From contig JAOTYL010000001.1 of the NCBI GenBank assembly GCA_029861865.1, forward strand, positions 258,066 through 322,065: a stretch of DNA of 64,000 bases. The letters run 5' to 3'. Shown piece after piece: positions 1 through 64,000 of this stretch; the first letter of the stretch is position 1; every line of letters starts with the position of its first letter. Under the pieces are notes generated by a model, which saw only the letters and a program-made list of their open reading frames with translations, did not search any database and was not told the DNA's origin. The stretch comes from Myxococcales bacterium (GTDB taxonomy: Bacteria > Myxococcota_A > Polyangia > Polyangiales > Houyiibacteriaceae). The translations under genes and the position numbers were made by a program.

Positions 1-830
1 ACGCGCTCCGATTGGTCGAGGGTGGAGAGGATCGTCGGCGGGCCGGCCGGCTGTTTCGGAAGCGGATCTTTCTTCGGCGGTCGGGCGTGATCGTCGGCCT
101 CGAAGGGTTCGATGTGTCGTTCCCTCAAGGCGTCGGCCAGCGCCTCGACGATTGTCTCTGCGATTGTGATATCGCGATAGCGCCCGTCTGCACTCTCCAC
201 GATGTGCCACGGCGCCACGCCGGTATTGGTTTTTGTGATGACACGCTCGACGATGGAGATATACCGGTCGTACTCGTGCCAGTGCTTCCAGTCGATGTCG
301 GTCACGCGCCAGCTCGTCGCCGGATCGGATTCGAGCTTCTTCAACCGCGTTGCTTGCGCGTCCTGACCGAGGTGCAGCCAGAATTTGAGGATCAATGCAC
401 CGTCCGCCGACAGTTCGTCTTCGAACGCAGTGATGCGATCCAACTCGTTCTCGAGTTTCGCTTCGGTCATCTTACCGTCGAAGAAATCGATAATCAGTTG
501 CCTGTAGCGGCCGCGCAGGAAGAGGCCGATGCGTCCCTTGGGCGGCAGGTCACGCCAGTAGCGCCAGTATGCCGGCCGCTGGCGTTCTTCCTCGGACGGC
601 TCTGTATAGGAGCGCGTGGTTAGGAAGCGCGTATCGAGCCAGGTATGCAACGCATTGACCGCCATTCCCTTTCCCGCGCCGCCCACACCAGCGAGATCGA
701 CGATGACCTGGAACGCCTTGCTCCGCTGCAACTGGTCCTGAGCGATCAACAGCTTCAGTCGCAGGTCCTCGGCGCGCTCATCGAATTCGTCCTTGGACAG
801 CGAACGCCCCAACTCAGCTGTCCTGAACAT
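1..830 (-). CDS. PPK2-family polyphosphate kinase (polyphosphate:AMP phosphotransferase-like), C-terminus cut by window edge
   Basis: Reading the reverse strand from the ATG at 830-828 gives an open frame of about 276 residues that runs off base 1. It starts MFRTAELGRSLSKDEFDERA, then has a Walker A loop GVGGAGKG near residue 50, followed by the PPK2 features RPAYWRYWRDLPPKGRIGLF and RGRYRQLIIDFFDGK. PPK2 proteins transfer phosphate between polyphosphate and nucleotides in the cytoplasm. The N-terminal 'MF..AE' opening and the layout resemble two-domain Pap enzymes, in which the first PPK2 domain is often degenerate; only the first domain is inside the window, so Pap versus single-domain PPK2 cannot be settled. 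No homologous frame competes: forward-strand frames here are shadows. Confidence 0.88.
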   Translation of the reverse strand, partial: MFRTAELGRSLSKDEFDERAEDLRLKLLIAQDQLQRSKAFQVIVDLAGVGGAGKGMAVNALHTWLDTRFLTTRSYTEPSEEERQRPAYWRYWRDLPPKGRIGLFLRGRYRQLIIDFFDGKMTEAKLENELDRITAFEDELSADGALILKFWLHLGQDAQATRLKKLESDPATSWRVTDIDWKHWHEYDRYISIVERVITKTNTGVAPWHIVESADGRYRDITIAETIVEALADALRERHIEPFEADDHARPPKKDPLPKQPAGPPTILSTLDQSER

Positions 831-1072
831 CAGTCACATCCTCAAAGCAATGTTTAGCAGGAGGCGCCAGGCGATAGTACCGAAAAAAAAAGATCCAAAA
901 AAAGATCCAACCGACGTCGAGCGAAACGCAGCAGGGCTTGGGGGGATTGCGAAGTAGTTTCGCAAGTTGGCGGCCACCGGTGGCCGGCGACAAAACCGCC
1001 ACGATGGTGCGCGCAAGCTCCTGAAATCACCGACCGCCTTGTCGGCACGGCGTTCGCATCGGTCGAGACGGC
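831..1072. other. Intergenic region with A-tract direct repeat and GC palindrome
   Basis: No convincing gene. It contains two copies of an A-tract followed by GATCCA (about 886-922) and a perfect 14-bp palindrome GGCCACCGGTGGCC at 972-985. The palindrome lies between the divergent PPK2 gene and the Y1-type transposase, so it could be a regulatory site or a hairpin related to the transposase. Function not shown. Confidence 0.4.
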
Positions 1073-1990
1073 ATGACCCGACCCCGCATCGTGCATGCCG
1101 GCGCTACCTTGGCCCTGTCTCGGCGCACCACCCGCCGCTACTTCCTCCTCAATCCCGATGAGACCCGGCAAATGGAGCAGGCGTATTGGTATTGCCTCGC
1201 CTATGCCGCGCAGCTCCATGGCGTCCTAGTCCATGCCGCCTGCCTCATGTCGACCCACGCGCACGAGGTCATCACTGACGTCCGTGGTGAATATCCACGG
1301 TTCTTGGGGACGTTTCACCGAAACCTGGCCTTGTGCGCCAAGGCCTTGCGGGGATGGCCGGAGGAGGTCTTCAACAAACGAAGCACCGGCGCTCATGACC
1401 TGCTGACCCCGGAGGCGATGATCGAGTCCATCGCCTACCTCATCGCCAATCCGGTCGAAGCGCTCGCGGTGCGCTACGCTAAGGATTGGCCCGGCGCGCA
1501 TACGCTTCCGGGGCACGTCGGTACCCGCGTCATCAAGGTCAAGCGACCGGCGCACTACTTCAATCCTGACAATTCCAAGTGGCCCGAGGAGATCGAGCTT
1601 CGGTTGGAGATGCCGGCGGCGCTCGAGCTCGACTATGGGCCGGAGCTCGCGCGGGAGCGCATTGCCGAGCGGGTGCGTGAGAAACAGCACCAGGCATGGA
1701 ACAAGGCCAAGCGCACCGGTATCCCCTTTGTCGGGCCGAGGCGGGTGCTCCGACTCCCGCACACCAAACGGGCCAAGAGCTACGAGGTGTTCGGGAGCCT
1801 GAATCCTCAGTTTGCCGCGGCAGGCCATCGTGGGGCGGCGACCAAAGCAGTGAAGCGCCTGCGTGCGTTCAAGGCGCAGTACGCGCGGGCGCTTGCGGCG
1901 TGGACTGCGGGAGACCGAAGCGTCTGCTTCCCGCAAGGCACTTGGTGGATGCGCGTGTGCCACGGGGCACGGTGTGGGCCGGCGCCGTAG
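1073..1990 (+). CDS. Y1/REP-associated tyrosine transposase-like protein (IS200/RAYT family)
   Basis: A 305-residue protein with the RAYT/Y1 layout: N-terminal strand and helices, an HUH-type motif in LMSTHAHEVI (His-Ala-His, about residues 58-65), then IAYLIANPVEALAVRYAKDWPG (given here as its parts IAYLIANPVE and RYAKDWPG), which matches the family pattern 'YIxxNPVRAGLV...YPWSS'. HUH transposases nick single-stranded DNA through a tyrosine and metal bound by the two histidines. The C-terminal third, after about residue 190, is longer than in small RAYTs and rich in Lys/Arg. Start is ATG at 1073. REP-like palindromes follow within 300 bp downstream, which fits a RAYT-REP pair. No flanking insertion-sequence ends could be defined. 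Confidence 0.78.
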   Translation: MTRPRIVHAGATLALSRRTTRRYFLLNPDETRQMEQAYWYCLAYAAQLHGVLVHAACLMSTHAHEVITDVRGEYPRFLGTFHRNLALCAKALRGWPEEVFNKRSTGAHDLLTPEAMIESIAYLIANPVEALAVRYAKDWPGAHTLPGHVGTRVIKVKRPAHYFNPDNSKWPEEIELRLEMPAALELDYGPELARERIAERVREKQHQAWNKAKRTGIPFVGPRRVLRLPHTKRAKSYEVFGSLNPQFAAAGHRGAATKAVKRLRAFKAQYARALAAWTAGDRSVCFPQGTWWMRVCHGARCGPAP

Positions 1991-2188
1991 GGGCGCCTTC
2001 TCAGCAAGCCTGACTAGACGCGAAGGGGCTGCCCGAAGGGGCGGCAGCGCCGGGGTGTGTCCGCTGGGCTCGTTGCGAGGGGGCGATGGTCGTTACCCGG
2101 CTCACTTGTCCGCATTGGAGGGCCCGAAGGGTCGGCCGACACGCCCGGACGCGCAAGTTCTGCCGTCACCATGCACTCGGCTCGCCCT

Positions 2189-2306
2189 TCTCTCGCTTGG
2201 AACCAACGCCAACCACGGTCGGATCTGCGTGGGATCTGCGTGTCTCTCGCTTGGAACCAACGCCAACCACGGTTGGATCTGCGGGAACCACGGTTGGATC
2301 TGCGTG
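2189..2306. repeat. REP-like palindromic repeat cluster downstream of the Y1 transposase
   Basis: Two 41-bp copies (2189-2229 and 2243-2283, period 54 bp) begin TCTCTCGCTTGGAACCAACG and continue CCAACCACGGTYGGATCTGCG; a third partial copy (GGAACCACGGTTGGATCTGCG) follows to about 2304. Each core CCAAC-CACG-GTTGG (2263-2276 in copy two) is an inverted repeat able to form a short hairpin. Further GGATCTGCG units trail to about 2330. The stretch 1991-2355 between the transposase and katG has no convincing gene. Similarity of a hairpin-bearing repeat next to a RAYT suggests that the two belong together. Confidence 0.7.
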
Positions 2307-2355
2307 TCGGATCTGCGTGTCGGATCTGCGCGTCGAGGTCTGTGGATTGTTGAGA

Positions 2356-4629
<2,274 letters not shown>

Positions 4630-5256
4630 TTATGTTCGCTCCCGAACAGGCCCGTTGCCGGTGATTTCCTCGCGTATCGATTGGAGGAACGCTTCTCGTT
4701 CGTCTCCCGCCGAATAGCGTGCGCCGAGGATGTAGCGCCGCATGGTGGGGGAGGCGTGGAAGGTGACTGTGAACGAGGCGAGGCGGAGCAGGAAGCGCCT
4801 CACGTTGAAGTCCGCTAGGTCGCCGGCAGCCTGAGCGGCCTTGAGGTAAGTGGTGGCCAACTTGACGATGCGCTGCCCGTTTTCGCGCACGACTTCGATG
4901 ATCGCCTCCTCGTCCGGTTCGAATACCTCGCGCATGAGAGCGCCTGCGTACTCGGGGTGCTCTCCCAGGAAGTCCCACAGTTGCGCCGCGCACTGCACAA
5001 TGAGGTCGGCGGGTGGAAGGTCGGACCCAGCGTCGATCGTCGGCGTCATCCGCGTCGCAATCGTCTCCATGATGTGTTCCAGCATCGCGCGGGCCAGCTC
5101 TTCTTTTCCCCCGGGAAAGAAGTGGAAGATACTGGCTGCGCGGATGTCCGCTCTTTCTGCCACGCCCCGGAGCGAAGCCCCTTTGAAGCCATGCCGCGCG
5201 ATTTCCTTGGCGGCGGCCTCGAGCAGACGCTCCCTGGTGGTGTGGTTTTGGCCCAT
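4630..5256 (-). CDS. TetR-family transcriptional regulator
   Basis: About 208 residues. The N-terminal helix-turn-helix is typical TetR: TTRERLLEAAAKEIARHGFK then GASLRGVAERADIRAASIFH and HFPGGKEEL-like recognition end (FHFFPGGKEELARAM). The rest is an all-helical ligand-binding/dimerisation domain. Start chosen is ATG at 5256-5254 (MGQNHTTRERLL), preceded by AGAGG; the longer frame to a TTG at 5349 begins inside an operator palindrome and is rejected. It is transcribed away from the Rieske oxygenase, with tandem palindromes in the gap, so it most likely represses that operon and may also control katG downstream. The ligand is unknown; a steroid or other hydrophobic substrate of the oxygenase is a guess. 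Confidence 0.9.
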   Translation of the reverse strand: MGQNHTTRERLLEAAAKEIARHGFKGASLRGVAERADIRAASIFHFFPGGKEELARAMLEHIMETIATRMTPTIDAGSDLPPADLIVQCAAQLWDFLGEHPEYAGALMREVFEPDEEAIIEVVRENGQRIVKLATTYLKAAQAAGDLADFNVRRFLLRLASFTVTFHASPTMRRYILGARYSAGDEREAFLQSIREEITGNGPVRERT

Positions 5257-5341
5257 TTTCTCAGCCTCTAGCACCCTGGCCGACAGCCCGTCCAGCTCGG
5301 CGCCGCCGTTGAGACTTGACGCCACCGGCCCGAACAGGTTA

Positions 5342-5378
5342 CCTAACAATCGTTAGGCACGGACTAACGCTCGTTAGG
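5342..5378. promoter_or_regulatory. Tandem operator palindromes between tetR and the Rieske operon
   Basis: Two inverted repeats with the same core: CCTAAC-AATC-GTTAGG at 5342-5357 and CTAAC-GCTC-GTTAG at 5364-5377. Centres are 21 bp apart, about two helical turns, and the second ends 16 bp before the Rieske ATG. This is the usual layout for a divergently transcribed TetR regulator that binds as two dimers on one face of the DNA. Confidence 0.82.
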
Positions 5379-5393
5379 TGGGAGTAGTGGACG

Positions 5394-6596
5394 ATGAGAA
5401 TCAAAGACGTGGAAACCAAGGCCTTCTTCGCGCAGTTCCTCGCGCGGCTCTTTGTGCACAACGTTGTCAAAGACTCGCAAATCTTTCTGCCCAAAGGAGA
5501 CTACGAACGCAGGCACGGAGACTTCCCTAGGTATTTCTCCGGGTGGTATCTGTTCGTTCCATCCAAAGACCTGGCGGAGGGTGAACTCGTTCACAAGAAG
5601 CTCAATGGGCTCGACCTCGTCGCCTATCGCAATAGCGAGGGCAAGCCCGTCATTCACTCCAATCGCTGCGCCCACATGGATGGGATGTTTGCGCCCATGG
5701 GCGAGGTGAAAGACGGCAAACTCACCTGCGCCTATCATCGATATTCGTTTGAAAACGGCGTGCCGCAAAGCGGACCGAGCGAGTTCCGCAGCGACCCAAG
5801 CAACTGCATTCCATGCCATCCCGTGCGTGAGGTCAACGACCTGATCATGTTCTGGTTCGATGTCGACAGCGAAAATGGCATTGGCGAACCCACCTGGGAG
5901 CTGGACCTTCCGGACGTGAGCAAGTTCCCGCGGCAGGCCTTCGCTCGCTCGATCACGCCGACGCATATGGCACCGCTGCATGAAAATATCGTAGACGACC
6001 AGCACTTCATGCTGTTGCACAAGGCGAACCGGTACAAGGCAGAACCAAAGGTCTATCACGAGAAACATCGGTTCGCGACGAAGAACACCATGAGAGTCCC
6101 CGCGCCTAAGATCGGGCCGTTCAAGGTGAAGGGAGTCGACGGCGACCTGATGGACATCCGCATGGATACGGAGTTCCATGGACTCGGGATTCACGTCAAC
6201 TTCGTAAAGAACGGCAACTTTGAAGCTCGAGTTATCCACTGCACGACACCGATTGAGGACGAGGTGACAGAGTGGACCATCGCCCTGTACATGGAGCCGC
6301 GAGAGTGGAAACTGAAGTTTGACATGAAGACCTTCATGAACATCCTCTACCCCTGGGCCATGTTCGGTCAGACCTACTATCTGCACACGCAGGACCGTCG
6401 CGTGTTCTTCGAAAAGGCCCCGTACAACTTCTTCGATGACGTTCCCAAAGGGTTCGAGAAGGTCAACATGTTCAGGCGTTGGGTTCAGGAAGAACTTATG
6501 GGCGAAGAACGGCCCATGCGAAAGAACAGCGTGCCCACGAGGTTTGTCCCAGTCGACAGGCTCGCGAGCTCAAAGTCGAAGGACACCGCTGCATAG
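5394..6596 (+). CDS. Rieske non-haem iron oxygenase, KshA / cholesterol-desaturase-like
   Basis: A 400-residue oxygenase alpha subunit. The Rieske [2Fe-2S] centre is complete: C-x-H (RCAHMDGMF, about residues 91-93) and C-x2-H (LTCAYHRYSF), separated by 17 residues. The catalytic iron motif is ENIVDDQHFMLLHK (D-x2-H-x4-H), close in style to KshA and Rieske sterol C7-desaturases (Neverland/DAF-36), which act on steroids. The protein would need a ferredoxin reductase partner, which is not adjacent. It is followed 13 bp later by an SDR and faces a TetR gene across two operators. A role in steroid or other terpenoid oxidation is plausible; the substrate is inference. Confidence 0.88.
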   Translation: MRIKDVETKAFFAQFLARLFVHNVVKDSQIFLPKGDYERRHGDFPRYFSGWYLFVPSKDLAEGELVHKKLNGLDLVAYRNSEGKPVIHSNRCAHMDGMFAPMGEVKDGKLTCAYHRYSFENGVPQSGPSEFRSDPSNCIPCHPVREVNDLIMFWFDVDSENGIGEPTWELDLPDVSKFPRQAFARSITPTHMAPLHENIVDDQHFMLLHKANRYKAEPKVYHEKHRFATKNTMRVPAPKIGPFKVKGVDGDLMDIRMDTEFHGLGIHVNFVKNGNFEARVIHCTTPIEDEVTEWTIALYMEPREWKLKFDMKTFMNILYPWAMFGQTYYLHTQDRRVFFEKAPYNFFDDVPKGFEKVNMFRRWVQEELMGEERPMRKNSVPTRFVPVDRLASSKSKDTAA

Positions 6597-6609
6597 TCTG
6601 CGACCCCAC

Positions 6610-7533
6610 GTGGCAGATTGGACCGCGCGAGACGTCCCGGAGTTGAGTGGGAAAACGGTCGTTGTCACGGGCGGCAACAGCGGCTTGGGCTTCGAGTCTG
6701 CCAGGGTGCTGGCGAGCAAGGGGGCCGAGGTGATCCTCGCCTGCCGCTCAGTCAGTCGCGGACAAAGCGCGAAGCAAGAGATTGCGACGCGTTTGCCGGA
6801 CGCAAGGCTGCGTGTGATGAAGCTTGATCTGCAGGACTTGTCGTCCATAGAAGGCTTCGCAACGGAGTTCGGTACCCACTGCCGCCGCCTGGACGTCTTA
6901 CTGAACAACGCAGGCATCATGAACACGCCTTATCGCCTGACTCAAGACGGCTTTGAAAGTCAGATGGGCACGAATCACCTTGGGCATTTTGCGCTGACCG
7001 GTCGACTGCTGGACGTGCTCGCGCGTACCCCCGGGTCCAGGGTCGTCACTGTCAGCAGTTCCGGCCATCGCGCCGGCACGATGGACTTCGGCAACCTGCT
7101 TTTTCAAAATGAAAGAGGCTATACGCCATTCAAAGCCTACAGCCGCTCCAAACTCGCGAACCTGTTGTTCGCCTATGAGCTACAACGTCGCCTCGAACGA
7201 CATGGCGTCGACTGCATGTCTTTGGCTGCCCACCCAGGTGCCGCCCAGACGGACCTAGGAAAGCACATTGAAGACGAGTTCTTTATGCGGCTGCTCAAGC
7301 CAGTTCTCAAGCGCGTCGTACAGGGTCCTAAGAGCGGTGCCCTTCCGCAAATTAGAGCATCGGCGGATCCGACAGTTCGCGGCGGACAATACTATGGACC
7401 CGACGGGCTCTTTCAAATGAGCGGATCTCCAGTGCAGGTGCAATCCAGCAGGGCCTCGCGAAACACTCATGACGCCGACAAGCTCTGGGAGGAGTCCGAG
7501 AGGCTCACGGGAGTCCTATATCGGTTTTCGTAG
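6610..7533 (+). CDS. Short-chain dehydrogenase/reductase (retinol-dehydrogenase-like)
   Basis: About 307 residues from a GTG at 6610 (MADWTARDVPELSGKTVVVT), which gives the N-terminus usual for this SDR group; the longer upstream frame overlaps the Rieske gene and is not conserved-looking. Rossmann motif TGGNSGLG, structural NNAG, and active site Ser (VTVSSSGHRAG) with YSRSK (Tyr-x3-Lys) are all present. It would oxidise or reduce a hydroxyl/keto group with NAD(P)H. The position directly behind the Rieske oxygenase suggests that both act on the same small hydrophobic substrate and share the TetR-controlled promoter. Confidence 0.9.
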   Translation: MADWTARDVPELSGKTVVVTGGNSGLGFESARVLASKGAEVILACRSVSRGQSAKQEIATRLPDARLRVMKLDLQDLSSIEGFATEFGTHCRRLDVLLNNAGIMNTPYRLTQDGFESQMGTNHLGHFALTGRLLDVLARTPGSRVVTVSSSGHRAGTMDFGNLLFQNERGYTPFKAYSRSKLANLLFAYELQRRLERHGVDCMSLAAHPGAAQTDLGKHIEDEFFMRLLKPVLKRVVQGPKSGALPQIRASADPTVRGGQYYGPDGLFQMSGSPVQVQSSRASRNTHDADKLWEESERLTGVLYRFS

Positions 7534-7583
7534 CGTACAAGATAGCGTAGTTGCCACGTACCGTGCCGCCCACGATCGCTCTC

Positions 7584-8075
7584 CTACGGAAGCTTGTACT
7601 CTCCTTTCCAGTCGGACCAGCCCGCGCCAGTGTCACCTATGAAGTTACCCTGAAATGTTTGTTTGCCGGTTATCCCTTTGTATTTGCCGGTCCCACCCAC
7701 AAAGCGTTCCGTGCCCGGACACGCAGGCATCACACCCGAGCATTTCCACTCGACGAAGATTTTGTCCCCATCTGCGTCCGTCACCACGCACGTCCCGGTC
7801 GCATTGGCACGTCCCTTATTGACATCGTTATAAAGCGTGCAATCGACTCGGGCTTTGTGCATGAAGCCCTTACCCTTGTCATTGAACATGACCCCGGGCA
7901 CGACGCCAGCGTAGACTGTCCGGTCTTCTCCCAGCTGCTGTACTTGCCCGATGAAGGTCCAACCATAGTGACCCGAGTATTTTCCCTTCTTGGGGAGATC
8001 AGCCGCGGCGGCGGGTAAACTGAGACACAACGCAGCGACTGCCAATCCCTGCGCGATGGATGTATTGCGAGCCAT
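7584..8075 (-). CDS. Small secreted protein of unknown function
   Basis: A 163-residue protein with a clear Sec signal peptide (MARNTSIAQGLAVAALCLSL then PAAAADL, cleavage likely after AAA). The mature part is beta-rich and has the segment GGTGKYKGITGKQTFQGNF, a 'GTGKYxGITG' signature common in small secreted beta-barrel proteins of the DUF3224/allene-oxide-cyclase-like type, plus two Cys pairs that may form disulphides. Start is ATG 8075-8073 with an AGGAGC ribosome site; the longer frame to 8636 is a shadow of the upstream genes. Convergent with the SDR gene; no operon partner. Confidence 0.8.
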   Translation of the reverse strand: MARNTSIAQGLAVAALCLSLPAAAADLPKKGKYSGHYGWTFIGQVQQLGEDRTVYAGVVPGVMFNDKGKGFMHKARVDCTLYNDVNKGRANATGTCVVTDADGDKIFVEWKCSGVMPACPGTERFVGGTGKYKGITGKQTFQGNFIGDTGAGWSDWKGEYKLP

Positions 8076-8206
8076 TGTTATTGCTCCTGCGAATGAGGGT
8101 CTAATAACTGTTAACGCCTCTTTGTCTGAGGAAGAGTACGCAGCTAAGGCCATATTCGCAATGGAGCCGTGTAGTGTACTGGCGCGCCCATCGGTAACAC
8201 TTTGGG

Positions 8207-8671
8207 CTACACCGCGTCGTTCATGCGATCGCTGTAATCCCAGGAGCCGATCCATAAAGGCTGTAAGCGAATGACGAGCTCTTCTTGGGCACGTCCGAGC
8301 AGAAAGCGTCCGAGGCTCGACTGGGTCGACCCCAAGTACCGGTCGAGAAGACGTTCCAGAAGCTCTCCCGCCCCCTCCGATTCGAGGCTGGCCCTGGCCT
8401 GTCCGCGGACGCCGCAGTACGGCGGCTCGTTCGGGGCGACCTCGAAGGCGCATCGCGAGTCTTCCTTCAAGCGCATCGCGATCCGCGAATCCTGATGGAC
8501 CGCCGCGAGCAACTCGTCGCCCTCCGGCAGAAACCAAAGCGACAAGACGACGGGAAACCCCGTATCGGTGTTCGCCGCAAGCCGCATCGGAATGCGCGCT
8601 TCGGCGAGAAACTCCCGTACGCGGTCGTTGGACCACGGACCAGAACGGCGAATCGACGACTCGGAGCTCAT
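8207..8671 (-). CDS. Pyridoxamine-5'-phosphate-oxidase-like flavin split-barrel protein
   Basis: About 154 residues starting MSSESSIRRSGPWSNDRVRE at the ATG 8671-8669. The pattern VREFLAEARIPMRLAANTDT followed by GFPVVLSLWFLPEGDELLAA and SRIAMRLKEDSRCAFEVAPN is the FMN/F420-binding split-barrel fold: a first helix, 'P..L.....G.P....lWf..dg..l......s....l..dprv.f.v'. The precise cofactor and substrate are unknown. It begins 11 bp after the GST stop codon, so the two are probably co-transcribed. Extension of this frame to 9076 is only a shadow of the GST gene. Confidence 0.82.
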   Translation of the reverse strand: MSSESSIRRSGPWSNDRVREFLAEARIPMRLAANTDTGFPVVLSLWFLPEGDELLAAVHQDSRIAMRLKEDSRCAFEVAPNEPPYCGVRGQARASLESEGAGELLERLLDRYLGSTQSSLGRFLLGRAQEELVIRLQPLWIGSWDYSDRMNDAV

Positions 8672-8682
8672 AGCGCGTTGAC

Positions 8683-9345
8683 TCACGCCTTGCTTGGAGG
8701 AACGGCCTTGCCGCCCTTGGCCTCGGCGCGTTGGTAGGCCGGGCGGCTGATGACTCGGTCGCGCCACGCCCGCATGTTGGGACGCTCGCCCGAGGCTCGG
8801 AATAGGGCGGCCTCCACCGCGTAGAACATTTGAATGTCCGCGATCGAGAAGTTGTTGCCGGCGAAGTACGGACGCTCCCCGAGCGTCTTCTCCACGAATC
8901 CGAGATGCAGGTCGAGGGCGGGGCGGGTGTAGCTCTTGTCGACTTGGTCCGCGATGCCTCTGGCGATGGGCTTGATGAAGAAGGGCATCGGCGCCGCGCG
9001 TAACCTCGTGAAGATGAGCTGCACCAGCAACGGCGGCATGAGCGAGCCCTCCGCGTAGTGCAGGAACATCGTGCACTCGATCTTCTCGGTCTCGTCGGTC
9101 GGCCTCAGCTTTCCCTCGCGGTCCGCGAAGTACTCGAGCACCGCACCCGACTCGACGAGCACGCGCCCGTCGACTTCGACCATCGGAAACCGACCGAGGG
9201 GATGGACATCAGCCGCTGCTGACGGCGCCCGGAAGTCCTTGTCGCGCTCCCAGGCTTGAATGGTGTAGTCGAGCTCGAGCTCCTCGAGGAGCCAGAGAGC
9301 GCGCAACGAGCGGGAGAAGTTGAGATGGTGGACTTTGATGCTCAT
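8683..9345 (-). CDS. Glutathione S-transferase family protein
   Basis: A 220-residue soluble GST with the thioredoxin-like N-domain (VHHLNFSRSLRALWLLEELE, Ser in place of the first catalytic Cys/Tyr position; cis-Pro in GRFPMVEVDG; ESGAVLEYFADR for the gamma-glutamyl site) and an all-helical C-domain with the folding motif NNFSIADIQMFYAVE. It conjugates or reduces electrophiles with glutathione. Start ATG 9345-9343. First gene of a likely two-gene unit with the flavin split-barrel protein. Confidence 0.92.
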   Translation of the reverse strand: MSIKVHHLNFSRSLRALWLLEELELDYTIQAWERDKDFRAPSAAADVHPLGRFPMVEVDGRVLVESGAVLEYFADREGKLRPTDETEKIECTMFLHYAEGSLMPPLLVQLIFTRLRAAPMPFFIKPIARGIADQVDKSYTRPALDLHLGFVEKTLGERPYFAGNNFSIADIQMFYAVEAALFRASGERPNMRAWRDRVISRPAYQRAEAKGGKAVPPSKA

Positions 9346-9414
9346 GCCGCGAGCGTAGCATCGTTTTGCCCGTCTATTCCTCGTAGTAATCGATGTATCG
9401 CGAAAGGGCTTTGC

Positions 9415-11202
9415 CTATTTCTCCTTCAACAGGACGCCGGGGTTCAATACCCAGTTGGGGTCGAGCGTTGATTTGAGTCCCGCAAGCGTCGTCTCGAAGA
9501 GCTCGCCGCGTTCCCGTTCGTACCACGGCCGATGATCGCGACCGACGGCGTGGTGATGGGTGATCGTGCCGCCGTTGTCGATGATGGCGTCGGACACGGC
9601 CGCCTTGATCGCGTCCCAGGTCTCCAACTGCTTGCCCGGCTCGGCCCACGCAAAGACCGTGTAGTACGGTGCCGGACCGTCCGGATAGAGGTGCGTGAAT
9701 CGGCAAGTAATGATCCCGCGTCCCCGGCAGTGCACATCAAACGCCTTCTGCGCGGCGCCAAGGACATTGGAATGAAACCTTTCGAATTGGTTCCAAGTGA
9801 CCGCGCTCTCGAACGTCTCGGAGATCATGCCCTTTTTCGCCATGACATCTCGGATGTAGGGCGCCCGGATGAAGTTGTTGCGCCAGTTACCCGCCGAGCC
9901 TTTTCGGACGGTCTGTTCGGTATGCCGAACCTTGCGCCGGTTGTATCGTCCGCCGTGCTTGCGGCAGACCTTGAGCGCCTGGGTCGTCATCGCTTGCTGC
10001 GGGTAGTGTTCAGACTCGAACCCGAGGATCAGCATCGCGTGTTTTCCGTCACCAAGGCCCATCGCGACTGCTTCCATCCGACTGACCAAGCGGCAGTTCA
10101 CCGGATACAACTTGCCTTGTGAAAGCTCGCGAACCGCTCCGGCGCCATCCATGAAGTCCTCGAACTTCACGGTGACCGAGGAGCGATAGCGCGGGCGGGC
10201 GTGCAGCCGAATCCATGCTTCGGTGATGACCCCGAGCGTACCCTCCGAGCCGAGCCACAATCGCTCCTGACTCGGTCCTGCGCCGGACGCGGGCAAACGA
10301 CGCGTGGTGTGGATGCCCTTCGGCGTGACGACGCGCACCGATTCGACGATGTCGTCGATGTGCGTGTAGAGCGTGCAGTAGTGACCGCCGGCGCGCGTGG
10401 CGATCCAACCGCCGAGCGTCGAGAACTCGAAACTCTGCGGATAAAACCGCGGGCTCAATCCATAGGGCTTGAGTGCCGCCTCGAGTGCCGGGCCGAAGAT
10501 GCCCGCTTGCACGCGGGCTGCGCGCGACACTTCGTCCACTTCGAGCACTTGGTTGAAGTTGCGCATGTCGAGCGAGATGGTGCCTTTGTATTTCTGCGAC
10601 CTGGTGGGCTCGACGCCGCCAACGACGCTGGTGCCGCCACCGTAGGGCGTCAGGCTCACTTGCTCTTCCTCGCAAAACCGGATCAGCGCCAGGATCTGAT
10701 CCTCGGTGTTCGGGAACGCGACGTAGTCGGTTGGGTTGTCGTACAGGCGGTGTAGGCCACGGACGATGTCGCGATACGCTAGGCCGTAGCTGTGCGAAAC
10801 GCGCTCGTGCTTGTCGTCCGTGCAGAATGGCCTAAAGTGGGCAGGAAGCGCGAACCGGGGAGCCCGAAGGGTGATGTCCTCTAGCCGCGGCGCTGGAGTA
10901 TCCACGAAGTCATCGAGACCGAAGCGCGCCTTGATGAACTCGAGCAACACCTCCACCATCCGCGGGTCTGGTCCGTCATCCTCGTAGCCCCATCCCCAGA
11001 AACTCCGTATTCGTGCGCCAGTCGCTTTGGGGGCCGCGGAGTCCCGACCCATCATTGCGGCGAGAGCCTCTTGTGCCGCCCGAAGATCTGTCAGTGCGTC
11101 GCCCGAGCGTTTCGCATTCCACTCGCTGGCATGACGAGCAAGGACGCGACCGACCGCGGATAGAAGCTGTTTCTGATCGTCGTTCGGGAGAATCGATCCC
11201 AT
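9415..11202 (-). CDS. FAD-binding oxidase, alkylglycerone-phosphate synthase (AGPS)-like
   Basis: A 595-residue vanillyl-alcohol-oxidase-type flavoprotein. The FAD PP-loop region is YVAFPNTEDQILALIRFCEE and TPYGGGTSVVGGVEP; the second FAD segment is SFEFSTLGGWIATRAGGHYC; a histidine-rich active-site motif ITHHHAVGRDHRPWY near the C-terminus matches AGPS enzymes ('HHHGVG'), as does the N-terminal FWGWGYEDDGPDPRM. AGPS exchanges the acyl chain of acyl-DHAP for a fatty alcohol and makes the ether bond of ether lipids. Myxobacteria are known to make ether lipids, but bacterial AGPS-like proteins also include unassigned dehydrogenases. Start ATG 11202-11200. Stands alone; no fatty alcohol-forming gene is adjacent. 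Confidence 0.88.
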   Translation of the reverse strand: MGSILPNDDQKQLLSAVGRVLARHASEWNAKRSGDALTDLRAAQEALAAMMGRDSAAPKATGARIRSFWGWGYEDDGPDPRMVEVLLEFIKARFGLDDFVDTPAPRLEDITLRAPRFALPAHFRPFCTDDKHERVSHSYGLAYRDIVRGLHRLYDNPTDYVAFPNTEDQILALIRFCEEEQVSLTPYGGGTSVVGGVEPTRSQKYKGTISLDMRNFNQVLEVDEVSRAARVQAGIFGPALEAALKPYGLSPRFYPQSFEFSTLGGWIATRAGGHYCTLYTHIDDIVESVRVVTPKGIHTTRRLPASGAGPSQERLWLGSEGTLGVITEAWIRLHARPRYRSSVTVKFEDFMDGAGAVRELSQGKLYPVNCRLVSRMEAVAMGLGDGKHAMLILGFESEHYPQQAMTTQALKVCRKHGGRYNRRKVRHTEQTVRKGSAGNWRNNFIRAPYIRDVMAKKGMISETFESAVTWNQFERFHSNVLGAAQKAFDVHCRGRGIITCRFTHLYPDGPAPYYTVFAWAEPGKQLETWDAIKAAVSDAIIDNGGTITHHHAVGRDHRPWYERERGELFETTLAGLKSTLDPNWVLNPGVLLKEK

Positions 11203-11336
11203 GGTTGCGGTTGGACCTCACGATGGCAGATCCGCATCCGAGGTTTGTGGATGGGCAGGCGATTGTCAAAGGCGAAACCGTGTCTTGTCGTTTCGCAATG
11301 CCGATGCGTCCGAATCGTGAGCAGTGGTCCGGCGAC

Positions 11337-11666
11337 TCAGCCGGGAACCGCTGGCACGGGCACCTTGCTGTCTCTGCCTTCATGATCGAGGGTGACGTGG
11401 AGCGAGCCGGTCAGCACCCCTTCCCAAGGCCCTCGCAGGGTTTCGAACGCGCTCTCATCGAGGTCGAGCGACGCCTCGAGCAGTGCGTCGACAAGCAGCT
11501 GACGGTGGTCCCCCTCCATGTCCCAGTGCACGACCAAGGCCAAACCGCCCAGTTGATGGGCTTCGGTCAAGAACACATGGGCTTTCGCAAAGGCTCTTTC
11601 GACCGCTTGAAGCGCCTCGGCGGCAGTCGCATGCATGGTGGCCGTAAGCGCACAATCGTCAGTCAC
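11337..11666 (-). CDS. Conserved-looking hypothetical protein, about 109 aa
   Basis: The frame from a GTG at 11666-11664 reads MTDDCALTATMHATAAEALQ and continues with an amphipathic helix and an alternating beta pattern (GGLALVVHWDMEGDHRQLLV), ending PVPAVPG. No family recognised. A longer version to 11780 is possible but starts in sequence that looks intergenic (upstream of the divergent rubredoxin). The opposite-strand frame 11013-11681 is judged a shadow because it also covers the start of the AGPS-like gene. Confidence 0.5.
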   Translation of the reverse strand: MTDDCALTATMHATAAEALQAVERAFAKAHVFLTEAHQLGGLALVVHWDMEGDHRQLLVDALLEASLDLDESAFETLRGPWEGVLTGSLHVTLDHEGRDSKVPVPAVPG

Positions 11667-11747
11667 GATGGTGCAGTATAGCAGCCTGCGATGGCGCGTA
11701 TCCACGCGTTGACCTGACGGCGCCTCGGCGATAGTACCAGCCGAGTT

Positions 11748-11912
11748 ATGCGTAAGTGGCGATGCATTATCTGTAACCACATCTACGATGAGGCTGAGGG
11801 TGATCCGGATAGCGGCGTTTCGCCGGGCACGAAGATGGAAGATGTGCCCGACGATTGGTGCTGCCCCGACTGCGGTGCTGAAAAAGCGGATTTCGAGCTC
11901 ATCGAAGAGTAG
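11748..11912 (+). CDS. Rubredoxin
   Basis: A 54-residue protein, the classic rubredoxin length, opening [20 protein letters not shown]. It has both iron-binding knuckles: C6-x2-C9 and C39-x2-C42 ([13 protein letters not shown]), with the family's Tyr-Asp-x-x-x-Gly-Asp and P-D-D-W-x-C-P. A single Fe(Cys)4 centre carries one electron. It lies 45 bp upstream of a di-iron-type 'metal-dependent hydrolase', which may be its electron acceptor, as rubredoxins often serve di-iron hydroxylases. The ATG is at 11748; no strong ribosome site was seen. Confidence 0.93.
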
Positions 11913-11957
11913 CCACTAGATCTATTGCTCGGCCGGCGGTACCGTACTGGTACAAAC

Positions 11958-12854
11958 ATGGCTGCCCACCCGATGGACAACATCCCGGTGCGGAGGCTGC
12001 GGTTCAAGTTGGACGAGGATGGCGCCCACGAAGAGCACCATCCGATCTGGAGCCGCAGTTGTCCGGATTTCTCGATGTTCATCAACGCTCTCGGGATTCA
12101 CGTCCCCTATTTCGAGCGCTTCTTGGTGGAAGTCATGCGCAAGTACCGGGGCGAGCTGACGGATCCGAAGCTCGCTGAGGATGTGCATGCGATCATGGGC
12201 CAGGAAGCGTTTCATGCGTTCAACTTCGTCGGTTGGAACAAGGCCATGGCGCATCGCTATCCTCGAGTCGCGGAGCTGGATGAGGAAGCGCGGGTTCACT
12301 TCGAAGATGCGCTCGCCACGCGAGACAAGAAGTTTCAGATCGGATTCACCGCGGGCTACGAGACGTTCACCTATCTTGGCGGAATGATCGTTCTCGATCG
12401 CTACGAGGAGTTCATGGCCGATGCAGATCCCAAAATGCGAGCCCTATGGGTTTGGCATCAGGTGGAGGAAGTCGAACATGGCGCGGTCGCGTTCGATTTC
12501 TACAAGGCGTTCTATGCGAAACACGAATGGTATCGTCGCTGGATGGTGCTTTACGCCTTTGGGCACATCCTGCGTGAGACCTTCAAGGGGTATGCAGCGA
12601 TGGTTCGGACCGAAGGGTATTATCGCAAGCCGCTACGCGCGCTCCGGGCCTGGAAGTTCTTTCTCTCCTTTGGGTTGAATTTGGCGTATGCAGCCCTTCC
12701 AGTGCTCTCTCGCAAGTACCACCCTCGAAATCACCCCATTTGCAACGAAGCGCAGAACGACGTGGCGGTTGCCTGGCGGGAGCGTATTGCGGGGGGAGCG
12801 GATCCCCATAGTCTCACCGACGGCGACGTGGAACAGATGCTGAAGCGCGCTTAG
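11958..12854 (+). CDS. Predicted metal-dependent hydrolase / di-iron ferritin-like protein (PF10118 type)
   Basis: About 298 residues from the ATG at 11958 (MAAHPMDNIPVRRLRFKLDE); the frame can be extended to a TTG at 11925 but that lies directly after the rubredoxin stop. Likely metal ligands are arranged as in helical di-iron proteins: FERFLVEVMRKY, then IMGQEAFHAFNF, YETFTYLGG, and HQVEEVEHGAVAFDFYKAF (E-x2-H twice). Proteins of this family are called metal-dependent hydrolases, but the E/H pattern fits an oxidative di-iron site equally well. The adjacent rubredoxin supports a redox role (inference). The C-terminal half has hydrophobic stretches suggesting membrane association. Confidence 0.8.
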   Translation: MAAHPMDNIPVRRLRFKLDEDGAHEEHHPIWSRSCPDFSMFINALGIHVPYFERFLVEVMRKYRGELTDPKLAEDVHAIMGQEAFHAFNFVGWNKAMAHRYPRVAELDEEARVHFEDALATRDKKFQIGFTAGYETFTYLGGMIVLDRYEEFMADADPKMRALWVWHQVEEVEHGAVAFDFYKAFYAKHEWYRRWMVLYAFGHILRETFKGYAAMVRTEGYYRKPLRALRAWKFFLSFGLNLAYAALPVLSRKYHPRNHPICNEAQNDVAVAWRERIAGGADPHSLTDGDVEQMLKRA

Positions 12855-12880
12855 CGCCAAAACAGGGAAGGAAGGTTTGG

Positions 12881-13390
12881 ATGAATACTGACCTCTCGGC
12901 GCGGGGGACCGAACGACTGCAACGCCAGGTGATCGGCCACGGGATGCTGGTCTTGTTGATAGGCCTAGTCGCGGGCGTGCTCTTAACGTTCTCCCTGCTC
13001 GGCGCAGTAGCGTTGTGGCCGTTCCCGACCTGGGAGGTCACCGTGCCCGGGTCGACGCGGGGCTGGGTGTCGGCTCACGTCGGCGGGATCCTCAACGGCG
13101 TGATGATCGCAGGTCTCGCGCTGCTCATGGGTAAGCTCAACCTACAGGGACGCGGGGCATTTTGGACAGGCTGGGGACTGATCATCGTCGGTTGGGGCAA
13201 TACGCTCTTTTACTGGGCGGCCAATTTATCGGCCAACCGAGGGTTGTCCCCAGCCGCTACGACCCACGGCGAGGGCGGCGTCTGGGCCGCGCTCGCCTAC
13301 GTTGGAGGAGTGGTCGGCATGGTGTTTGCGTTCATCGTCGTCGTGATCCTCGCGCGTGCCGCCTTCGAAGCCGCCCGCGCCATCGAGTGA
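12881..13390 (+). CDS. Styrene-oxide-isomerase (StyC)-like membrane protein
   Basis: A 169-residue, four-helix membrane protein, the same length as StyC. It shares the StyC signature run: GHGMLVLLIGL at the start, VPGSTRGWVSAHVGGILNG, then GWGNTLFY and NRGLSP. StyC is a haem-b trimer that isomerises epoxides to aldehydes (Meinwald rearrangement). Residues I recall as haem ligand His58 and catalytic Asn64 and Tyr103 correspond here to H66, N72 and Y111 with exactly the same spacing; the Asp at StyC 95 is Val103 here. Starts 26 bp after the di-iron-like gene with GGAAGGAAGG as ribosome site, so it may rearrange an epoxide made nearby (inference). Confidence 0.78.
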   Translation: MNTDLSARGTERLQRQVIGHGMLVLLIGLVAGVLLTFSLLGAVALWPFPTWEVTVPGSTRGWVSAHVGGILNGVMIAGLALLMGKLNLQGRGAFWTGWGLIIVGWGNTLFYWAANLSANRGLSPAATTHGEGGVWAALAYVGGVVGMVFAFIVVVILARAAFEAARAIE

Positions 13391-13412
13391 GTCGGCCAAC
13401 TGCGGCGCGCGA

Positions 13413-13442
13413 TGCGATCGGTGCGATAAGTGAGCGATCGCA
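13413..13442. terminator. Weak hairpin after the StyC-like gene
   Basis: TGCGATCG and CGATCGCA form a perfect 8-bp stem around a 14-nt loop, 20 bp after the stop. No run of T follows, so termination strength is doubtful. The remaining sequence to 13549 shows no gene. Confidence 0.35.
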
Positions 13443-13549
13443 CAACAAATCGTAGCCTTCGAGGGTCTCGGATCGGCCCAAGACGCTTGAAAATCGTCCC
13501 GAGACGGTGGTAGCGTCGAAATCCCCCCCTTGGCTGTTCGGAGGCCCCC

Positions 13550-15628
13550 ATGCCCGGTTCCCGTTTGTTGTCTTCCCTGGTCTTGAGCATGGCGCTCGTA
13601 TTCGCCGTCGCAGGATGCGCTACCAACACTGAAGGCGAGTCTGGCTCGCTCTCGCTGGAGCTCGTCATCAATGGCGACGCCGAAATCGATGAAGTGCAGT
13701 GGTCGATCACCCGCGGAGGCGAGGAGATCAAGTCGGGCACCATCAACACCAGCGCCAACGGAGCGACGGCTTCAGTCCAAGCGTACGGGCTCGAGCCGGG
13801 GGATGGCTACACGATCACGCTGGAAGCGGTGTCTCCCGAAAAGGAGACGACCTGCAAGGGCTCGGCAATGTTCGACATCAAGGTCGGCGAGGTGACCGAA
13901 GTGGACGTCATGATGAACTGCAAGCCGCCACGGCGTTTCGGTGCCGTGCGAGTCAACGGCGAGCTCAACATCTGCCCGTACATCAACTGGGCCGATGTGT
14001 CGCCGTTGGAGACTTCGGTTGGCAACGATATTGATCTCTTCGCGATGGCGACCGACGACGAGGGCGACCCGATCTTCTACATGTGGAGCTCGGGCAGCGG
14101 CGTCATCGCCGACCCGATCGCCCAGTCGACCACCTATACTTGCACCGCGGTCGGTGACGACGCGATCACAATTCTCGTGACCGATGACGGCGGCACGCAC
14201 TGCATGGACATGCACACCGTCCCCATCGAATGCTTCGCGGGCGATGGGGAGCCCTGCGAGGGGGTGATCTGTGAAGACACCGGCAACGAGTGCACCACAG
14301 CGGCATGCAACTCAGGCACCGGCTTCTGCGAAACCTCGAACGTCGCCGACAACACCGACTGCGACGGTGGCGCCGGGATGTGCATGGGTGGTGAGTGCGT
14401 CCCCAAGGAGCTCTGCATGGATGTCGTCTGCGAAGACGACGGCAACGAGTGCACGGACGAGGCTTGCAATCCGGCGGACGGAATGTGTGAAACTTCGAAC
14501 AACAGCAACGCGTGCAACGACGACACCGGCACTTGCAGCGAAGGCGTTTGCGTGCCGAACCCAGAGTGCACGGTGGACGGGGACTGCCCGGCCACTGGCA
14601 ACGAATGCATCGACGCGGCGTGTAACGCGGGAACCTGCGGGACCTCGAACAACACCAATGCGTGCGACGGCGGAGACGGGACCTGCGACGCAGGCGTTTG
14701 CGTGCCGAACCCAGAGTGCGCGGTGGACGGGGACTGCCCGGCCACTGGCAACGAGTGCATCGACCCGGTGTGTAACGCGGGAACCTGTGAGACATCGAAC
14801 AACACCAACGCGTGCGACGACGACACCGGCACTTGCCAAGACGGCCAGTGCGTGACGACCGACCCGTGCGCAGGCGTCGTTTGTGACGACACGGGCAACG
14901 ACTGCACCGTGGCGGAGTGCAACCCCGCGAACGGTCTGTGCGAAGAGTCGAACGTGGCCGACGAAACCGCCTGCAACAATGACGGCGGCAAGTGCAACGC
15001 CGGCTTCTGCGTGCCGGCCCCGACGGCCAACGGCTTCATCAAGACGCTGGACCCCAACGCCGGTTTCAGCGTGAGCGCATCCAATACTCAAGATACGACG
15101 AACCTGCCGGATAGCTGGGGCGGCTTCACGCTCCCCCTGGTGATCACCCAAGACCTCGTAGGCCATATCCTGCAGTTTGGCTTCCAGACGAACGCGTCGA
15201 ACTTCGACAATACCAACAACTTCTACGACAACGTCGTGCTCAACGATCCCGCGGTCCTTTACACACAGGACTTCAATGGGCTCGACATTACAGCCAGTAC
15301 GGTAGGTGACGGATGGGCGTTTTTCGTCAATGTGTTTGACAGCGCCGGTACCCGTAAGTTTGGCTATGGCGGGGCCGCGCCCAACGGCACCGGCTTTATC
15401 TCGGGGATAGTTTCCGGACAAGGCGGTCTGGAGCAAGAACCCCAACAACTCAGCGTCTTCAGTGACTACAATTGCTGCGGTCTCGGCGGTACGAACGAAG
15501 AAGGTCACGGCAACGGAACTGACCTGGTCGAGACCAACGTTTTCCAAGAACGCACGATTGCAGCGGAGGATGTCGGCAAAACCTTCGAATTCATCTTCCA
15601 GGCCAAAGCCGGCAATATCGGACAGTGA
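13550..15628 (+). CDS. Cys-rich repeat lipoprotein with C-terminal permuted CBM-like module (P1)
   Basis: A 692-residue predicted lipoprotein: signal peptide with lipobox VAGC (Cys23), a beta-rich N-terminal region (25-225), about five Cys-rich units (230-490) of the form NECxDxxCNxGTCETSNNTNAC...GTCxxGxCVPxPEC, and a C-terminal ~205-residue module (from ANGFIKTLDPNAGFSVSA to the end). The last module is shared with the lipoproteins at 23563, 36170 and 40612. The first half of the module ends FYDNVVL and the second half begins YTQDFNGLD...GDGW, the reverse of the normal CBM4/9-like order. Likely a surface carbohydrate-binding protein; no catalytic motif. Its last 631 bp are almost the same as those of the 23563 gene. 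Confidence 0.85.
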   Translation: MPGSRLLSSLVLSMALVFAVAGCATNTEGESGSLSLELVINGDAEIDEVQWSITRGGEEIKSGTINTSANGATASVQAYGLEPGDGYTITLEAVSPEKETTCKGSAMFDIKVGEVTEVDVMMNCKPPRRFGAVRVNGELNICPYINWADVSPLETSVGNDIDLFAMATDDEGDPIFYMWSSGSGVIADPIAQSTTYTCTAVGDDAITILVTDDGGTHCMDMHTVPIECFAGDGEPCEGVICEDTGNECTTAACNSGTGFCETSNVADNTDCDGGAGMCMGGECVPKELCMDVVCEDDGNECTDEACNPADGMCETSNNSNACNDDTGTCSEGVCVPNPECTVDGDCPATGNECIDAACNAGTCGTSNNTNACDGGDGTCDAGVCVPNPECAVDGDCPATGNECIDPVCNAGTCETSNNTNACDDDTGTCQDGQCVTTDPCAGVVCDDTGNDCTVAECNPANGLCEESNVADETACNNDGGKCNAGFCVPAPTANGFIKTLDPNAGFSVSASNTQDTTNLPDSWGGFTLPLVITQDLVGHILQFGFQTNASNFDNTNNFYDNVVLNDPAVLYTQDFNGLDITASTVGDGWAFFVNVFDSAGTRKFGYGGAAPNGTGFISGIVSGQGGLEQEPQQLSVFSDYNCCGLGGTNEEGHGNGTDLVETNVFQERTIAAEDVGKTFEFIFQAKAGNIGQ
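14544..14843 (+). repeat. Tandem 150-bp repeat coding for a 50-residue Cys-rich unit
   Basis: Two adjacent 150-bp units (14544-14693, 14694-14843) encode nearly the same 50 residues beginning VCVPNPECTVDGDCPATGNE. Related units occur in the 23563-25830 gene. The repeat is coding and in frame. Confidence 0.8.
14998..15628 (+). repeat. Inverted duplication, copy 1 (C-terminal module of P1)
   Basis: This stretch is nearly the same as the reverse complement of 23563-24190 by direct reading, from GCCGGCTTCTGCGTGCCGG through the stop codon. It represents a recent duplication or gene conversion between the two lipoprotein genes. Confidence 0.8.
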
Positions 15629-15678
15629 TCCCGCCTGGGGCTCTTGGGAAGCCGGGTCCAGGCCGGATCATTTCTCTT

Positions 15679-15714
15679 GGTTGAGACCGACACCCTAGGC
15701 TGTCGGTCTTAACC
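15679..15714. terminator. Strong hairpin, probable terminator of the P1 gene
   Basis: GGTTGAGACCGACA pairs with TGTCGGTCTTAACC (14-bp arms, one mismatch) around an 8-nt loop, 50 bp after the P1 stop. No clear T-tract follows. It could act from either strand. Confidence 0.65.
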
Positions 15715-15830
15715 GAGACAAGCGGTTCGCCCAAGGGCTCGCCTTCAGGCACGCCAATTGTTACGGGGTGCGTCGCTGCTAGCCGCGCATGTCTTCGAGC
15801 TCGATGCCGCGGGTTTCATGCACCATCTTC

Positions 15831-15989
15831 ATGACAAAGATGATCATCCTCTTCGCGTTGTTCCTGAGCCTGTTTGCCTTAGACGTATTCGGTGAAGGCT
15901 ACGTAGGGGCGGTCTTATTCCCCGCCTTGGGCATCTTCTTCATCGTCTGGATGTGGGGGAGGTTTCCTGCGCCCAGCTCGCATTCATAG
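15831..15989 (+). CDS. Small membrane protein, possible remnant (DUF7670-like)
   Basis: The frame from ATG 15831 reads MTKMIILFALFLSLFALDVF then GEGYVGAVLFPALGIFFIVW, two hydrophobic segments split by an FALDVFGEGY motif, then a short polar tail. That motif is reminiscent of small integral membrane proteins in the DUF7670 group, but this copy is only about 52 residues, so it may be truncated. No ribosome site is obvious. Low certainty that it is expressed. Confidence 0.4.
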   Translation: MTKMIILFALFLSLFALDVFGEGYVGAVLFPALGIFFIVWMWGRFPAPSSHS

Positions 15990-16047
15990 CGGCCGAACGT
16001 GCTAGAGTCGCGCGGTGGCGCGGCGTTTGCGTCTAGGAGGATCGACT

Positions 16048-17007
16048 GTGTCTAAAACGCCTAACGACCATTTTCCCGTGAGCTCCCGGTCGAGCGCCGC
16101 CGTATCGCTCAGACGATCGGGTTACAAAGTGCCAGGGTTCCCTGGGCTTCTGGGTACAGATTTTTCCCAGATGCCGCGAGCGAAGAAGATCGAGCTCCTC
16201 CGGATAATCCTTCGGCAGAAGATCCATGGAATGTCGTTTAGCCCCTACATCGAGGGGCAGTCTCCTGGGACCGAGATCAGCGAGCACCAGATCCGCCAGC
16301 GGCTAGACATCATTCAGCCGTACACACACTGGATCCGAAGTTTCTCGTGTATCGAGGGCCACCAGGAAACGCCGCGCATCGCGCATGAGAACGGTCTCAG
16401 GACCATGGTCGGGGTCGGGTTGTCGGAGGACCTCGACATGAACGAGATGCAGCTCCGTAATGGAATCAAGGTCGCCCGTGCAGGGCATGCCAACATCCTT
16501 GCGGTCGGCAACGAAGTCATGCTGCGCGAAGACCTGACCGAGGACCAGCTAATCGATTACATTCAGCGCGCGAGGGCCGCCGTCCCCGGTGTCCCGGTGG
16601 GCACTGTCGATGCCTATTTCCTGTTCGAGAATCATCCCCGCGTGACCGCGGCCTGCGATACGCTGCTGGTCAATTGCTATCCCTTCTGGGAAAGCTGCCC
16701 CGCGGAGTATGCCCTGTTGTACATGAAAGAAATGTATCGACGGGCGCAGAACGTCGCGGATGGCAAGAAAGTCATTATCAGCGAGACCGGTTGGCCAACC
16801 GTCGGGTCTCCTTTCGGTGCGGCGATACCCTCTTACGACAATGCATTGGAGTACTTCATCAGGACTTACCAGTGGGCGCACACGGAGGGTATCGAGATCT
16901 TTTATTTCTCGTCGTTCGACGAAGCCTGGAAGGTCGGCGATGAGGGGGATGTCGGCGCCTACTGGGGGCTGTGGGACAAGGACGGCAACCTGAAGTATGA
17001 GCAGTAG
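16048..17007 (+). CDS. GH17 family beta-glucanase/transglycosidase, no signal peptide
   Basis: About 319 residues. The start is GTG 16048, set by AGGAGG at 16035-16040; the GTG at 16015 is upstream of this site. Clan GH-A residues of GH17 are clear: acid/base Glu156 in ILAVGNEVMLRED and nucleophile Glu246 in KKVIISETGWPTVGS, with LVNCYPFWE between them. GH17 enzymes act on beta-1,3-glucans by hydrolysis or glucan transfer. Unlike the other two GH17 proteins of this window there is no signal peptide or lipobox, so it should act in the cytoplasm unless exported otherwise. Its last 11 bases overlap the next gene (CBM9-like), so translation is coupled. Confidence 0.9.
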   Translation: MSKTPNDHFPVSSRSSAAVSLRRSGYKVPGFPGLLGTDFSQMPRAKKIELLRIILRQKIHGMSFSPYIEGQSPGTEISEHQIRQRLDIIQPYTHWIRSFSCIEGHQETPRIAHENGLRTMVGVGLSEDLDMNEMQLRNGIKVARAGHANILAVGNEVMLREDLTEDQLIDYIQRARAAVPGVPVGTVDAYFLFENHPRVTAACDTLLVNCYPFWESCPAEYALLYMKEMYRRAQNVADGKKVIISETGWPTVGSPFGAAIPSYDNALEYFIRTYQWAHTEGIEIFYFSSFDEAWKVGDEGDVGAYWGLWDKDGNLKYEQ

Positions 17008-17758
17008 AGCCATTTTGGGTTTTGTGATTGCAGTCACCTTGGCGCCTGCACCGGCGATCGCTTCGGCCAAACGCCTGACTCACTACCCGGGACGCAGCGA
17101 GTACCGTGCTCCCAAGGCCCAGCGTGCGCCCACGGTGGACGGCGTCGCCGATGAAGCGATCTGGAAGCGAGCTCGCTGGCACGAGCTCAAGCATCGCTGG
17201 CTCGGACCCGAGTATTCAGCCGAGGATTTCCAAGGTCGCTTCAAGGTGGTCTGGACCGCCGAGAGAATTTACATTCTCGCCGAGCTCGTCGACGACGTGT
17301 TGTTCGACGGCCACCGCGATCCGCTCGTCCAGTATTGGGACGACGACTGTCTGGAGATCTTCCTTGACGAGGACTACTCGGGCGGCAATCACCAATACAA
17401 TCACAACGCCTTTGCCTACCACATGTCGCTCGACAATCAGGCGATCGACATCGGCACCGACAAGTTACCGCGCAGCTACTCCCATCACGTGCAGAGCCGT
17501 TGGAAGGCGCATGGCCCCAAGATCGTCTGGGAGCTGGCGATAGACATCTACACGGACGACTACGTGGACGGTTCGGACAAAAACGTGCCGGTGAAGCTAT
17601 CTGCCGGCAAAGTGATGGGGCTAATGATCGCCTGGTGTGATAACGACGGCAGCGAGCTTCGTGAGAACTTCATAGGCTCTGAATCGGCGCCGGGGGAAGA
17701 AAAGGATCGTGGCTGGAAAGACGCGGGGCTGTTTGGTTCGCTGGTGCTGGTCGAGTGA
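16997..17758 (+). CDS. Secreted CBM9-like carbohydrate-binding protein
   Basis: A 253-residue protein with a Sec signal (MSSRAILGFVIAVTLAPAPA) and a CBM9/DOMON-type beta-sandwich: APTVDGVADEAIWKRARWHE, then FKVVWTAERIYILAELVDD, YWDDDCLEIFLDEDYSGGNH and a C-terminal KDAGLFGSLVLVE. The 'DGxxDEAIW...' and 'DDxxEIFLD' motifs are typical of CBM9-like domains that bind sugars or are attached to xylanases. There is no catalytic domain. The overlap with the GH17 gene (ATGAGCAGTAG) indicates a shared transcript although one product is exported and the other seems not to be. Confidence 0.85.
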   Translation: MSSRAILGFVIAVTLAPAPAIASAKRLTHYPGRSEYRAPKAQRAPTVDGVADEAIWKRARWHELKHRWLGPEYSAEDFQGRFKVVWTAERIYILAELVDDVLFDGHRDPLVQYWDDDCLEIFLDEDYSGGNHQYNHNAFAYHMSLDNQAIDIGTDKLPRSYSHHVQSRWKAHGPKIVWELAIDIYTDDYVDGSDKNVPVKLSAGKVMGLMIAWCDNDGSELRENFIGSESAPGEEKDRGWKDAGLFGSLVLVE

Positions 17759-17782
17759 ATCGCTCTCCGAGCTCAGTCCAGA

Positions 17783-20551
17783 TCATCCGCTGTTGCGCAG
17801 TCCGGTCGCGATCGTGTTCAGCGTCAGCTGGATGCCGCGCTCCAAAAGCTCACCGCGCTCGCCCGCACGGTGCCGGCGCAGCAGGTCGACCTGCATCACG
17901 TGCAGCGGATCGAGGTACGGGAAGCGGTTGCGGATGCTGCGCGCCAGCGTCGGGTTGTCGTCGAGGGGGTCTTCCGACCCCGTCAGCTCGGCGTGCCACC
18001 GCCGGGTGAGATCGTGCTCTGCGGCGATGATCTCGAACACCCGATCGCGCAGCTCGACATCGTCTACGAGGGCTTCGGCGTAGCGGCGCCCGATCGCCAG
18101 GTCGGTCTTGGCGAGGACCATGCCCATGTTGCTGAGCATCGCGCTAAAGAATGGCCATCGGTCTTGCATCTCGCGGAGCAACTTGCGCTCCTCGTCGCCG
18201 GTCGCGAACGCTTCGAACGCGGACCCTGCGCCGAACCACCCGGGAATATTGAGTCGGCACTGGCTCCAGCCGAACACCCAGGGGATGGCGCGCAGATCCT
18301 CGATGCGGTCGGAGTTGCGGCGTGAGGCAGGTCGGCTCCCGATATTGAGCGAGGCGATCTCGCCGATTGGCGTGATCGCCCGGAAGAAGTCCGCGAACCG
18401 GCCCGGCATGCCGGCCGCTGTGCCGTCGATCAGCCCCCGATAAGCAGAGTGGGCGAACGCGGCCAGCCGCTCGATGGCGTCGGAGTACCGAGCGGCGTCA
18501 TCACCGAGCTGCTCCGCGTCAAGGCAACTCGCCTCGAGTGTCGCGGCGAGCAGCGTCTCGAGGTTCCGCCGCGCCGAAGCCGGCTGGGCGTACTTTGCAG
18601 CGACCATCTCGCCCTGCTCGGTCATTCGAAGCGCGCCGTGAACCGAGCCCGGGGGTTGCGCCAGGATGGCTTGGTAGGCGGGGCCGCCCCCGCGGCCGAC
18701 GGTGCCGCCGCGGCCGTGGAACAGCCTGATCCGCACCCCGCATCGGTCGGCGGCGCCGACGAGCGCTCGTTGGGCGCGGTGGAGCTCCCACTGCGAGGCG
18801 ACGTATCCGCCGTCCTTATTGCTGTCGGAGTAGCCGATCATGACTTCCTGGCGGTCGCCACGGCTGGCAACGATTTGGCGATACCGCGGGTTGGCGAGCA
18901 GCTCGAGCAGCGTGGCTTCAGCATTACGGAGGTCGGCGATCGTCTCGAACAGCGGCACGATGTCGAGCAACGACCGTACGGTTCCGCCTTGGGTGCGCAC
19001 CAGGCCGACCTCCCTGAGCAGGACGGCGACCTCGAGCACGTCGCTCACCGACTCGGCCATCGAGATCACGTAGTGCGGGATCGTCCTGGGCCCAAATCGG
19101 GCGTGCGCCGATGCCGCCTCGCGCAGTACGTCGAGCTCGCTGCGCGTCAGCTCGGAGTAGTCGCCGTGCAGGGTAGTCAACGGCCTTGGGCCCTCGAGCT
19201 CAGCGGACAGAAGCGTTACCCGCTGCGCCTCGGGAAGGGAGAGGTAGTCTGGGTGGACGTTGGCGGTGGCGAGCAGCTCGGCGACGACCTCCTGGTGGAT
19301 CGCTGAGTTCTGCCGCAAGTCGAGTCCGCAAAGGTGCGTACCAAACGTCTCGACGCCGCGCCGCACCGGTTCGACGCGATCGGTAGCAAGAGCAGCGGCG
19401 CCGTGCGAGCACAGGGACGCGATCACGATGTCGAGGTCGCGCAGCAGCTCGGTGACCGAGCCGTAGGCCGGAAGGCGGGCGTGCGGTAGCGGGCCGGGGA
19501 CCTCGTCGAGCACTTCGGCGGCCAACCCCCAGGTGCGGGCGTGCATGGCGCGCAGCGCCCGACGGTACGGCTCGTCGGCGCGAAACCGCGAGTCGTCCTG
19601 CGACGCCGCCGCCAACTGCTCGAGCTCGGGCGACGGGGTTATCAGCCGCGCCGACATCGACAGCTCACGGGATAGCTCGTGCAAGGCGAGCAGGTGGTGG
19701 CGATACGCCTCGGCGGCCTGCGCCTCGACGGCCAGCCGGAGTACCGAAGCCGTGACGAAGGGGTTGCCGTCGCGATCGCCGCCGATCCACGAGCCCATCG
19801 AGATCATGTGGGGGTTGTGGACGGCCTGGCCGAGACGTTCGGCGGCGAGGTTTTCGGCTTGCCGTTGCAGTGCCGGCACCGTCGCAAAGATGCTCGACCG
19901 GTAGTAGCGCAGGGCCTCGTTGATCTCGTCACGGACCCGCAGTTTCGACAGCCGCACCTCGGCGGTCTGCCACAGGATGAGCACTTCGAGGCGGAGCTGC
20001 TCGTCGATCTCGGTGAGCTCCGAGGGGCTATTGGACGCCCGTGCCCGGCGCTGGAGTAGGTGGGCAACGGTATCGACGTGATAGAGCACCGTCTTGCGGC
20101 GGACCTCGGTGGGGTGCGCGGTGATCACCGGCGACACCGTCAACTCGTCGAGCGTCGCAGCGATCCGTGTTGCGTCGATACCGCTCGATAACAGCTTGTC
20201 GAGCGCAGCTTCGAGGCTGCCCGGCTGCAACCCGGTGCCCGCATCGCGGTGGTAGCGCCGGCGCCGCTCGACGTGCAGGTCCTCCGCGGTGTTCGCGAGA
20301 AGTGACAACCAGCCGAAGGCACGGATGAGGTGCAGCTGGTCGGCTGTGTCGGCGCTCGCGAGTGCGTCGGCGAGCGACTCGAGTGGCGCGCTGCCAGCGC
20401 GACGCTCCTGCACCGCGATCCGGCGGACCCGCTCCACGAGCTCGAACGTGTGCTGACCGGCTTGCTCCCGCAGGACGTCTCCGATCAGCCGACCGAGCAG
20501 ACGAATGTCGTTGCCCCCGTTTTGGGGAATGGCGAAGGCCCGTTTGGTCAT
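17783..20551 (-). CDS. ppc: Phosphoenolpyruvate carboxylase
   Basis: A 922-residue enzyme of the bacterial type, normal length. Recognised motifs: TAHPTEVRRKTVLYHV (catalytic His), GSWIGGDRDGNPFVTA, MIGYSDSNKDGGYVASQWEL, FHGRGGTVGRGGGPAYQAIL and TEQGEMVAAKYA; the C-terminus ends IATGLRNSG in place of the usual QNTG. It makes oxaloacetate from PEP and bicarbonate and replenishes the TCA cycle. Start ATG 20551. It lies within the glucan-utilisation island but has no evident link; the preceding GH17 gene stops just 18 bp upstream, so read-through from that operon is possible. Confidence 0.98.
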   Translation of the reverse strand: MTKRAFAIPQNGGNDIRLLGRLIGDVLREQAGQHTFELVERVRRIAVQERRAGSAPLESLADALASADTADQLHLIRAFGWLSLLANTAEDLHVERRRRYHRDAGTGLQPGSLEAALDKLLSSGIDATRIAATLDELTVSPVITAHPTEVRRKTVLYHVDTVAHLLQRRARASNSPSELTEIDEQLRLEVLILWQTAEVRLSKLRVRDEINEALRYYRSSIFATVPALQRQAENLAAERLGQAVHNPHMISMGSWIGGDRDGNPFVTASVLRLAVEAQAAEAYRHHLLALHELSRELSMSARLITPSPELEQLAAASQDDSRFRADEPYRRALRAMHARTWGLAAEVLDEVPGPLPHARLPAYGSVTELLRDLDIVIASLCSHGAAALATDRVEPVRRGVETFGTHLCGLDLRQNSAIHQEVVAELLATANVHPDYLSLPEAQRVTLLSAELEGPRPLTTLHGDYSELTRSELDVLREAASAHARFGPRTIPHYVISMAESVSDVLEVAVLLREVGLVRTQGGTVRSLLDIVPLFETIADLRNAEATLLELLANPRYRQIVASRGDRQEVMIGYSDSNKDGGYVASQWELHRAQRALVGAADRCGVRIRLFHGRGGTVGRGGGPAYQAILAQPPGSVHGALRMTEQGEMVAAKYAQPASARRNLETLLAATLEASCLDAEQLGDDAARYSDAIERLAAFAHSAYRGLIDGTAAGMPGRFADFFRAITPIGEIASLNIGSRPASRRNSDRIEDLRAIPWVFGWSQCRLNIPGWFGAGSAFEAFATGDEERKLLREMQDRWPFFSAMLSNMGMVLAKTDLAIGRRYAEALVDDVELRDRVFEIIAAEHDLTRRWHAELTGSEDPLDDNPTLARSIRNRFPYLDPLHVMQVDLLRRHRAGERGELLERGIQLTLNTIATGLRNSG

Positions 20552-20569
20552 GATTTCACAGTGAGTGAA

Positions 20570-21622
20570 TCACCGCGCATTGGCGCTCGGAAGCCTCTGC
20601 AGCAACTGCTTCGGCGTTCTATCGACGTTGAACAAGCCCCAGTGTTTTTCAGCCCCGAGCGGAACATCCGGATCACCTTTCCATGGCTCGTCGAACGCCT
20701 CGAAGAAGAAGACTGTCGTATTGGTGCTGCGCGCCCATGTCTCCAGTTCGCGATAATAACGCGCTTGGTTCGCCTCGTTGGCCCGGTCGCCAAACTCGAC
20801 TGCGACGGTCGCCCAACCCGCCTCGAGGATTGCGAGGGGCTTGTCGGGCAGCGCGGAACGCACACCCTCAATATTCTCAAGCGTGTAGGCCAGCGCCTCG
20901 TCGATCGTCTTTCCTTCCCACGCGGGATAGGTATGTACGCCGACAAAATCGACCTCGGCTGCCAGTGCGGCGCCGTCGCGTATCCACCATGCGTAGTTTT
21001 CGGCGACGGTGACAGGCTGGTCTATTGCGTCCTTCACGAGCCGAACATAAGCGATGACTTTGTTCACTGGCACCATGTGGTCGTTCCAATCGACGAGCGC
21101 TTCATTGCCGACATTGACGGCGACTACAATGTCTTCAAAGTTCTGCGCAAGCTTGATTCCGCGTAGTAGCTCGGCGGCATTTCTCGACGTGTTGGCCGCC
21201 AATTGGCTTTCCGGTATCGGCTCGTCCAGCCAGGGACAGCCCTCATGATTGCTGAACTCGGCGTCCAGCCAAATACCCAACATCACCTTGATCGGAAGCT
21301 GGTGCCGCCTGATCAGCTCGAGCGTCAGCCGGGAGTTTTCGCCGGAATCATAGAGGCGGATCAGATTGAAATCGTGCGCGACGAGAATGTTGAGGTCCTC
21401 GAGAATCTCGTCGGGGCTTGGATTCACGGCGCCGTTGCCCCGATCCGGATACTGGCCTTCCCGAAATCCCGAATACGCAACAGCCATGATTTCTCCAGCC
21501 ACCAAAGCACTTGGCGACTGCTGCCCTAGTCTCGCATTGCTCAACGAATGTACTTTGTTGGATCCCGAGTAGCATCCGGCAACTGTAATCGCGATAGCGG
21601 CGAATCCTTCTGTTGGTTTCAT
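20570..21622 (-). CDS. GH17 family lipoprotein glycosidase
   Basis: A 350-residue protein from ATG 21622-21620 (MKPTEGFAAIAITVAGC), a short lipoprotein signal with Cys17; the longer frame to 21751 is rejected because it overlaps the upstream GH17 gene. GH17 residues: acid/base Glu174 in VVAVNVGNEALVDW, nucleophile Glu267 in LAILEAGWATVAVE, and FVGVHTYPAWEGK between. 'LEAGWAT' replaces the usual 'SETGWP'. Predicted to act on beta-1,3-glucan at the envelope. Follows the next GH17 gene by 16 bp in what looks like one operon. Confidence 0.88.
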   Translation of the reverse strand: MKPTEGFAAIAITVAGCYSGSNKVHSLSNARLGQQSPSALVAGEIMAVAYSGFREGQYPDRGNGAVNPSPDEILEDLNILVAHDFNLIRLYDSGENSRLTLELIRRHQLPIKVMLGIWLDAEFSNHEGCPWLDEPIPESQLAANTSRNAAELLRGIKLAQNFEDIVVAVNVGNEALVDWNDHMVPVNKVIAYVRLVKDAIDQPVTVAENYAWWIRDGAALAAEVDFVGVHTYPAWEGKTIDEALAYTLENIEGVRSALPDKPLAILEAGWATVAVEFGDRANEANQARYYRELETWARSTNTTVFFFEAFDEPWKGDPDVPLGAEKHWGLFNVDRTPKQLLQRLPSANAR

Positions 21623-21638
21623 ATCTGATCGCGTTGGT

Positions 21639-23384
21639 TCAGGGGAAAAAGCCCGCGCCCTCATATACGGGGTCGTTGCAGGCGGAGCCCGCTGGCGTGT
21701 CGCACAGCGCGTAGAGCGGCATCCGGAACTCGTCCCACAGGCCCCAGCCATCGTCCGTCCCCTTCCAGCGCTCGTCGAAGGACGTGAAATCGATGATGAT
21801 CCGAGGCCCGCCGGGGGACCCTTCCCAGGAACGCATCAGGTCGAGGTACCACTTAGCGTTCACGGGATCCGCGGCATAGGTCTCGATTTCTTGGCTGGGC
21901 GCGGTCTGCCGCCACTTCCAGCCGGTCTCGCCGATGACGATCGGCAAAGACTCACCGATGGTGACGGTCGTGCCCGACGCATTGAGGTAGCTGTAGTCGT
22001 AGACGGCCTGGTAGTTGTCCTGGGCTTTGGCGAGCGCGGCATTCATCATGGCCTCGGCCCGTAGAGGACCGGCCGGGACCCCGAGCTGCTGCCAGTCCCA
22101 TTGCCTGTAGTTGATGAAGGGGTACGTGTGAATGGACACGAAGTCGATGAGCCGCAGGACCCCGTCTGGGCTTCTGCCAAAAAAGTTTGCGTAGAAGGTG
22201 TAGTCGTCGTCCGCCGTGACCGGCTGCGTCACGTTGTTTCGGGTCTCGGCAATATACCCCTCGAGGCAGTTCAACGGCATGAACGCCGCGAAGAACGACG
22301 TCTCGTTGCCGACGCTGACCGTGACGACATTGTCATAGGTGTTGGCCAGGCGGATGGCGTTGTCGACCTGATCGTCGTTGAATGCGCTACTGCACGACGC
22401 GGCCGCGGGGCCCGAGAGGCCCTCGAGAAAGAGTCCCTGCTGGAATCGCATTTCGGGGAAGTTCGCGGCTGCGAGCTGCAGCATCTTCTCGGCCCCGGAC
22501 ACCTCGTCTACGCCGAACAAACGCACCAGGTCGAAGCCGGCGGTTTGCAACAGGCCGAGGTCCTCGAGGATGTCGGCTTCGTTGGGGATCTCCCCGGCAT
22601 CCGGTCCACCGGCCCGGAACGCGCTGTAGTTGATCGCGTTGCCGGTCGTGTAGATGTCCGGCAGGGGCCGCAGCTCAGACGCCGCACATTCCACCTCGAA
22701 GCTCTTGGTCTTGTCGCACGGCGCGTCGCCGTCGCTGACCGTCACCGAGATCGTTTGGCTTCCGTTGGCGTTATCACACGTATAGATGGTCGACTGCGCG
22801 AATCGATCTAGGAAGCTTCCGCCTGTGGCGGTCAACGCTGTGGTAACCGTGTCGCCGTCGGCATCGCTCACCAAAACGGTTACTGCGGATCCTTCCGGAG
22901 GCACTTCATCTGGTACTGCGTTCAAGAAGTGCAGTCTTGGGCAGTTGTTGCCTGCGACCGTTTCGAATGTCGCATCGATATCGACGTTGCCGAGCGGGTC
23001 CACTCCGTCCCCATCACACGTCAACACCACGTTAACCTTGACCGTTTCGTTTACCACTACCGTGAAGTCCGCAGAACCCGTACACAAGGGATTGCCTGCG
23101 TCGTCGAACGCGGTCAGCGTGATGCTGCAGTCTCCCGCAGGTAAGAACATGATCGCTGCCCAGACGGGCGGTTCCTGTTCGTCATTGACGTTGAACTGGC
23201 CGCTCAGAGTGATTCCCGAGTCACAAGCGACGTCAAAACCCACTGCCGTGACGTCGGTGCTGCCAACAATCAGGTTGACTTGCACGCCACCGGAGGTGCC
23301 GGAGCTGCTAGTTTCACTTGCACACCCCGCAAGCGAAGTGGCCAAGAGCATGACCGCTGTGGTTAAGACCGATAGAGATCTCAT
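21639..23384 (-). CDS. Modular GH17 lipoprotein (N-terminal beta-sandwich module + GH17)
   Basis: A 581-residue lipoprotein: lipobox LAGC (Cys21); a beta-rich N-terminal module (about 34-235) that is closely similar to the one in the 23563-25830 protein; then a GH17 barrel (about 245-575) with acid/base Glu361 (VVTVSVGNETSFFAAF) and nucleophile Glu486 (PIVIGETGWKWRQ), plus DFVSIHTYPFINYRQWDW. The N-terminal module looks like two immunoglobulin/PKD-like units with conserved Cys. The enzyme probably attacks beta-1,3-glucan on the cell surface. First gene of a two-GH17 unit. Codon and base use are like its neighbours. Confidence 0.9.
   Translation of the reverse strand: MRSLSVLTTAVMLLATSLAGCASETSSSGTSGGVQVNLIVGSTDVTAVGFDVACDSGITLSGQFNVNDEQEPPVWAAIMFLPAGDCSITLTAFDDAGNPLCTGSADFTVVVNETVKVNVVLTCDGDGVDPLGNVDIDATFETVAGNNCPRLHFLNAVPDEVPPEGSAVTVLVSDADGDTVTTALTATGGSFLDRFAQSTIYTCDNANGSQTISVTVSDGDAPCDKTKSFEVECAASELRPLPDIYTTGNAINYSAFRAGGPDAGEIPNEADILEDLGLLQTAGFDLVRLFGVDEVSGAEKMLQLAAANFPEMRFQQGLFLEGLSGPAAASCSSAFNDDQVDNAIRLANTYDNVVTVSVGNETSFFAAFMPLNCLEGYIAETRNNVTQPVTADDDYTFYANFFGRSPDGVLRLIDFVSIHTYPFINYRQWDWQQLGVPAGPLRAEAMMNAALAKAQDNYQAVYDYSYLNASGTTVTIGESLPIVIGETGWKWRQTAPSQEIETYAADPVNAKWYLDLMRSWEGSPGGPRIIIDFTSFDERWKGTDDGWGLWDEFRMPLYALCDTPAGSACNDPVYEGAGFFP
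22690..23340 (-). repeat. Direct duplication of the N-terminal lipoprotein module, copy 1
   Basis: This coding stretch matches 25135-25790 on the same strand (for example both encode QFNVNDEQ[ED]PPVWAAIM and GSADFTVVVNETVKVN). The same module is joined to GH17 here and to CBM/Cys-rich/permuted modules in the other gene, a case of domain shuffling. Confidence 0.75.
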
Positions 23385-23450
23385 CGAATGGCTCTTTGGT
23401 TACTAAGCGCATCTAAGAGAAGTGAATGATGTCGTCCAAGATCACGCAAA

Positions 23451-23485
23451 CACGGTGGCGGTCGCTCGATGCTTCCGCCACCGTG
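23451..23485 (-). terminator. Hairpin terminator between two lipoprotein genes
   Basis: CACGGTGGCGG and CCGCCACCGTG form a perfect 11-bp stem with a 13-nt loop. Read on the minus strand it comes after the 23563-25830 gene and is followed by TTTGCG, so it probably ends that transcript; the 21639-23384 operon would then have its own promoter in the remaining 65 bp. Confidence 0.65.
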
Positions 23486-23562
23486 TCGCGCTGGGGCTGC
23501 TTAGTCACGGCTGTTGATGGTGCCGTTACCGCAGCACGCGTCGGTTGACGCTGTGATTCGGA

Positions 23563-24190
23563 TCACTGTCCGATATTGCCGCCTTTGGCCTGGAAGGCGA
23601 ATTCGAAGGTTTTGCCGACATCCTCCGCTGCAATCGTGCGTTCTTGGAAAACGTTGGTCTCGACCAGGTCAGTTACGTTGCCGTGACCTTCTTCGTTGCC
23701 AGTGCCGAGGCCACAGCAGTTGTAGTCACTGTAGACGCTGAGTTGTTGGGGTTCTTGCCCCACACCGCCTTCACCAGTAACTAACGCACAGATCTGCGGT
23801 CCGTTGGGCGCAGCCCCGCCATAGCCAAACTTACGGGTACCGGCGCTGTCAAACACATTGACGAAGAACGTCCATCCGTCACCTATGACGGTGCCGTTGA
23901 TGTCGAGCCCATTGAAGTCCTGTGTGTAAAGGACCGCTGGATCGTTGAGCACGACGTTGTCGTAGAAGTTCCCGGAACTGTCGAAGTTCGACGCGTTCGT
24001 CTGGAAGCCAAACTGCAGGATATGGCCTACGAGGTCTTGGGTGATCACCAGGGGGAGCGTGAAGCCGCCCCAGCTATCCGGAAGGTTCGTCGTATCTTGA
24101 GTGTTGGATGCGCTCACGCTGAAACCGGCTAGGGGGTCCAGCGTCTTGATGAACGCGTTGGCCGTCGGGGCCGGCACGCAGAAGCCGGCG
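23563..24190 (-). repeat. Inverted duplication, copy 2 (C-terminal module of P2)
   Basis: Near-exact counterpart, on the other strand, of 14998-15628. The two copies face each other across about 8 kb that hold GH17, CBM9-like, ppc and two further GH17 genes. Confidence 0.8.
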
Positions 24191-25830
24191 CTACAGGTGC
24201 CGGTGTCGTTTTCGCACGCGTTGGTGTTGTTCGATGTCTCGCAGGTTCCTGCGTTGCACACCGGGTCGATACACTCGTTGCCAGTGGCCGGGCAGTCCCC
24301 ATCCACCGTGCATTCTGCGTTTGGCACGCAATTGCCCTGCCCGTCGCAGGTTCCGTTTCCGCCGTCGCACAGGTCGGTGTTGTTCGATGTCTCGCAGGTT
24401 CCTGCGTTGCACACCGGGTCGATACACTCGTTGCCGGTAGCCGGGCAGTCCGCGGGCACCGTGCATTCTGGGTTCGGGACGCAGAGCCCTTCGTTGCAAG
24501 TGCCGGCGCCGCCTGGCCCAAAGGTGACCGAGACGTTGTCGAAGTATGCATTGACTGCACAGCCCGGTTCTGCTCCGCAGATGGCCGCCAGCTGCAGTGT
24601 CACACCACCGCTGACGTCAGGGCCCGTGGTCGTCTCGAAGGAATAGGTGGTCCAAGTATCACTCGGGAAAAGTGGGTTGCCGCCGAGTATTTCACTACTG
24701 GACGTGCCCCCGCCGGCGATCTCGCCGAACAACTCGGCAAACACAACGCCGCCAGCGCCTTCGAGCGAGCCAAACAGGTCGAACGAAATGCTGATTGGGC
24801 TGTTGGGCGTCACAATCCCGATGCCAATGTTGGCCTGCTTGATGAGTGGGTTTGCCGGAGCACCAGCTGTGGCCACGTTGCCCGACCATGAACCACCATT
24901 GGCCTGCGCCATCGTCGCCTCACAGGTCCCATTGTTAGGACCAGTACAAAACTGCGTCCAACCATCGAGATTACCGGTTTCGAAATCGCCGTTGGTGGTC
25001 AGTTCAGGGCCCGCGTCACACGCGTTGGTGTTGTTCGAGGTTTCACACTCTCCGGTCTCCGGATTGCAAGAGTCGTCTGTGCACGGGTTGCCGTCGTCAC
25101 AGTCGACGTTCTCACAGAGGTTGACCCCAGGACACGTGACGTCGAAGCTCTTGGTCTTGTCACACGCCGGGTCGCCGTCGCTGGCTATTACGGAGACGGT
25201 TTGGGTTCCGTTGGCGTCATCACAGGTGTAGGTGGTCAACTGCGCAGATGGATCTACGAAGCTTCCGCCTGTGGCCGTCAGCGCCGTGGACACTGGATCG
25301 CCGTCCGCATCGCCCACCAAAACAGTGACTGTCGATCCTTCTGGGGGCACTTCATCGGGCACCACATTCAAGAAGTACAGTCGTGGACAGTTGTTGGCTG
25401 GGACCTCCTCAAATGTCGCATCGATATCGACAGTGCCGAGCAGCTCCTGTCCGTCCCCGAGACACGTCAACACGATGTTGACTTTGACCGTCTCGTTTAC
25501 CACTACCGTAAAGTCCGCAGAACCCGTACAGAGCGGAGCGCCTGCGTTGTCGAACGCGGTCAGCGTTACTTTGCAGGGTCCCTCAGGCAGGTCCATGATC
25601 GCAGCCCAGACGGGCGGATCCTGTTCGTCGTTGACATTGAACTGGCCGTTCAGGGTGACCCCCGATTCACAAACCACTTCGAAACTCACGGCCGTGACGT
25701 TGGTGTTTCCAATAATCAGGTTGACACTGACACTGCCGGTCTCGCTCGAGCCCCCGGTTTCGCCAGAACAGCCCGCAACAAATGCCGCCGCCGTCATGAC
25801 GAACGCGGCTAGTACAGATACTCGTTTCAT
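23563..25830 (-). CDS. Modular lipoprotein: N-terminal beta module, CBM4/9-like domain, Cys-rich repeats, permuted CBM-like module (P2)
   Basis: A 755-residue lipoprotein (lipobox VAGC, Cys21). Order: beta module shared with the GH17 at 21639 (34-235); a Cys-rich unit; a canonical CBM4/9-type jelly roll (about 275-430) from ELTTNGDFETGNLDGWTQF to AYFDNVSVTFG; Cys-rich repeats (435-545); and the C-terminal module (about 555-755) shared with P1, P3 and P4. The C-terminal module carries the FYDNVVL strand before the DFNGLD...GDGW strand, opposite to the canonical domain in this same protein. No catalytic site is seen. It is preceded by a perfect 21-bp palindrome (25875-25895) that matches the one in front of the GH1 operon, so it is likely part of the ROK regulon. 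Probable surface glucan-binding protein. Confidence 0.88.
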   Translation of the reverse strand: MKRVSVLAAFVMTAAAFVAGCSGETGGSSETGSVSVNLIIGNTNVTAVSFEVVCESGVTLNGQFNVNDEQDPPVWAAIMDLPEGPCKVTLTAFDNAGAPLCTGSADFTVVVNETVKVNIVLTCLGDGQELLGTVDIDATFEEVPANNCPRLYFLNVVPDEVPPEGSTVTVLVGDADGDPVSTALTATGGSFVDPSAQLTTYTCDDANGTQTVSVIASDGDPACDKTKSFDVTCPGVNLCENVDCDDGNPCTDDSCNPETGECETSNNTNACDAGPELTTNGDFETGNLDGWTQFCTGPNNGTCEATMAQANGGSWSGNVATAGAPANPLIKQANIGIGIVTPNSPISISFDLFGSLEGAGGVVFAELFGEIAGGGTSSSEILGGNPLFPSDTWTTYSFETTTGPDVSGGVTLQLAAICGAEPGCAVNAYFDNVSVTFGPGGAGTCNEGLCVPNPECTVPADCPATGNECIDPVCNAGTCETSNNTDLCDGGNGTCDGQGNCVPNAECTVDGDCPATGNECIDPVCNAGTCETSNNTNACENDTGTCSAGFCVPAPTANAFIKTLDPLAGFSVSASNTQDTTNLPDSWGGFTLPLVITQDLVGHILQFGFQTNASNFDSSGNFYDNVVLNDPAVLYTQDFNGLDINGTVIGDGWTFFVNVFDSAGTRKFGYGGAAPNGPQICALVTGEGGVGQEPQQLSVYSDYNCCGLGTGNEEGHGNVTDLVETNVFQERTIAAEDVGKTFEFAFQAKGGNIGQ
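25135..25790 (-). repeat. Direct duplication of the N-terminal lipoprotein module, copy 2
   Basis: Counterpart of 22690-23340 on the same strand; see the protein descriptions of the two lipoproteins for the module content. Confidence 0.75.
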
Positions 25831-26211
25831 CGTTCGATCTCCTTACCTTGGATAGCGCCGAAACCAACAACGGGTTTGTTCGAGCACCGAACAAAAGTGG
25901 CTTCTGCTGCGCAGAGAAGCAGTGAATCTCAAATTTCCCGCCAAAGATCAAGAAGAAGTTTGCGTTAGAAAGCCGGTTCACGAAGAAGCATGGCCCCAAA
26001 TGGTGGTCTTAATTGCAGTGGAGAAGAATTAACACATAAATACAGTGTCTGATCCCACACAACTTTGTCGATTTGTCAATCCAAGCGACCGATTTCTTGC
26101 CTCTTTGTGCGGGTTCCGAACATTTCGGACACGGTCACCCATACGGCGCGCGAGGTGATCCCACGCCTCACCGACGCTTCTATCGGTTTCAGAGCGCAAT
26201 CAATGCAGCGC
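25831..26211. other. Intergenic region between P2 and the GPH symporter; second palindrome at 26115-26129
   Basis: No convincing gene. Besides the operator at 25875-25895 it holds a different perfect palindrome TCCGAA-CAT-TTCGGA (26115-26129), about 83 bp after the symporter stop codon (26212 end), and a short inverted repeat CTTCT...AGAAG near 25901-25920. The second palindrome may be another regulator site or part of a terminator. Confidence 0.45.
25875..25895. promoter_or_regulatory. Perfect 21-bp palindrome, candidate ROK-repressor operator (site 1)
   Basis: TTTGTTCG-AGCAC-CGAACAAA: perfect 8-bp arms with a 5-bp centre, 45 bp upstream of the P2 start codon. The same motif with one arm mismatch lies 52 bp upstream of the GH1 start at 30033-30053, next to the ROK gene. 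Confidence 0.75.
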
Positions 26212-27714
26212 TCATTGCGCCGCCTGAACGGCACCGCGCCGCCGCTCTAGCTCGACACGGACTTCATGAGCCTTTTCTTCGGTGATCTCGTACGAGGCGA
26301 CGATCCAAATGGCGACGGCGGAAGAAATCATCGGTACGAAGATATCGAACAGGCGCATCCACAGGAGTGTCGCGTCGGTTTGGGCCCCCTCGAGCGCTAC
26401 GTCGAAGCCGGTTGCTTCGAGTAGGATGCCGCCACCCGCGAGCGCCGCAGCCATTCCGAGCTTGACCACCCACCAGTAGATGGACCCAAACATACCTTCC
26501 CGACGCTCCTTTGTTTCGATCTCATCGAGGTCGACTACGTCGGCGATCATGGAACCCATCAGGGTGAAAAGTCCGCCGAGGCCAAACGCCATCAAGGGAG
26601 CAGGTAGGAGGAGCAGCAATGGGTGCTCCGGATCGTAGCAAAACCACTTCAGACCGTAGCCGACGATGGAGACCCCTGTCGCTACGTAAAACGCGCGCCG
26701 CTTACCGATCTTGGTGGCGAGCCAAGTGATGAACACGATGACCGCGAAGGTACCGACTGCCGAAATGGTGCCCGAGTAACCGACGTACTCTGCGCCCAAG
26801 ACTTTGTCGCCCCCGAACACGTAGTAGATGATCACGTAGAACTGAAACGAGGAGATCAACATGAACCCGTTGAACACCAAGAAGGTCGCGGCGCAGAGCT
26901 TCACGAACGGTCGAAAGCGAAAGGTGGCGGCGAAACCCTTGAAGAACTTGATCATGTTGTTGACGAGCGGGTTTCGTCGGTCGCTACCTTCAGCGTTGAC
27001 CTGCGCACCGAGCTCGACGTCGCGCAGGAATGCTTCGCCAGTTATCCGATCGATATTGAACGGCTCTCGCAAGAAGATCGCCGGCAGGATGCCGATGCCG
27101 GCCGTCAGCACCCCGATCGCGATGGCCAGTCCCGCTGCCCCGGTCACCATATTGTCGAAAAACGGCTCGTACTGCATCACGAGTAGGAACCAAGGAGAGA
27201 TGACGTACGCAAGCTGACTGAAGAAGTTCTGCACACCCATCAGTCGAGTGCGTTCGTGATAGTCGGGCGTGAGCTCGAACCCGAGTGCGACCCAAGGCGT
27301 CGCGAAGACCGTGTACGCCAGGTAGAAAATCAACGAGACAGCGAGAAAGAACCAAAAATAGAAGCTCTGGCTTCGCCCTTCGGGCAACTGCCAAAGCAGG
27401 GCGTAGATCAGGCCTGCTGCGATGGCACCCACAAATATGTACGGCCGACGCCGTCCCCACTTCGACCGCGTGTGGTCGGAAATGTAGCCCATCAATGGGT
27501 CGGTAAAGGCGTCCGTAAGCCGCGGTAGCGCGCCGAGAAGGCCCACGAGCGCCGGGCTCATACCAAGCCCGAGGTTCAACACGATTATCATGCCGCCACT
27601 CGCGGCGGCCAGCAGGTTGTTTACAAAACCCCCAAAGCCGTAGATCAGCTTGTGCGGCATTGAGATGCGGTCTTGGGGGGCCGTCTCGTAGTGCTTCGAC
27701 GCGGAAGCGGTCAC
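26212..27714 (-). CDS. GPH-family sugar:cation symporter (MFS)
   Basis: A 500-residue, 12-helix transporter of the glycoside-pentoside-hexuronide:cation family. It opens MPHKLIYGFGGFVNNLLAAA, has the GPH signature region PRLTDAFTDPLMGYISDHTR-like and SKWGRRRPYIF, and a long central loop near residues 225-265. GPH carriers import oligosaccharides or glycosides with H+ or Na+. The start is GTG 27714, which overlaps the GH16 stop in the sequence GTGA, a typical coupling signal; an internal ATG (M19) is the alternative. As third gene of the ROK-GH16-GPH operon it is the best candidate for inner-membrane uptake of glucan oligosaccharides. Confidence 0.93.
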   Translation of the reverse strand: MTASASKHYETAPQDRISMPHKLIYGFGGFVNNLLAAASGGMIIVLNLGLGMSPALVGLLGALPRLTDAFTDPLMGYISDHTRSKWGRRRPYIFVGAIAAGLIYALLWQLPEGRSQSFYFWFFLAVSLIFYLAYTVFATPWVALGFELTPDYHERTRLMGVQNFFSQLAYVISPWFLLVMQYEPFFDNMVTGAAGLAIAIGVLTAGIGILPAIFLREPFNIDRITGEAFLRDVELGAQVNAEGSDRRNPLVNNMIKFFKGFAATFRFRPFVKLCAATFLVFNGFMLISSFQFYVIIYYVFGGDKVLGAEYVGYSGTISAVGTFAVIVFITWLATKIGKRRAFYVATGVSIVGYGLKWFCYDPEHPLLLLLPAPLMAFGLGGLFTLMGSMIADVVDLDEIETKERREGMFGSIYWWVVKLGMAAALAGGGILLEATGFDVALEGAQTDATLLWMRLFDIFVPMISSAVAIWIVASYEITEEKAHEVRVELERRRGAVQAAQ

Positions 27715-28559
27715 TGAGGGCGCTCGAAGATACGGACGTAGTCGACGAGCATCTCGGCTGGGAAGACCGTGTCCGAGGGGCTTTGGGCGGCGCCGCCCAC
27801 AGCCAGATTCAAAAGCACGAAGAACTCGTGATCAAACACCCAGTTTCCCCGTCCGCTTACCTCGGAGCTGTTGACGATTCTGTAAACTTGGGAATCGACG
27901 GAGAACGTGATGCGGCCGGGGTCCCACTCGACGGCAAAGACGTGGAAGTCATCGGCGAAGGACTCACCGTCGGGGAGCCGAAAAGCCGTGGTGATCGGTG
28001 CAGCTCCGAAATAACCCGGCCCGTGAAGGGTGCCGCTGGCCACTTCTGGCTCCTGCCCGAAAAGCTCCATCACGTCGATCTCGCCGCAGTCAGGCCAACC
28101 CACCTCGCTGAAATCTGCGCCGAGCATCCAAAACGCGGGCCAAAGGCCTTGGCCCTCGGGGAGCTTGATGCGCGCTTCGAATCGGCCGTATTTCTGCTCG
28201 GCTTTACCTTCGGTCTTGATGCGGGCCGAGGTGATCGAACCGTCCCGCTTCCCACACGGCGGGTTTGGACACAGTGCCGAAATCACGAGATTGCCGCCCT
28301 CTACACGAACATTGTCCTGGGAAGTCGTGTACTCCTGCCACTCGTCATTGCCCCATCCTTCGTTGTCGGGGCCGTAACCGGTCGCGATCGTCCAGAGCTC
28401 AGATGAAGGTGACGTACCTGAATCGAACTCGTCGGCCATGGTGAGGACCCAACGCTCGGGTGGGCTGACGACCTTGTCGGAGGATCCGCAACTGGTGGCG
28501 AGCGCGCCGACTGCGACGCCGATCATCACCACGCACAGAGTACGTATGGTCCGCATCAT
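27711..28559 (-). CDS. GH16 family endo-beta-glucanase (laminarinase-type), lipoprotein
   Basis: A 282-residue lipoprotein (MMRTIRTLCVVMIGVAVGAL, Cys24) with one GH16 jelly-roll. Catalytic motif GEIDVMELFG gives nucleophile Glu160, Asp162 and acid/base Glu165 (E-x-D-x2-E, without the extra residue of the beta-bulge type). The pattern NDEWQEYTTSQDNVRVEGG, ARIKLPEGQGLWPAFWMLG and HVFAVEWDPGRITFSVD is that of bacterial endo-1,3-beta-glucanases. Start ATG 28559 overlaps the ROK stop (ATGA) and the 3' end overlaps the GPH start (GTGA). It should cut beta-1,3 (or mixed-linkage) glucan at the cell surface or in the periplasm. Confidence 0.93.
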   Translation of the reverse strand: MMRTIRTLCVVMIGVAVGALATSCGSSDKVVSPPERWVLTMADEFDSGTSPSSELWTIATGYGPDNEGWGNDEWQEYTTSQDNVRVEGGNLVISALCPNPPCGKRDGSITSARIKTEGKAEQKYGRFEARIKLPEGQGLWPAFWMLGADFSEVGWPDCGEIDVMELFGQEPEVASGTLHGPGYFGAAPITTAFRLPDGESFADDFHVFAVEWDPGRITFSVDSQVYRIVNSSEVSGRGNWVFDHEFFVLLNLAVGGAAQSPSDTVFPAEMLVDYVRIFERPQ

Positions 28560-29794
28560 AGAGCTCCTATCGATTCTGCGTGGAATAGGGAAGGTGTTTC
28601 CAGAGCGGCCTCCAAAGCAAGCGTTGCGGCGCCCACCGCAACGCCCCACTCATTTAGTCCGCTGACTCGGATCTCGGCATTACCGATCGACGCGGACAAA
28701 GACCGGCCGCGAATGGTCCTGTTCACAGCATCGAGCAGCAGGTCGCCCGCGCGTGCGATGCCGCCTCCAAGGACCACCGCCTTCGGGTTGAGGAGGTTGA
28801 GCAGGTTGGCGACGCCGACGCCGAGCTTATCGCCGGCGTACTGAACTATTTCGACGAACATCGGATCGCCATCCAACGCTGCGTTGACGAGTTCGTCAAT
28901 ACTCCCAGGTGGTGGGCGGTCCGAGCCGCTTGCGCGCAACTTGTCTTTCGCTCGTTCGAGAAGAGCAGGCGCGCCGATAAACGTGGTTAGGCACCCCTTG
29001 AGGCCACAGATGCATTGGGGCCCGTTCGAGTCGATGGAGGTGTGGCCGATTTCGCCCGCGATGCCGCCGCTACCTCGAAAGATGCGCCCGTTGATGATCA
29101 GGCCAGCACCGATTCCGGTCGCGACCTTGATGTACGCGAGATCTTTACCGGAGGAGCCGGCGCCCCACCAAAGCTCGGCCAACGCCCCCAGGTTAGCATC
29201 GTTATCGACGAACACAGGTCGCTTGAAGCTTTCGTACAGATGGGTGGCGATGTTATAGCCCGCCCATTTTGGGACGATCAGCGGCAGGAGCTCCCCCGGC
29301 CGTTCGTCGTCCACAGGACTTGGAACAGCCACACCGATGCCGAGCACCTGGGATCGCTCCACGCCGTCCGCTACGAGGACGGAGCGCACCGCCATCGTCA
29401 TTTTTTTCAGAGCGACTTCTGGTTCATCGCGGACCGGAGCCGGCGCAGACCAAGAGGCCCTGACGTTGCAGCGCAAGTCCGTCAGGACACACGAAATGTG
29501 CGTTGCGCCAAGCTCGATCCCGACAATGAAGCTCGATTGGTCCTGGAACTCGAGGATAACGGGGCGGCGTCCGCCGCTCGAAACCCCATTGCGTGCTTCC
29601 CTTACCAAGCCCGTGCCCAGCAGGTCGTTCACGATGGCTGACACCGTCGAACGACTCAAGCCGGTGCGTCGCGCCAATTCTGCGCGGGAAATCTCTCGTT
29701 CCTTCCAGAGTAGGTTCAGGATCAGTCGGTTGTGTCGCGCCCGAATCGCGGACGCCCCAAATACTTCGTGGGTGGTTTGAAGAGCACTTTTCAT
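28556..29794 (-). CDS. ROK-family transcriptional repressor
   Basis: A 412-residue NagC/XylR-type regulator. Winged helix N-terminus: ARHNRLILNLLWKEREISRA, ELARRTGLSRSTVSAIVNDL. The ROK sugar-kinase-like part has IVGIELGATHISCVLTDL, the DNDANLGALAE motif and a zinc site, GHTSIDSNGPQCICGLKGC (His plus Cys residues). Such regulators sense a sugar or glycoside and leave the DNA. It heads the minus-strand operon ROK-GH16-GPH with 4-bp overlaps and faces the GH1 operon. The palindrome at 30033-30053 and its copy at 25875-25895 are its likely operators. Confidence 0.94.
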   Translation of the reverse strand: MKSALQTTHEVFGASAIRARHNRLILNLLWKEREISRAELARRTGLSRSTVSAIVNDLLGTGLVREARNGVSSGGRRPVILEFQDQSSFIVGIELGATHISCVLTDLRCNVRASWSAPAPVRDEPEVALKKMTMAVRSVLVADGVERSQVLGIGVAVPSPVDDERPGELLPLIVPKWAGYNIATHLYESFKRPVFVDNDANLGALAELWWGAGSSGKDLAYIKVATGIGAGLIINGRIFRGSGGIAGEIGHTSIDSNGPQCICGLKGCLTTFIGAPALLERAKDKLRASGSDRPPPGSIDELVNAALDGDPMFVEIVQYAGDKLGVGVANLLNLLNPKAVVLGGGIARAGDLLLDAVNRTIRGRSLSASIGNAEIRVSGLNEWGVAVGAATLALEAALETPSLFHAESIGAL

Positions 29795-29901
29795 GGGTGT
29801 GGTGTGGGGGCTAGACTCCTGTAATTCATAACGTCATGCGTTCTCCACACTTCGTCCATGTGCCGAACCAACTACGCCGCTGGAGAAATAATGTCAAGGC
29901 A

Positions 29902-29924
29902 GGCGAAGCACGGCACGCTTCGCC
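29902..29924. promoter_or_regulatory. Inverted repeat in the ROK/GH1 divergent promoter region
   Basis: GGCGAAGC and GCTTCGCC are perfect 8-bp arms around ACGGCAC, 108 bp upstream of the ROK start. Different in sequence from the ROK-operator motif. Either a leader hairpin of the ROK transcript or a second regulator's site. The rest of 29795-30104 carries no gene. Confidence 0.45.
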
Positions 29925-30006
29925 GTAGCTCCAAGATATCATAAGAAATCGTTTCCAACGGCTGCGTCTGCCCTCCAGCGCGCCGAAGAGCAACCGCGAT
30001 CCGGTC

Positions 30007-30053
30007 TTGACATATTTCACCTCGATTGATACTTGGTTCGTTGCTCGAACAAA
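30007..30053 (+). promoter_or_regulatory. GH1-operon promoter with ROK operator (site 2)
   Basis: A consensus -35 TTGACA is at 30007-30012; the -10 is weaker (GATACT at 30028-30033 or TACTTG at 30030-30035). The palindrome TTGGTTCG-TTGCT-CGAACAAA (30033-30053, 7 of 8 arm positions paired) covers the -10/+1 region, where a bound repressor would block transcription. It is the same motif as at 25875-25895. Confidence 0.72.
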
Positions 30054-30104
30054 CCGAGTGATCCGTCCGCTTCGCCGGGCGTTTGCACTGGAGATCCTAG
30101 TGCC

Positions 30105-31481
30105 GTGACTGAAGCCTTTCCCAACGGCTTTATTTGGGGTGTCGCCACCTCGGCCTTCCAAATTGAAGGCGCCCACGATATCGATGGCAGAAGGCTATCG
30201 ATCTGGGACACCTATGCGGAGCAACCGGGGTTCATTGCAGACGGAAGCAACGCCAAAGTCGCGTGCGACCACTACCACCGCTACGCAGAGGACATCGGAT
30301 TGATGAAGTCCCTCGGCGTGGGCGCGTACCGATTCAGCATCGCATGGCCTCGGATTCTTCCGACTGGGCGAGGTGCCGTGAACACTGCCGGGCTCGATTT
30401 CTACGACCGTCTGGTGGACGCTCTGTTCGCGGCGGGGATCGCGCCGTGGGCCACGCTCTACCACTGGGACCTTCCGCAGGCGCTCGAAGACGAGGGCGGC
30501 TGGACCAACCGTTCAACGGTCGACGCGTTCGTGGAGTTCACCGACGCTGTGAGTGAGCGTCTTGGCGATCGCGTGACGCACTGGATGACGCTTAACGAAC
30601 CGTGGTGTGCGAGCGTGCTCGGATATGCCCAAGGTGACCACGCCCCTGGGAAAAGAAGCTGGCCTGATGCCTTGGTTGCATCGCACCACTTGCTGCTGAG
30701 CCACGGGCGGGCCGTGCCGGTGATTCGTCAGAACGCGCCTCGAGCCAAAGTGGGCATCGCGCTCAACGTGTCCGAGTGCGAACCTGCGTCGCCGAGCGAG
30801 GCCGACCAGATTGCAGCTCGACAGTTTGACGGCGAGCTCAACCGCTGGTTCCTAGACCCGATCTATTTGGGCCGCTACCCGCAAGACGTGATCGAGTACC
30901 ACGAGCGCGAAGGTCGGCTGCTCGATGGCATGCACTTCGTGAAGCCTAATGACCTCGACGAGATCAAGGCCCCAATCGACTTCCTGGGCGTCAACCACTA
31001 CAGCCGCGCCGTCGTGCGCAGCGCCAAGATTCCCGAGGCTGAGAACGAACCGAGAACCATTGCGGTTCCTGACCCCGCCAAGCGGACCGACATGGGCTGG
31101 GAAGTCTATCCCGAGGGGCTGACGCATAGCCTCGTGCGATTGCACACCGATTATAGGCCGGGCTCGTTGGTCGTCACCGAAAACGGCGTCGCTTACGCGA
31201 CCGGGCCGGGGCCGGACGGGTCTGTGCAGGACACTCGGCGCTGCGACTATGTAAAAAGCCACTTGCGGGCGTGTCTTGCCGCGATCGACGCGGGGGTTCC
31301 TCTGCACGGTTACTTCTTGTGGTCGCTGCTCGACAATTTCGAATGGGGCTTTGGGCTTTCGAAGCGCTTTGGTATCGTCTGGGTCGATTTTGAAACCCAG
31401 GAACGCGTGATCAAAGCGTCGGGGCACATGTACCGCCGCATCATCCAAAATAACAAGCTCCCCGAGGAGCGGGCGGCATGA
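30105..31481 (+). CDS. GH1 family beta-glucosidase
   Basis: A 458-residue cytoplasmic enzyme from GTG 30105 (MTEAFPNGFIWGVATSAFQI), the family-typical start; the frame can be extended to 30033 but those bases form the operator. Acid/base Glu165 in MTLNEPW and nucleophile Glu359 in LVVTENGVA; other GH1 marks are YRFSIAWPRILPTG and DNFEWGFGLSKRFG. No signal peptide. It releases glucose from the non-reducing end of beta-linked oligosaccharides. First gene of a four-to-five-gene + strand operon whose members overlap by 4, 20 and 10 bases. Confidence 0.96.
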   Translation: MTEAFPNGFIWGVATSAFQIEGAHDIDGRRLSIWDTYAEQPGFIADGSNAKVACDHYHRYAEDIGLMKSLGVGAYRFSIAWPRILPTGRGAVNTAGLDFYDRLVDALFAAGIAPWATLYHWDLPQALEDEGGWTNRSTVDAFVEFTDAVSERLGDRVTHWMTLNEPWCASVLGYAQGDHAPGKRSWPDALVASHHLLLSHGRAVPVIRQNAPRAKVGIALNVSECEPASPSEADQIAARQFDGELNRWFLDPIYLGRYPQDVIEYHEREGRLLDGMHFVKPNDLDEIKAPIDFLGVNHYSRAVVRSAKIPEAENEPRTIAVPDPAKRTDMGWEVYPEGLTHSLVRLHTDYRPGSLVVTENGVAYATGPGPDGSVQDTRRCDYVKSHLRACLAAIDAGVPLHGYFLWSLLDNFEWGFGLSKRFGIVWVDFETQERVIKASGHMYRRIIQNNKLPEERAA

Positions 31482-34400
31482 GAATCACGGTTGCGATGCT
31501 CTTCCTTCTTTGGCCTGCACTCGCAACGGCACAACAGTTCGGAGAAGAAACCCGGGTACCCACAGAGTCGGGCTTACCCGAACCGCCAGAGGGACCCCCA
31601 CCGCCCGGGGCACCCCGACCGCCCGGGGCACCCGCACCGCCGACCGACGACTTCGCACCGCCACCCGCATCCGCACGGCCAGCGGCACCCCCACCGGGAT
31701 CCGCACCGACTACCGCAAAGACGGACGGTCCCAATGTCGTCAAGGTCCACAAAGACGAGCGTGGTTACCAGCTTCTGATCGACGGCAAGCCCACGATGGT
31801 TTTCGGGATGAACTGGGGGTACAAGCCGATCGGCGAGAACTACACCTACGACTTTTGGGGCAAGCCCGATGAGGTGATCATCGAAGCGCTCGACAACGAA
31901 ATGACGTTGTTGAAGGACATGCACGTCAATGTCATTCGGCAGTACGTGAACGCCCTCGGGGGCATTCCTCCCCGATGGATCACCTACATCTACGAGAAAT
32001 ACGGGATCTATACGGTCATCAACCACGACATGGGCCGCTACGGGATGAACATCGACGGCGTCTGGGTCAATCCGGTCGACTACTCCGACGAGCGCTTCCG
32101 CGCGCTGATGAAAGAGCAGGTCACCGAGCTGGTTGCCCGGTACAAAGACACGCCCGGCCTGTTGATGTGGCTGCTCGGCAACGAGAACAACTACGGGCTC
32201 TACTGGAAGTCCAGCGAGATCGAAGACTTGCCCGAGGCCAAACAGGGGGATGCACGCGCAACCTTCTTGTATTCCTTGTTCGGGGAGGTCACCGATCTCA
32301 TTCACTCCCTCGACGAGAACCACCCGGTGTCGATGGCAAACGGCGACCTCGGGTTCCTCGAGGTCATCAAAAAGGAATGCCCCAATATCGATGTGTTCGG
32401 CAGCAACGTCTACCGCGGCGCGTCGTCTCGAGACATCTTCGAACGTGTCGAGAAAGAGCTCGGCCTTCCGTTCATGTACACCGAGTTTGGCTCCGACGCC
32501 TTCAATGCGAAAACCGGGCGAGAAGATCAGATTGCTCAGGCGCAATACCTGAGATCCCTTTGGCAGGAGATCTACGAGCAGAGTTACGGCAAGGGCAGGG
32601 TGGACAACGCCATCGGCGGCTTGATCTTTGAGTGGAGCGACGAGTGGTGGAAGTACAAGCAAGAAGTCAACCTCGACAAACACGACACCACCGCGTCGTG
32701 GGCGAACGATGCGTACCCACACGACTTCGTCGAGGGCGAAAACAACATGAACGAAGAGTGGTTCGGGATCGCAGCAATTGGGAAACCGAATGTAGACGGT
32801 ATCTACAAGGTTTATCCGCGAGCCGCGTACTACCTGTTGCAGGAAGCCTTCACTCTCGATCCCTACGCTCCGGACACCAGCATCGAGAAGATCCGCCAGC
32901 ACTTCGGGAGGCTTGGGCCAAGGTCATACAACGACACCGAGTCCAAAATCGCGCAGCTCGAGTGGGCCCGCGTCAGCAGACTGCGAATTGACTTCGATAC
33001 CTTCACCACCGGCGGCCGGCAATTGAACGAGCCGCTGAGGAATGAGACGCGCTTCGACCATACCGAATCGTTCTATTTCGGCGTCGAGGTCAAGCCGTTT
33101 TCCGGGGTGCGAGCGGAGGTGGTGGTCAACGCGCTGGGAAACGTAGCCTTGAATCCGATCAACGAGATCTTCTACGAAAACCGGGGCATTCCAGTCGGAA
33201 TTACAGATGTGGAGGGTGAGGTTCGCGACCTCTCGGGATTCAACCGCTTCCAGGTCTACGAAGCCGCCTTCGACTGGGACAGCAAGTACTTTTTGCTCGA
33301 GAGCTTCTTTCGCGGCGAGGGGCACTACCACTGGGGCTACGAAGGAGATTTTTTCGGTCTCTACCCAGAGGTGCACCAGCAGTACGATATCGACATTTAC
33401 AACGCGAACGTCCCACTCGGCGTCGTGTTCTCCGGTAAGAAGAAAGTCGACGGCCTCAAGGTCGCGTACGGTCCTGAGCTCTGGTGGGGCGCGAACCCAA
33501 CGGTGATGGCCAAGTACTACCGAATCTTCGGGGACTTCAAGTTCGCGGTGATGCACCAAGAGGACATCGCCCAACAGGCACCGGGGATTGCGAGCTCGGT
33601 GATACCACAGCCGAAAAGCCGAAAGAGCACTTTGTACTTTGGCTACGCGAGCCGTCGGATCACGTTGGAGCTCGGCGGCATCACGGCACGTTCAAACTTC
33701 ATCGGCGACGCGTACCAAACCGCGCGCCAAGCAGACGGGCCGACCTATTTGGACTCGGGCTACTACATCCGCAACAACACCGTGCGGTTTGCCGATACGC
33801 TCGGCGCCAAGGCCAAGCTCACGCTCAACGCGGCGCCGTTCTTTTGGTACGTGCAGGGAGGCTACCGAGGACTCGTCAGCGACGGCGGTGCGGACCAGAC
33901 GATGACGATTACCGGTTGGTCGCTCAAGGAAAGCGGCCAAGGCAATCACTGGGCAGTGTCGTCGGGGCTGGGGTACTACGTGGGCAAGTTCATGTTGGGG
34001 CCCAATGTCTTGGTGCAAAGGCCCCTCGAAGGCCCGCTTCCGTTCATCCCCGATCTCTTCGACGCGGACACCGGCACCTACTATCCGGGGGTCCAGGGCA
34101 GAAACCAGCTCCAAGATCCGTTCTGGGTTCGCTCGAACAGGGAGACGTATGGCTTCGAGCTGTTGGTGGGCTTCGACCCGACGCCGGCGACACCCTTGTG
34201 GGCTTGGGACAACCTGGAGCGCGAAGACGCCCGTTTCAGCGCGGCGCTCGATTTCGTGTACAAGATTCTACCGACGGCCCAAGACGCCGCCGTGGCCATC
34301 AACCAAGACCTCATTCTGTTCGCGTTCCTGACCAGCGCGCCGGCTAGGAACCTTTGGGACGTGAGTCTGCGAACAGTCACCAACTTCACCTACAAGATGC

Positions 34401-34774
34401 GTTTGGTGAACTGGATCTATGTAGGCCAGGGTCAAGCCAATGGCGACAGCGTTCGTACGGTGACGCGGTTCGGCACCTACGGCTGGTTCAAGTACGGCAC
34501 GTTCACCATCAACTACTTCCTGAAGTTCGACGATTGGGGGCCGTATGACTACTACAAGGACTTCAACCTGACGTTCCCGCTGCAAGTAATGTTGGACTTC
34601 TCGTACGCGGTAGAACCGCAAAAGATGTACGCGCCCGCCTCCACGCGATTCGGAGTGCGGGGGCAGTTCCGCAATCTCGACCAATTCTCCGGTCGGTACC
34701 TTATCGATCCTCAAGATCCCGGCCGCAAGGGTCGCGAATGGGAGGTCAAAACTTATGTTCAGTTTGTATACTAA
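31478..34774 (+). CDS. Clan GH-A glycosidase fused to an outer-membrane beta-barrel
   Basis: A 1098-residue exported protein. Order: signal peptide (MRITVAMLFLLWPALATAQQ); Pro-rich linker (about 28-82); TIM-barrel glycosidase (about 95-460) with GMNWGYKP, acid/base Glu236 in MWLLGNENNYG and nucleophile Glu336 in PFMYTEFGSDA, 100 residues apart as usual in clan GH-A (GH2/GH5-like; family not fixed); then about 600 residues of alternating beta strands with aromatic girdles, ending EWEVKTYVQFVY, the terminal aromatic residue expected of an outer-membrane beta-barrel. ATGA overlap with the GH1 stop shows coupling. The fusion would tether a glycosidase to its own pore. Nothing suggests a TonB box. 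The reading of the C-terminal part as a barrel is inference from strand pattern. Confidence 0.82.
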   Translation: MRITVAMLFLLWPALATAQQFGEETRVPTESGLPEPPEGPPPPGAPRPPGAPAPPTDDFAPPPASARPAAPPPGSAPTTAKTDGPNVVKVHKDERGYQLLIDGKPTMVFGMNWGYKPIGENYTYDFWGKPDEVIIEALDNEMTLLKDMHVNVIRQYVNALGGIPPRWITYIYEKYGIYTVINHDMGRYGMNIDGVWVNPVDYSDERFRALMKEQVTELVARYKDTPGLLMWLLGNENNYGLYWKSSEIEDLPEAKQGDARATFLYSLFGEVTDLIHSLDENHPVSMANGDLGFLEVIKKECPNIDVFGSNVYRGASSRDIFERVEKELGLPFMYTEFGSDAFNAKTGREDQIAQAQYLRSLWQEIYEQSYGKGRVDNAIGGLIFEWSDEWWKYKQEVNLDKHDTTASWANDAYPHDFVEGENNMNEEWFGIAAIGKPNVDGIYKVYPRAAYYLLQEAFTLDPYAPDTSIEKIRQHFGRLGPRSYNDTESKIAQLEWARVSRLRIDFDTFTTGGRQLNEPLRNETRFDHTESFYFGVEVKPFSGVRAEVVVNALGNVALNPINEIFYENRGIPVGITDVEGEVRDLSGFNRFQVYEAAFDWDSKYFLLESFFRGEGHYHWGYEGDFFGLYPEVHQQYDIDIYNANVPLGVVFSGKKKVDGLKVAYGPELWWGANPTVMAKYYRIFGDFKFAVMHQEDIAQQAPGIASSVIPQPKSRKSTLYFGYASRRITLELGGITARSNFIGDAYQTARQADGPTYLDSGYYIRNNTVRFADTLGAKAKLTLNAAPFFWYVQGGYRGLVSDGGADQTMTITGWSLKESGQGNHWAVSSGLGYYVGKFMLGPNVLVQRPLEGPLPFIPDLFDADTGTYYPGVQGRNQLQDPFWVRSNRETYGFELLVGFDPTPATPLWAWDNLEREDARFSAALDFVYKILPTAQDAAVAINQDLILFAFLTSAPARNLWDVSLRTVTNFTYKMRLVNWIYVGQGQANGDSVRTVTRFGTYGWFKYGTFTINYFLKFDDWGPYDYYKDFNLTFPLQVMLDFSYAVEPQKMYAPASTRFGVRGQFRNLDQFSGRYLIDPQDPGRKGREWEVKTYVQFVY

Positions 34775-35360
34775 GTTCTCTTTGCTGGGACTCGTGCTGG
34801 TCGCCGTCGCGTGCGGGGATGACCCCGAATATGAATTCGGCTTCAACATCACCGGGATTGAGTTCGAGTTCTTCAAGCCGACTGAGGGCATTCACCCGTC
34901 CAAAGTCACCCTGCAAAACCCCCGAAATCCGTTCCGCGAGTTCGGCGTCAGCGACGACACGAAGTTCGACATTCTAGCTAATGGCGGCAACGCGGGAGCT
35001 TTTTACGCGTGGGCCACCGTGCTGGCGACCATACCCATCGGAGAAAACCAGTTCTTCACGGCTATCAAGCTCCGCGATATTTACCGGGCCAACGAGGTTG
35101 CGGAGGAAGATCGAGAGACGGTCCGACAGATGGCCATCGCCGGCTTTCAGACCGTGTTGGACTGCTTTCCGGAATCGGTTTTGTTTGATGCCACGGGAAC
35201 GTTTTCCTTCAGGTTCGCGACGCTCGCGTACTTGGAAATCCTAGACCTCGGGGGGGTGGTTCAGGGCGACTGGATCTTGGTGGAGGACTCTTTGGGGAAT
35301 CCCACTGCCATAGAGAGCACGAGGATCGATACGCTAAATCGAGATGTCCAATGCTTTTGA
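34755..35360 (+). CDS. Lipoprotein of unknown function in the GH1 operon
   Basis: A 201-residue predicted lipoprotein (MFSLYTKFSLLGLVLVAVAC, Cys20) that overlaps the barrel-fusion gene by 20 bases and the next gene by 10. The mature part begins GDDPEYEFGFNITGIEFEFF and has a helical centre (EEDRETVRQMAIAGFQTVLD). No known domain was recognised. The tight overlaps on both sides imply that it works with the GH-barrel protein, perhaps as its periplasmic plug or assembly partner; that role is inference. Confidence 0.8.
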   Translation: MFSLYTKFSLLGLVLVAVACGDDPEYEFGFNITGIEFEFFKPTEGIHPSKVTLQNPRNPFREFGVSDDTKFDILANGGNAGAFYAWATVLATIPIGENQFFTAIKLRDIYRANEVAEEDRETVRQMAIAGFQTVLDCFPESVLFDATGTFSFRFATLAYLEILDLGGVVQGDWILVEDSLGNPTAIESTRIDTLNRDVQCF

Positions 35361-36073
35361 AACACCAACACCTCGCTTGGACCGCTGGGCTGCTTGCCTT
35401 CAGTCTCGTAGGCGGCTGCGCGCCCGACCTGGGAACACCGGACTACTCGAGTCAGGTCGGCCTTCGAGAGCCGATCAACCCATTCCCGCCCATCCCGCCC
35501 GATCCGTTCCAACCAGGCGACGAGCGGCTGTCGGTGGGCTATTTCTACGAAACTGGCCGTTCGGAAACGATTCCGATCAACACCGTGACCACCAACTACT
35601 TCATCTTCGTCGTTGACGAGAATCGGGCGGCCGAGACGCTGACGTACTCTCAGAGCACATCGAGCGATCGGATCGAGGGACTGGAGTCCGTTGAGATCAC
35701 GCTGAACGATCGAACGTTTTGGGGTGGTGGCATCATTTGGGAAGAGCCCATCGACCTGTCGGAATGGACGACGATGTTCGTCGCCTTCAAGTCGAGCGAC
35801 GAATCTTTCGAAAGGTTTGAAATCAAGCTTCAGTACGAGGTGGGCAGGCTACCGAACGAACCACCCCCGGAACCCCTGGAGGTCAGCCTCAATCCGAGCA
35901 CGTACGGCTACACCAACGACGGGGAATGGCATTTCCTGCAGATCCCTCTCCAGGATGCCATCGATCTTGGTTGGGATCCGAGTAACGCTCGTTCACCATT
36001 CATTGTTGGCGGCTCGCCCAACCGAGTCGGAGACGTAATGCTGATCGACAATTTGTATTTCACGAAAGACTGA
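35351..36073 (+). CDS. Lipoprotein with CBM-like beta-sandwich domain
   Basis: A 240-residue lipoprotein (LVGGC lipobox, Cys23) with a Pro-rich linker (PFPPIPPDPFQPGD) and a beta-sandwich of about 170 residues: WTTMFVAFKSSDESFERFEI, GEWHFLQIPLQDAIDLGWDP, and VGDVMLIDNLYFTKD at the C-terminus. That pattern (Trp strand, 'WH.l.IPL', terminal 'DN.YF') is usual for CBM-like or ExoP-like galactose-binding folds. Probably binds glucan at the surface. Starts within the previous gene (ATG at 35351, 10-base overlap). Confidence 0.8.
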   Translation: MLLKHQHLAWTAGLLAFSLVGGCAPDLGTPDYSSQVGLREPINPFPPIPPDPFQPGDERLSVGYFYETGRSETIPINTVTTNYFIFVVDENRAAETLTYSQSTSSDRIEGLESVEITLNDRTFWGGGIIWEEPIDLSEWTTMFVAFKSSDESFERFEIKLQYEVGRLPNEPPPEPLEVSLNPSTYGYTNDGEWHFLQIPLQDAIDLGWDPSNARSPFIVGGSPNRVGDVMLIDNLYFTKD

Positions 36074-36136
36074 GTCCCGGTGGTCGAAAGAAGAGCCCGG
36101 TGACTTCAGGGTGGGTAGAACTTGGACAAATCTAAT

Positions 36137-36153
36137 GTTTCGCATCGCGAAAC
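36137..36153. promoter_or_regulatory. Palindrome upstream of the P3 lipoprotein gene
   Basis: GTTTCGC-ATC-GCGAAAC, perfect 7-bp arms, 17 bp before the ATG at 36170, which also has AGGTAGGAG as ribosome site. A regulator site or leader hairpin; different in sequence from the ROK motif. Confidence 0.55.
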
Positions 36154-36169
36154 GAGGTAGGAGACGATA

Positions 36170-36988
36170 ATGAAGAAGAAAGCACTATTTACGATTCTAT
36201 TTGCGACGCTAGCGCTCTATGGGTGCGGAGATGGCGAGAATGGTACGGGAGGCTCAGGCGGTACCGCAGCTACGGGCGGTAGCGGAGGCACGGGCGGTAG
36301 CGGCGGAGGCATAGGTGGTAGCGGCGGCGGCGCCGGTAGCGGCGGTACGGGCGGTATGCCGGCATGCGACAGCACAGCCAATGCGTTCATCAAGACGCTG
36401 GACCCGGACGCCGACTTCATGGTGAGCGCGTCCGACATTGTAGATACGACGGACCTTTCGACAGACTGGCAGAGGCTCACGCTCTCCCTCCAGATCACCG
36501 CAGACCCAGACCTCGTAGGCCACATCCTGCAGTTTGGCTTCCAGACGAACGCGTCGGACTTCGGAGATTCAGGTGTGTTTTACGACAACGTCGAGCTCGC
36601 CGATCCCGCGGTCGTTTATACACAGAACTTCAATAATCTCGACATCGGCGGCACCGTGATAGGTGACGACTGGCTGTATTTCGTCAATGTGTTTGACAGC
36701 GTCGGTACCCGTAAGTTTGGCTATAACGAAGGCCTCTTTGCGCCCAACGGCCCGCAGATCTCGGCGCTAGTTACCGGGGAGGGCGGTCCGACGCAAGAAC
36801 CCCAACAACTCAGCGTCTTCAGTGACTACAACTGCTGCCAGACGACGAACGAAGGGCACTTCAACGGCACCGACCTAGTCGAGACCAACGTTTTCCAAGA
36901 ACGCACGATTGTGGCGGGCGATGTCGGCACGACTTTTGTTTTCAGCGTCGACGCCAAACGCGGAAACATCAACCTAGGGTGTCCCTGA
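36170..36988 (+). CDS. Gly-rich linker lipoprotein with permuted CBM-like module (P3)
   Basis: A 272-residue lipoprotein: signal with YGCG lipobox (Cys19 region), a Gly-Gly-Ser/Thr linker of about 45 residues, and the shared C-terminal module (ANAFIKTLDPDADFMVSASD ... DAKRGNINLGCP). The first half ends VFYDNVELADPA and leads straight into VVYTQNFNNLDIGGTVIGDD. Ends with Cys-Pro. It is the shortest, simplest member of the four and so the cleanest view of the module. It is followed by a strong hairpin at 37011-37035 and then the phosphorylase gene. Confidence 0.85.
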   Translation: MKKKALFTILFATLALYGCGDGENGTGGSGGTAATGGSGGTGGSGGGIGGSGGGAGSGGTGGMPACDSTANAFIKTLDPDADFMVSASDIVDTTDLSTDWQRLTLSLQITADPDLVGHILQFGFQTNASDFGDSGVFYDNVELADPAVVYTQNFNNLDIGGTVIGDDWLYFVNVFDSVGTRKFGYNEGLFAPNGPQISALVTGEGGPTQEPQQLSVFSDYNCCQTTNEGHFNGTDLVETNVFQERTIVAGDVGTTFVFSVDAKRGNINLGCP

Positions 36989-37010
36989 TCGGTCTTCTGG
37001 GCATGGGCTG

Positions 37011-37035
37011 GCCGGCGGCTCAGTGAGCCGTCGGC
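37011..37035 (+). terminator. Hairpin terminator after P3
   Basis: GCCGGCGGCTCA and TGAGCCGTCGGC form a 12-bp stem with one mismatch and a single-base turn, 22 bp after the P3 stop codon. No T-tract follows. Confidence 0.6.
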
Positions 37036-37108
37036 GCCCGCGCCTTCTCATACGGTATTGCGCGTAGCGGCCGGGTTCGGGTGAGTATCCCGCCGGACAA
37101 CGGATTGT

Positions 37109-37124
37109 CTCGAGGCGCCTCGAG
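37109..37124. promoter_or_regulatory. Perfect 16-bp palindrome before the phosphorylase start
   Basis: CTCGAGGCGCCTCGAG is a perfect palindrome 19 bp upstream of the ATG at 37144. It lies inside the longer candidate frame that would begin at GTG 37081, and argues for the downstream start. Possible regulator site. Confidence 0.45.
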
Positions 37125-37143
37125 CCAGCGGAAACCATTAGAC

Positions 37144-40100
37144 ATGAATCGACCTTCCCTGAATGACGATGAGGTGTCCGGCGAGTTTCTGACTCTCGGA
37201 GGGGAGCGATACTACGCCATCCGCAACGTCGACAAGATGCCCCCGTTCTTCATCAACCTGGTCTCCGATTGCGACCACTGGTTGTTCATTTCCTCAACCG
37301 GGGGGCTAACCGCCGGTCGGGTGTCACCCGAGACCGCGCTTTTCCCCTACATCACGGTCGACAAGATTCACGAAAGCAATCCGCACACCGGTAGCAAGAC
37401 GCTGATCAGCACGGTGGCAAACGGGCAGCGGCACGACTGGGAACCGTTCAACAGGGCGCACGATGGTCGCTACTCGACCAGCCGGAACCTCTACAAGAAC
37501 ATCTTGGGCAACAAGCTGTGCTTTGAAGAGATCAACCATGACCTGCAGTTGGCGTTCCGTTACTGCTGGCTTACCAGCGACATCTACGGGTTCGTACGTC
37601 GATGCGAGATCGAGAATCTAGGCAAGCAAGATTGCAAGGTGGAGTTGATCGATGGCCTGCAGAACATTCTACCGGCCGGGACTCCGCGATTCGCCCAGAC
37701 AAACACAAGCAATTTGGTCGACGCGTACAAATGGAATGAGCTGGTCGAGGACAAGGGGCTCGGCTTATTTACACTCTATTCCGGAATCACCGACAGAGCC
37801 GAGCCTTGCGAGTCCCTGAAGGCTACGACCGTATTTTGCCTTGGCCTTCAGGGAGACAAGGTGCTGCTCTCGGCGACGCAGCTCGAACAGTTCCGCCGCG
37901 GCGCGTCCCTAACACAGGAGGTCCACAAGCGTGGCATCCGCGGGGCTTATTTCGTCCACGGGTCGCTCGATCTCGCACCGCAGACAGCCCAGCGCTGGCA
38001 GCTCGTGGCCGACATGGAGCAGAGTCAGGCGCAGGTGGTCAGCCTGCTCCATCAGCTCCGTGACCCCGCAGTGGTGGCGGAGGCGATCACCCAATCCGTA
38101 GCCAAGGGCTCGGACGAGCTGGCTTGCATCGTGGCTGGCGCGGACGCATTCCAGACGACTGCCGAGGAAAACGTGTCGGCACACCATTATGCGAACGTGC
38201 TCTTCAACGTGCTGCGCGGCGGTACCTTCGACGATCAGTATCGGGTGTCCTCACGGTATTTCCGGAGAACCATCGAGGCGTTCAATCGCGACGTGTACGT
38301 GCGCCATGAGGCAGCGCTCAACGCGTTGCCCGACAAGTTGCACTACTCGGACCTCCTGTCGACCATCAAGGATCTGGGTGACCCACAACTGGAGCGCCTG
38401 TGCCGTGAGTATCTGCCGATCACCTTTGGTCGCCGGCATGGTGACCCCAGCCGACCCTGGAACCAGTTTGCAATCAAGCTGAAAGACGACCGAGGCGACA
38501 AGCTGCTCTCCTATCAAGGCAACTGGCGTGACATTTTTCAGAACTGGGAGGCTCTGACTTTCAGCTTTCCGGAGTTTGTCGAAAACGTGATCGCCAAGTT
38601 CCTCAACGCTACCACAGTAGACGGTTACAACCCTTACCGAATAAGCAATGAAGGGTTCGACTGGGAAGTCGAAGAGCCTGACGACCCCTGGAGCTACATC
38701 GGCTATTGGGGCGATCACCAGATCATCTATCTTTTGAAGCTGCTGGAGCTTTCCAACCGGTTCCATCCGCAGCGCCTCGTTGCCTTGTTGCGCCAGCCTG
38801 TGTTCAGCTACGCCAATGTTCCTTACCGAATAAAGACGTTTGAAAGCGTGCTTGAGAATGCCAAGAGCACCGTCGTTTATGACTGGGAAGCAGCGCAGCG
38901 GATCGAGCAGCGAGTGGCTGACAAGGGCGCCGATGGCAAGTTGATTCTCGATGCCAGCGGTGAGGTATACCAGGTCAACCTGTTCGAGAAACTGTTGGTG
39001 CCGCTGCTGAGTAAGCTTGGCAACTTCGTGGTGGACGGAGGCATCTGGCTCAACACCCAACGTCCGGAGTGGAACGACGCCAACAACGCCCTCGTAGGTC
39101 ACGGGCTTTCCATGGTGACCCTGTACCACATGCGTCGATACGTCGGTTTCCTTCAACGTTTGCTCGCGCAAGAGTCGGGTTCAGTGAGCATGTCGCGAGA
39201 GGTAAGTGAATGGGTCGGTGAAACTGGCGCGGCGTTGAGCGAGGTTCGACCGAAGCTACAACGTGCGCCGGCGAGTGCCGAGATACGATACCGGTTGCTC
39301 GTTCGGCTCGGACGGGCAGCGTCCGACTACCGACAGACGGTCTACCGGCAAGAGGCGTTCTCCGGCATGGTGCAGCAACCAGTGTCACAGGTTAACGAGA
39401 TGCTAGACGACGCCCTGGCCGCGATCGACCACAGCATCCAGTGCAATAAGCGTGAGGATGGTATGTACCATGCCTACAACCTGCTCCATTTGAAATCGGA
39501 GGCGATCGAAGTCGAACGCCTTTACGCGATGCTCGAAGGCCAGGTTGCCGCACTTAGTTCTGGGGCCATTGCACCGGCACAAGCAGTCGATGTGCTCGAA
39601 ACATTGTTCGAGAGCGATATGTACAGGGCCGATGTGCGCACCTTCATGTTGTATCCGGACCGTCCGTTGCCAGGTTTTCTGGAGAAGAACCGTATCCCAG
39701 CCGAAGCGCTCGAATCGATTCCGCTCATCCAGAAGATGTTGGAGGAGGGCGACGGCAGCATCGTTCTGCGCGACGAAGACGGGTGCTACCGTTTCAACGC
39801 AGACTTACGCAACCTGAGCGATCTGATCGCTCGGCTGGACAATTTGACGCCAGTGCACGGCGATGAAGTTCAACACGCCCGCCAACCTTTGCTGGGGCTT
39901 TATGAGCGGGTTTTCAACCACAAAGCGTTTACCGGGCGTTCGGGCACCATGTTCGGTTTTGAGGGATTGGGATCTGTCTATTGGCACATGGTCTCCAAGT
40001 TGTTGCTGGCAGTACAGGAGAACTTTTTTGTCGCGCTCCAAGAGCATACAGACGAAGAAACCTGCCACCAGCTGGGTCGATTGTATTACCGCGTCCGCGA

Positions 40101-40593
40101 GGGCCTCGGATTCAACAAAACCCCTGCCGAATACGGTGCCTTCCCGACAGACCCCTACTCCAACACGCCCAAACACGCCGGCGCCCAGCAGCCGGGTATG
40201 ACCGGCCTGGTCAAAGAAGAAGTCTTGACCCGCTTCGGTGAGCTCGGCGTGCGCGTCAGCGAGGGTGCGGTGAACTTTGAATTGGGTTTGCTGCGGGTGC
40301 GCGAATTTCTCGCGAGTCCACGAACCTTTCGTTTTCTGGACGTGGATGGGCAGTGGCAGGAGCTCACGGTGCCAAAATCAGGGCTGGCATTCACCTGGTG
40401 TCAGGTCCCAATCGTGTATCGTCTGGATGATTCCGCCGAGCCGGCGGTGACTGTCACCCTGGATGATGGCAGTTGCCTGACCCCGAGCGGACTGACGCTG
40501 CCCACCGAGCTGAGCGCCGAGCTGTTCATGCGAAGTGGGCGTATTCGTCGAGTCGAGCTCGTCGTGAGAAGAAGCCAGTTGTTTACGGATTAA
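37144..40593 (+). CDS. GH94/GH149-type beta-glucan phosphorylase
   Basis: About 1149 residues, cytoplasmic (no signal). It belongs to the inverting phosphorylase clan of cellobiose phosphorylases: an N-terminal beta-sandwich (ALFPYITVDKIHESNPHTGS), a helical linker and an (alpha/alpha)6 barrel with the general acid Asp645 in PEWNDANNALVGHGLS. GH94 enzymes are usually near 800 residues; a length near 1100 and the 'EWNDANNALVG' motif fit GH149 beta-1,3-glucan phosphorylase better, and the neighbouring GH17/GH16 genes agree. It would release glucose-1-phosphate from beta-1,3-oligoglucans and save ATP. Start ATG 37144 (alternative GTG 37081); no strong ribosome site for either. Confidence 0.85.
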   Translation: MNRPSLNDDEVSGEFLTLGGERYYAIRNVDKMPPFFINLVSDCDHWLFISSTGGLTAGRVSPETALFPYITVDKIHESNPHTGSKTLISTVANGQRHDWEPFNRAHDGRYSTSRNLYKNILGNKLCFEEINHDLQLAFRYCWLTSDIYGFVRRCEIENLGKQDCKVELIDGLQNILPAGTPRFAQTNTSNLVDAYKWNELVEDKGLGLFTLYSGITDRAEPCESLKATTVFCLGLQGDKVLLSATQLEQFRRGASLTQEVHKRGIRGAYFVHGSLDLAPQTAQRWQLVADMEQSQAQVVSLLHQLRDPAVVAEAITQSVAKGSDELACIVAGADAFQTTAEENVSAHHYANVLFNVLRGGTFDDQYRVSSRYFRRTIEAFNRDVYVRHEAALNALPDKLHYSDLLSTIKDLGDPQLERLCREYLPITFGRRHGDPSRPWNQFAIKLKDDRGDKLLSYQGNWRDIFQNWEALTFSFPEFVENVIAKFLNATTVDGYNPYRISNEGFDWEVEEPDDPWSYIGYWGDHQIIYLLKLLELSNRFHPQRLVALLRQPVFSYANVPYRIKTFESVLENAKSTVVYDWEAAQRIEQRVADKGADGKLILDASGEVYQVNLFEKLLVPLLSKLGNFVVDGGIWLNTQRPEWNDANNALVGHGLSMVTLYHMRRYVGFLQRLLAQESGSVSMSREVSEWVGETGAALSEVRPKLQRAPASAEIRYRLLVRLGRAASDYRQTVYRQEAFSGMVQQPVSQVNEMLDDALAAIDHSIQCNKREDGMYHAYNLLHLKSEAIEVERLYAMLEGQVAALSSGAIAPAQAVDVLETLFESDMYRADVRTFMLYPDRPLPGFLEKNRIPAEALESIPLIQKMLEEGDGSIVLRDEDGCYRFNADLRNLSDLIARLDNLTPVHGDEVQHARQPLLGLYERVFNHKAFTGRSGTMFGFEGLGSVYWHMVSKLLLAVQENFFVALQEHTDEETCHQLGRLYYRVREGLGFNKTPAEYGAFPTDPYSNTPKHAGAQQPGMTGLVKEEVLTRFGELGVRVSEGAVNFELGLLRVREFLASPRTFRFLDVDGQWQELTVPKSGLAFTWCQVPIVYRLDDSAEPAVTVTLDDGSCLTPSGLTLPTELSAELFMRSGRIRRVELVVRRSQLFTD

Positions 40594-40611
40594 GGCTCCC
40601 CAGGCGCCGCC

Positions 40612-41802
40612 TTAACCGCCGCCGCCCACGCCGCCGTCGCCACCCGAACCAGCCGCACCGCCTGCACCACCGCTACCGCCCGTACCGCCGGTGCCACCCG
40701 TGCCTCCGGCGGGACACTCTTCGTCGTTGATGTTGCCGCGTTTGGCGTCGAAGCTGAATGTGATGATCGTGCCGACATCTCCCGCCACAATCGTGCGTTC
40801 TCGGAAAACGTTGGTCTCGACCACGTCGGTGCCGTTGCGGTGACCTTGGTCGGGATTGCCGCAGCACTCGTAGTCACTGTAGACGCTGAGTTGTTGGGGT
40901 TCTTGCTCCGGACCGCCTTGACCAGTAACTAGCGCCGAGATCTGCGGGCCGTTGGGCGCGAGGCCTGAGGGGCTGGTGTAGCCAAACTTAAAGATGCCGT
41001 CGCCGTCAAACACGTTGTTGAAGAACTTCCATTCGTCACCTATGACGGAGCCGCCGATATCGAGCTGATTGAAGTCTTGTTCGTACAACACTTCTCCGAC
41101 CATTCCGCCGGAGCCTCCAGTGCCGCCGCCGCTGCCGCCGGTGCCGCCCGTACCGCCGTCCACCGACTTGGTGACGAGGACGTTATCGTAGAAGTTCCCG
41201 GAATCTTCGAAGTTCGACGCGCTAGTCTGGAAGCCGACCTGCAGTAACTGGCCTTCGAGGAGCGGGTCGGTCAGATCCAATGAGATCGAGTAGCGGTCCC
41301 AGTCGACCGGTAAGTTCGTCGTGTCGACCGTCTCGAAGTTGGTCCGGTTGAAAGCGGCGTCCAGCGTCTGGATGAACGCGAGTGCCGTGCTGTCGCATCC
41401 CGGCATACCGCTACCGCCCATGCCTCCGGTACCGCCCGTGCCTGCGGTACCGCCCATGCCTCCGGTACCGCCCATGCCTCCGGTGCCGCCCGTGCACAGG
41501 TCGCCCGTCGCGTCTGGTACCGCTCCGGTTTGGCAGCTCATTTGGTTGGAGCAGTAGACGATCTGGCAGAGCTCGCCCTCGCCGCAGTCTGTCACCGTGT
41601 CGCACAGGCGGAGGCAGACTTTGACCGGTGTCACGAGGTCGCCAGGATTCAGGGGCTCGGGGCTGCCAGTGAAGGTGCAGATCTTCCCACTCCCACACTC
41701 GCCTGTGGAGCCCGCCGTCTCACACGGCTCACCCACCCCATCGCAGCCGACCAAATGGAGCAGACCAACACTAGCCGCGATCAAAATCGGCAAACCTCGC
41801 AT
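40612..41802 (-). CDS. Gly-rich lipoprotein with permuted CBM-like module and internal linker (P4)
   Basis: A 396-residue lipoprotein from ATG 41802 (MRGLPILIAASVGLLHLVGC, Cys20), a Cys-rich N-terminal region (about 25-105), a Gly-rich linker, and the shared module. Here the two halves of the module are split by a Gly/Ser linker of about 25 residues between FYDNVLVTKSVD and VLYEQDFNQLDIGG, and the protein ends in a further Gly-rich tail after DAKRGNINDEECPAGG. The linker at the internal joint supports the view that the halves are separable units in an order reverse to the normal fold. Convergent with the phosphorylase, 18 bp apart. Confidence 0.83.
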   Translation of the reverse strand: MRGLPILIAASVGLLHLVGCDGVGEPCETAGSTGECGSGKICTFTGSPEPLNPGDLVTPVKVCLRLCDTVTDCGEGELCQIVYCSNQMSCQTGAVPDATGDLCTGGTGGMGGTGGMGGTAGTGGTGGMGGSGMPGCDSTALAFIQTLDAAFNRTNFETVDTTNLPVDWDRYSISLDLTDPLLEGQLLQVGFQTSASNFEDSGNFYDNVLVTKSVDGGTGGTGGSGGGTGGSGGMVGEVLYEQDFNQLDIGGSVIGDEWKFFNNVFDGDGIFKFGYTSPSGLAPNGPQISALVTGQGGPEQEPQQLSVYSDYECCGNPDQGHRNGTDVVETNVFRERTIVAGDVGTIITFSFDAKRGNINDEECPAGGTGGTGGTGGSGGAGGAAGSGGDGGVGGGG

Positions 41803-41869
41803 TATGGTCCAACTAAACCACACGCGTTCGGAATCATCAATGCCGGCGCGACCGCCGGCCCCCCGTTGG

Positions 41870-43198
41870 CTACCGATTACGCAGGACGATCGCCCTCAGC
41901 TCTTTGTCCAGGATCTGCGCCGCCTCCGCCCCAGTGAGCTGGCCTTTCAACGTTTGGTTGAACGCGCGGGCAATTCTCGCCGACATCTCACTGTAGAACG
42001 GGGATATCGGGCGGGCATGCAACCGGGAGGTGAGGACCTGCTTACCGAGACCGATCACCGGGACCTCTTTGACGAGATCGGGATCGTCGTAGAGATCCCG
42101 GAGAATCGGTAACAACCCGGCCTCTCGGGCCTGGCGCTTCTGCTGAGCCGGGGCCGTAAGATAGCGGATGAGCTTCCACGCCGCGTCTCGTTCCGACTTG
42201 CTCGAGCTGGCGTTAATCATCAAGTTCCAGCCACCGAGACAACTCGCGCTGCGACCACCCGCTGACGCCGCCGGCAGGGGCGCTACCCCAAATTGGTCGG
42301 GTGTGAACCCGGACTTCCGCAGCACACCGTAGACGTAAGGCCAGCTCCGGAGGAAGACGGCCTCTCCGGCGATGAAGGCGTCGAGGGCCTCTCGTTCGCG
42401 GAAGCTCGCAACCGCCGCTGGCGAGACTTTGTCGGCCACCAGCTTGCGTGCGATATCGAGCCCCCGCGCCGCCGCATCGCTGCCGACCAGTACCGAATCC
42501 GTCTCGGTTACCCCCGGCAAGACTGCCCCGGTGACCGTGAGCTGGCTGGTCATCAACTCCCCTCCCGCGCTCCAGATAAACTCGGCAGCGTTGGCCGCTC
42601 CACCCTCGTATTCGGCGCCCTGAAATACGAAGCCGTAGCGGGTGCCGGTGTCCTGCATGACCTTGCGCGCCATGCGAGCGAGCTCTTCCCATGTCGCCGG
42701 CGGGGCGGAGAATCCGCTCTGCGCGAGCTTGTCCTTTCGGTAGAACAGCAAACCTGCGTCCGTGTGCCAGGGCACGCCCCAGATGCGGAGACGATAGGTC
42801 GCAGACCCGAGGGCCGGTGCAAGCAAGGAATCGCGGTCGTAGGCGCGGTAGAAGCGCCGGGTCAGGTCCTCGACCCAACGATTCTTTGCGAACTCGGCCG
42901 TCCAAATGACATCGCTCGCGATCAGGTCGATCCCACCCGCCCCGGACGAGAGCTCCTTCACGAGCTGGCGGCGGTGGGCGTCGCTCTCCCGACCCATCTG
43001 GCGCCACGTCACATGGATCGCTCCACGGTTGGACTCGTTGAAAGCGCTTACGAGCCGTTGCACAGCACCGAGGTCATCCGGACCCGACGCGAATACGATC
43101 TCGGTCACGCCGCCTTCGGCTTGGAGCGGAGCGACGAGCATCGAAGTCGTTGCGAGGGCGAACGCGGCGGCAGCCACGACCGAAAACAGTGGTCTCAT
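41870..43198 (-). CDS. ABC transporter sugar-binding protein (family 1 solute-binding protein)
   Basis: A 442-residue periplasmic binding protein with a Sec signal (MRPLFSVVAAAAFALATTSM, cleavage near LQAEG). It has the two-lobe sugar-binding layout: IVFASGPDDLGAVQRLVSAF, VPWHTDAGLLFYRKDKLAQS, PPATWEELARMARKV, FIAGEAVFLRSWPYVYGVLR and GGWNLMINASSSKSERDAAW. It would bind mono- or oligosaccharides (maltose/trehalose/beta-glucoside type). No permease or ATPase gene lies in the window, so it is an orphan. It follows the MFS sugar porter by 80 bp on the same strand. Confidence 0.9.
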   Translation of the reverse strand: MRPLFSVVAAAAFALATTSMLVAPLQAEGGVTEIVFASGPDDLGAVQRLVSAFNESNRGAIHVTWRQMGRESDAHRRQLVKELSSGAGGIDLIASDVIWTAEFAKNRWVEDLTRRFYRAYDRDSLLAPALGSATYRLRIWGVPWHTDAGLLFYRKDKLAQSGFSAPPATWEELARMARKVMQDTGTRYGFVFQGAEYEGGAANAAEFIWSAGGELMTSQLTVTGAVLPGVTETDSVLVGSDAAARGLDIARKLVADKVSPAAVASFREREALDAFIAGEAVFLRSWPYVYGVLRKSGFTPDQFGVAPLPAASAGGRSASCLGGWNLMINASSSKSERDAAWKLIRYLTAPAQQKRQAREAGLLPILRDLYDDPDLVKEVPVIGLGKQVLTSRLHARPISPFYSEMSARIARAFNQTLKGQLTGAEAAQILDKELRAIVLRNR

Positions 43199-43278
43199 GA
43201 TGCGTCGCTCTGAAGGGGCCTATCCATCCGATACCCTACTACACGTGCGTCCTCCGCCAGCCGAAAAAACGGTGCGCC

Positions 43279-44841
43279 CTATCGGCGCACTAGTTCGGCT
43301 TCGAGCTCCTCGAGGCTCTTGCCCTTCGTCTCCGGCAACAGGCGCATGACGATGATGAGGCCGACAATCGCGAACACGCCGTAGATCAGAAACGTGACAC
43401 TGTTGCCGAAATTCTGCAGCTCCCAGGGAAAGATGAGTTGCACGGAAAAGCTGACAGCGGAGTTGATGAGCCCGACGAAGGATATCGCGAGCCCACGAAC
43501 CTGGTTCGGAAAGAGCTCCGAAAACAGTACCCACATGACCGGACCTAGAGAAATCGCGAAGCTCGCTACAAAACCCAGGATACCGACGAGGATGATCTTC
43601 GGATTCATGTTGATCGCCGCGCTGACCAGGGCCGACTGATTGTTCTGGAACGTCTCGCTACCAGCGGCGGCGACTACAGCTCGCCGGAATGCCACATCGC
43701 TGTCGTACGTCTGATCGAGTATCGGCTGCAGCGAATCCCTGCTTATCTCCGGCGGCAGCGCGGCGACGGCATCGCTCGTGAGCGTGTAGGTTGCAGAACC
43801 GAAACCGTAGGACAGAAGCAGCATGCACACCGCGATCCCCGTTAGTCCGGCCCCCAGCAGCGGACGCCGGCCAAGACGATCAATGAACAGTATCGCGAGA
43901 ACCGTGAAGACCAGGTTCACGAGGCCCACCAGCACGGCCTGCATAAAGGACGCATCGGTGCCAATGCCGGACTGCTCGAAGATCATGGGCGCATAGAAGA
44001 ACACGGAGTTTATTCCGGTAATCTGCTGCAGAATCGCAACCGAGATACCGATCGCGAGAACCAGTCTCATCGCAGGTCGGAACAGCTCACGCAGTGCGGC
44101 ACGTTCGGTGCTCTGCTCGGCGTGCAGCGACGCTTTCACGGCCCTGATGTCCGCCTCCGCCTGGGCGCTGTCACTCACCTTTTGGAGCACACGCCGCGCT
44201 TCCTCGTCCCTGCCGTTCATCACCAACCAGCGAGGGCTCTCGGGCACCGCGAACAAAGCGAGGAAATAGAAGATTGCCGGCAGCGCCTCGACGCCGAGCA
44301 TCCAGCGCCAATTCCATTCGGCGAGGCGAAGTGCTTCCGCCCATGCAAGGTCCGACTGCCCGGAGCGAAGAATCAGGTAATTGGTGAAGAAAGCGGCGGA
44401 TATGCCGATCACAATATTGAGCTGGTTGAACGACACCATGCGGCCACGCATCGTGGCCGGCGCAATCTCCGCAATGTACATCGGCGCAATGATCAGTGCG
44501 GCACCGACCCCGAAACCACCAAGCATGCGCGCGGCGACCAACGTGTTGAAACTAGGCGCGACCGCAGACGCCACCGCCGAGATTGCAAACAGCACGGCCG
44601 CGATTTTCAAGACTGGGCGCCGACCCAGGCGATCGCTAAGCGGGCCCGAGACCATCATTGCTAACGTCGCCGTTAGCGTCAGCGACGCGACAGACCAGCC
44701 CAGCTCGATCTTGGTGAGATCAAACTCGGGCTCGATGAAGGTCACAACACCGGAGATCACCGACGCGTCGAAGCCCATCAGGAAGCCGCCGAGCGCGACC
44801 GTGAGAGCGACTCTGATCGTGTAACGCATTTCTGAGGTCAT
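43279..44841 (-). CDS. MFS sugar porter (XylE/GLUT-like)
   Basis: About 520 residues with 12 membrane helices. Sugar-porter signatures are present: GPLSDRLGRRPVLKIAAVLF, PESPRWLVMNGRDEEARRVL, QQITGINSVFFYAPMIFEQS, IDRLGRRPLLGAGLTG and PETKGKSLEELEAEL at the C-terminus. A periplasmic insertion of about 75 residues (TYTLTSDAVAALPPEISRDS ...) between helices 9 and 10 is larger than usual. Imports hexoses or pentoses by H+ symport or facilitation. Start ATG 44841 (GTG 44859 and ATG 44829 are alternatives). Likely brings in glucose released outside. Confidence 0.92.
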   Translation of the reverse strand: MTSEMRYTIRVALTVALGGFLMGFDASVISGVVTFIEPEFDLTKIELGWSVASLTLTATLAMMVSGPLSDRLGRRPVLKIAAVLFAISAVASAVAPSFNTLVAARMLGGFGVGAALIIAPMYIAEIAPATMRGRMVSFNQLNIVIGISAAFFTNYLILRSGQSDLAWAEALRLAEWNWRWMLGVEALPAIFYFLALFAVPESPRWLVMNGRDEEARRVLQKVSDSAQAEADIRAVKASLHAEQSTERAALRELFRPAMRLVLAIGISVAILQQITGINSVFFYAPMIFEQSGIGTDASFMQAVLVGLVNLVFTVLAILFIDRLGRRPLLGAGLTGIAVCMLLLSYGFGSATYTLTSDAVAALPPEISRDSLQPILDQTYDSDVAFRRAVVAAAGSETFQNNQSALVSAAINMNPKIILVGILGFVASFAISLGPVMWVLFSELFPNQVRGLAISFVGLINSAVSFSVQLIFPWELQNFGNSVTFLIYGVFAIVGLIIVMRLLPETKGKSLEELEAELVRR

Positions 44842-45049
44842 ACCGGCACGCGATGACACTCAAGGATTTCACAAAGCCATATTCGACGCTGGAGGCTTGC
44901 GTGTACGATAGCGCGGGCGCTAGCCTCAGCGCTTACCCAACGCTTCAAGCCCAGCTTCCTTACTATCTTATCTCCTAGGACGCATTTGGTTACAATGGCA
45001 GAAAGCCACGCGCGGGCTAAGTCTGATACATTGCGTGCGGACTCGCCGA
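44842..45049. other. Intergenic divergent region, no gene seen
   Basis: Between the MFS porter and the SRPBCC gene, transcribed apart. Somewhat A/T-richer around 44960-45000. No palindrome matching the ROK motif and no coding frame were found. Confidence 0.4.
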
Positions 45050-45682
45050 ATGCCAGCTCTCGACTCCATACAAGTCAGCTACGCGACTCGCGTTCATGCA
45101 CCGATTGAGGCGGTGTTCCCGCTCTGCTGTCCAGTCGAGGAGTATAAGTGGATTCCTGGGTGGAAGTGCGATCTGGTGCACTGCCCGAATGAACGCGTGG
45201 AGCAGGGTACGGTGTTCGACGAGTACTCCTCGGCGCCGTTTCTCATGGGCAAAGCCTGGGGGAAAACAACCTGGACCGCGGTACTCCACGACCCCGAGCA
45301 ACACCGAGTCCACTACGAGCTCAAAAACGTGGCGTCCGACTCGTTGTACAAGATCGAGCTCAGCGACAATGGGTCCGATGGGACCTTGGCTCAACTCGAC
45401 TTCCGGTACTCCGCAATCACCCCGCTAGGACTGAAGGTCATTCGCAATCGCGGCGAAGCCAAGATCGAATTGATGCTCCAAATCTTAACGGAACTGCTGC
45501 GGAACTACTGCGAACGGGGCGGAGTGGCTCGCCCCGGCCGTATCGCACGAGTGATCGCGACCAGCGATGCACTGACCGCCGCCGACCGGATCAGGTTGTT
45601 TGTGAACGGGTTTGCGATGGCGCGCAAACGGGACTCGTTCCGGCGGCGCTACATGAAAGAACTAGCAGCAGGCCTGCGATAG
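45050..45682 (+). CDS. SRPBCC (START-like) domain protein
   Basis: About 210 residues from ATG 45050 (MPALDSIQVSYATRVHAPIE). The start-like fold shows in SYATRVHAPIEAVFPLCCPV, EEYKWIPGWKCDLVHCPNER and TLAQLDFRYSAITPLGLKVI: a beta-strand, the helix-turn, then an antiparallel sheet around a hydrophobic cavity. The C-terminal 50 residues are basic and helical. Such proteins bind hydrophobic ligands or act as cyclases; ligand unknown. Single-gene unit. Confidence 0.8.
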   Translation: MPALDSIQVSYATRVHAPIEAVFPLCCPVEEYKWIPGWKCDLVHCPNERVEQGTVFDEYSSAPFLMGKAWGKTTWTAVLHDPEQHRVHYELKNVASDSLYKIELSDNGSDGTLAQLDFRYSAITPLGLKVIRNRGEAKIELMLQILTELLRNYCERGGVARPGRIARVIATSDALTAADRIRLFVNGFAMARKRDSFRRRYMKELAAGLR

Positions 45683-45777
45683 TCGGCTATCACCTTTATA
45701 GAAGGCAGTATGACGCCGCAGTAGCGGGACCGATGGAGACCCGACCGTCGTGTGTCCTCCGGGATGAACGGCCGGGC

Positions 45778-46809
45778 CTATCCCGGTTTTTTAGATACGG
45801 CCTCCGTCGTTCGCCGCAGGGCCTGTTGCTCGACGGGTCGCAAAGGCCCGGTGGGCAGCTCGAGCTCCTCGCCGCGTAAGGCCCTGAGCAACGCTGCGAC
45901 CGAGTGTTCGATGGCTTCAAGGTCGTACCCCCCCTCGAGAAACAGCCCGAGGCGCCCATGCCCCAGGCGATCGACATGTCGCGCGAGAGCGGTGGTCATC
46001 GCCCCAAAGCAGTCGGCGTCGAGCTCGAGTTGCGCCAGCGGGTCTTTGAAATGCGCATCGAATCCCGCCGAAACGAGGAGAAGATCGGCCTCAAAGGCCT
46101 CCAACAGCGGAAGGACGATCGTCCGAAGGGCTTCTCCATAGGCAGCGGGGCCGGTTCCCGGAGGCATGGCGATGTTGACGTTGGTGCCTTCGGCGCCGGG
46201 AGCACCGATTTCTTCGGGCGCGCCAGTGCCCGGGTAGAGCGGGGATTGGTGAAGCGACACGAAGAGCACTCGCTTCTCGTCGTAGAAGATGTCTTGGGTG
46301 CCGTTGCCGTGATGCACGTCCCAGTCGACGATTGCCACGCGTTTCGCCCCCTGTTCAACCGCATCGGCTGCGGCGATCGCGATGTTGTTTAAGAGGCAGA
46401 ACCCCATGGCCTTTTCGGGGCAGGCATGATGGCCGGGAGGGCGAAGAAGCGCGATGCCGCGACGAGCGCGTCCCTCAAGCAAAGCGCGAGACAACTCGAC
46501 CCCCCCGCCTGCGGCGAGCCAGGCCGCTTCCCCGGTTTCGGGGCAAAAGTAGGTGTCAGCATCGATGTATCCCCAGCCGGTGCGCAGCGTGCGTTGAAGG
46601 CGCGCCAGGTAGTCGGACGAATGGACGCGCTCCGCTTCCTCGTCGCTCACGGGGCGCACCAACACCTCGACCTGCTCGGCAGGGGGTAGCGCACATTCGA
46701 GCCCGGCTCGTGCCGCGACCAGTCGCTCCGGCCGCTCCGGGTGTTGTTCTTCGGAGCGGTGTCGATCGAACCGGCGATCATCCACAATGGCAATCGGCAA
46801 CCCAGGCAT
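45778..46809 (-). CDS. Histone-deacetylase-family protein (acetoin-utilisation/polyamine deacetylase type)
   Basis: A 343-residue arginase/deacetylase fold enzyme. All zinc-site motifs are present: HPERPERL near the N-terminus, RPPGHHA (tandem His), DWDVHHGNGT (Asp and His ligands), SAGFDAH (Asp ligand) and EGGYD. Bacterial members remove acetyl groups from small amines or lysine side chains. Start ATG 46809. No operon partner; a 4xCBS gene lies 28 bp upstream on the same strand, so co-transcription is possible. Confidence 0.94.
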   Translation of the reverse strand: MPGLPIAIVDDRRFDRHRSEEQHPERPERLVAARAGLECALPPAEQVEVLVRPVSDEEAERVHSSDYLARLQRTLRTGWGYIDADTYFCPETGEAAWLAAGGGVELSRALLEGRARRGIALLRPPGHHACPEKAMGFCLLNNIAIAAADAVEQGAKRVAIVDWDVHHGNGTQDIFYDEKRVLFVSLHQSPLYPGTGAPEEIGAPGAEGTNVNIAMPPGTGPAAYGEALRTIVLPLLEAFEADLLLVSAGFDAHFKDPLAQLELDADCFGAMTTALARHVDRLGHGRLGLFLEGGYDLEAIEHSVAALLRALRGEELELPTGPLRPVEQQALRRTTEAVSKKPG

Positions 46810-46837
46810 GGCTGTGCTCAGAATAGTAACCGACCCG

Positions 46838-47659
46838 CTAACGGGCTGCGAGCTGACGTTGTAAGACTTTCAGCAGGTCGATGTACGAGACGATCCCGAG
46901 CAGTCGGCCTTCCTCATCGACGACCGGCACGGCGCCGAAGTTTTCCTCCACGAGCGCGCCGACCAGCAGGCTCAACGGAGAGTCGATCGAGAATGTTCGA
47001 GGCTCGCGCGTCATCGCGTCGGAGACCCTGAGCGACGCGATCCGCGCGGAGCGGGTTTTGTCCTCGAGGGCGAGTAGCGGATTGCCGATCGCCTCTCGGA
47101 TGTCGCGGTCGGACAACATGCCCACCACCCGCTGCATGCCGTCCATGACCGGCAGATGCCTGCTGCCGTGTTGAAACATCCGTGCTGCGGCATCGAGGAG
47201 CGGATCGTCGGAAAGAGCTGCTTGGAGGTCGGTCGTCATGATCGCGCCTGCGTCGAGCGTGTCGGGACCAGCCTCGGGCAAGGGGTACTGGGCCATGCTC
47301 CCGAGCAAATCGGTGTTGGTGATGATGCCCACCAGCTCGCCTTCGTTCACCACGGGCAGGCAGCCGAGCTTTTTGACCGACATCGTGGCGGCGGCGTCGG
47401 CAAGCGGCGCCCAAGGCTCGATGGTCTCGACGGGGCGCTTCATCGCATCTTCGACGGTTCCTTCGATCGCGTGTTGAACGCCTTCGGGACCGATCCAAGA
47501 AAGCAGATCGCGCTCGCTCAACATGCCCACCACGCGGCCGGTCCGCACCACGGGCAGATGCCGAACCCCGCGCCACAACATGAGCTGTCGGGCGAGGGCG
47601 AGCGCGTCACCCTCGGTCACGGTGACGACATTTCGTTGCATTACATCGACGACTTTCAT
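46838..47659 (-). CDS. Protein with four CBS domains
   Basis: A 273-residue protein made of two CBS pairs and nothing else. Repeats can be seen as VVTVTEGDALALARQLML / HLPVVRTGRVVGMLSERDLL; VETIEPWAPLADAAATM / CLPVVNEGELVGIITNTDLL; LQAALSDDPLLDAAARM / HLPVMDGMQRVVGMLSDRDI; RTFSIDSPLSLLVGALV / AVPVVDEEGRLLGIVSYIDL. CBS pairs bind adenine nucleotides and sense energy state. Target unknown; the downstream HDAC-like gene is 28 bp away. Confidence 0.93.
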   Translation of the reverse strand: MKVVDVMQRNVVTVTEGDALALARQLMLWRGVRHLPVVRTGRVVGMLSERDLLSWIGPEGVQHAIEGTVEDAMKRPVETIEPWAPLADAAATMSVKKLGCLPVVNEGELVGIITNTDLLGSMAQYPLPEAGPDTLDAGAIMTTDLQAALSDDPLLDAAARMFQHGSRHLPVMDGMQRVVGMLSDRDIREAIGNPLLALEDKTRSARIASLRVSDAMTREPRTFSIDSPLSLLVGALVEENFGAVPVVDEEGRLLGIVSYIDLLKVLQRQLAAR

Positions 47660-47799
47660 CGCACCATCCTTTCAACCGGGAGTAAATCAAAGTTTGTGCT
47701 AGATGGCCACGATGACGTTGACGATGAGGCCAGAGTCGGCTCAGTTCGCATCCAACCCCGCGACCACACCGAACGGACACAGCCTCGAACAGATGCCGC

Positions 47800-48948
47800 A
47801 TGAGAATCGCGATCTTACTGTTGAATAGCGGAAGGGGCAGCGGGGAGGTCGCGCGCGCGCATAGTCGCCACCTCGTCGACGCTCATCACGAGGTCGTCTT
47901 CATGCATCCCAATCTGGGTGCGGGTGTTCCTGGATGCCGCAACGTCGACATCGAGCTGCCTACCGAGATCATGCCGGTTCATGAGTATCTCCCAAGCGCC
48001 GGAGCCGCGCAGAAACCAGTGTCTTCGATGAGCTTTGATGAGGCGATGGCCTACACGGCGCGCTACGAGGCCGCGCTCGAGTCGGTTGTGGATGACGTGG
48101 ACATCGTGATTGGCCACCACGCGAATCTATGTGCCATCGCCACAGCACGCGTCGCGCAGCGCCACAGCAAGCCGTATGTGCTGTTTTTGCACGGGACAGG
48201 TATCGAGCCGCGCCACACAGGAGGATACGATGACGATGTGTGGGCTGAAATCGAGAGCGCCATCGTGCATGCATCGGGGCTTTTGACGACGACTCGGTAT
48301 GTTCGCGACGAACTCGTCCGGTCACTCGTGGCGGTTCCGGAGGAGCGGTTTCTGATCTTGCCGTGTGGTGTTGACCTCGAGGAATTTCATCCCGATCGGG
48401 CCGGCGACATGGCCGCCAGATACGATCTCCCGCTGCGGTACGTCATCTGTCCAGGCGCATTGGTGGCCGCGAAGGGGCCGCAGAACGTCGTTGCGGCAAG
48501 CGTGCACTATGCGTCGATAGCTCCGACCATCTTCATAGGCGATGGAGAACTGCGCGCCGAGCTAACCCAAGAACTCGGCGAACGTGGGCGCTTTCTCGGG
48601 TTCGTATCTTCGGAAGACAAAGCAAAGCTCATCAATGGTGCGACCATACTCGCCGCTGCCCCGGAGAAGAAGGAGCACTTTGGCATCATCTATGTCGAGG
48701 CTCTTGCCGGAGGCACCGTGCCAGTGGCGTACGAGGGCGGTGGGGTGGCGTCGATCATCACCAAGGAGGTCGGTGTGCTTACCAATCGCGATCCGGTCGC
48801 GCTCGGCAACGCAGTAGCAGGGCTTCTCAAAGATGATGACCGTCGAAAAGACATGGCTCTTGCCGGTAGAGCCCGAGCAGAGGCGAAGTATCACTACCCG
48901 ACGCTGGTCAACGACCTCGTCTCATGGTTGCAACAGAGGCGACTCTAG
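47800..48948 (+). CDS. Glycosyltransferase, GT4-like
   Basis: A 382-residue GT-B enzyme. N-lobe: MRIAILLLNSGRGSGEVARA and LESVVDDVDIVIGHHANLCA. C-lobe: YVICPGALVAAKGPQNVVAA, GRFLGFVSSEDKAKLINGAT, and the nucleotide-sugar site EHFGIIYVEALAGGTVPVAY (E-x7-E). Retaining GT4 enzymes build glycolipids, capsules or sucrose-type sugars. Start ATG 47800, in a divergent position to the CBS gene. No polysaccharide cluster surrounds it, so the acceptor is unknown. Confidence 0.9.
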   Translation: MRIAILLLNSGRGSGEVARAHSRHLVDAHHEVVFMHPNLGAGVPGCRNVDIELPTEIMPVHEYLPSAGAAQKPVSSMSFDEAMAYTARYEAALESVVDDVDIVIGHHANLCAIATARVAQRHSKPYVLFLHGTGIEPRHTGGYDDDVWAEIESAIVHASGLLTTTRYVRDELVRSLVAVPEERFLILPCGVDLEEFHPDRAGDMAARYDLPLRYVICPGALVAAKGPQNVVAASVHYASIAPTIFIGDGELRAELTQELGERGRFLGFVSSEDKAKLINGATILAAAPEKKEHFGIIYVEALAGGTVPVAYEGGGVASIITKEVGVLTNRDPVALGNAVAGLLKDDDRRKDMALAGRARAEAKYHYPTLVNDLVSWLQQRRL

Positions 48949-48990
48949 ACAAACGAATGCAACCGCGCCTGGTTAGGCTGGACGGTCCCC

Positions 48991-50418
48991 CTACCTGCGC
49001 TCGGAGGTTTCCGGACTCGCGGAAACCTCGGGCGCGCGCGCGGCGGCGAGCTGTTTGTACTCTTCGAATGTTGCCTCGAGGGTTTCGACGAACTCATGCA
49101 CGTCGGGGAAGCCCTCCCAATCGGCGTTGAAGCCCCAGTGCAACCCCCCATTATAGCTGAAGAGGGCGATGCCGAGGTTCTGGTTCGGCGGGATCGGAAC
49201 CAATGGATAGATGGCCTTCATCGGCGCGCCGAGCATGTACAGAGGAAACGGCGGCCCAGGGATGTTGGTCACCACCACATTGTAGGAGCGCCGCTTGATG
49301 GCCCCGCGAGAGATCTCCAAGATGAGGCGCTTGGTCGTCAGGTCGGCCACGTCTTCGAGGAGCTCCGCGCCTGCCGTTTGGTTGGACTCCTTCTTCAGCT
49401 CGGTCGTGATCGCAATGACCTTCTTCAATCGTTCGATGGGGTCACGCTCCGACACCGGCAGCTCTGTGAGCAGCATCGCGACTCGGTTTCCGGTCGATCC
49501 ACCGCCGGGCTTGCGCGTGTTGACAGGGAGAAACGCGCGAAAACCGTTGATGGCATCGACATTGGTGTTGCGTGCTTCGAGGAAGCGCCGGATGGCGCCC
49601 GTCGTCGTCGCGACCACGACGTCGTTGATGGTGCCCCCCAGCGTGTTCTTGATCGTCTTCACGTCGTCGAGGTCGAAGGAGGCCCAGTCGAAGCGACGAT
49701 AGGGGCTGATGCTGGGCGCTGTGAACACGGTTCTCGGACCGGGCTTGATCCCCGAACGGAGCACACCTATTACGCCTCCGAAGTTCTCCCGAAGGCGCGG
49801 CCCGAAGTGCGAAAGCTTGCGGAACCCGTCGATGCGATGCTTGACCTCGCTCCGAAGAAGCTGCGTGCCGCTTGGAGCAGGACGCGGTTTCCATTCTTGC
49901 GGCTCTTTCTCCGTTGCTGACGGCGCCATTTGCAGCAACGCCTCGATGAGCCCAACACCCGCGACACCATCGACCATGCAGTGATGCGCCTTGGCAACGA
50001 GTGCAAACTGGTCGTTTTCGATGCCTTCGACGATCCAGAACTCCCACATCGGCCGGCTCTGATCGAGGCGCTGCGAAAACAGTCTGCCAATCAAGCGCTT
50101 GAGCATTCGCTCGTCACCAGGAAGCGGGAGCCTCGTGTGGCGCAGATGAAAGTTGATGTTGAATCGATCGTCGTCGATCCACACTGGGTGACTGAACCCT
50201 GGCACCCACGCCAGTCGTTGCCGGTAGCGCGGGATCGTGTCCAGTGCTGCCAACGTGTACTTGGTGATGCGCTCCATATCGAGCCCGCCGTGCTCGAGCA
50301 TCAGCGGCTTTGCATCGAAGAGAAGCGCGGCGCCCACGTGCATGGTGGTGGTCTCGCTCTCGAGGTCCAAGAAGATCGCGTCAAGCGCGCTCAAACGTTC
50401 ATAGTAGGTGTCCGACAT
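48991..50418 (-). CDS. Wax ester synthase/diacylglycerol acyltransferase (WS/DGAT)
   Basis: A 475-residue acyltransferase with the catalytic HHCMVDGVAGVGLIEALL (HH-x3-DG) near residue 145, the NTRKPGGGSTGNRVAMLLTE region and VVVTNIPGPPFPLYMLGAPM near the C-terminus, all diagnostic of bacterial WS/DGAT. It joins acyl-CoA to diacylglycerol or fatty alcohol and forms storage lipid. Start ATG 50418. Ends with a short Ala/Ser/Glu tail. Storage lipid fits the AGPS-like, enoyl-CoA hydratase and acyl-CoA dehydrogenase genes elsewhere in the window, but they are not linked. Confidence 0.95.
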   Translation of the reverse strand: MSDTYYERLSALDAIFLDLESETTTMHVGAALLFDAKPLMLEHGGLDMERITKYTLAALDTIPRYRQRLAWVPGFSHPVWIDDDRFNINFHLRHTRLPLPGDERMLKRLIGRLFSQRLDQSRPMWEFWIVEGIENDQFALVAKAHHCMVDGVAGVGLIEALLQMAPSATEKEPQEWKPRPAPSGTQLLRSEVKHRIDGFRKLSHFGPRLRENFGGVIGVLRSGIKPGPRTVFTAPSISPYRRFDWASFDLDDVKTIKNTLGGTINDVVVATTTGAIRRFLEARNTNVDAINGFRAFLPVNTRKPGGGSTGNRVAMLLTELPVSERDPIERLKKVIAITTELKKESNQTAGAELLEDVADLTTKRLILEISRGAIKRRSYNVVVTNIPGPPFPLYMLGAPMKAIYPLVPIPPNQNLGIALFSYNGGLHWGFNADWEGFPDVHEFVETLEATFEEYKQLAAARAPEVSASPETSERR

Positions 50419-50524
50419 GATGGGCTAGCTAGAATACGCCCACGCCCGCTTGGGCACCAGCCCAAGAAACAGTGGGATCTCAGGACCGGTCTCCGCCTGT
50501 AGCGCCCGTGAACGTCGAGCCCCG

Positions 50525-51085
50525 TCAATCCAGATTGAGAAAGGGATAGCGCTCGCGCTCCTCGCGGCTCCAGCAGGCAAGTCCAGCTCGCTGGCCCACC
50601 GTTTCCACGGTGACGATTGCATCCGGATCATCAAAGGTCACGCGGCCGGGGGAGTGGGCCTCTTCCAGACGACTGAGAATGTAACCATCGAGGAACCGTT
50701 CTTCTTCCGGGCTCACCAGCCGACCCTTGAATCCACGACGGTGCATGCGAACGTAAAAGCTACAGTCTTCGAGCCGCGGGATCAGCTTGTCCAGGGCCTT
50801 ACAAGCTTTGTCTTCAAACTCTTCTGGGGACTGGAAGTCGAAACTTTGTTGGGCAGGAATGATCCTCGAAGCTGCGTTGAGTAAGGTCATGTCCTTACTC
50901 GTGTAGTCCTCGAGCTCCTGCAGGAACTCTCCTACGTCAGGCACAGTGAGCAGCAGTACGTTGAAGTACTCGGTGGTGCGGACCTCCCCATATCGACGCA
51001 GCATGCGCTTGGCCTCCGCGTACGAGCCGGGATAAGCCGTCGCGACGACGTTCCAACCTCCAGCGCTTGCATCCTCCGGCTTCAA
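50525..51085 (-). CDS. THUMP-like domain protein
   Basis: About 186 residues. The C-terminal half, CSFYVRMHRRGFKGRLVSPE then ILSRLEEAHSPGRVTFDDPD and AIVTVETVGQRAGLACWSRE, follows the THUMP RNA-binding pattern ('F.vr..RRG.k....s...E...G..l.......V...dPd..v.vE..g...gl'). No methyltransferase or thiouridylase domain follows. The start is uncertain: TTG 51085 comes just after the upstream stop (51091) and is preferred over codons inside that gene; the ribosome site is weak. Function unknown, possibly binding structured RNA. Runs in one unit with the 51091-51666 gene. Confidence 0.72.
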   Translation of the reverse strand: MKPEDASAGGWNVVATAYPGSYAEAKRMLRRYGEVRTTEYFNVLLLTVPDVGEFLQELEDYTSKDMTLLNAASRIIPAQQSFDFQSPEEFEDKACKALDKLIPRLEDCSFYVRMHRRGFKGRLVSPEEERFLDGYILSRLEEAHSPGRVTFDDPDAIVTVETVGQRAGLACWSREERERYPFLNLD

Positions 51086-51090
51086 GAGAG

Positions 51091-51666
51091 TCAGCTCTGA
51101 ATGAATCGCTGGCCGCGCTCGGTGAGTGAGAAGTGTAGGTCGATCAAGCCATCGACGAAAAGCTGAGACGCCCACTCCCAGGGCGGTCCGCCCGAGGGCT
51201 GCTCGGCGACATAGGTGCGCAGCACCTCGAGCGCCTCCGGAGGCGCGTCGAACACTTCTTCGAAGGTCTGGCCGCCGAGTTGTACGACAGAGTCGGTCGA
51301 TTTCGGGGCTTTGCTGCGTTTCGCCACCGTGCCGTCGACGATGTACTCCCAGTCGCCGCTCTCCGTCTCGAAGACCTCGATGGTGGAACCGCTCTCGGAC
51401 CGCCCTCGATACAAGCGCGGCGCTTCATGAAGGGGATCGGGCTCCGCCCCAGCGCGGAAGAGATGCTCGCGCCATTGTTCTCGAATGCTTTCATCTTGGA
51501 ACCAGCGATCCAAAATCTGCTCGAACCGCGTCTCTAGATCAGAGAGCTGGGCCTTTTGTCGACGCCGCCAACTCCCAGACTCGCCTTCGCGTTCGTGCTC
51601 GCCCTGAATGTGCCGGTACTCGTCAGTAATCTTACGCAACTCGTCTTCGGGAACCGTGTTGGGCAT
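51091..51666 (-). CDS. Hypothetical protein, 191 aa
   Basis: Begins MPNTVPEDELRKITDEYRHI at ATG 51666. The first 85 residues are charged and helical, perhaps coiled-coil (SWRRRQKAQLSDLETRFEQI). The middle shows a beta hairpin (STIEVFETESGDWEYIVDGT) and the C-terminus reads PPWEWASQLFVDGLIDLHFS. No family was recognised. It is 5 bp upstream of the THUMP-like gene, so the two are likely co-translated. The divergent endonuclease V gene is 66 bp away. Confidence 0.72.
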   Translation of the reverse strand: MPNTVPEDELRKITDEYRHIQGEHEREGESGSWRRRQKAQLSDLETRFEQILDRWFQDESIREQWREHLFRAGAEPDPLHEAPRLYRGRSESGSTIEVFETESGDWEYIVDGTVAKRSKAPKSTDSVVQLGGQTFEEVFDAPPEALEVLRTYVAEQPSGGPPWEWASQLFVDGLIDLHFSLTERGQRFIQS

Positions 51667-51732
51667 CGGCTAACCTCTCTGCGGGGCCGTCGAGCATAGG
51701 GAATTCGATGAGAACCGTCTAGGCTGCGGAGC

Positions 51733-52254
51733 ATGCTTGCCTGTGTGGATGTCGACTACCGGGGGGACCAAGGCCCGGCCGTTGCCTCGTGTGTGGTTTA
51801 CGAAGACTGGGATTCGAGCGAAAGCCATGAAGAGCGGGTCGCCGTCATCCCGCGCGTAGCTCCCTATGTTCCCGGTCAGTTCTACCAACGCGAGCTTCTC
51901 TGCGTCCTTCAGGTGCTCGACCAAGTGCAAACGCCGCTCGACGCGATCCTCGTCGACGGGCATGTCTGGTTGGACGATACGGGCACCCCTGGCTTGGGGG
52001 CGCATCTCTATCGCGCGCTCGAAGAACGAATTCCCGTGATCGGCATTGCCAAGAACCCCTTTGGGGATTTCCACAGCCAAAAGCGCGTGTTCCGAGGCAG
52101 AAGCAAACGGCCGCTGTTCGTCACCGCCGCCGGGATGGAGGTCGAGGTCGCGGCAAACAGCGTTCGCCGGATGCACGGTGCCCATCGCATCCCGAGCTTG
52201 CTGACGCGGGCTGACCAGATTTGCCGGAGACCGCTTGGGATTCAGTGTTCGTAA
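51733..52254 (+). CDS. nfi: Endonuclease V
   Basis: A 173-residue protein with the endonuclease V core: DVDYRGDQG near the start (catalytic Asp), YVPGQFYQRELLCVLQVLDQ (Glu in REL), ILVDGHVWLDDTGTPGLGAH (Asp) and IPVIGIAKNPF. The enzyme cuts the second phosphodiester 3' of deaminated bases such as inosine in DNA or RNA. It is shorter than E. coli Nfi (about 220 residues), lacking some N-terminal sequence, as do several bacterial homologues. Start ATG 51733. Confidence 0.9.
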   Translation: MLACVDVDYRGDQGPAVASCVVYEDWDSSESHEERVAVIPRVAPYVPGQFYQRELLCVLQVLDQVQTPLDAILVDGHVWLDDTGTPGLGAHLYRALEERIPVIGIAKNPFGDFHSQKRVFRGRSKRPLFVTAAGMEVEVAANSVRRMHGAHRIPSLLTRADQICRRPLGIQCS

Positions 52255-52268
52255 GTCGGAGGGGTCGC

Positions 52269-52757
52269 TTACTGGACGAATCCTCCCCCACAGAAGACCG
52301 ACAATTGCAATGGCACCGCCTCTGTGAAGACATCCGCGAAGGTCTGTAACTCCCGCTCGATACCAGGAACGTTTGCCGTGGCGTCGACCACACAGGGCGT
52401 ATTCGCTTCTTCACCGAGCCATGTGGCATCAATCGTCAGCGTCTCGCCAACGGCAAGGTTCATCACACACTGATCCAGTTCGAAACCTGGATCACCAGGA
52501 TCGTCCACCAACAGCTGGTCGATCGTGCACCTCTGCTCTTGACTGGTGAGCACAACGCCGATTCCAGGTTGGAAGTTGATGTTGTCCAGATGGACCCGGT
52601 TACAGTCTGCACTTTTAAGGTCGGTTGGTTGGTCGCAGCTGCAAGTCACTCCTCTTAGGCTGCAGCCCGACACACCGTTCCCGTCCGCCTCGCTGCACCC
52701 GGCCAACGATGCGATCGCAAGCGCCATTCCAAACATCCATGCGGTTAAGTAACGCAT
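52269..52757 (-). CDS. Small Cys-containing lipoprotein, unknown function
   Basis: About 162 residues from ATG 52757 (MRYLTAWMFGMALAIASLAGC; lipobox LAGC). The mature protein has around ten Cys, many near the N-terminus (GCSLRGVTCSCDQPTDLKSA), then a beta-rich part ending LSVFCGGGFVQ. No domain recognised. Longer frame to 52856 rejected because the lipoprotein signal fits the downstream ATG and GGGGAGGTGACG precedes it. Confidence 0.8.
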   Translation of the reverse strand: MRYLTAWMFGMALAIASLAGCSEADGNGVSGCSLRGVTCSCDQPTDLKSADCNRVHLDNINFQPGIGVVLTSQEQRCTIDQLLVDDPGDPGFELDQCVMNLAVGETLTIDATWLGEEANTPCVVDATANVPGIERELQTFADVFTEAVPLQLSVFCGGGFVQ

Positions 52758-52988
52758 CGTCACCTCCCCGCGCCCCAACGGGGCGCGACCCAGTTGACTC
52801 GGGTGTTGCACGCCGCGTGCCAGCGCGGAATCCTGACTCTTGCGAGGCGTTGCCAATCATGATCGCAAGGCGTGCGCTTTGCGGGCGCTATCGCGCACGG
52901 ATTGCGCGCACAGAGGCGACTCTCTGCCAGCGTGAGAGGTTCTACGGTTGCAGCCATTGACGTTTGGGGTGAACGAATGTGGAGGCGC

Positions 52989-53852
52989 TTACGCTGCTCG
53001 CCGCCTTGCATCTACGATCGCCCTGCGGCGCTCTTGCCGGCGCACGGCTGCGTCCTTGAGCGCTTCGCGGATGCGCTCCTCGAGTAGCTCATTGGTCGCG
53101 TTTAGCCGGTCGACGAAAGATTGCTCGATCTCACGCTTTCGCAAGACCGTCTCGTACAGCTCGTCGAACACCGCGACCACGGCTGGCTCGAGCCCACTTT
53201 CGGCGGCACTGACTTCCAGGCAACGGTCGGAGACCTGCGTCCTCAGTTGAGGCTGCACCTGCGCTACGGCGCGGGCGACATCACCCTCTCCCAGCCACTC
53301 AAAGACGTCTCCGACAGTCGCCTCAGGCCTCTCGATCACGGCATCGTACGCCACCATGAACATGGGGTACCGACGCGTCACCACATCGCTGATCAGCGAG
53401 AAGTTGTGCGTCCACCACTCGAGTGCCGCAGGGATGTAGACGGGAGGCGGGACGCACGGCTTCTCGTCGCCACACTGCGCGTTCTTGGCCTGTTGCTCCA
53501 TCGTGTAGAGGCGGTCCAGCGAGCGCACATATTCGCGCCACGGCCTTACCGTTGCGATCACTTTGTCGATGTACGCACGGTCGGTTCGAATCAGCCCTGG
53601 CACGAACACCTTGAGTGCGTGTCGCCGCGTGGCCTCGGGGAACAGGTAGTGTCCAGTCTTGGGATCCGGGTTGGTCGCATGGTACACGCCTTCGCGCAGA
53701 TCAGACTCATAGAACCCGCCCGGGTTGGCGTCCTTGATGGTGCTACCCCAGTCCTTGGGGAAGGCGCTACCGATCGAAGGGAAGCCCCCCTCGATCAGTA
53801 GCTGCATCCACATCGAAGTGCCCGAACGCTTGGTGCCGGTGACGATGATCAT
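52989..53852 (-). CDS. Sulfotransferase-like protein
   Basis: About 287 residues from ATG 53852, preceded by GGAGG at 6-bp spacing; the longer frame to TTG 53885 is rejected. The PAPS-binding 5'-loop is MIIVTGTKRSGTSMWMQLL, and the 3'-phosphate region would be RPWREYVRSLDRLYTM. The middle has TRRYPMFMVAYDAVIERPEA, a typical sulfotransferase strand. The C-terminal 60 residues are a charged helix. Substrate unknown. Confidence 0.8.
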   Translation of the reverse strand: MIIVTGTKRSGTSMWMQLLIEGGFPSIGSAFPKDWGSTIKDANPGGFYESDLREGVYHATNPDPKTGHYLFPEATRRHALKVFVPGLIRTDRAYIDKVIATVRPWREYVRSLDRLYTMEQQAKNAQCGDEKPCVPPPVYIPAALEWWTHNFSLISDVVTRRYPMFMVAYDAVIERPEATVGDVFEWLGEGDVARAVAQVQPQLRTQVSDRCLEVSAAESGLEPAVVAVFDELYETVLRKREIEQSFVDRLNATNELLEERIREALKDAAVRRQERRRAIVDARRRAA

Positions 53853-53894
53853 CTGAATCCTCCGTGGCTCTTCGCTGTCATGCAATCCAAGGGA

Positions 53895-54224
53895 TCAGTA
53901 GCCGTTGTAGAAGCTGTCGCCGCCCGCTAAGAAGGGGTCGTTCGTCGGATTAGGGTCGTTATCAGGGAGAACGACGCCATCCCCCGAGCCGCCGCCGTAG
54001 TAGCCGCCATAGTAGCTGCCCCCGTTGGCGCAGCCGTCTAGGTCGCTGTATTCGAAGCCCTCGCCGCCGTAGTAGTCACCGTAGAGGTCGCCGTAGCCCG
54101 CGACGGTCTTTTCGCTCGGGCACTGCCTCTGGCTTCCAGGCCCAGCGACGCCCGGATCACCGCAGCCGGTGAGAGCGAGGGCACCAATAGCAAGCTTGGG
54201 GATCGTCTTTTTTGGTTGAAACAT
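53895..54224 (-). CDS. Gly/Tyr-rich lipoprotein
   Basis: About 109 residues from ATG 54224, with AGGAG upstream (MFQPKKTIPKLAIGALALTGC; lipobox LTGC). The mature part is low-complexity: YGDLYGDYYGGEGFEYSD and NGGSYYGGYYGGGSGDG, ending FYNGY. Unknown role; perhaps structural. The longer frame to 54476 overlaps the divergent malic enzyme gene and is rejected. It stops 42 bp before the sulfotransferase-like start. Confidence 0.75.
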   Translation of the reverse strand: MFQPKKTIPKLAIGALALTGCGDPGVAGPGSQRQCPSEKTVAGYGDLYGDYYGGEGFEYSDLDGCANGGSYYGGYYGGGSGDGVVLPDNDPNPTNDPFLAGGDSFYNGY

Positions 54225-54392
54225 GCTGAACTCCTCTCCTTCTTTCTGGTCAATCGGTTCCGCGGCTTTGAGGTCCGCGAGTGTTGTCACGTCTGGGCTA
54301 CGTCCGGATGGAGCGTTTGGATTAAGGGCGCCACGCCTAGGGAGGCAGGTCTTGGTGCGAAGGGACCGATTCGACCCTTTTTTCGCCAAATC

Positions 54393-56165
54393 ATGGCTCT
54401 TCCGATCGACCAGGACAGCTTCTACGCTAAGCCCGACGTCAGGAGGCGTGCAGTGAAGGGCGAGACTTACGATCAAAAGCTAGGCGGGGAAGACCGCATC
54501 GAGACTCGCAAGCGGGGAGTTTGGCTGCTTAAGAACCCCTCCACGAACAAAGGGCTGGCCTACACGAAAGAGGAGCGCAGAGAGCTCGGCCTTGACGGTC
54601 TGCTGCCAGACCAGGTGCTCGAGATCGAGCAGCAGGTCGAGCTAGAGCTGGAACATCTCCGCGTGAAGTCGACCGACCTCGAGAAGTACATCGGGCTGAC
54701 GAGCCTGCAAGACTTGAACGAGGTGCTTTTTTACCGCCTGCTGGTCGAGAACCTGCCAGAGCTATTGCCAATCGTTTATACGCCGACCGTCGGGTTGGCC
54801 TGCCAGCAGTTCAGCCACATTCTTCGGTCCGCGCGCGGCATCTGGATCACGCCGAACAACATCGACCACGTGCACGAGGTTCTCGAGAGCGCGCCCTTCC
54901 ACGACATCCGGCTGCTCGTCGTGACCGACAACGAGCGCATCCTGGGGCTCGGCGATCTCGGCGCCGGCGGCATGGGGATCCCGGTCGGCAAGCTAGCGCT
55001 TTACGTGGCGGGCGCCGGCATTCATCCGTCCAAGTGCCTTCCGGTGAGCCTCGACGTGGGCACCAACAACGAGGAGCTGTTGAACGACCCGCTCTACAAC
55101 GGCCACCGAGGGCGCCGACTGACGGGCCGGGCCTACTTCGACTTCGTCGAGCGCTTCGTCCAGGCCGTGCGCGACGTGTTTCCCCGCGCCATCATCCAGT
55201 GGGAGGACTTCGCCAAGACGCACTCGTTCCCACTTCTCGAGCGCTACCAGAAGCGCGTCCCAAGCTTCAACGATGACATCCAGGGCACCGCTGCGGTGGC
55301 CTTGGGCGGCATCTTTGCTGCGCTTCGGATCACGGGGCAGACGATCCGCGACCAGCGGATTCTCTTCATCGGAGCGGGCGGCGCTTGCATCGGCATCGCG
55401 CGGTTGACGTCGGCTGCCATGCGCCGGGCGGGAGCCACCGATCACGAGATCGAGCGCGCAATCGCTGCCTTCGACTCGAAGGGTCTCTTGCATGCCGAAC
55501 GCGAGATCGAGGAGCCCTTCAAACGGGAGTTCGCGCTCGGCAGGGAGAGCCTCGAGCACTACGGGCTCGCGCACGGGTCCGACACAACCCCGGTGGAGAT
55601 GATTCGCGCCTTCAAGCCGACCGTCCTGGTGGGCGCGACGGCCCAGCCGGGTGTGTTCACCCGCGAGATGATCGAGGAGATGGCGAAGCACGTCGATCGA
55701 CCCCTCATCCTGCCGCTCTCCAACCCGACCTCGAAATCGGAGTGCACTCCCAAAGACGCCCTCGAGTGGACCGGCGGCCGGGCGCTAGTGGCCACGGGCA
55801 GCCCGTACGACGACGTCGTTTGTGAAGGCAAGCGTCACGTGATCGGGCAGAGCAATAACGTCTTCATCTTCCCGGGCGTTGGCTTGGGAGCCATCGTCTC
55901 GAACGCGCGCGAAATCAACGACGAAATGTTCCTGATCGCCGCGCAGACCCTGGCGAGCTGTGTCACTGAAGAGTGCCTGACGCTCGGCGCCATCTTCCCG
56001 AGTGTGAACGATCTACGCGAAGTGAGCTTCAAGATCGCGTGTGCCGTCGTGCGCTCGGCCCGCGACGCGTATATCGGGCGTATGGTCCCCGACGACGAAG
56101 TCGAGGAAACGGTGCGAAGCGCGATTTGGTACCCGAGCTACATCCCGATCTTCGCCGAGGGCTAA
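54393..56165 (+). CDS. maeA: NAD(P)-dependent malic enzyme (malate dehydrogenase, decarboxylating)
   Basis: A 590-residue enzyme of the long form found in E. coli MaeA and eukaryotes. Motifs: LLPIVYTPTVGLACQQFS (catalytic Tyr), ERILGLGDLGAGGMGIPVGK, PSFNDDIQGTAAVALGG (metal-binding Asp), the Rossmann loop LFIGAGGACIGIARL and LPLSNPTSKSECTP. It decarboxylates malate to pyruvate with reduction of NAD(P)+. Start ATG 54393 (MALPIDQDSFYAKPDVRRRA); the frame to 54216 overlaps the lipoprotein gene. Whether NAD or NADP is used cannot be read safely. Confidence 0.95.
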   Translation: MALPIDQDSFYAKPDVRRRAVKGETYDQKLGGEDRIETRKRGVWLLKNPSTNKGLAYTKEERRELGLDGLLPDQVLEIEQQVELELEHLRVKSTDLEKYIGLTSLQDLNEVLFYRLLVENLPELLPIVYTPTVGLACQQFSHILRSARGIWITPNNIDHVHEVLESAPFHDIRLLVVTDNERILGLGDLGAGGMGIPVGKLALYVAGAGIHPSKCLPVSLDVGTNNEELLNDPLYNGHRGRRLTGRAYFDFVERFVQAVRDVFPRAIIQWEDFAKTHSFPLLERYQKRVPSFNDDIQGTAAVALGGIFAALRITGQTIRDQRILFIGAGGACIGIARLTSAAMRRAGATDHEIERAIAAFDSKGLLHAEREIEEPFKREFALGRESLEHYGLAHGSDTTPVEMIRAFKPTVLVGATAQPGVFTREMIEEMAKHVDRPLILPLSNPTSKSECTPKDALEWTGGRALVATGSPYDDVVCEGKRHVIGQSNNVFIFPGVGLGAIVSNAREINDEMFLIAAQTLASCVTEECLTLGAIFPSVNDLREVSFKIACAVVRSARDAYIGRMVPDDEVEETVRSAIWYPSYIPIFAEG

Positions 56166-56227
56166 CCGGAGACAAACCGCCGAGGGCTAGCTACCGGGGT
56201 GAGGCGTCCTACGGTGTCTGCTACGAC

Positions 56228-58567
56228 ATGGTCATGCTGAAAGCAGCTGGTGTGGTGAGCGCGATCGTTTTGGCCTTGGGGTGCAGTGACGGGGAGGACT
56301 CGAGCGGCATCGACGACGACCTGTTCTCACCGGCGGTATTTGCTGACCCCCCACTCGAGTTTGGTCCGCAGGCGCGGTGGTGGTGGCCAGGAGGGGCCGT
56401 AGATGATGCGACGCTGCGCGAGGAGTTGAGCCAGGTTGCGGAGCTGGGCTACAGCGCAGTCGAGATTCAGCCGTTCATGTCGGCCGTCACGAATGCCGAT
56501 CTGAGCAACGACTCCCGCATCCGTACCGTCGGCGATGCTTCATTCTTGGAGCGGCTACGCACCGCTGCATGTACCGCACAGGAGCTCGGGCTCTCCTGGG
56601 ACCTGACGCTCGGAAGCGGATGGTCCACCGGAGGCGTGGGCATCGACCAGGATGGGGCGCGCCAACTGATCTTGGCTGAGCTCACAATTAGCGGACCAAG
56701 GAGTTACGAAGGCCCGCTGCCCGAGGCGGAGCCCCCTACTTGGATCGACGCCACGAACAGCATCCTTCCTGCAATCGCCGGCTTCGACGAAAACGCCACC
56801 GTGGTGTCGGTCCTCGCGGCCGAAGTGCTCGAGGAACCTGAGAGCTCGCCCGTCATTCTCGGGGATGTGGTCGATTTGGGGTCGAGCGTGGCGGGTAACA
56901 TGTTGTCGTGGGAGGTCCCCGAGGGCACGCACCGCGTTTTCGCGATCTACGAGAATCGAACGCTGCATTTCCCGGTAGGCAACGCGTACCCCGGACCGCT
57001 CGAGGCAGCGCGAATCATCGATCATCTCGATCGCAGGGGCGTCGAGGCCTTCATCGATCGCGAGTTTGGAGCTTGGATCGACGCGGTTGCCGATTGTTCT
57101 CCACGCGCGGTATTCGTGGATAGCTTCGAGCTCGTCGGAGAGCTGCCTTGGACGACGGCGTTCGGCGCGAAGTTCGAGTCTACCCTCGGCTACGATATCA
57201 CGCCGATGCTTCCCTTCCTGTTCTTAGCGGGCGGCGAGTCCGAATACGCGACCCTAGCCGGGGCCGGGCCGCCTCGCTATCAGGCGACCGCTCAGCGCGG
57301 CCTCCGAGCGCGAGAAGACTACGAGGCGTTCCGTGGCGCCTTGTTTGTCGAAGAGCTCATCGACCCCCTTGGTGCGTGGCTGCAGGACCGAGGCATAGAG
57401 TTTCGGCTGCAAGCCCACGGTGGATACGCCGATGTCCTCGACGCTTATGGCATGGCCGACGTTCCCGAGTCCGAGGGACTCTACGGTGGCGGTTCCTACG
57501 ACTTTCTTCGTCTAGCGGCGTCGGCCGCGTAGGTAGGCGGCAAGCGCTTCGTGAGCAGCGAAACGTTTCCCACCGTTGGCGCGGCGCAGTTGACCGAGGA
57601 TGAGGCGCGACTGCTCATGGGGCGAGCCTTCAGTGCCGGCATCAATCGGCTCATGGTTCACGGTCATGCATATCCATATCTCCACCAGGACGGGCAGCGC
57701 TGGTTTCCTTTTCATCCGCTCGAAGACAGCGCGTTCAAAACTGGGCCGCTGGATCTGACGTTCGACATTCACCCAGACGCCGAGATCTGGGCCGCACTTC
57801 CATCCCTCAACCGGATGGCCGCGAGGCTCAGCTACGCCATGAGCCGTGGCGCCGCAGCGGCCGAGGTGGCTTGGCTCTACCCTGAGTGGGAGGCAGAGAA
57901 CTTCGTGAACTTCGGTGCCGACAGTGTCGAGCCGGGTGCATTCGAATCGGAGATCAGCAAGGCGCTGAGACGGGCGGGCTTTTCGTATGCGCGCTTGAGC
58001 CGGTCGGCGCTTGCGGCGTCCACCAGCGATGGCGGCCAGCTACGAGCCGGTCAGGCCTCCTTTCGTGCTCTCGTCATCGAGAACGTCGATGTCATAGACC
58101 CAGAAGTCCTTCGGGCGGTTCTCGACGCGGCCGACGCTGGAGTCGCCGTAGTTTGGATGGGAAGCATCCCAGAGCGCGCCGACGGCTTGGTTGACGCGAT
58201 CTCGCGAGACGCGATGGTCGAAGCGCTCGCGGATCGGGTGCAGTCGGATGTCCGGATGGTGTCGTCCGCGGACGAAATCCCCGCAGCGATCGCAGAGGCC
58301 GGCGTGCTCCCGGCACTGAGTCCGCTGAGCTCGGACGGACTCCGAATGTCGGTGGCGCGTCGCCAAGTGGTCGGCAGCGATCTCTATTTCCTCTTCAACG
58401 AAAGCTATCAGCAGCAGACCGATCAATTTCGCATTGAAGGGGAGTTTGCGGAGGCGCGTCTGTTGGACCCGGATACCGGCCAAGCCCTGGAAACGAACCT
58501 CGATGGCGATGTGCTGACGGTAACTTTGCCAGGCGCACGCGGTGTCGTGCTTTGGCTCGCGAGATAG
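56228..58567 (+). pseudogene. GH106-like glycosidase (alpha-L-rhamnosidase type) lipoprotein interrupted by an in-frame UAG
   Basis: One continuous frame of 779 codons with a single UAG at 57530-57532. Part one (56228-57532, 434 residues) has a lipoprotein signal (VLALGCSDGE), RWWWPGGAVDDATLREEL and ends YDFLRLAASAA. Part two carries on in the same frame with VGGKRFVSSETFPT, AGINRLMVHGHAYPY and a C-terminal beta domain; on its own it would start at 57551. The join reads AASAA-stop-VGGKRFVSSET, where related GH106-like proteins have 'SSAAHxxGKxxVxxES'. There is no frameshift, and both halves keep family-like sequence, so the change is recent, or a sequencing error, or the stop is read through. 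Signs of use in rhamnose-containing glycan breakdown are only family inference. Confidence 0.82.
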
Positions 58568-58580
58568 GCGATCGTCCAGA

Positions 58581-59345
58581 CTATTTCCCTTGCCAGTTGG
58601 GTGGGCGTTTTTCGATGAACGCGCGGGGGCCTTCTTTGAAGTCCTCGGTGTTCATGATCTGAGCGGTCGCCTCGTAGCCTACGCGCCACAGGGCATCGTC
58701 TGCATCGATGAAGGCGCGGACGGCAACGCGACGGCTTGCCTGCACGGCCAAGGGCGCATTGGTTGCCACCCGATCGGCGAGCTTCAGTGCTTCTTCCACC
58801 ACTTGGGCTTCGGGAACGACCTTGTTGACCATGCCCAGCTCGTAAGCCCGTTGGGCGGACAGCGGATCGCCTGTCATGATCACTTCGAGCGCGGGGGCCA
58901 TGCCGATCGCACGGGGCAGACGGAACAAGCCACCGGCAGCGGCCACCAGGGAGCGTTTGACTTCTGGCAAACCAAACATCGTTTTGTCGGAGCAAATGAT
59001 CATGTCGCACGCGAGCGCGATCTCGGTGCCGCCTGCAAGCGCACTGCCCGTCACTGCTGCAATCACCGGCTTCGTTCGTTCGCGTTTGGTGATGCCGGCA
59101 AAGCCGCCTTTCTTGGTGCTAAGCGAGACGACATTACCAGCGGCAATTTCCTTCAAGTCGGCGCCCGCGCAAAAGACCGGGCCATTCGCTTTCAGAATGG
59201 CTGCCCACAATGCGTCATCTTTCTCGTATCTGTCGAGCGCGCTTTCGATGCCACTGGCCATTTCGCCGTTGATGGCATTGCGTGCCTCGGGTCGATCGAG
59301 CGTGATGCTGGCGATGTGTCCGTTCGTTTCAAAAGTAACGCCCAT
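58581..59345 (-). CDS. Enoyl-CoA hydratase/isomerase family protein
   Basis: A 254-residue crotonase-fold enzyme from ATG 59345, with GAGGAGA as ribosome site; the frame to 59681 is rejected. ANGPVFCAGADLKEIAAGN gives the first oxyanion-hole strand, VTGSALAGGTEIALACDMII the second, and the Glu of LPEVKRSLVAAAGGLFRLP is in the usual catalytic position. C-terminus ends EGPRAFIEKRPPNWQGK, typical for enoyl-CoA hydratases. Takes part in fatty acid or other acyl-CoA oxidation. Confidence 0.94.
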   Translation of the reverse strand: MGVTFETNGHIASITLDRPEARNAINGEMASGIESALDRYEKDDALWAAILKANGPVFCAGADLKEIAAGNVVSLSTKKGGFAGITKRERTKPVIAAVTGSALAGGTEIALACDMIICSDKTMFGLPEVKRSLVAAAGGLFRLPRAIGMAPALEVIMTGDPLSAQRAYELGMVNKVVPEAQVVEEALKLADRVATNAPLAVQASRRVAVRAFIDADDALWRVGYEATAQIMNTEDFKEGPRAFIEKRPPNWQGK

Positions 59346-59453
59346 GGGTCTTCTCCTCGTGAGGCAGGATACGCGATTTCGTGGCATGAATTGAGAAATA
59401 CCCCATACTGAGAGTAGCGCGGCTCGAGGTTGTCGCGCGGTGCGGATGGCGAC

Positions 59454-59876
59454 GTGAGCGACACTTTTCAGTATCGGTTCGACGAGACCCGTTGGCCGCT
59501 TGTGATCATCCCTTCGCCTGGTGGCAGGGACCCGGAGTCGATCGACCAGGACACCTTCTACGAAGAGTTCCATCGATTCAGCGAGAGGGATGAGCGAGCG
59601 TTCTTCGTTCATGATTTGCGGGGCGTCCAACGCATGGACGCCGGCCGACGTCGCCGTTTTGTCCAGTGGGCCAAGCTGCATTCACCTACGGCCCGCAAGC
59701 TCATCATCGGCTACGCGGTCCTCATCAATTCGAAGCTCATGGCAGGCGTGGTGACCGCCGTCCTTTGGTTGATGCGCCCCCCCGCCCCGATGAAGGTGTT
59801 CTCGAACCAGGTTGACGCTGAAGCCTGGCTCTTTTCGTTGGACAACGAGCGCTATCCAAGCGCAAAAACAGGCTGA
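59454..59876 (+). CDS. SpoIIAA/STAS-like hypothetical protein
   Basis: About 140 residues from GTG 59454 (MSDTFQYRFDETRWPLVIIP). Alternating strand/helix pattern: WPLVIIPSPGG, FFVHDLRGVQRMDAGRRRRF and RKLIIGYAVLINSKLMAGVV, similar to the SpoIIAA-like (STAS) fold found in many small regulators. No catalytic motif seen. Function unknown. A TTG-started extension to 59430 is possible. Confidence 0.65.
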   Translation: MSDTFQYRFDETRWPLVIIPSPGGRDPESIDQDTFYEEFHRFSERDERAFFVHDLRGVQRMDAGRRRRFVQWAKLHSPTARKLIIGYAVLINSKLMAGVVTAVLWLMRPPAPMKVFSNQVDAEAWLFSLDNERYPSAKTG

Positions 59877-59951
59877 GCCTGAGAGCAACCGCTCCAACAA
59901 CGCCGCGGCTCGGTCGGCCGACCGCGCCGGATGTGATACTCCTTCGGCGCC

Positions 59952-61556
59952 ATGTCCTGGGAGCGTCGAGGCGTTGCTGTTGCCGTAGCCACCCCGATAA
60001 GCGTGGTAGGCGCGCACGCGTTGACGACGTTGCAGGCCGCTTCGGTGGGGCCACCGATCTCAGCCGCGACAGTTGCGCTGGTGCTCCCGGTGATCGCAGC
60101 GGGTGTCGCGCACTGGCTGAAGCCGTCGTGGGTCGTTGGCGGTTTGGTGGCGGGGATCGTCGGTGGCGGAATGGCTGCAGCCAGCGGGCTATCGTGGGTC
60201 TTCTTGCCTCTATTGCTGCTGGTTGGCGTGTTGCTGAGCACTCTGGCCAACCGCATCGAGCGCGCGTTGCCGCAGTCTGTGGATGGCGCCTGGCAACGCT
60301 CCCGGGCCAAGACCATCGCTTGGGCGGTGCTGGCGCTGGTGATGTTGGTTCAGGTCTCGAGGTTGAGCGCGTTCATGGCGGATCGGGAGGTCACCTGGGG
60401 TTCGACCTTTCCACCGGTGCCATTCACGGTGACACACATGTGCATGGCGTCGTACGTGCACGCCGCCGATCTGACGCGCCAGAACGACCCCAACCTTTAC
60501 GACACCACACACTATCCGAACTTCGGACTCACCGAGGCCGAAGACATCGAGACGTCGGTGGCCGGCCTTCAGTCGTACCTCGACGACTCTTTCCACTACC
60601 CCCCGCCGTTCTTGTTGCTTCCCCGCCTGTGGCTTGCGCTGAGCAACGACTATCTCGTCATTCGCTCTGTGTGGTTTGCGCTCCAGATCCTGATGTTCGC
60701 TGCCTTCGCTGTGTTGCTCGCGCGCTGGATCGGTGGTTCGACGGGGGCTTGGGCACTGTGGATGCTGCCCCTGGTGCTCGCGTCCATGCCCACGCTGTTC
60801 AACTTCCAGTTTGGGCAAATTCACCTGTTCACCATCTGGACGGCGATGGCCGGGATGCTGGCTTTCGAGATCAAACGTCCCGCCGTTGGCGGTCTGCTGT
60901 TGGCGGGGGGAGTGGCGTCGAAGCTTTTTCCAGGGATCTTGGTGCTCTATCTGTTGCTACGAAGGCGCTGGCGTGACCTCGCCTGGACCGGAGCGTTTTC
61001 CGTCGTGTTTGCCCTGCTGAGCGTGGCGGTGACGGGAACCACGCCCTTTGTGCAGTTCTTCAGCTTTCTACTGCCGCGGCTAGTGTCCGGAGAAGCGTTT
61101 TCCTTCGTCACCGACACCTTGGTGATCACCACCAACCTGTCTGTTCCGGGTACCGTGTGGAAACTGGACTTACTCGGAATAGAGGGCGGCGATGCGCTAC
61201 TGGGCCCCGCTTCCACCGGTTACACGCTGCTCATCCTGGCCGCGACCTGGTTCGCGACACGCCTCGACGTAGATCGCGTCGGTCGCGTGCAGATCTGGCT
61301 GTCGCTCCTGATCCTCGCATCCTTGCGGAGCCCCTTGGTGCCAGTCTACGGCGTCGCCCCCGTTTTGTGGCTCATGACGCTGCAGCTCGACCGCGTGGAC
61401 ACCACCAAGGGCCTTATCGCGTTTGGCATCAGCTGGGCCTTCATTAGCAGCGTGCCCCCAGCTCCCAATCCGGTCGTCACCATCGCGCTCTACGGTGTTG
61501 CGCAGCTTGCCATGTTGTACTGGGTGCTCAAACCTCTCCGTCCTGCGCACGGTTGA
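59952..61556 (+). CDS. GT87-family (PF09594-like) membrane glycosyltransferase
   Basis: A 534-residue integral membrane protein with about 12 hydrophobic segments. A large extracytoplasmic loop lies between helices 4 and 5 (VTWGSTFPPVPFTVTHMCMA ... DDSFHYPPPFLLLPRLWLAL), with the DPNLYD and FHYPPPF motifs that mark GT87/DUF2029 mannosyltransferase-like enzymes, and FNFQFGQIHLFTIWTAMAG plus GGVASKLFPGILVLYLLLRR follow. Members use polyprenyl-phosphate sugars. Start ATG 59952. Acceptor unknown. Confidence 0.86.
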   Translation: MSWERRGVAVAVATPISVVGAHALTTLQAASVGPPISAATVALVLPVIAAGVAHWLKPSWVVGGLVAGIVGGGMAAASGLSWVFLPLLLLVGVLLSTLANRIERALPQSVDGAWQRSRAKTIAWAVLALVMLVQVSRLSAFMADREVTWGSTFPPVPFTVTHMCMASYVHAADLTRQNDPNLYDTTHYPNFGLTEAEDIETSVAGLQSYLDDSFHYPPPFLLLPRLWLALSNDYLVIRSVWFALQILMFAAFAVLLARWIGGSTGAWALWMLPLVLASMPTLFNFQFGQIHLFTIWTAMAGMLAFEIKRPAVGGLLLAGGVASKLFPGILVLYLLLRRRWRDLAWTGAFSVVFALLSVAVTGTTPFVQFFSFLLPRLVSGEAFSFVTDTLVITTNLSVPGTVWKLDLLGIEGGDALLGPASTGYTLLILAATWFATRLDVDRVGRVQIWLSLLILASLRSPLVPVYGVAPVLWLMTLQLDRVDTTKGLIAFGISWAFISSVPPAPNPVVTIALYGVAQLAMLYWVLKPLRPAHG

Positions 61557-61628
61557 CACGAGACGGTTGACTCGCGGCCTGGTTTTCGTCGATGCTCGTG
61601 GTTCGCCTGATCGAAGGAGGTAACCCTG

Positions 61629-62783
61629 ATGGACCTCGACACTGTCATCGCGCGCGCCCGGAGCGTTGCCGCTGAAGTCCTGGGACCTCAAGCGCGCTCG
61701 GTAGATGAAGAGGGACGATGGCCCGAACCTGGGATTCGCGCGCTTCAAGATACGAGGCTCACCGCGTTGACGATTCCCGAAGATCAGGGGGGGTTGGGGT
61801 ACGGCTTGCTCGCACTCGCGAGGGTGTGCGAGGAGTTGGGTCGCGAGTGCGCTTCCACATCGATTTGTTTCGGGATGCACGCAGTCGCCACGTCCGTCAT
61901 CGCCGCCAAGGCGACCTCGACGCAACAGAGTCAGCTGCTGAGGTCGATCGCCGAGGGCAAGCACATCACCTCGCTTGCCTTGAGCGAGCCGGGGACAGGC
62001 ACCCATTTTTACTATCCACAAACCAAACTCTCGCTAAACGAAAACGCGAACCTAGTTCTTTCCGGGACGAAGTGCTTTGTCACAAACGGCGGATACGCGA
62101 ATTCGTATGTGGTCTCGACGGTGTCCGCAGATCCAGATGCGCCACCCGGGCACTTCTCCTGTGTCGTCTTGCCAGCTGGCACGAAGGGAATGCAATGGGG
62201 CCCGTCGTGGTCCGGCGTGGGGATGCGCGGGAATTCCTCGCGTTCCTTGGAGCTCAACGACGTTCAGATCCCTAGGGCGAACCTACTCGGAAACGAAGGA
62301 GACCAAATATGGTACGTCTTCAACGTCATCACACCCTACTTCCTCGTGGCAATGGCGGGGACCTACTTGGGGGTTGCTAGCGCTGCACTCGATGAGGCAC
62401 GGAAGAACGTGAAGGAGCGGCGTCATCGGCACAGCGGTGCGTCATTGGCCGACAACCAAGTCATCCAGCACCGGTTGGGATCGATTTGGGCAAACGTCGA
62501 GCGCACACGTGCTCTGCTCTATCTCGCGGCGTCCAAAGGCGACACAGGAGACCCAGACGCATTGCTAGGGCTATTCTCAGCGAAGGCCGAGGTGGCGGAG
62601 TGTGCCGTCGGCGTCGTTGGAGACGCGATGACCCTCAGCGGTGGACGAGGGTACCGCGATGGTTCGACGCTTCATCGAATGCTTCGAGATGTTCAAGCGT
62701 CACATATCATGGCGCCTGCGACCGACACGCTTCGCACATGGACAGGCCGCGCTTTGCTCAGCCTCCCAATTCTGAGCGAGTAG
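61629..62783 (+). CDS. Acyl-CoA dehydrogenase
   Basis: A 384-residue flavoprotein with normal family layout: N-terminal helices (MDLDTVIARARSVAAEVLGP), EDQGGLGYGLLALARVCEEL, FAD-contacting strand ITSLALSEPGTGTHFYYPQT, LSGTKCFVTNGGYANSYVV, and C-terminal helices with DAMTLSGGRGYRDGSTLHRM. The catalytic base could be in the last helix region. AAGGAGG ribosome site before ATG 61629. It catalyses alpha,beta-dehydrogenation of an acyl-CoA. Histidine kinase gene starts 8 bp after its stop. Confidence 0.95.
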   Translation: MDLDTVIARARSVAAEVLGPQARSVDEEGRWPEPGIRALQDTRLTALTIPEDQGGLGYGLLALARVCEELGRECASTSICFGMHAVATSVIAAKATSTQQSQLLRSIAEGKHITSLALSEPGTGTHFYYPQTKLSLNENANLVLSGTKCFVTNGGYANSYVVSTVSADPDAPPGHFSCVVLPAGTKGMQWGPSWSGVGMRGNSSRSLELNDVQIPRANLLGNEGDQIWYVFNVITPYFLVAMAGTYLGVASAALDEARKNVKERRHRHSGASLADNQVIQHRLGSIWANVERTRALLYLAASKGDTGDPDALLGLFSAKAEVAECAVGVVGDAMTLSGGRGYRDGSTLHRMLRDVQASHIMAPATDTLRTWTGRALLSLPILSE

Positions 62784-62791
62784 GAGGCAAT

Positions 62792-64000
62792 ATGGGCGAA
62801 GTCCTCTTAGTCAACGTGGAGCCCAACACAGTCGAACTGCTTTTCGCTCTTCAGCCCATACCCGAGCTCCGCAACGTGCACGATCCGGAAATGGTGAAAG
62901 AGGAACTGGCCCGGCGACCTCAGGCCGTCGACCTCCTCGTCCTTGGCGCGAGTCGAGGCGACCCCATTCGCGTTGCGGAGGCCGCGCGTGGCGTCGACGA
63001 AGATCTGTCGATCGTGATCCTCGCCGAGCCGTCACGGCTCGAGCAGCTGGAACGACGGGTGATGTATGCGACGTTCTTGAGCGGAGATGTGACCTGTCAA
63101 GCAATCGTCGAGAACGGCTCCATCGGACCCCTACTGAACCAAGCAATGACGAGGACGCGACAACGCCGCAAACACCATGACGATGTCGTAGCCAGTCTGC
63201 GCAAGCTCAAAACCCCGAAGGTTTGGCAGCCCAACCCCAAACAGTATCTCGATCGACTCCTCGACCATGCGCCAATCGGCGTTGCAGTGCTCGACCACTC
63301 GGGAGAGATCCGCGCCTGGAACCGCCGTGCCGCGACGGTATTCGGCGTTCCGGAGGAAACCGTGATCGGAACGCGATTGACCGAGCTCTTTCTTGCGTCG
63401 GATAGACAACCGTTGGAGGATTTTGTTTCGGAATCGGCAGCGAACGGCGACGAGCTTCCACCGCAAATCTTTGGGGCCTACAGGGCTCGCGACGACGACC
63501 CGCGACAGCTCGAGGTGACCGCTGCAGCGATCTCCAGCCGATCCGGTGAGCCGGGGGCTTTGGTGCTCTTCAAAGACGTCACCGAAGAGAAGGAGCAAGA
63601 GGCCGAGCGCCAGCGAATTGAGACTCAAATGCAACGCGCACAAAAACTCGAGAGTCTAGGTGTGCTCGCAGGTGGCATCGCTCACGATTTCAATAATCTA
63701 TTGGTAGGTATCGTGGGCAATGCCGATCTTGCGCTCCTGCTCGCGCCCGCCGGCTCGCCTATTCAGCAGGCCCTGATCAAGATCAAGATGGCCGGTGGAC
63801 GAGCCGCAGAGCTCACCCGGCAACTCCTCGCGTACTCAGGCAAGAAGGAGGGGGTGCAGATCGAAGCCGTAGACCTCAATCCGCTCATCTCCGAGCTGAA
63901 GAACCTGCTCGAAGTTTCGATTTCGAACTATGTGTCGCTCGATATGGACCTTTCCGTTGACCTACCACTCGTTCGGGGCGATTTGTCGCAGGTCACCCAA
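62792..64000 (+). CDS. PAS-domain sensor histidine kinase, C-terminus cut by window edge
   Basis: The frame from ATG 62792, with AGGAGG at 62782-62787, is open for 403 codons to the end of the window. Order: N-terminal response-regulator-like/receiver-like region (GEVLLVNVEPNTVELLFALQ ... VDLLVLGASRGDP), a PAS domain (about 150-270: YLDRLLDHAPIGVAVLDHSG, EIRAWNRRAATVFGVPEETV), then a dimerisation/phospho-acceptor box GGIAHDFNNLLVGIVGN with the conserved His. No membrane segment is seen, so it is probably cytosolic. The ATPase domain lies beyond the window. It could share a transcript with the acyl-CoA dehydrogenase. Confidence 0.9.
   Translation, partial: MGEVLLVNVEPNTVELLFALQPIPELRNVHDPEMVKEELARRPQAVDLLVLGASRGDPIRVAEAARGVDEDLSIVILAEPSRLEQLERRVMYATFLSGDVTCQAIVENGSIGPLLNQAMTRTRQRRKHHDDVVASLRKLKTPKVWQPNPKQYLDRLLDHAPIGVAVLDHSGEIRAWNRRAATVFGVPEETVIGTRLTELFLASDRQPLEDFVSESAANGDELPPQIFGAYRARDDDPRQLEVTAAAISSRSGEPGALVLFKDVTEEKEQEAERQRIETQMQRAQKLESLGVLAGGIAHDFNNLLVGIVGNADLALLLAPAGSPIQQALIKIKMAGGRAAELTRQLLAYSGKKEGVQIEAVDLNPLISELKNLLEVSISNYVSLDMDLSVDLPLVRGDLSQVTQ

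What the first reader, a model, noticed from the sequence alone, without database searches (positions are those of the whole stretch)
23563..24190. Circularly permuted CBM4/9-like module shared by four lipoproteins (P1-P4)
Seen: in all four C-terminal modules a half ending in the strand FYDNV comes before a half beginning (Y)(T/E)Q(D/N)FN.LD...GD.W. In normal CBM4/9-like jelly rolls the 'NGDFE...GW' strand is first and 'YFDNVSV' last; the 23563-25830 protein itself carries one such normal domain (about residues 275-430). In P4 a Gly/Ser linker lies exactly at the joint between the halves and another after the second half. Inference: the module is a circular permutant, possibly of a new CBM family for beta-1,3-glucan.
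Basis: partly seen in the sequence, partly recalled or inferred. Interest (0 to 1): 0.8.

Follow-up and report, generated by a model that had tools for sequence, protein, structure and literature searches.

The report
Circularly permuted glucan-locus domain, real
Four surface lipoproteins in a bacterial beta-1,3-glucan (laminarin-type) digestion locus end in a sugar-binding-like domain whose two halves are in reversed order, and sister species keep the unpermuted version of the same gene, so a natural circular permutation can be seen almost as it happened.

Summary
P1-P4 each end in a ~200-residue module made of a ~75-residue half ending in FYDNV followed by a ~120-residue half starting YTQDFN. 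A profile built from 62 homologues outside the genus, all in the opposite order, hits each of P1-P4 as two swapped segments that together cover the whole profile. In sister species the P3 gene at the same place is in the normal order, while P4 orthologues are permuted. AlphaFold2 folds permuted P3 and its normal-order orthologue as single confident domains (pTM 0.90, 0.89) with the same 11 strands in swapped order. Only the normal-order model matches CBM4/CBM16/CBM22 jelly rolls in the PDB. The break falls in a loop that in this genus carries two cysteines; P3 and P4 keep one at each new terminus. The module matches no Pfam or NCBIfam family, yet 45 of 53 loci outside the genus lie beside homologues of this locus's genes (GH149, GH16, GH17, GH1, GH2-like, transporters). 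Most likely it is a new beta-1,3-glucan-binding jelly-roll family with a genus-specific circular permutant copied between genes. Binding is inferred, not shown.

The parts
15023..15238 (+). P1 module, C-half (comes first)
   Evidence: outside-genus C-half HMM, 87 bits
15260..15622 (+). P1 module, N-half (comes second); gene stops after GNIGQ
   Evidence: outside-genus N-half HMM, 115 bits
13550..15628 (+). P1 lipoprotein gene (692 aa): lipobox, Ig/PKD-like region, Cys-rich repeats, permuted module
   Evidence: weak PKD hit
23950..24165 (-). P2 module, C-half (first)
   Evidence: outside-genus C-half HMM, 93 bits
23569..23928 (-). P2 module, N-half (second)
   Evidence: outside-genus N-half HMM, 110 bits
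23563..25830 (-). P2 lipoprotein gene (755 aa) with a normal-order CBM4/9-like domain (residues 276-408), Cys-rich repeats and the permuted module
36371..36598 (+). P3 module, C-half (first), preceded by PACDST with the N-terminal Cys
36617..36973 (+). P3 module, N-half (second), followed by NLGCP with the C-terminal Cys
36170..36988 (+). P3 lipoprotein gene (272 aa): lipobox, Gly-rich tether, permuted module; the sister-species orthologue is in normal order
   Evidence: AF2 model
41173..41391 (-). P4 module, C-half (first)
40726..41085 (-). P4 module, N-half (second); a Gly/Ser linker separates the halves
40612..41823 (-). P4 lipoprotein gene (403 aa); orthologues in three other genomes are also permuted
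37081..40593 (+). GH149 beta-1,3-oligosaccharide phosphorylase between P3 and P4 (locus context)
   Evidence: full-length match to PDB 6hq6, 1081 bits
21639..23384 (-). GH17 lipoprotein whose relatives carry the normal-order module in the same chain; here without the module

Best explanation
P1-P4 carry a true natural circular permutant of a beta-sandwich (jelly-roll) domain. The ancestral, widespread order is N-half then C-half. In the permutant the chain is opened in the hairpin loop between the halves (after FDAKRGNI, before STAxAFIKTLDP), and the old termini are joined by about six residues, or by a 27-residue Gly-rich linker in P4. Shown here: both orders exist, halves are complete, orthologous genes differ in order, and models of both orders predict the same fold. 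Inferred: the domain binds beta-1,3-glucan or its oligosaccharides at the cell surface and feeds the GH16/GH17/GH149 pathway; the Cys pair of the old loop staples the new termini in P3 and P4; the permuted order arose in the P4 lineage by duplication and truncation of a tandem array, then was copied to P1-P3 in this species.
For: Swapped two-segment match of a normal-order profile covering positions 1-191 on all four proteins. 72 normal-order copies and seven N-C-N-C tandem proteins in many phyla against three permuted P4 orthologues. P3 orthologue in normal order in G169 between the same neighbours (GH2-like 85%, orf201 75%, orf240 67%, GH149 80% identity), also normal in CP070792 and, as far as its contig runs, in G293; P4 permuted in all three. 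AF2 single-domain models with 11 corresponding strands. CBM4/16/22 hits only for the normal order. 45 to 53 of 57 near-invariant positions kept in permuted modules. dN/dS 0.13-0.34 in permuted P4 orthologues, so both halves are under selection. Neighbourhood of beta-1,3-glucan genes in 45 of 53 outside loci, while GH149 is single-copy here and rare in relatives.
Against: No coordinates were available, so no permutation-aware superposition was run. The P3 alignment included half-length rows and C1-N2 pieces of tandem proteins, which could favour a compact model. P1 and P2 lack the C-terminal Cys, so the staple is not general. No binding data. The C-half tree does not resolve where P1-P3 come from. 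A tandem intermediate was not found inside the genus.
Confidence: 0.9

Rival explanations
1. The module is a circular permutant but does not bind beta-1,3-glucan: it is a structural, anchoring or spacer domain, or binds another ligand in these loci.
For: Many copies are small stand-alone secreted proteins with no catalytic domain; no solved relative by sequence; one copy sits in a di-haem oxidoreductase protein (L041).
Against: Fused to GH16 and GH17 in several proteins and beside GH149/GH16/GH17 in most loci; normal-order fold matches glycan-binding CBM4, CBM16 and CBM22.
Confidence: 0.2
2. The two halves are leftovers of two neighbouring domains of a former tandem array and complete themselves only between molecules (domain-swapped dimer or chain) rather than within one chain.
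For: Tandem N-C-N-C proteins contain exactly the C1-N2 arrangement, and P4 has a long flexible linker between the halves.
Against: P3 alone is predicted as one compact domain; in P3 the joint is only six residues and a Cys is kept at each new end.
Confidence: 0.06
3. Assembly or annotation artefact.
For: Many relatives are metagenome-assembled genomes (titles).
Against: Four independent copies lie in one 736-kb contig, and three other assemblies show the permuted P4 orthologue; open frames without stops.
Confidence: 0.01
4. P3 was permuted independently in this species rather than overwritten by a permuted copy from P4.
For: The N-halves of P1-P4 group with the N-half of normal-order P3 orthologues (81/76 support).
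Against: Requires two permutations at the same loop; synonymous divergence among P1-P4 (0.08-0.60) is below that between P4 C-half orthologues (0.76), as expected of later copying; DNA similarity of P3 and P4 breaks at the joint (81% N-half, 69% C-half).
Confidence: 0.25

Closest known systems
Fibrobacter succinogenes 1,3-1,4-beta-D-glucanase, a natural circularly permuted jelly-roll (J Mol Biol 2003;330:607, cited in PMC2395249)
   Same: Natural circular permutation of a beta-sandwich protein in glucan degradation.
   Different: That is a GH16 catalytic domain; here it is a non-catalytic module, both orders occur within one genus, and one orthologous gene differs in order.
CBM4 / CBM16 / CBM22 beta-sandwich modules (Pfam CBM_4_9)
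   Same: Normal-order model matches them in fold, Foldseek probability 1.00, E 3e-5 to 7e-4, TM up to 0.64 on the target.
   Different: No sequence match; about 190 rather than about 150 residues; the permuted form has a different strand order.
Engineered circularly permuted CBM21 (PMC3511584)
   Same: A carbohydrate-binding beta-sandwich that tolerates new termini.
   Different: Made in the laboratory, another family; reported with altered affinity and dimerisation, which is worth testing here.
Surface glycan-binding lipoproteins of polysaccharide utilisation loci (general knowledge)
   Same: Lipoproteins with binding modules encoded beside the enzymes of one glycan.
   Different: No SusC/D-type genes were looked for here; transporters in the window are MFS type and a solute-binding protein.

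Membership tests
Natural circular permutant | Homologues exist with the opposite order of the same segments | tested here: met
   72 normal-order copies, three permuted orthologues, P1-P4 permuted
Natural circular permutant | Both segments complete, together covering the whole domain | tested here: met
   Profile 112-191 then 1-115 of 191 positions on P1-P4
Natural circular permutant | The permuted chain forms one domain of the same fold | tested here: met
   By prediction only: pTM 0.90 and 0.89, 11 strands in corresponding order; no superposition possible
Natural circular permutant | Original termini lie close together | tested here: inconclusive
   Indirect: joints of about six residues, short joints in tandem proteins and insertion of the module inside a GH16 chain (L096); distances not available
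Pfam CBM_4_9 (CBM4, 9, 16, 22) | Sequence match to the Pfam model | tested here: not met
   0 of 70 normal-order members and none of the permuted modules; hhalign probability 5% to P2's CBM4/9 domain
CBM4/16/22-like beta-sandwich fold | Structural similarity in sequential order | tested here: met
   For the normal-order model; not for the permuted model, as expected of a permutant
Carbohydrate-binding module (CAZy sense) | Demonstrated binding to a carbohydrate by at least one member | not testable with these tools
   No binding data found; CAZy/dbCAN models not on hand
Beta-1,3-glucan utilisation locus component | Conserved neighbourhood with beta-1,3-glucan enzymes | tested here: met
   45 of 53 outside loci carry homologues of the locus genes; GH149 in 24, GH16 in 22; GH149 identity

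The most novel reading that the evidence does not exclude
A new family of beta-1,3-glucan-binding jelly-roll modules, present in the laminarin-type loci of several phyla, in which one bacterial genus evolved circular permutants closed by a disulfide at the new termini and exchanges half-modules between neighbouring genes, so that one orthologous gene is normal in one species and permuted in the next.
Probability: 0.45. Interest if true: 0.72.

Novelty: new variant of a known kind. Interest (0 to 1): 0.6.

Why it matters
Natural circular permutants are usually recognised only by structure between remote homologues, and the route by which they arise is debated (PMC2395249 lists several models). 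Here both orders sit side by side at roughly 45-65% identity per half in one genus, at orthologous positions, with tandem arrays in relatives as possible intermediates, so steps and consequences (stability, binding, selection) can be tested on natural pairs. It also points to an unnamed domain family tied to beta-1,3-glucan use across phyla.

Tried and rejected
Two independent domains: rejected by the AF2 model and by complete circular coverage. Chance resemblance: rejected by shuffles. All permuted modules as one clade: rejected for N-halves (AU p 1.6e-4) but not for C-halves (p 0.14). P4 N-halves as one orthologous clade: rejected (AU p 5.6e-11), which revealed the half-swap in this species' P4. 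Pseudogene remnants of missing halves in the window: none above noise. Led nowhere: PDB sequence searches, plasmid collection, viral contigs, first genome-contig scan with the permuted alignment (succeeded with the normal-order alignment), genome searches centred on other phyla ('of' takes genome handles only), literature for this domain or a permuted natural CBM.

Full report
WHAT WAS CHECKED. P1 (13550-15628 +), P2 (23563-25830 -), P3 (36170-36988 +) and P4 (40612-41823 -) were translated. Their last ~200 residues align over their full length: AFIKTLDP...FYDNV (C-half, ~75 aa) and then YTQDFN...AKxGNI (N-half, ~120 aa). No Pfam or NCBIfam model covers the module and no PDB sequence resembles it.

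OPPOSITE ORDER EXISTS. Whole-genome searches found the module only in the window's own genus in a sample of 284 genomes of the phylum, and in seven of 34 genomes of the family, all of that genus. There both orders occur. A collection scan with a normal-order alignment returned 64 loci, titled as Myxococcota, Eisenbacteria, Krumholzibacteria, Latescibacterota, Phycisphaerae, Acidobacteria, Gemmatimonadota, Gammaproteobacteria and others. Separate HMMs for the halves found 72 normal-order copies, seven N-C-N-C tandem proteins and three permuted ones, the last all P4 orthologues. The scan used only two peptide patterns, so the census is partial. A profile from 62 modules outside the genus, all in normal order, matches each of P1-P4 in two pieces, about 112-191 first and 1-115 second, E 1e-24 to 1e-32; shuffles reach 9 bits.

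ORTHOLOGOUS GENES IN DIFFERENT ORDER. In G169 the gene between orf240 and the GH149 gene, i.e. the P3 position, has normal order; its neighbours are 67-85% identical to the window's. CP070792 has normal P3 and permuted P4 on either side of a GH149 gene 83% identical to the window's; G293 has a normal P3 N-half at a contig end and a permuted P4. So P4 is permuted in four genomes, but P3 only in the window's species.

STRUCTURE. AF2 gave P3 pLDDT 93.5, pTM 0.90 and the normal-order orthologue pLDDT 91.7, pTM 0.89. Strand lengths correspond one to one after the swap (three-residue strand 87-89 of P3 aside): C-half 10, 9, 8, 11, 9 in P3 against 10, 9, 9, 11, 7; N-half 7, 10, 5, 5, 11, 10 against 7, 9, 5, 5, 10, 11. 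Foldseek, which aligns in sequence order, finds CBM4, CBM16 and CBM22 for the normal model (probability 1.00, E from 3e-5) and nothing at E <= 0.001 for the permuted one. That contrast is what a permutant of such a fold should give. Caveats: coordinates could not be superposed, and the P3 alignment was built from permuted proteins, C1-N2 pieces of tandem proteins and half-length rows.

THE BREAK POINT. In most phyla the halves are joined by two residues, so the flanking strands look like a hairpin. In this genus that loop is longer and usually carries two cysteines (for example GNINDPSDPKCTAPNVCEST, GNINDPDDQLCPCDST). The permutants are opened in this loop, and P3, P4 and the P4 orthologues whose ends can be read keep one Cys on each side (PACDST...GNINLGCP in P3); P1 and P2 do not. 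A disulfide across the new ends is a plausible inference.

HOW IT SPREAD. In N-half trees P4 of this species groups with P1-P3 and with the normal P3 orthologues, not with P4 orthologues (AU p 5.6e-11); its C-half groups, weakly, with P4 orthologues. P3 and P4 of this species are 81% identical in DNA over the N-half but 69% over the C-half. Synonymous divergence among P1-P4 (0.08-0.60) is below that of P4 of this species and G169 (0.76 C-half, 1.70 N-half), while dN/dS is higher (0.48-0.86 against 0.13-0.34 among P4 orthologues). The simplest account is a permutation in the ancestral P4, half-module exchange with P3, and later copying to P1-P3 with fast divergence. This is inference, and the C-half data do not exclude other histories.

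FUNCTION. The 1,170-aa enzyme between P3 and P4 is a GH149 beta-1,3-oligosaccharide phosphorylase (6hq6, 1081 bits; the GH149 label for 6hq6 is from general knowledge). The window also has GH17 genes, GH16, GH1, a GH2-like protein, a ROK regulator and sugar transporters. Relatives carry the module in the same chain as GH17 (L035, L082) and GH16 (L088-L092; L096, inside the GH16 chain). Of 53 loci outside the genus, 45 carry homologues of these genes, GH149 in 24, although GH149 is single-copy in this genome and present in 4 of 38 relatives. Several of these gene families are broad, so GH149 is the most telling neighbour. A role in beta-1,3-glucan capture at the cell surface is therefore the best explanation (about 75-80% likely), with binding itself untested. 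The 0.9 confidence given for the best explanation refers to the circular permutation and shared fold; the inferred steps are less certain as stated.

VERDICT. Circular permutation is a known phenomenon and the fold is of a known kind, so this is a new variant. Its special value is that both states occur at one gene in sister species, in an unnamed domain family linked to beta-1,3-glucan use across phyla.

Noticed in passing
window 37081-40593: GH149-type beta-1,3-oligosaccharide phosphorylase with no Pfam hit at all, although it matches PDB 6hq6 over its full length.
   Followed up: yes
window 21639-23384 and 23563-25830: P2 and the adjacent GH17 lipoprotein share an N-terminal tail 82.6% identical in DNA over 587 bases; in relatives the GH17 chain itself carries the normal-order module, so a gene duplication and split is likely.
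   Followed up: partly
L097 2927-3457: A domain like P2's CBM4/9 domain (52% identity) is nested inside the GH16 coding sequence of a sister species; in L096 the new module is itself nested inside a GH16 chain.
   Followed up: no
L067 (CP070792): Record titled Gemmatimonadota has a GH149 gene 83% identical to the window's and the same P3-GH149-P4 order, so the title may be wrong; part of its P4 orthologue is masked.
   Followed up: partly
window 13550-15628 and 23563-25830, middle parts: Cys-rich repeats (CPATGNECIDPVCNAGTCETSNNTNAC); P2 has a borderline Pfam hit to the Dictyostelium CTDC repeat; repeat number differs between P1 and P2.
   Followed up: no
window P1-P4 N-halves: A vicinal Cys pair (SDYxCC) replaces the NN seen in most phyla; it also occurs in some gammaproteobacterial copies.
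   Followed up: no
window 55973-58567: A GH106-like rhamnosidase appears to be two adjacent open frames in the same reading frame, separated by a stop; possible broken gene or sequence error.
   Followed up: no
window P1-P4: dN/dS among the four paralogues (0.48-0.86) is well above that among P4 orthologues (0.13-0.34), suggesting relaxed or diversifying evolution after copying.
   Followed up: partly

Follow-up and report, generated by a model that had tools for sequence, protein, structure and literature searches.

Gene content of the locus

The window, the whole stretch of 64,000 nucleotides that was analyzed, belongs to a 736-kb contig. The genome measures 4.2 Mb, and the closest relatives that carry a name are MAGs of Myxococcota. 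A single uninterrupted frame of 1098 codons joins a GH158-like glycosidase to a predicted outer-membrane beta-barrel, and is accompanied by the following genes and features.

16015-17007, plus strand: third GH17-like enzyme (HMM from relatives' GH17 neighbors)
20570-23384, minus strand: two GH17-like enzymes, 20570-21751 and 21639-23384 (HMM from relatives' GH17 neighbors)
26212-27714, minus strand: MFS_2 (GPH-type) sugar importer (PF13347, 2.8e-61)
27711-28649, minus strand: GH16 endo-glucanase with lipoprotein signal (Pfam 5.8e-24; lipobox by eye)
28556-29794, minus strand: ROK-family regulator (PF00480, 1e-57)
30033-31481, plus strand: GH1 beta-glucosidase (Pfam 1.2e-162)
31478-34774, plus strand: fusion of GH158-like glycosidase and predicted outer-membrane beta-barrel, 1098 aa (Pfam, PDB, AlphaFold, Foldseek, about 30 full-length relatives)
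31478-31729, plus strand: signal peptide (about residues 1-19) and Pro-rich linker to residue 84 (sequence; pLDDT<50 for residues 1-84)
31730-32875, plus strand: GH158-like TIM-barrel domain, residues 85-466 (Pfam, PDB searches, Foldseek, BuGH158 residues; PMC7157763)
32966-34771, plus strand: predicted outer-membrane beta-barrel, residues 497-1098, about 26 strands, aromatic C-terminus (AlphaFold, Foldseek)
34755-35360, plus strand: partner lipoprotein 1, 201 aa, predicted helical core (invariant lipobox Cys; adjacent to fusion; model pLDDT 81)
35351-36073, plus strand: partner lipoprotein 2, 240 aa, probably carbohydrate-binding, Exop_C/CBM30-like (invariant lipobox Cys; Exop_C matches)
37081-40593, plus strand: GH149 1,3-beta-D-glucan phosphorylase (NF058639, 1702 bits, cut-off 1150; 6hq6)
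41870-43198, minus strand: ABC sugar-binding protein near the locus (SBP_bac_1, 5.6e-40)

The three GH17-like enzymes scored 357, 110 and 101 bits with an in-house HMM. The fusion start overlaps the upstream GH1 gene, which ends at 31481, while lipoprotein 1 (start 34755) overlaps the 3′ end of the fusion and is itself overlapped by lipoprotein 2 (start 35351); because successive frames overlap, these four genes look translationally coupled. Four lipoprotein-like genes flanking the locus, at 13550-15628 (plus), 23563-25830 (minus), 36170-36988 (plus) and 40612-41823 (minus), have in common a domain some 200 residues long that runs from ANAFIKTLDP... to ...RTIVAGDVGTTF and also occurs in two other loci (L003, L004). 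They are probably surface glycan-binding proteins.

Domains of the fusion protein

An earlier note, made from the letters alone, had read a signal peptide, a linker, a clan GH-A barrel and a strand-rich C-terminus in this one frame, and the frame itself, Pfam, AlphaFold and Foldseek all bear that out. The Pro-rich linker is short or missing in most relatives. Pfam assigns the enzyme domain only a GH2 TIM barrel (Glyco_hydro_2_C, residues 139-345, above cut-off). Its best PDB sequence relatives in a single-sequence search are GH158 endo-beta-1,3-glucanases (9oro, 2.9e-9; 6pal, 5.1e-7), the same two entries lead a PDB profile search (6pal, 1.8e-11; 9oro, 8.5e-10), and ranks 1-6 in Foldseek are all GH158, with E-values down to 2.6e-14. 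Identity to GH158 is about 17% in the structural alignment. The domain is thus GH158-like: its model is a clan GH-A TIM barrel, to which GH158 comes nearest of all solved structures; identification as a GH2 beta-galactosidase was rejected, being weaker than GH158 in both sequence and fold. In BuGH158, N136, E137 and E220 are essential (PMC7157763). Asn235-Glu236 and Glu336 of the fusion align with these (Asn136-Glu137 and Glu220) and are invariant across 25 relatives from several phyla, so that the two catalytic glutamates had been numbered correctly in the earlier note; by this alignment Asn235-Glu236 would form the acid/base and Glu336 the nucleophile. The predicted substrate is beta-1,3-glucan.

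Enzymes of this kind also occur without a barrel. A free GH158-like enzyme with a signal peptide lies between GH16 and LacI/GH149 genes in another locus (L028:1260-2570); there it takes the place of the fusion beside GH16 and GH149, which suggests that such a secreted enzyme can be of use with no barrel attached. More distant TIM-barrel relatives, in which no membrane barrel was detected, are found at L009:7182-8513 (minus), L013:13471-15366 (plus) and G000:C18:153337-153891.

The AlphaFold model of the fusion, built on a 25-row alignment (mean pLDDT 75.7), shows the TIM barrel followed by long up-and-down strands from residue 497 to 1097, and pLDDT is mostly 70-95 over residues 497-1098. With this part, Foldseek returned outer-membrane barrels, namely MOMP (1.8e-9), OmpF, AlgE, chitoporin, OccK, BtuB and FepA. 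These matches led to rejection of stacked beta-sandwiches for the C-terminal 600 residues, and the membrane barrel that had been proposed for them is supported. The C-terminal part is therefore predicted to be a porin-type membrane barrel. Strands counted by hand on the model, using loop parity, number 26. The even links between them have 2, 3, 6, 2, 3, 10, 2, 2, 20, 2, 2 and 9 residues and the odd links 13, 37, 35, 7, 18, 7, 6, 26, 40, 25, 7, 11 and 17 residues; the model thus has short turns on the periplasmic side and long loops outside, which is the classic pattern. A count of 24 is possible because strands 745-751 and 762-768 are weakly amphipathic. The final residue in complete sequences is F, Y, L or I. 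Given an even number of strands and a C-terminus in the periplasm, the model would place the N-terminal enzyme in the periplasm and not on the surface.

Strand alternation exceeded that of within-strand shuffles (0 of 5000), but the strands of the TIM barrel score nearly alike (2.03 against 2.19), so strand amphipathicity alone is no proof of a membrane barrel; the inward and outward composition of the barrel is circular, its sides having been assigned by hydrophobicity. None of 26 barrels (the fusion and its relatives) matched a Pfam or PDB sequence family, and no Pfam match to Plug (PF07715) or TonB_dep_Rec was found within the fusion protein. Conservation in the predicted outer loops equals that in the strands, which is not usual for outer-membrane proteins, and it is most marked in WWGANP and the loop HYHWGYEGDFFGL around residues 616-628; this would fit substrate binding or folding of the loops into the lumen.

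Chitoporin, OccK, MOMP and AlgE are enzyme-free barrels of 16-18 strands. The fusion shares with them a single-chain membrane barrel with long outer loops and structural similarity; it differs in strand number, in carrying an enzyme and in showing no detectable sequence relation to them. In LptD-LptE, a 26-strand barrel with a periplasmic domain at its N-terminus is paired with a small lipoprotein. The predicted 26 or so strands, N-terminal domain and small lipoprotein here recall that arrangement by analogy only, since no sequence relation was found and the N-terminal domain and pathway are different.

Conserved partners, neighborhood and distribution

A scan of a genome collection found 30 loci with the fusion. 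Full-length copies occur in Myxococcota, Gammaproteobacteria, Zetaproteobacteria, Cloacimonadota and Bacteroidota, with 10 copies in 113 genomes of the window's phylum and 5 in 31 genomes of its family. About 30 other genomes have full-length fusions, 36-88% identical, which rules against a sequencing error and against two genes wrongly joined, the latter a possibility raised in the earlier note. Among Myxococcota no barrel was seen without the enzyme, as all ten barrel matches lie in frames of at least 960 aa, one of them broken. In one locus (L058, G117:C255) the fusion gene is broken: its barrel is divided between two frames, and a TAG is reported within it. In the tree, two groups are well supported, one of Pseudomonadota and Cloacimonadota and the other of Myxococcota and Bacteroidota. 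Within the window's own genus the fusion is present in 3 of 16 listed genomes, a patchy presence that fits an accessory nutrient locus.

The Bacteroidota records, from Persicobacter and Bacteroides finegoldii, are 46 and 45% identical to the fusion at 92% coverage, and the B. finegoldii copy is annotated 'glycoside hydrolase family 2 TIM barrel-domain containing protein'. Its locus (L062, NZ_OY725931.1) is a SusC/D-free beta-glucan locus consisting of the fusion, a CBM-type lipoprotein, GH16, a fimbrillin-family protein and BglX. The record is labeled a plasmid, yet it may be chromosomal because it carries rpsA and a valine--tRNA ligase gene.

The earlier note suggested that the two overlapping lipoproteins may be surface partners of the fusion, and as conserved partners both are upheld. 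Lipoprotein 1 lies directly downstream of the fusion in 29 of the 34 loci that have sequence there; it was not found beside the fusion in the other five (L007, L019, L020, L021, L054). In 17 aligned sequences its lipobox Cys is invariant and its conserved core, helical in the model (helices within 70-137), reads FYLWATALA..P.GENQFYTA..LH..Y....A.KAYRSVLDNF. It matched no known family and no fold at E<=0.001, with a faint TPR-like resemblance only. In Thiothrix, lipoprotein 1 has an inserted domain related to domains of the neighboring GH16 proteins. Lipoprotein 2 is present in 16 Myxococcota-type loci; another count, of 22, included related domains in other proteins. Exop_C was matched in 8 of 11 of its relatives (best 2.9e-5), and this weak resemblance to Exop_C/CBM30 suggests that lipoprotein 2 is probably carbohydrate-binding. 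In both Bacteroidota loci the gene after the fusion encodes a lipoprotein with domains of the Exop_C/CBM30 kind, followed by GH16. Pairwise identities correlate (r 0.95, 0.92, 0.88), which is expected from shared descent and speaks for co-inheritance only.

The fusion belongs to loci for beta-1,3-glucan catabolism. Of 34 fusion loci, 32 encode one or more of GH16, GH17, GH1, GH30 and GH149, with GH16 in 28, GH149 in 19, GH17 and GH1 in 12 each, GH30 in 8, an MFS_2 importer in 14 and an SBP_bac_5-type binding protein in 9, all lower bounds because many contigs end early. (The GH16 figure comes from a clean recount, the first GH16 model having contained one MFS protein.) The fusion is constant across loci while the inner-membrane importer varies. 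Thiothrix and Cocleimonas loci add G6PD and 6-phosphogluconate dehydratase. In two Cloacimonadota loci (L011, L013), GH16-like proteins near the fusion bear type IX secretion sorting tails (Por_Secre_tail).

With these catabolic neighbors, the description of the window as a beta-glucan locus lacking SusC/SusD also stood. No TonB receptor was found on the 736-kb contig, the three TonB-receptor barrels of the genome all being on other contigs, and SusD-like_3 (PF14322), the only SusD family sought, had no match in the genome; a susC-susD pair was accordingly not found. Among 32 genomes (the window's own and 31 further), none has a Plug-domain receptor on the contig of the fusion. These contigs include ones of 736, 443, 400, 257, 255 and 230 kb; among those of the 31 further genomes several are short, while others measure 160-443 kb. 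Nearly all genomes checked hold Plug-domain receptors elsewhere, and in a Leucothrix genome (L024) there was no Plug match at all.

A candidate uptake route and its alternatives

We favor, with moderate confidence, the reading that the fusion is an enzyme-bearing, TonB-independent uptake porin for beta-1,3-glucan fragments, with the GH158-like domain in the periplasm. The 'cutting porin' of the earlier note, a protein that may both cut the polymer and let its products through, is in this form partly supported and refined. The polymer would first be cut by surface GH16 lipoproteins, and carbohydrate-binding lipoproteins would gather the fragments, which would then cross the outer membrane through the C-terminal barrel of the fusion. 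On the periplasmic side the GH158-like domain would trim fragments as they emerge; MFS or ABC importers would bring the products in, and breakdown there would be completed by the GH149 phosphorylase together with GH1, GH17 or GH30 enzymes. The partner lipoproteins may cap or plug the barrel or hand over substrate, and lipoprotein 1 in particular may act as a cap or plug, by analogy with LptE in LptD. Hydrolysis behind the pore could maintain a steep gradient, so that entry would run in one direction with no need of TonB. The fusion and its lipoproteins would thereby fill the role that a TonB receptor or SusC/D pair has in other beta-glucan loci. Against such a route count the five loci without lipoprotein 1, and the limits in size or affinity that energy-independent uptake would impose.

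In the main rival reading, the barrel would anchor the GH158-like enzyme in the membrane or export it, thereby displaying it on the cell surface in the style of type V systems, and would import no sugar; we consider this rather unlikely. Signal peptide, enzyme and C-terminal barrel follow one another in autotransporters and PlpD, and the fusion matches them in this order, also within one chain. In Bacteroides, BuGH158 works at the cell surface (PMC7157763; PMC10229575), which supports display and counts against a periplasmic enzyme. However, neither the fusion nor the separate barrels gave an autotransporter or other type V Pfam match, no POTRA domain was seen, and the modeled barrel has about 26 strands by hand count, as opposed to the 12 or 16 of type V. 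Unlike PlpD-type proteins and autotransporters, the fusion also belongs to a catabolic locus with dedicated lipoproteins. Surface endo-glucanases are already provided there by the GH16 lipoproteins, and with the fusion serving for display, the locus would lack a way in through the outer membrane.

Two further explanations keep the pore but change its direction or the part played by the enzyme. Export of a beta-glucan, by a machine like BcsC, AlgE or PgaA in which the enzyme trims outgoing chains and the helical lipoprotein is AlgK-like, is very improbable in our estimation. Exopolysaccharide systems do pair porins with glycosidases, and the barrel resembles AlgE among others while the enzyme part weakly resembles PslG (Foldseek); yet no glycosyltransferase or synthase appears among the neighbor families listed with more than one member (79 neighbor proteins), and the neighbors are catabolic enzymes, sugar importers, LacI/ROK regulators, G6PD and EDD. 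Some clan GH-A domains have turned into non-catalytic binders, and the enzyme domain of a true pore could serve mainly for tethered binding or gating, with hydrolysis unimportant. This seems quite improbable given that the two catalytic Glu and the Asn in front of Glu236 do not vary among the 25 relatives from different phyla, and that the GH domain is the most conserved region of the fusion (0.69 against 0.51-0.54).

Published beta-glucan loci differ from this arrangement mainly at the outer membrane. A survey of GH149 distinguished Type I clusters (ABC, no outer-membrane transporter), Type II clusters and Bacteroidetes PUL clusters (PMC5827456). Type II clusters, from Gammaproteobacteria, have a TonB receptor, a two-component regulator, GH16, GH17 and an MFS importer of PF13347 (PMC5827456), and are the nearest published layout. 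They share with the fusion loci the GH149 phosphorylase, GH16, GH17 and the PF13347 importer, whereas the fusion and lipoproteins, with ROK or LacI, stand here in place of the TonB receptor and two-component regulator. In B. uniformis, whose beta-1,3-glucan PUL relies on SusC/D for uptake, BuGH158 is a lipoprotein of the cell surface and carries an Ig-like domain (PMC7157763). That PUL likewise combines a GH158 endo-laminarinase having the same catalytic residues with GH16 and a beta-glucosidase, but BuGH158 is a separate protein whose TIM barrel is followed by the Ig-like domain, while here a membrane barrel follows. The earlier note knew of no named system with this layout; in the literature found (open-access papers only) the fusion is indeed undescribed, although the layout proved to be that of a widespread family, close to the Type II GH149 clusters.

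It is an evenly balanced call whether these loci represent a new class of outer-membrane glycan importer, independent of TonB and SusC/D, in which a glycosidase in the pore trims fragments on their way through and a lipoprotein acts as plug or feeder; such a class would span no fewer than five phyla or classes, human-gut Bacteroides among them. In the loci cited, beta-glucans such as laminarin enter by SusC/D, by TonB receptors or through scavenging of small oligosaccharides. The fusion can serve as a marker for such loci, now hidden under the name 'GH2 TIM barrel-domain containing protein', and the B. finegoldii copy makes the proposal testable in a cultivable genus. If the proposal is true, this widespread fusion would give beta-glucans another way into Gram-negative cells, and would explain how beta-1,3-glucans could be used by bacteria that have few TonB receptors, among them Thiothrix, Leucothrix, Thiomicrorhabdus, Mariprofundus and the organism of the window.
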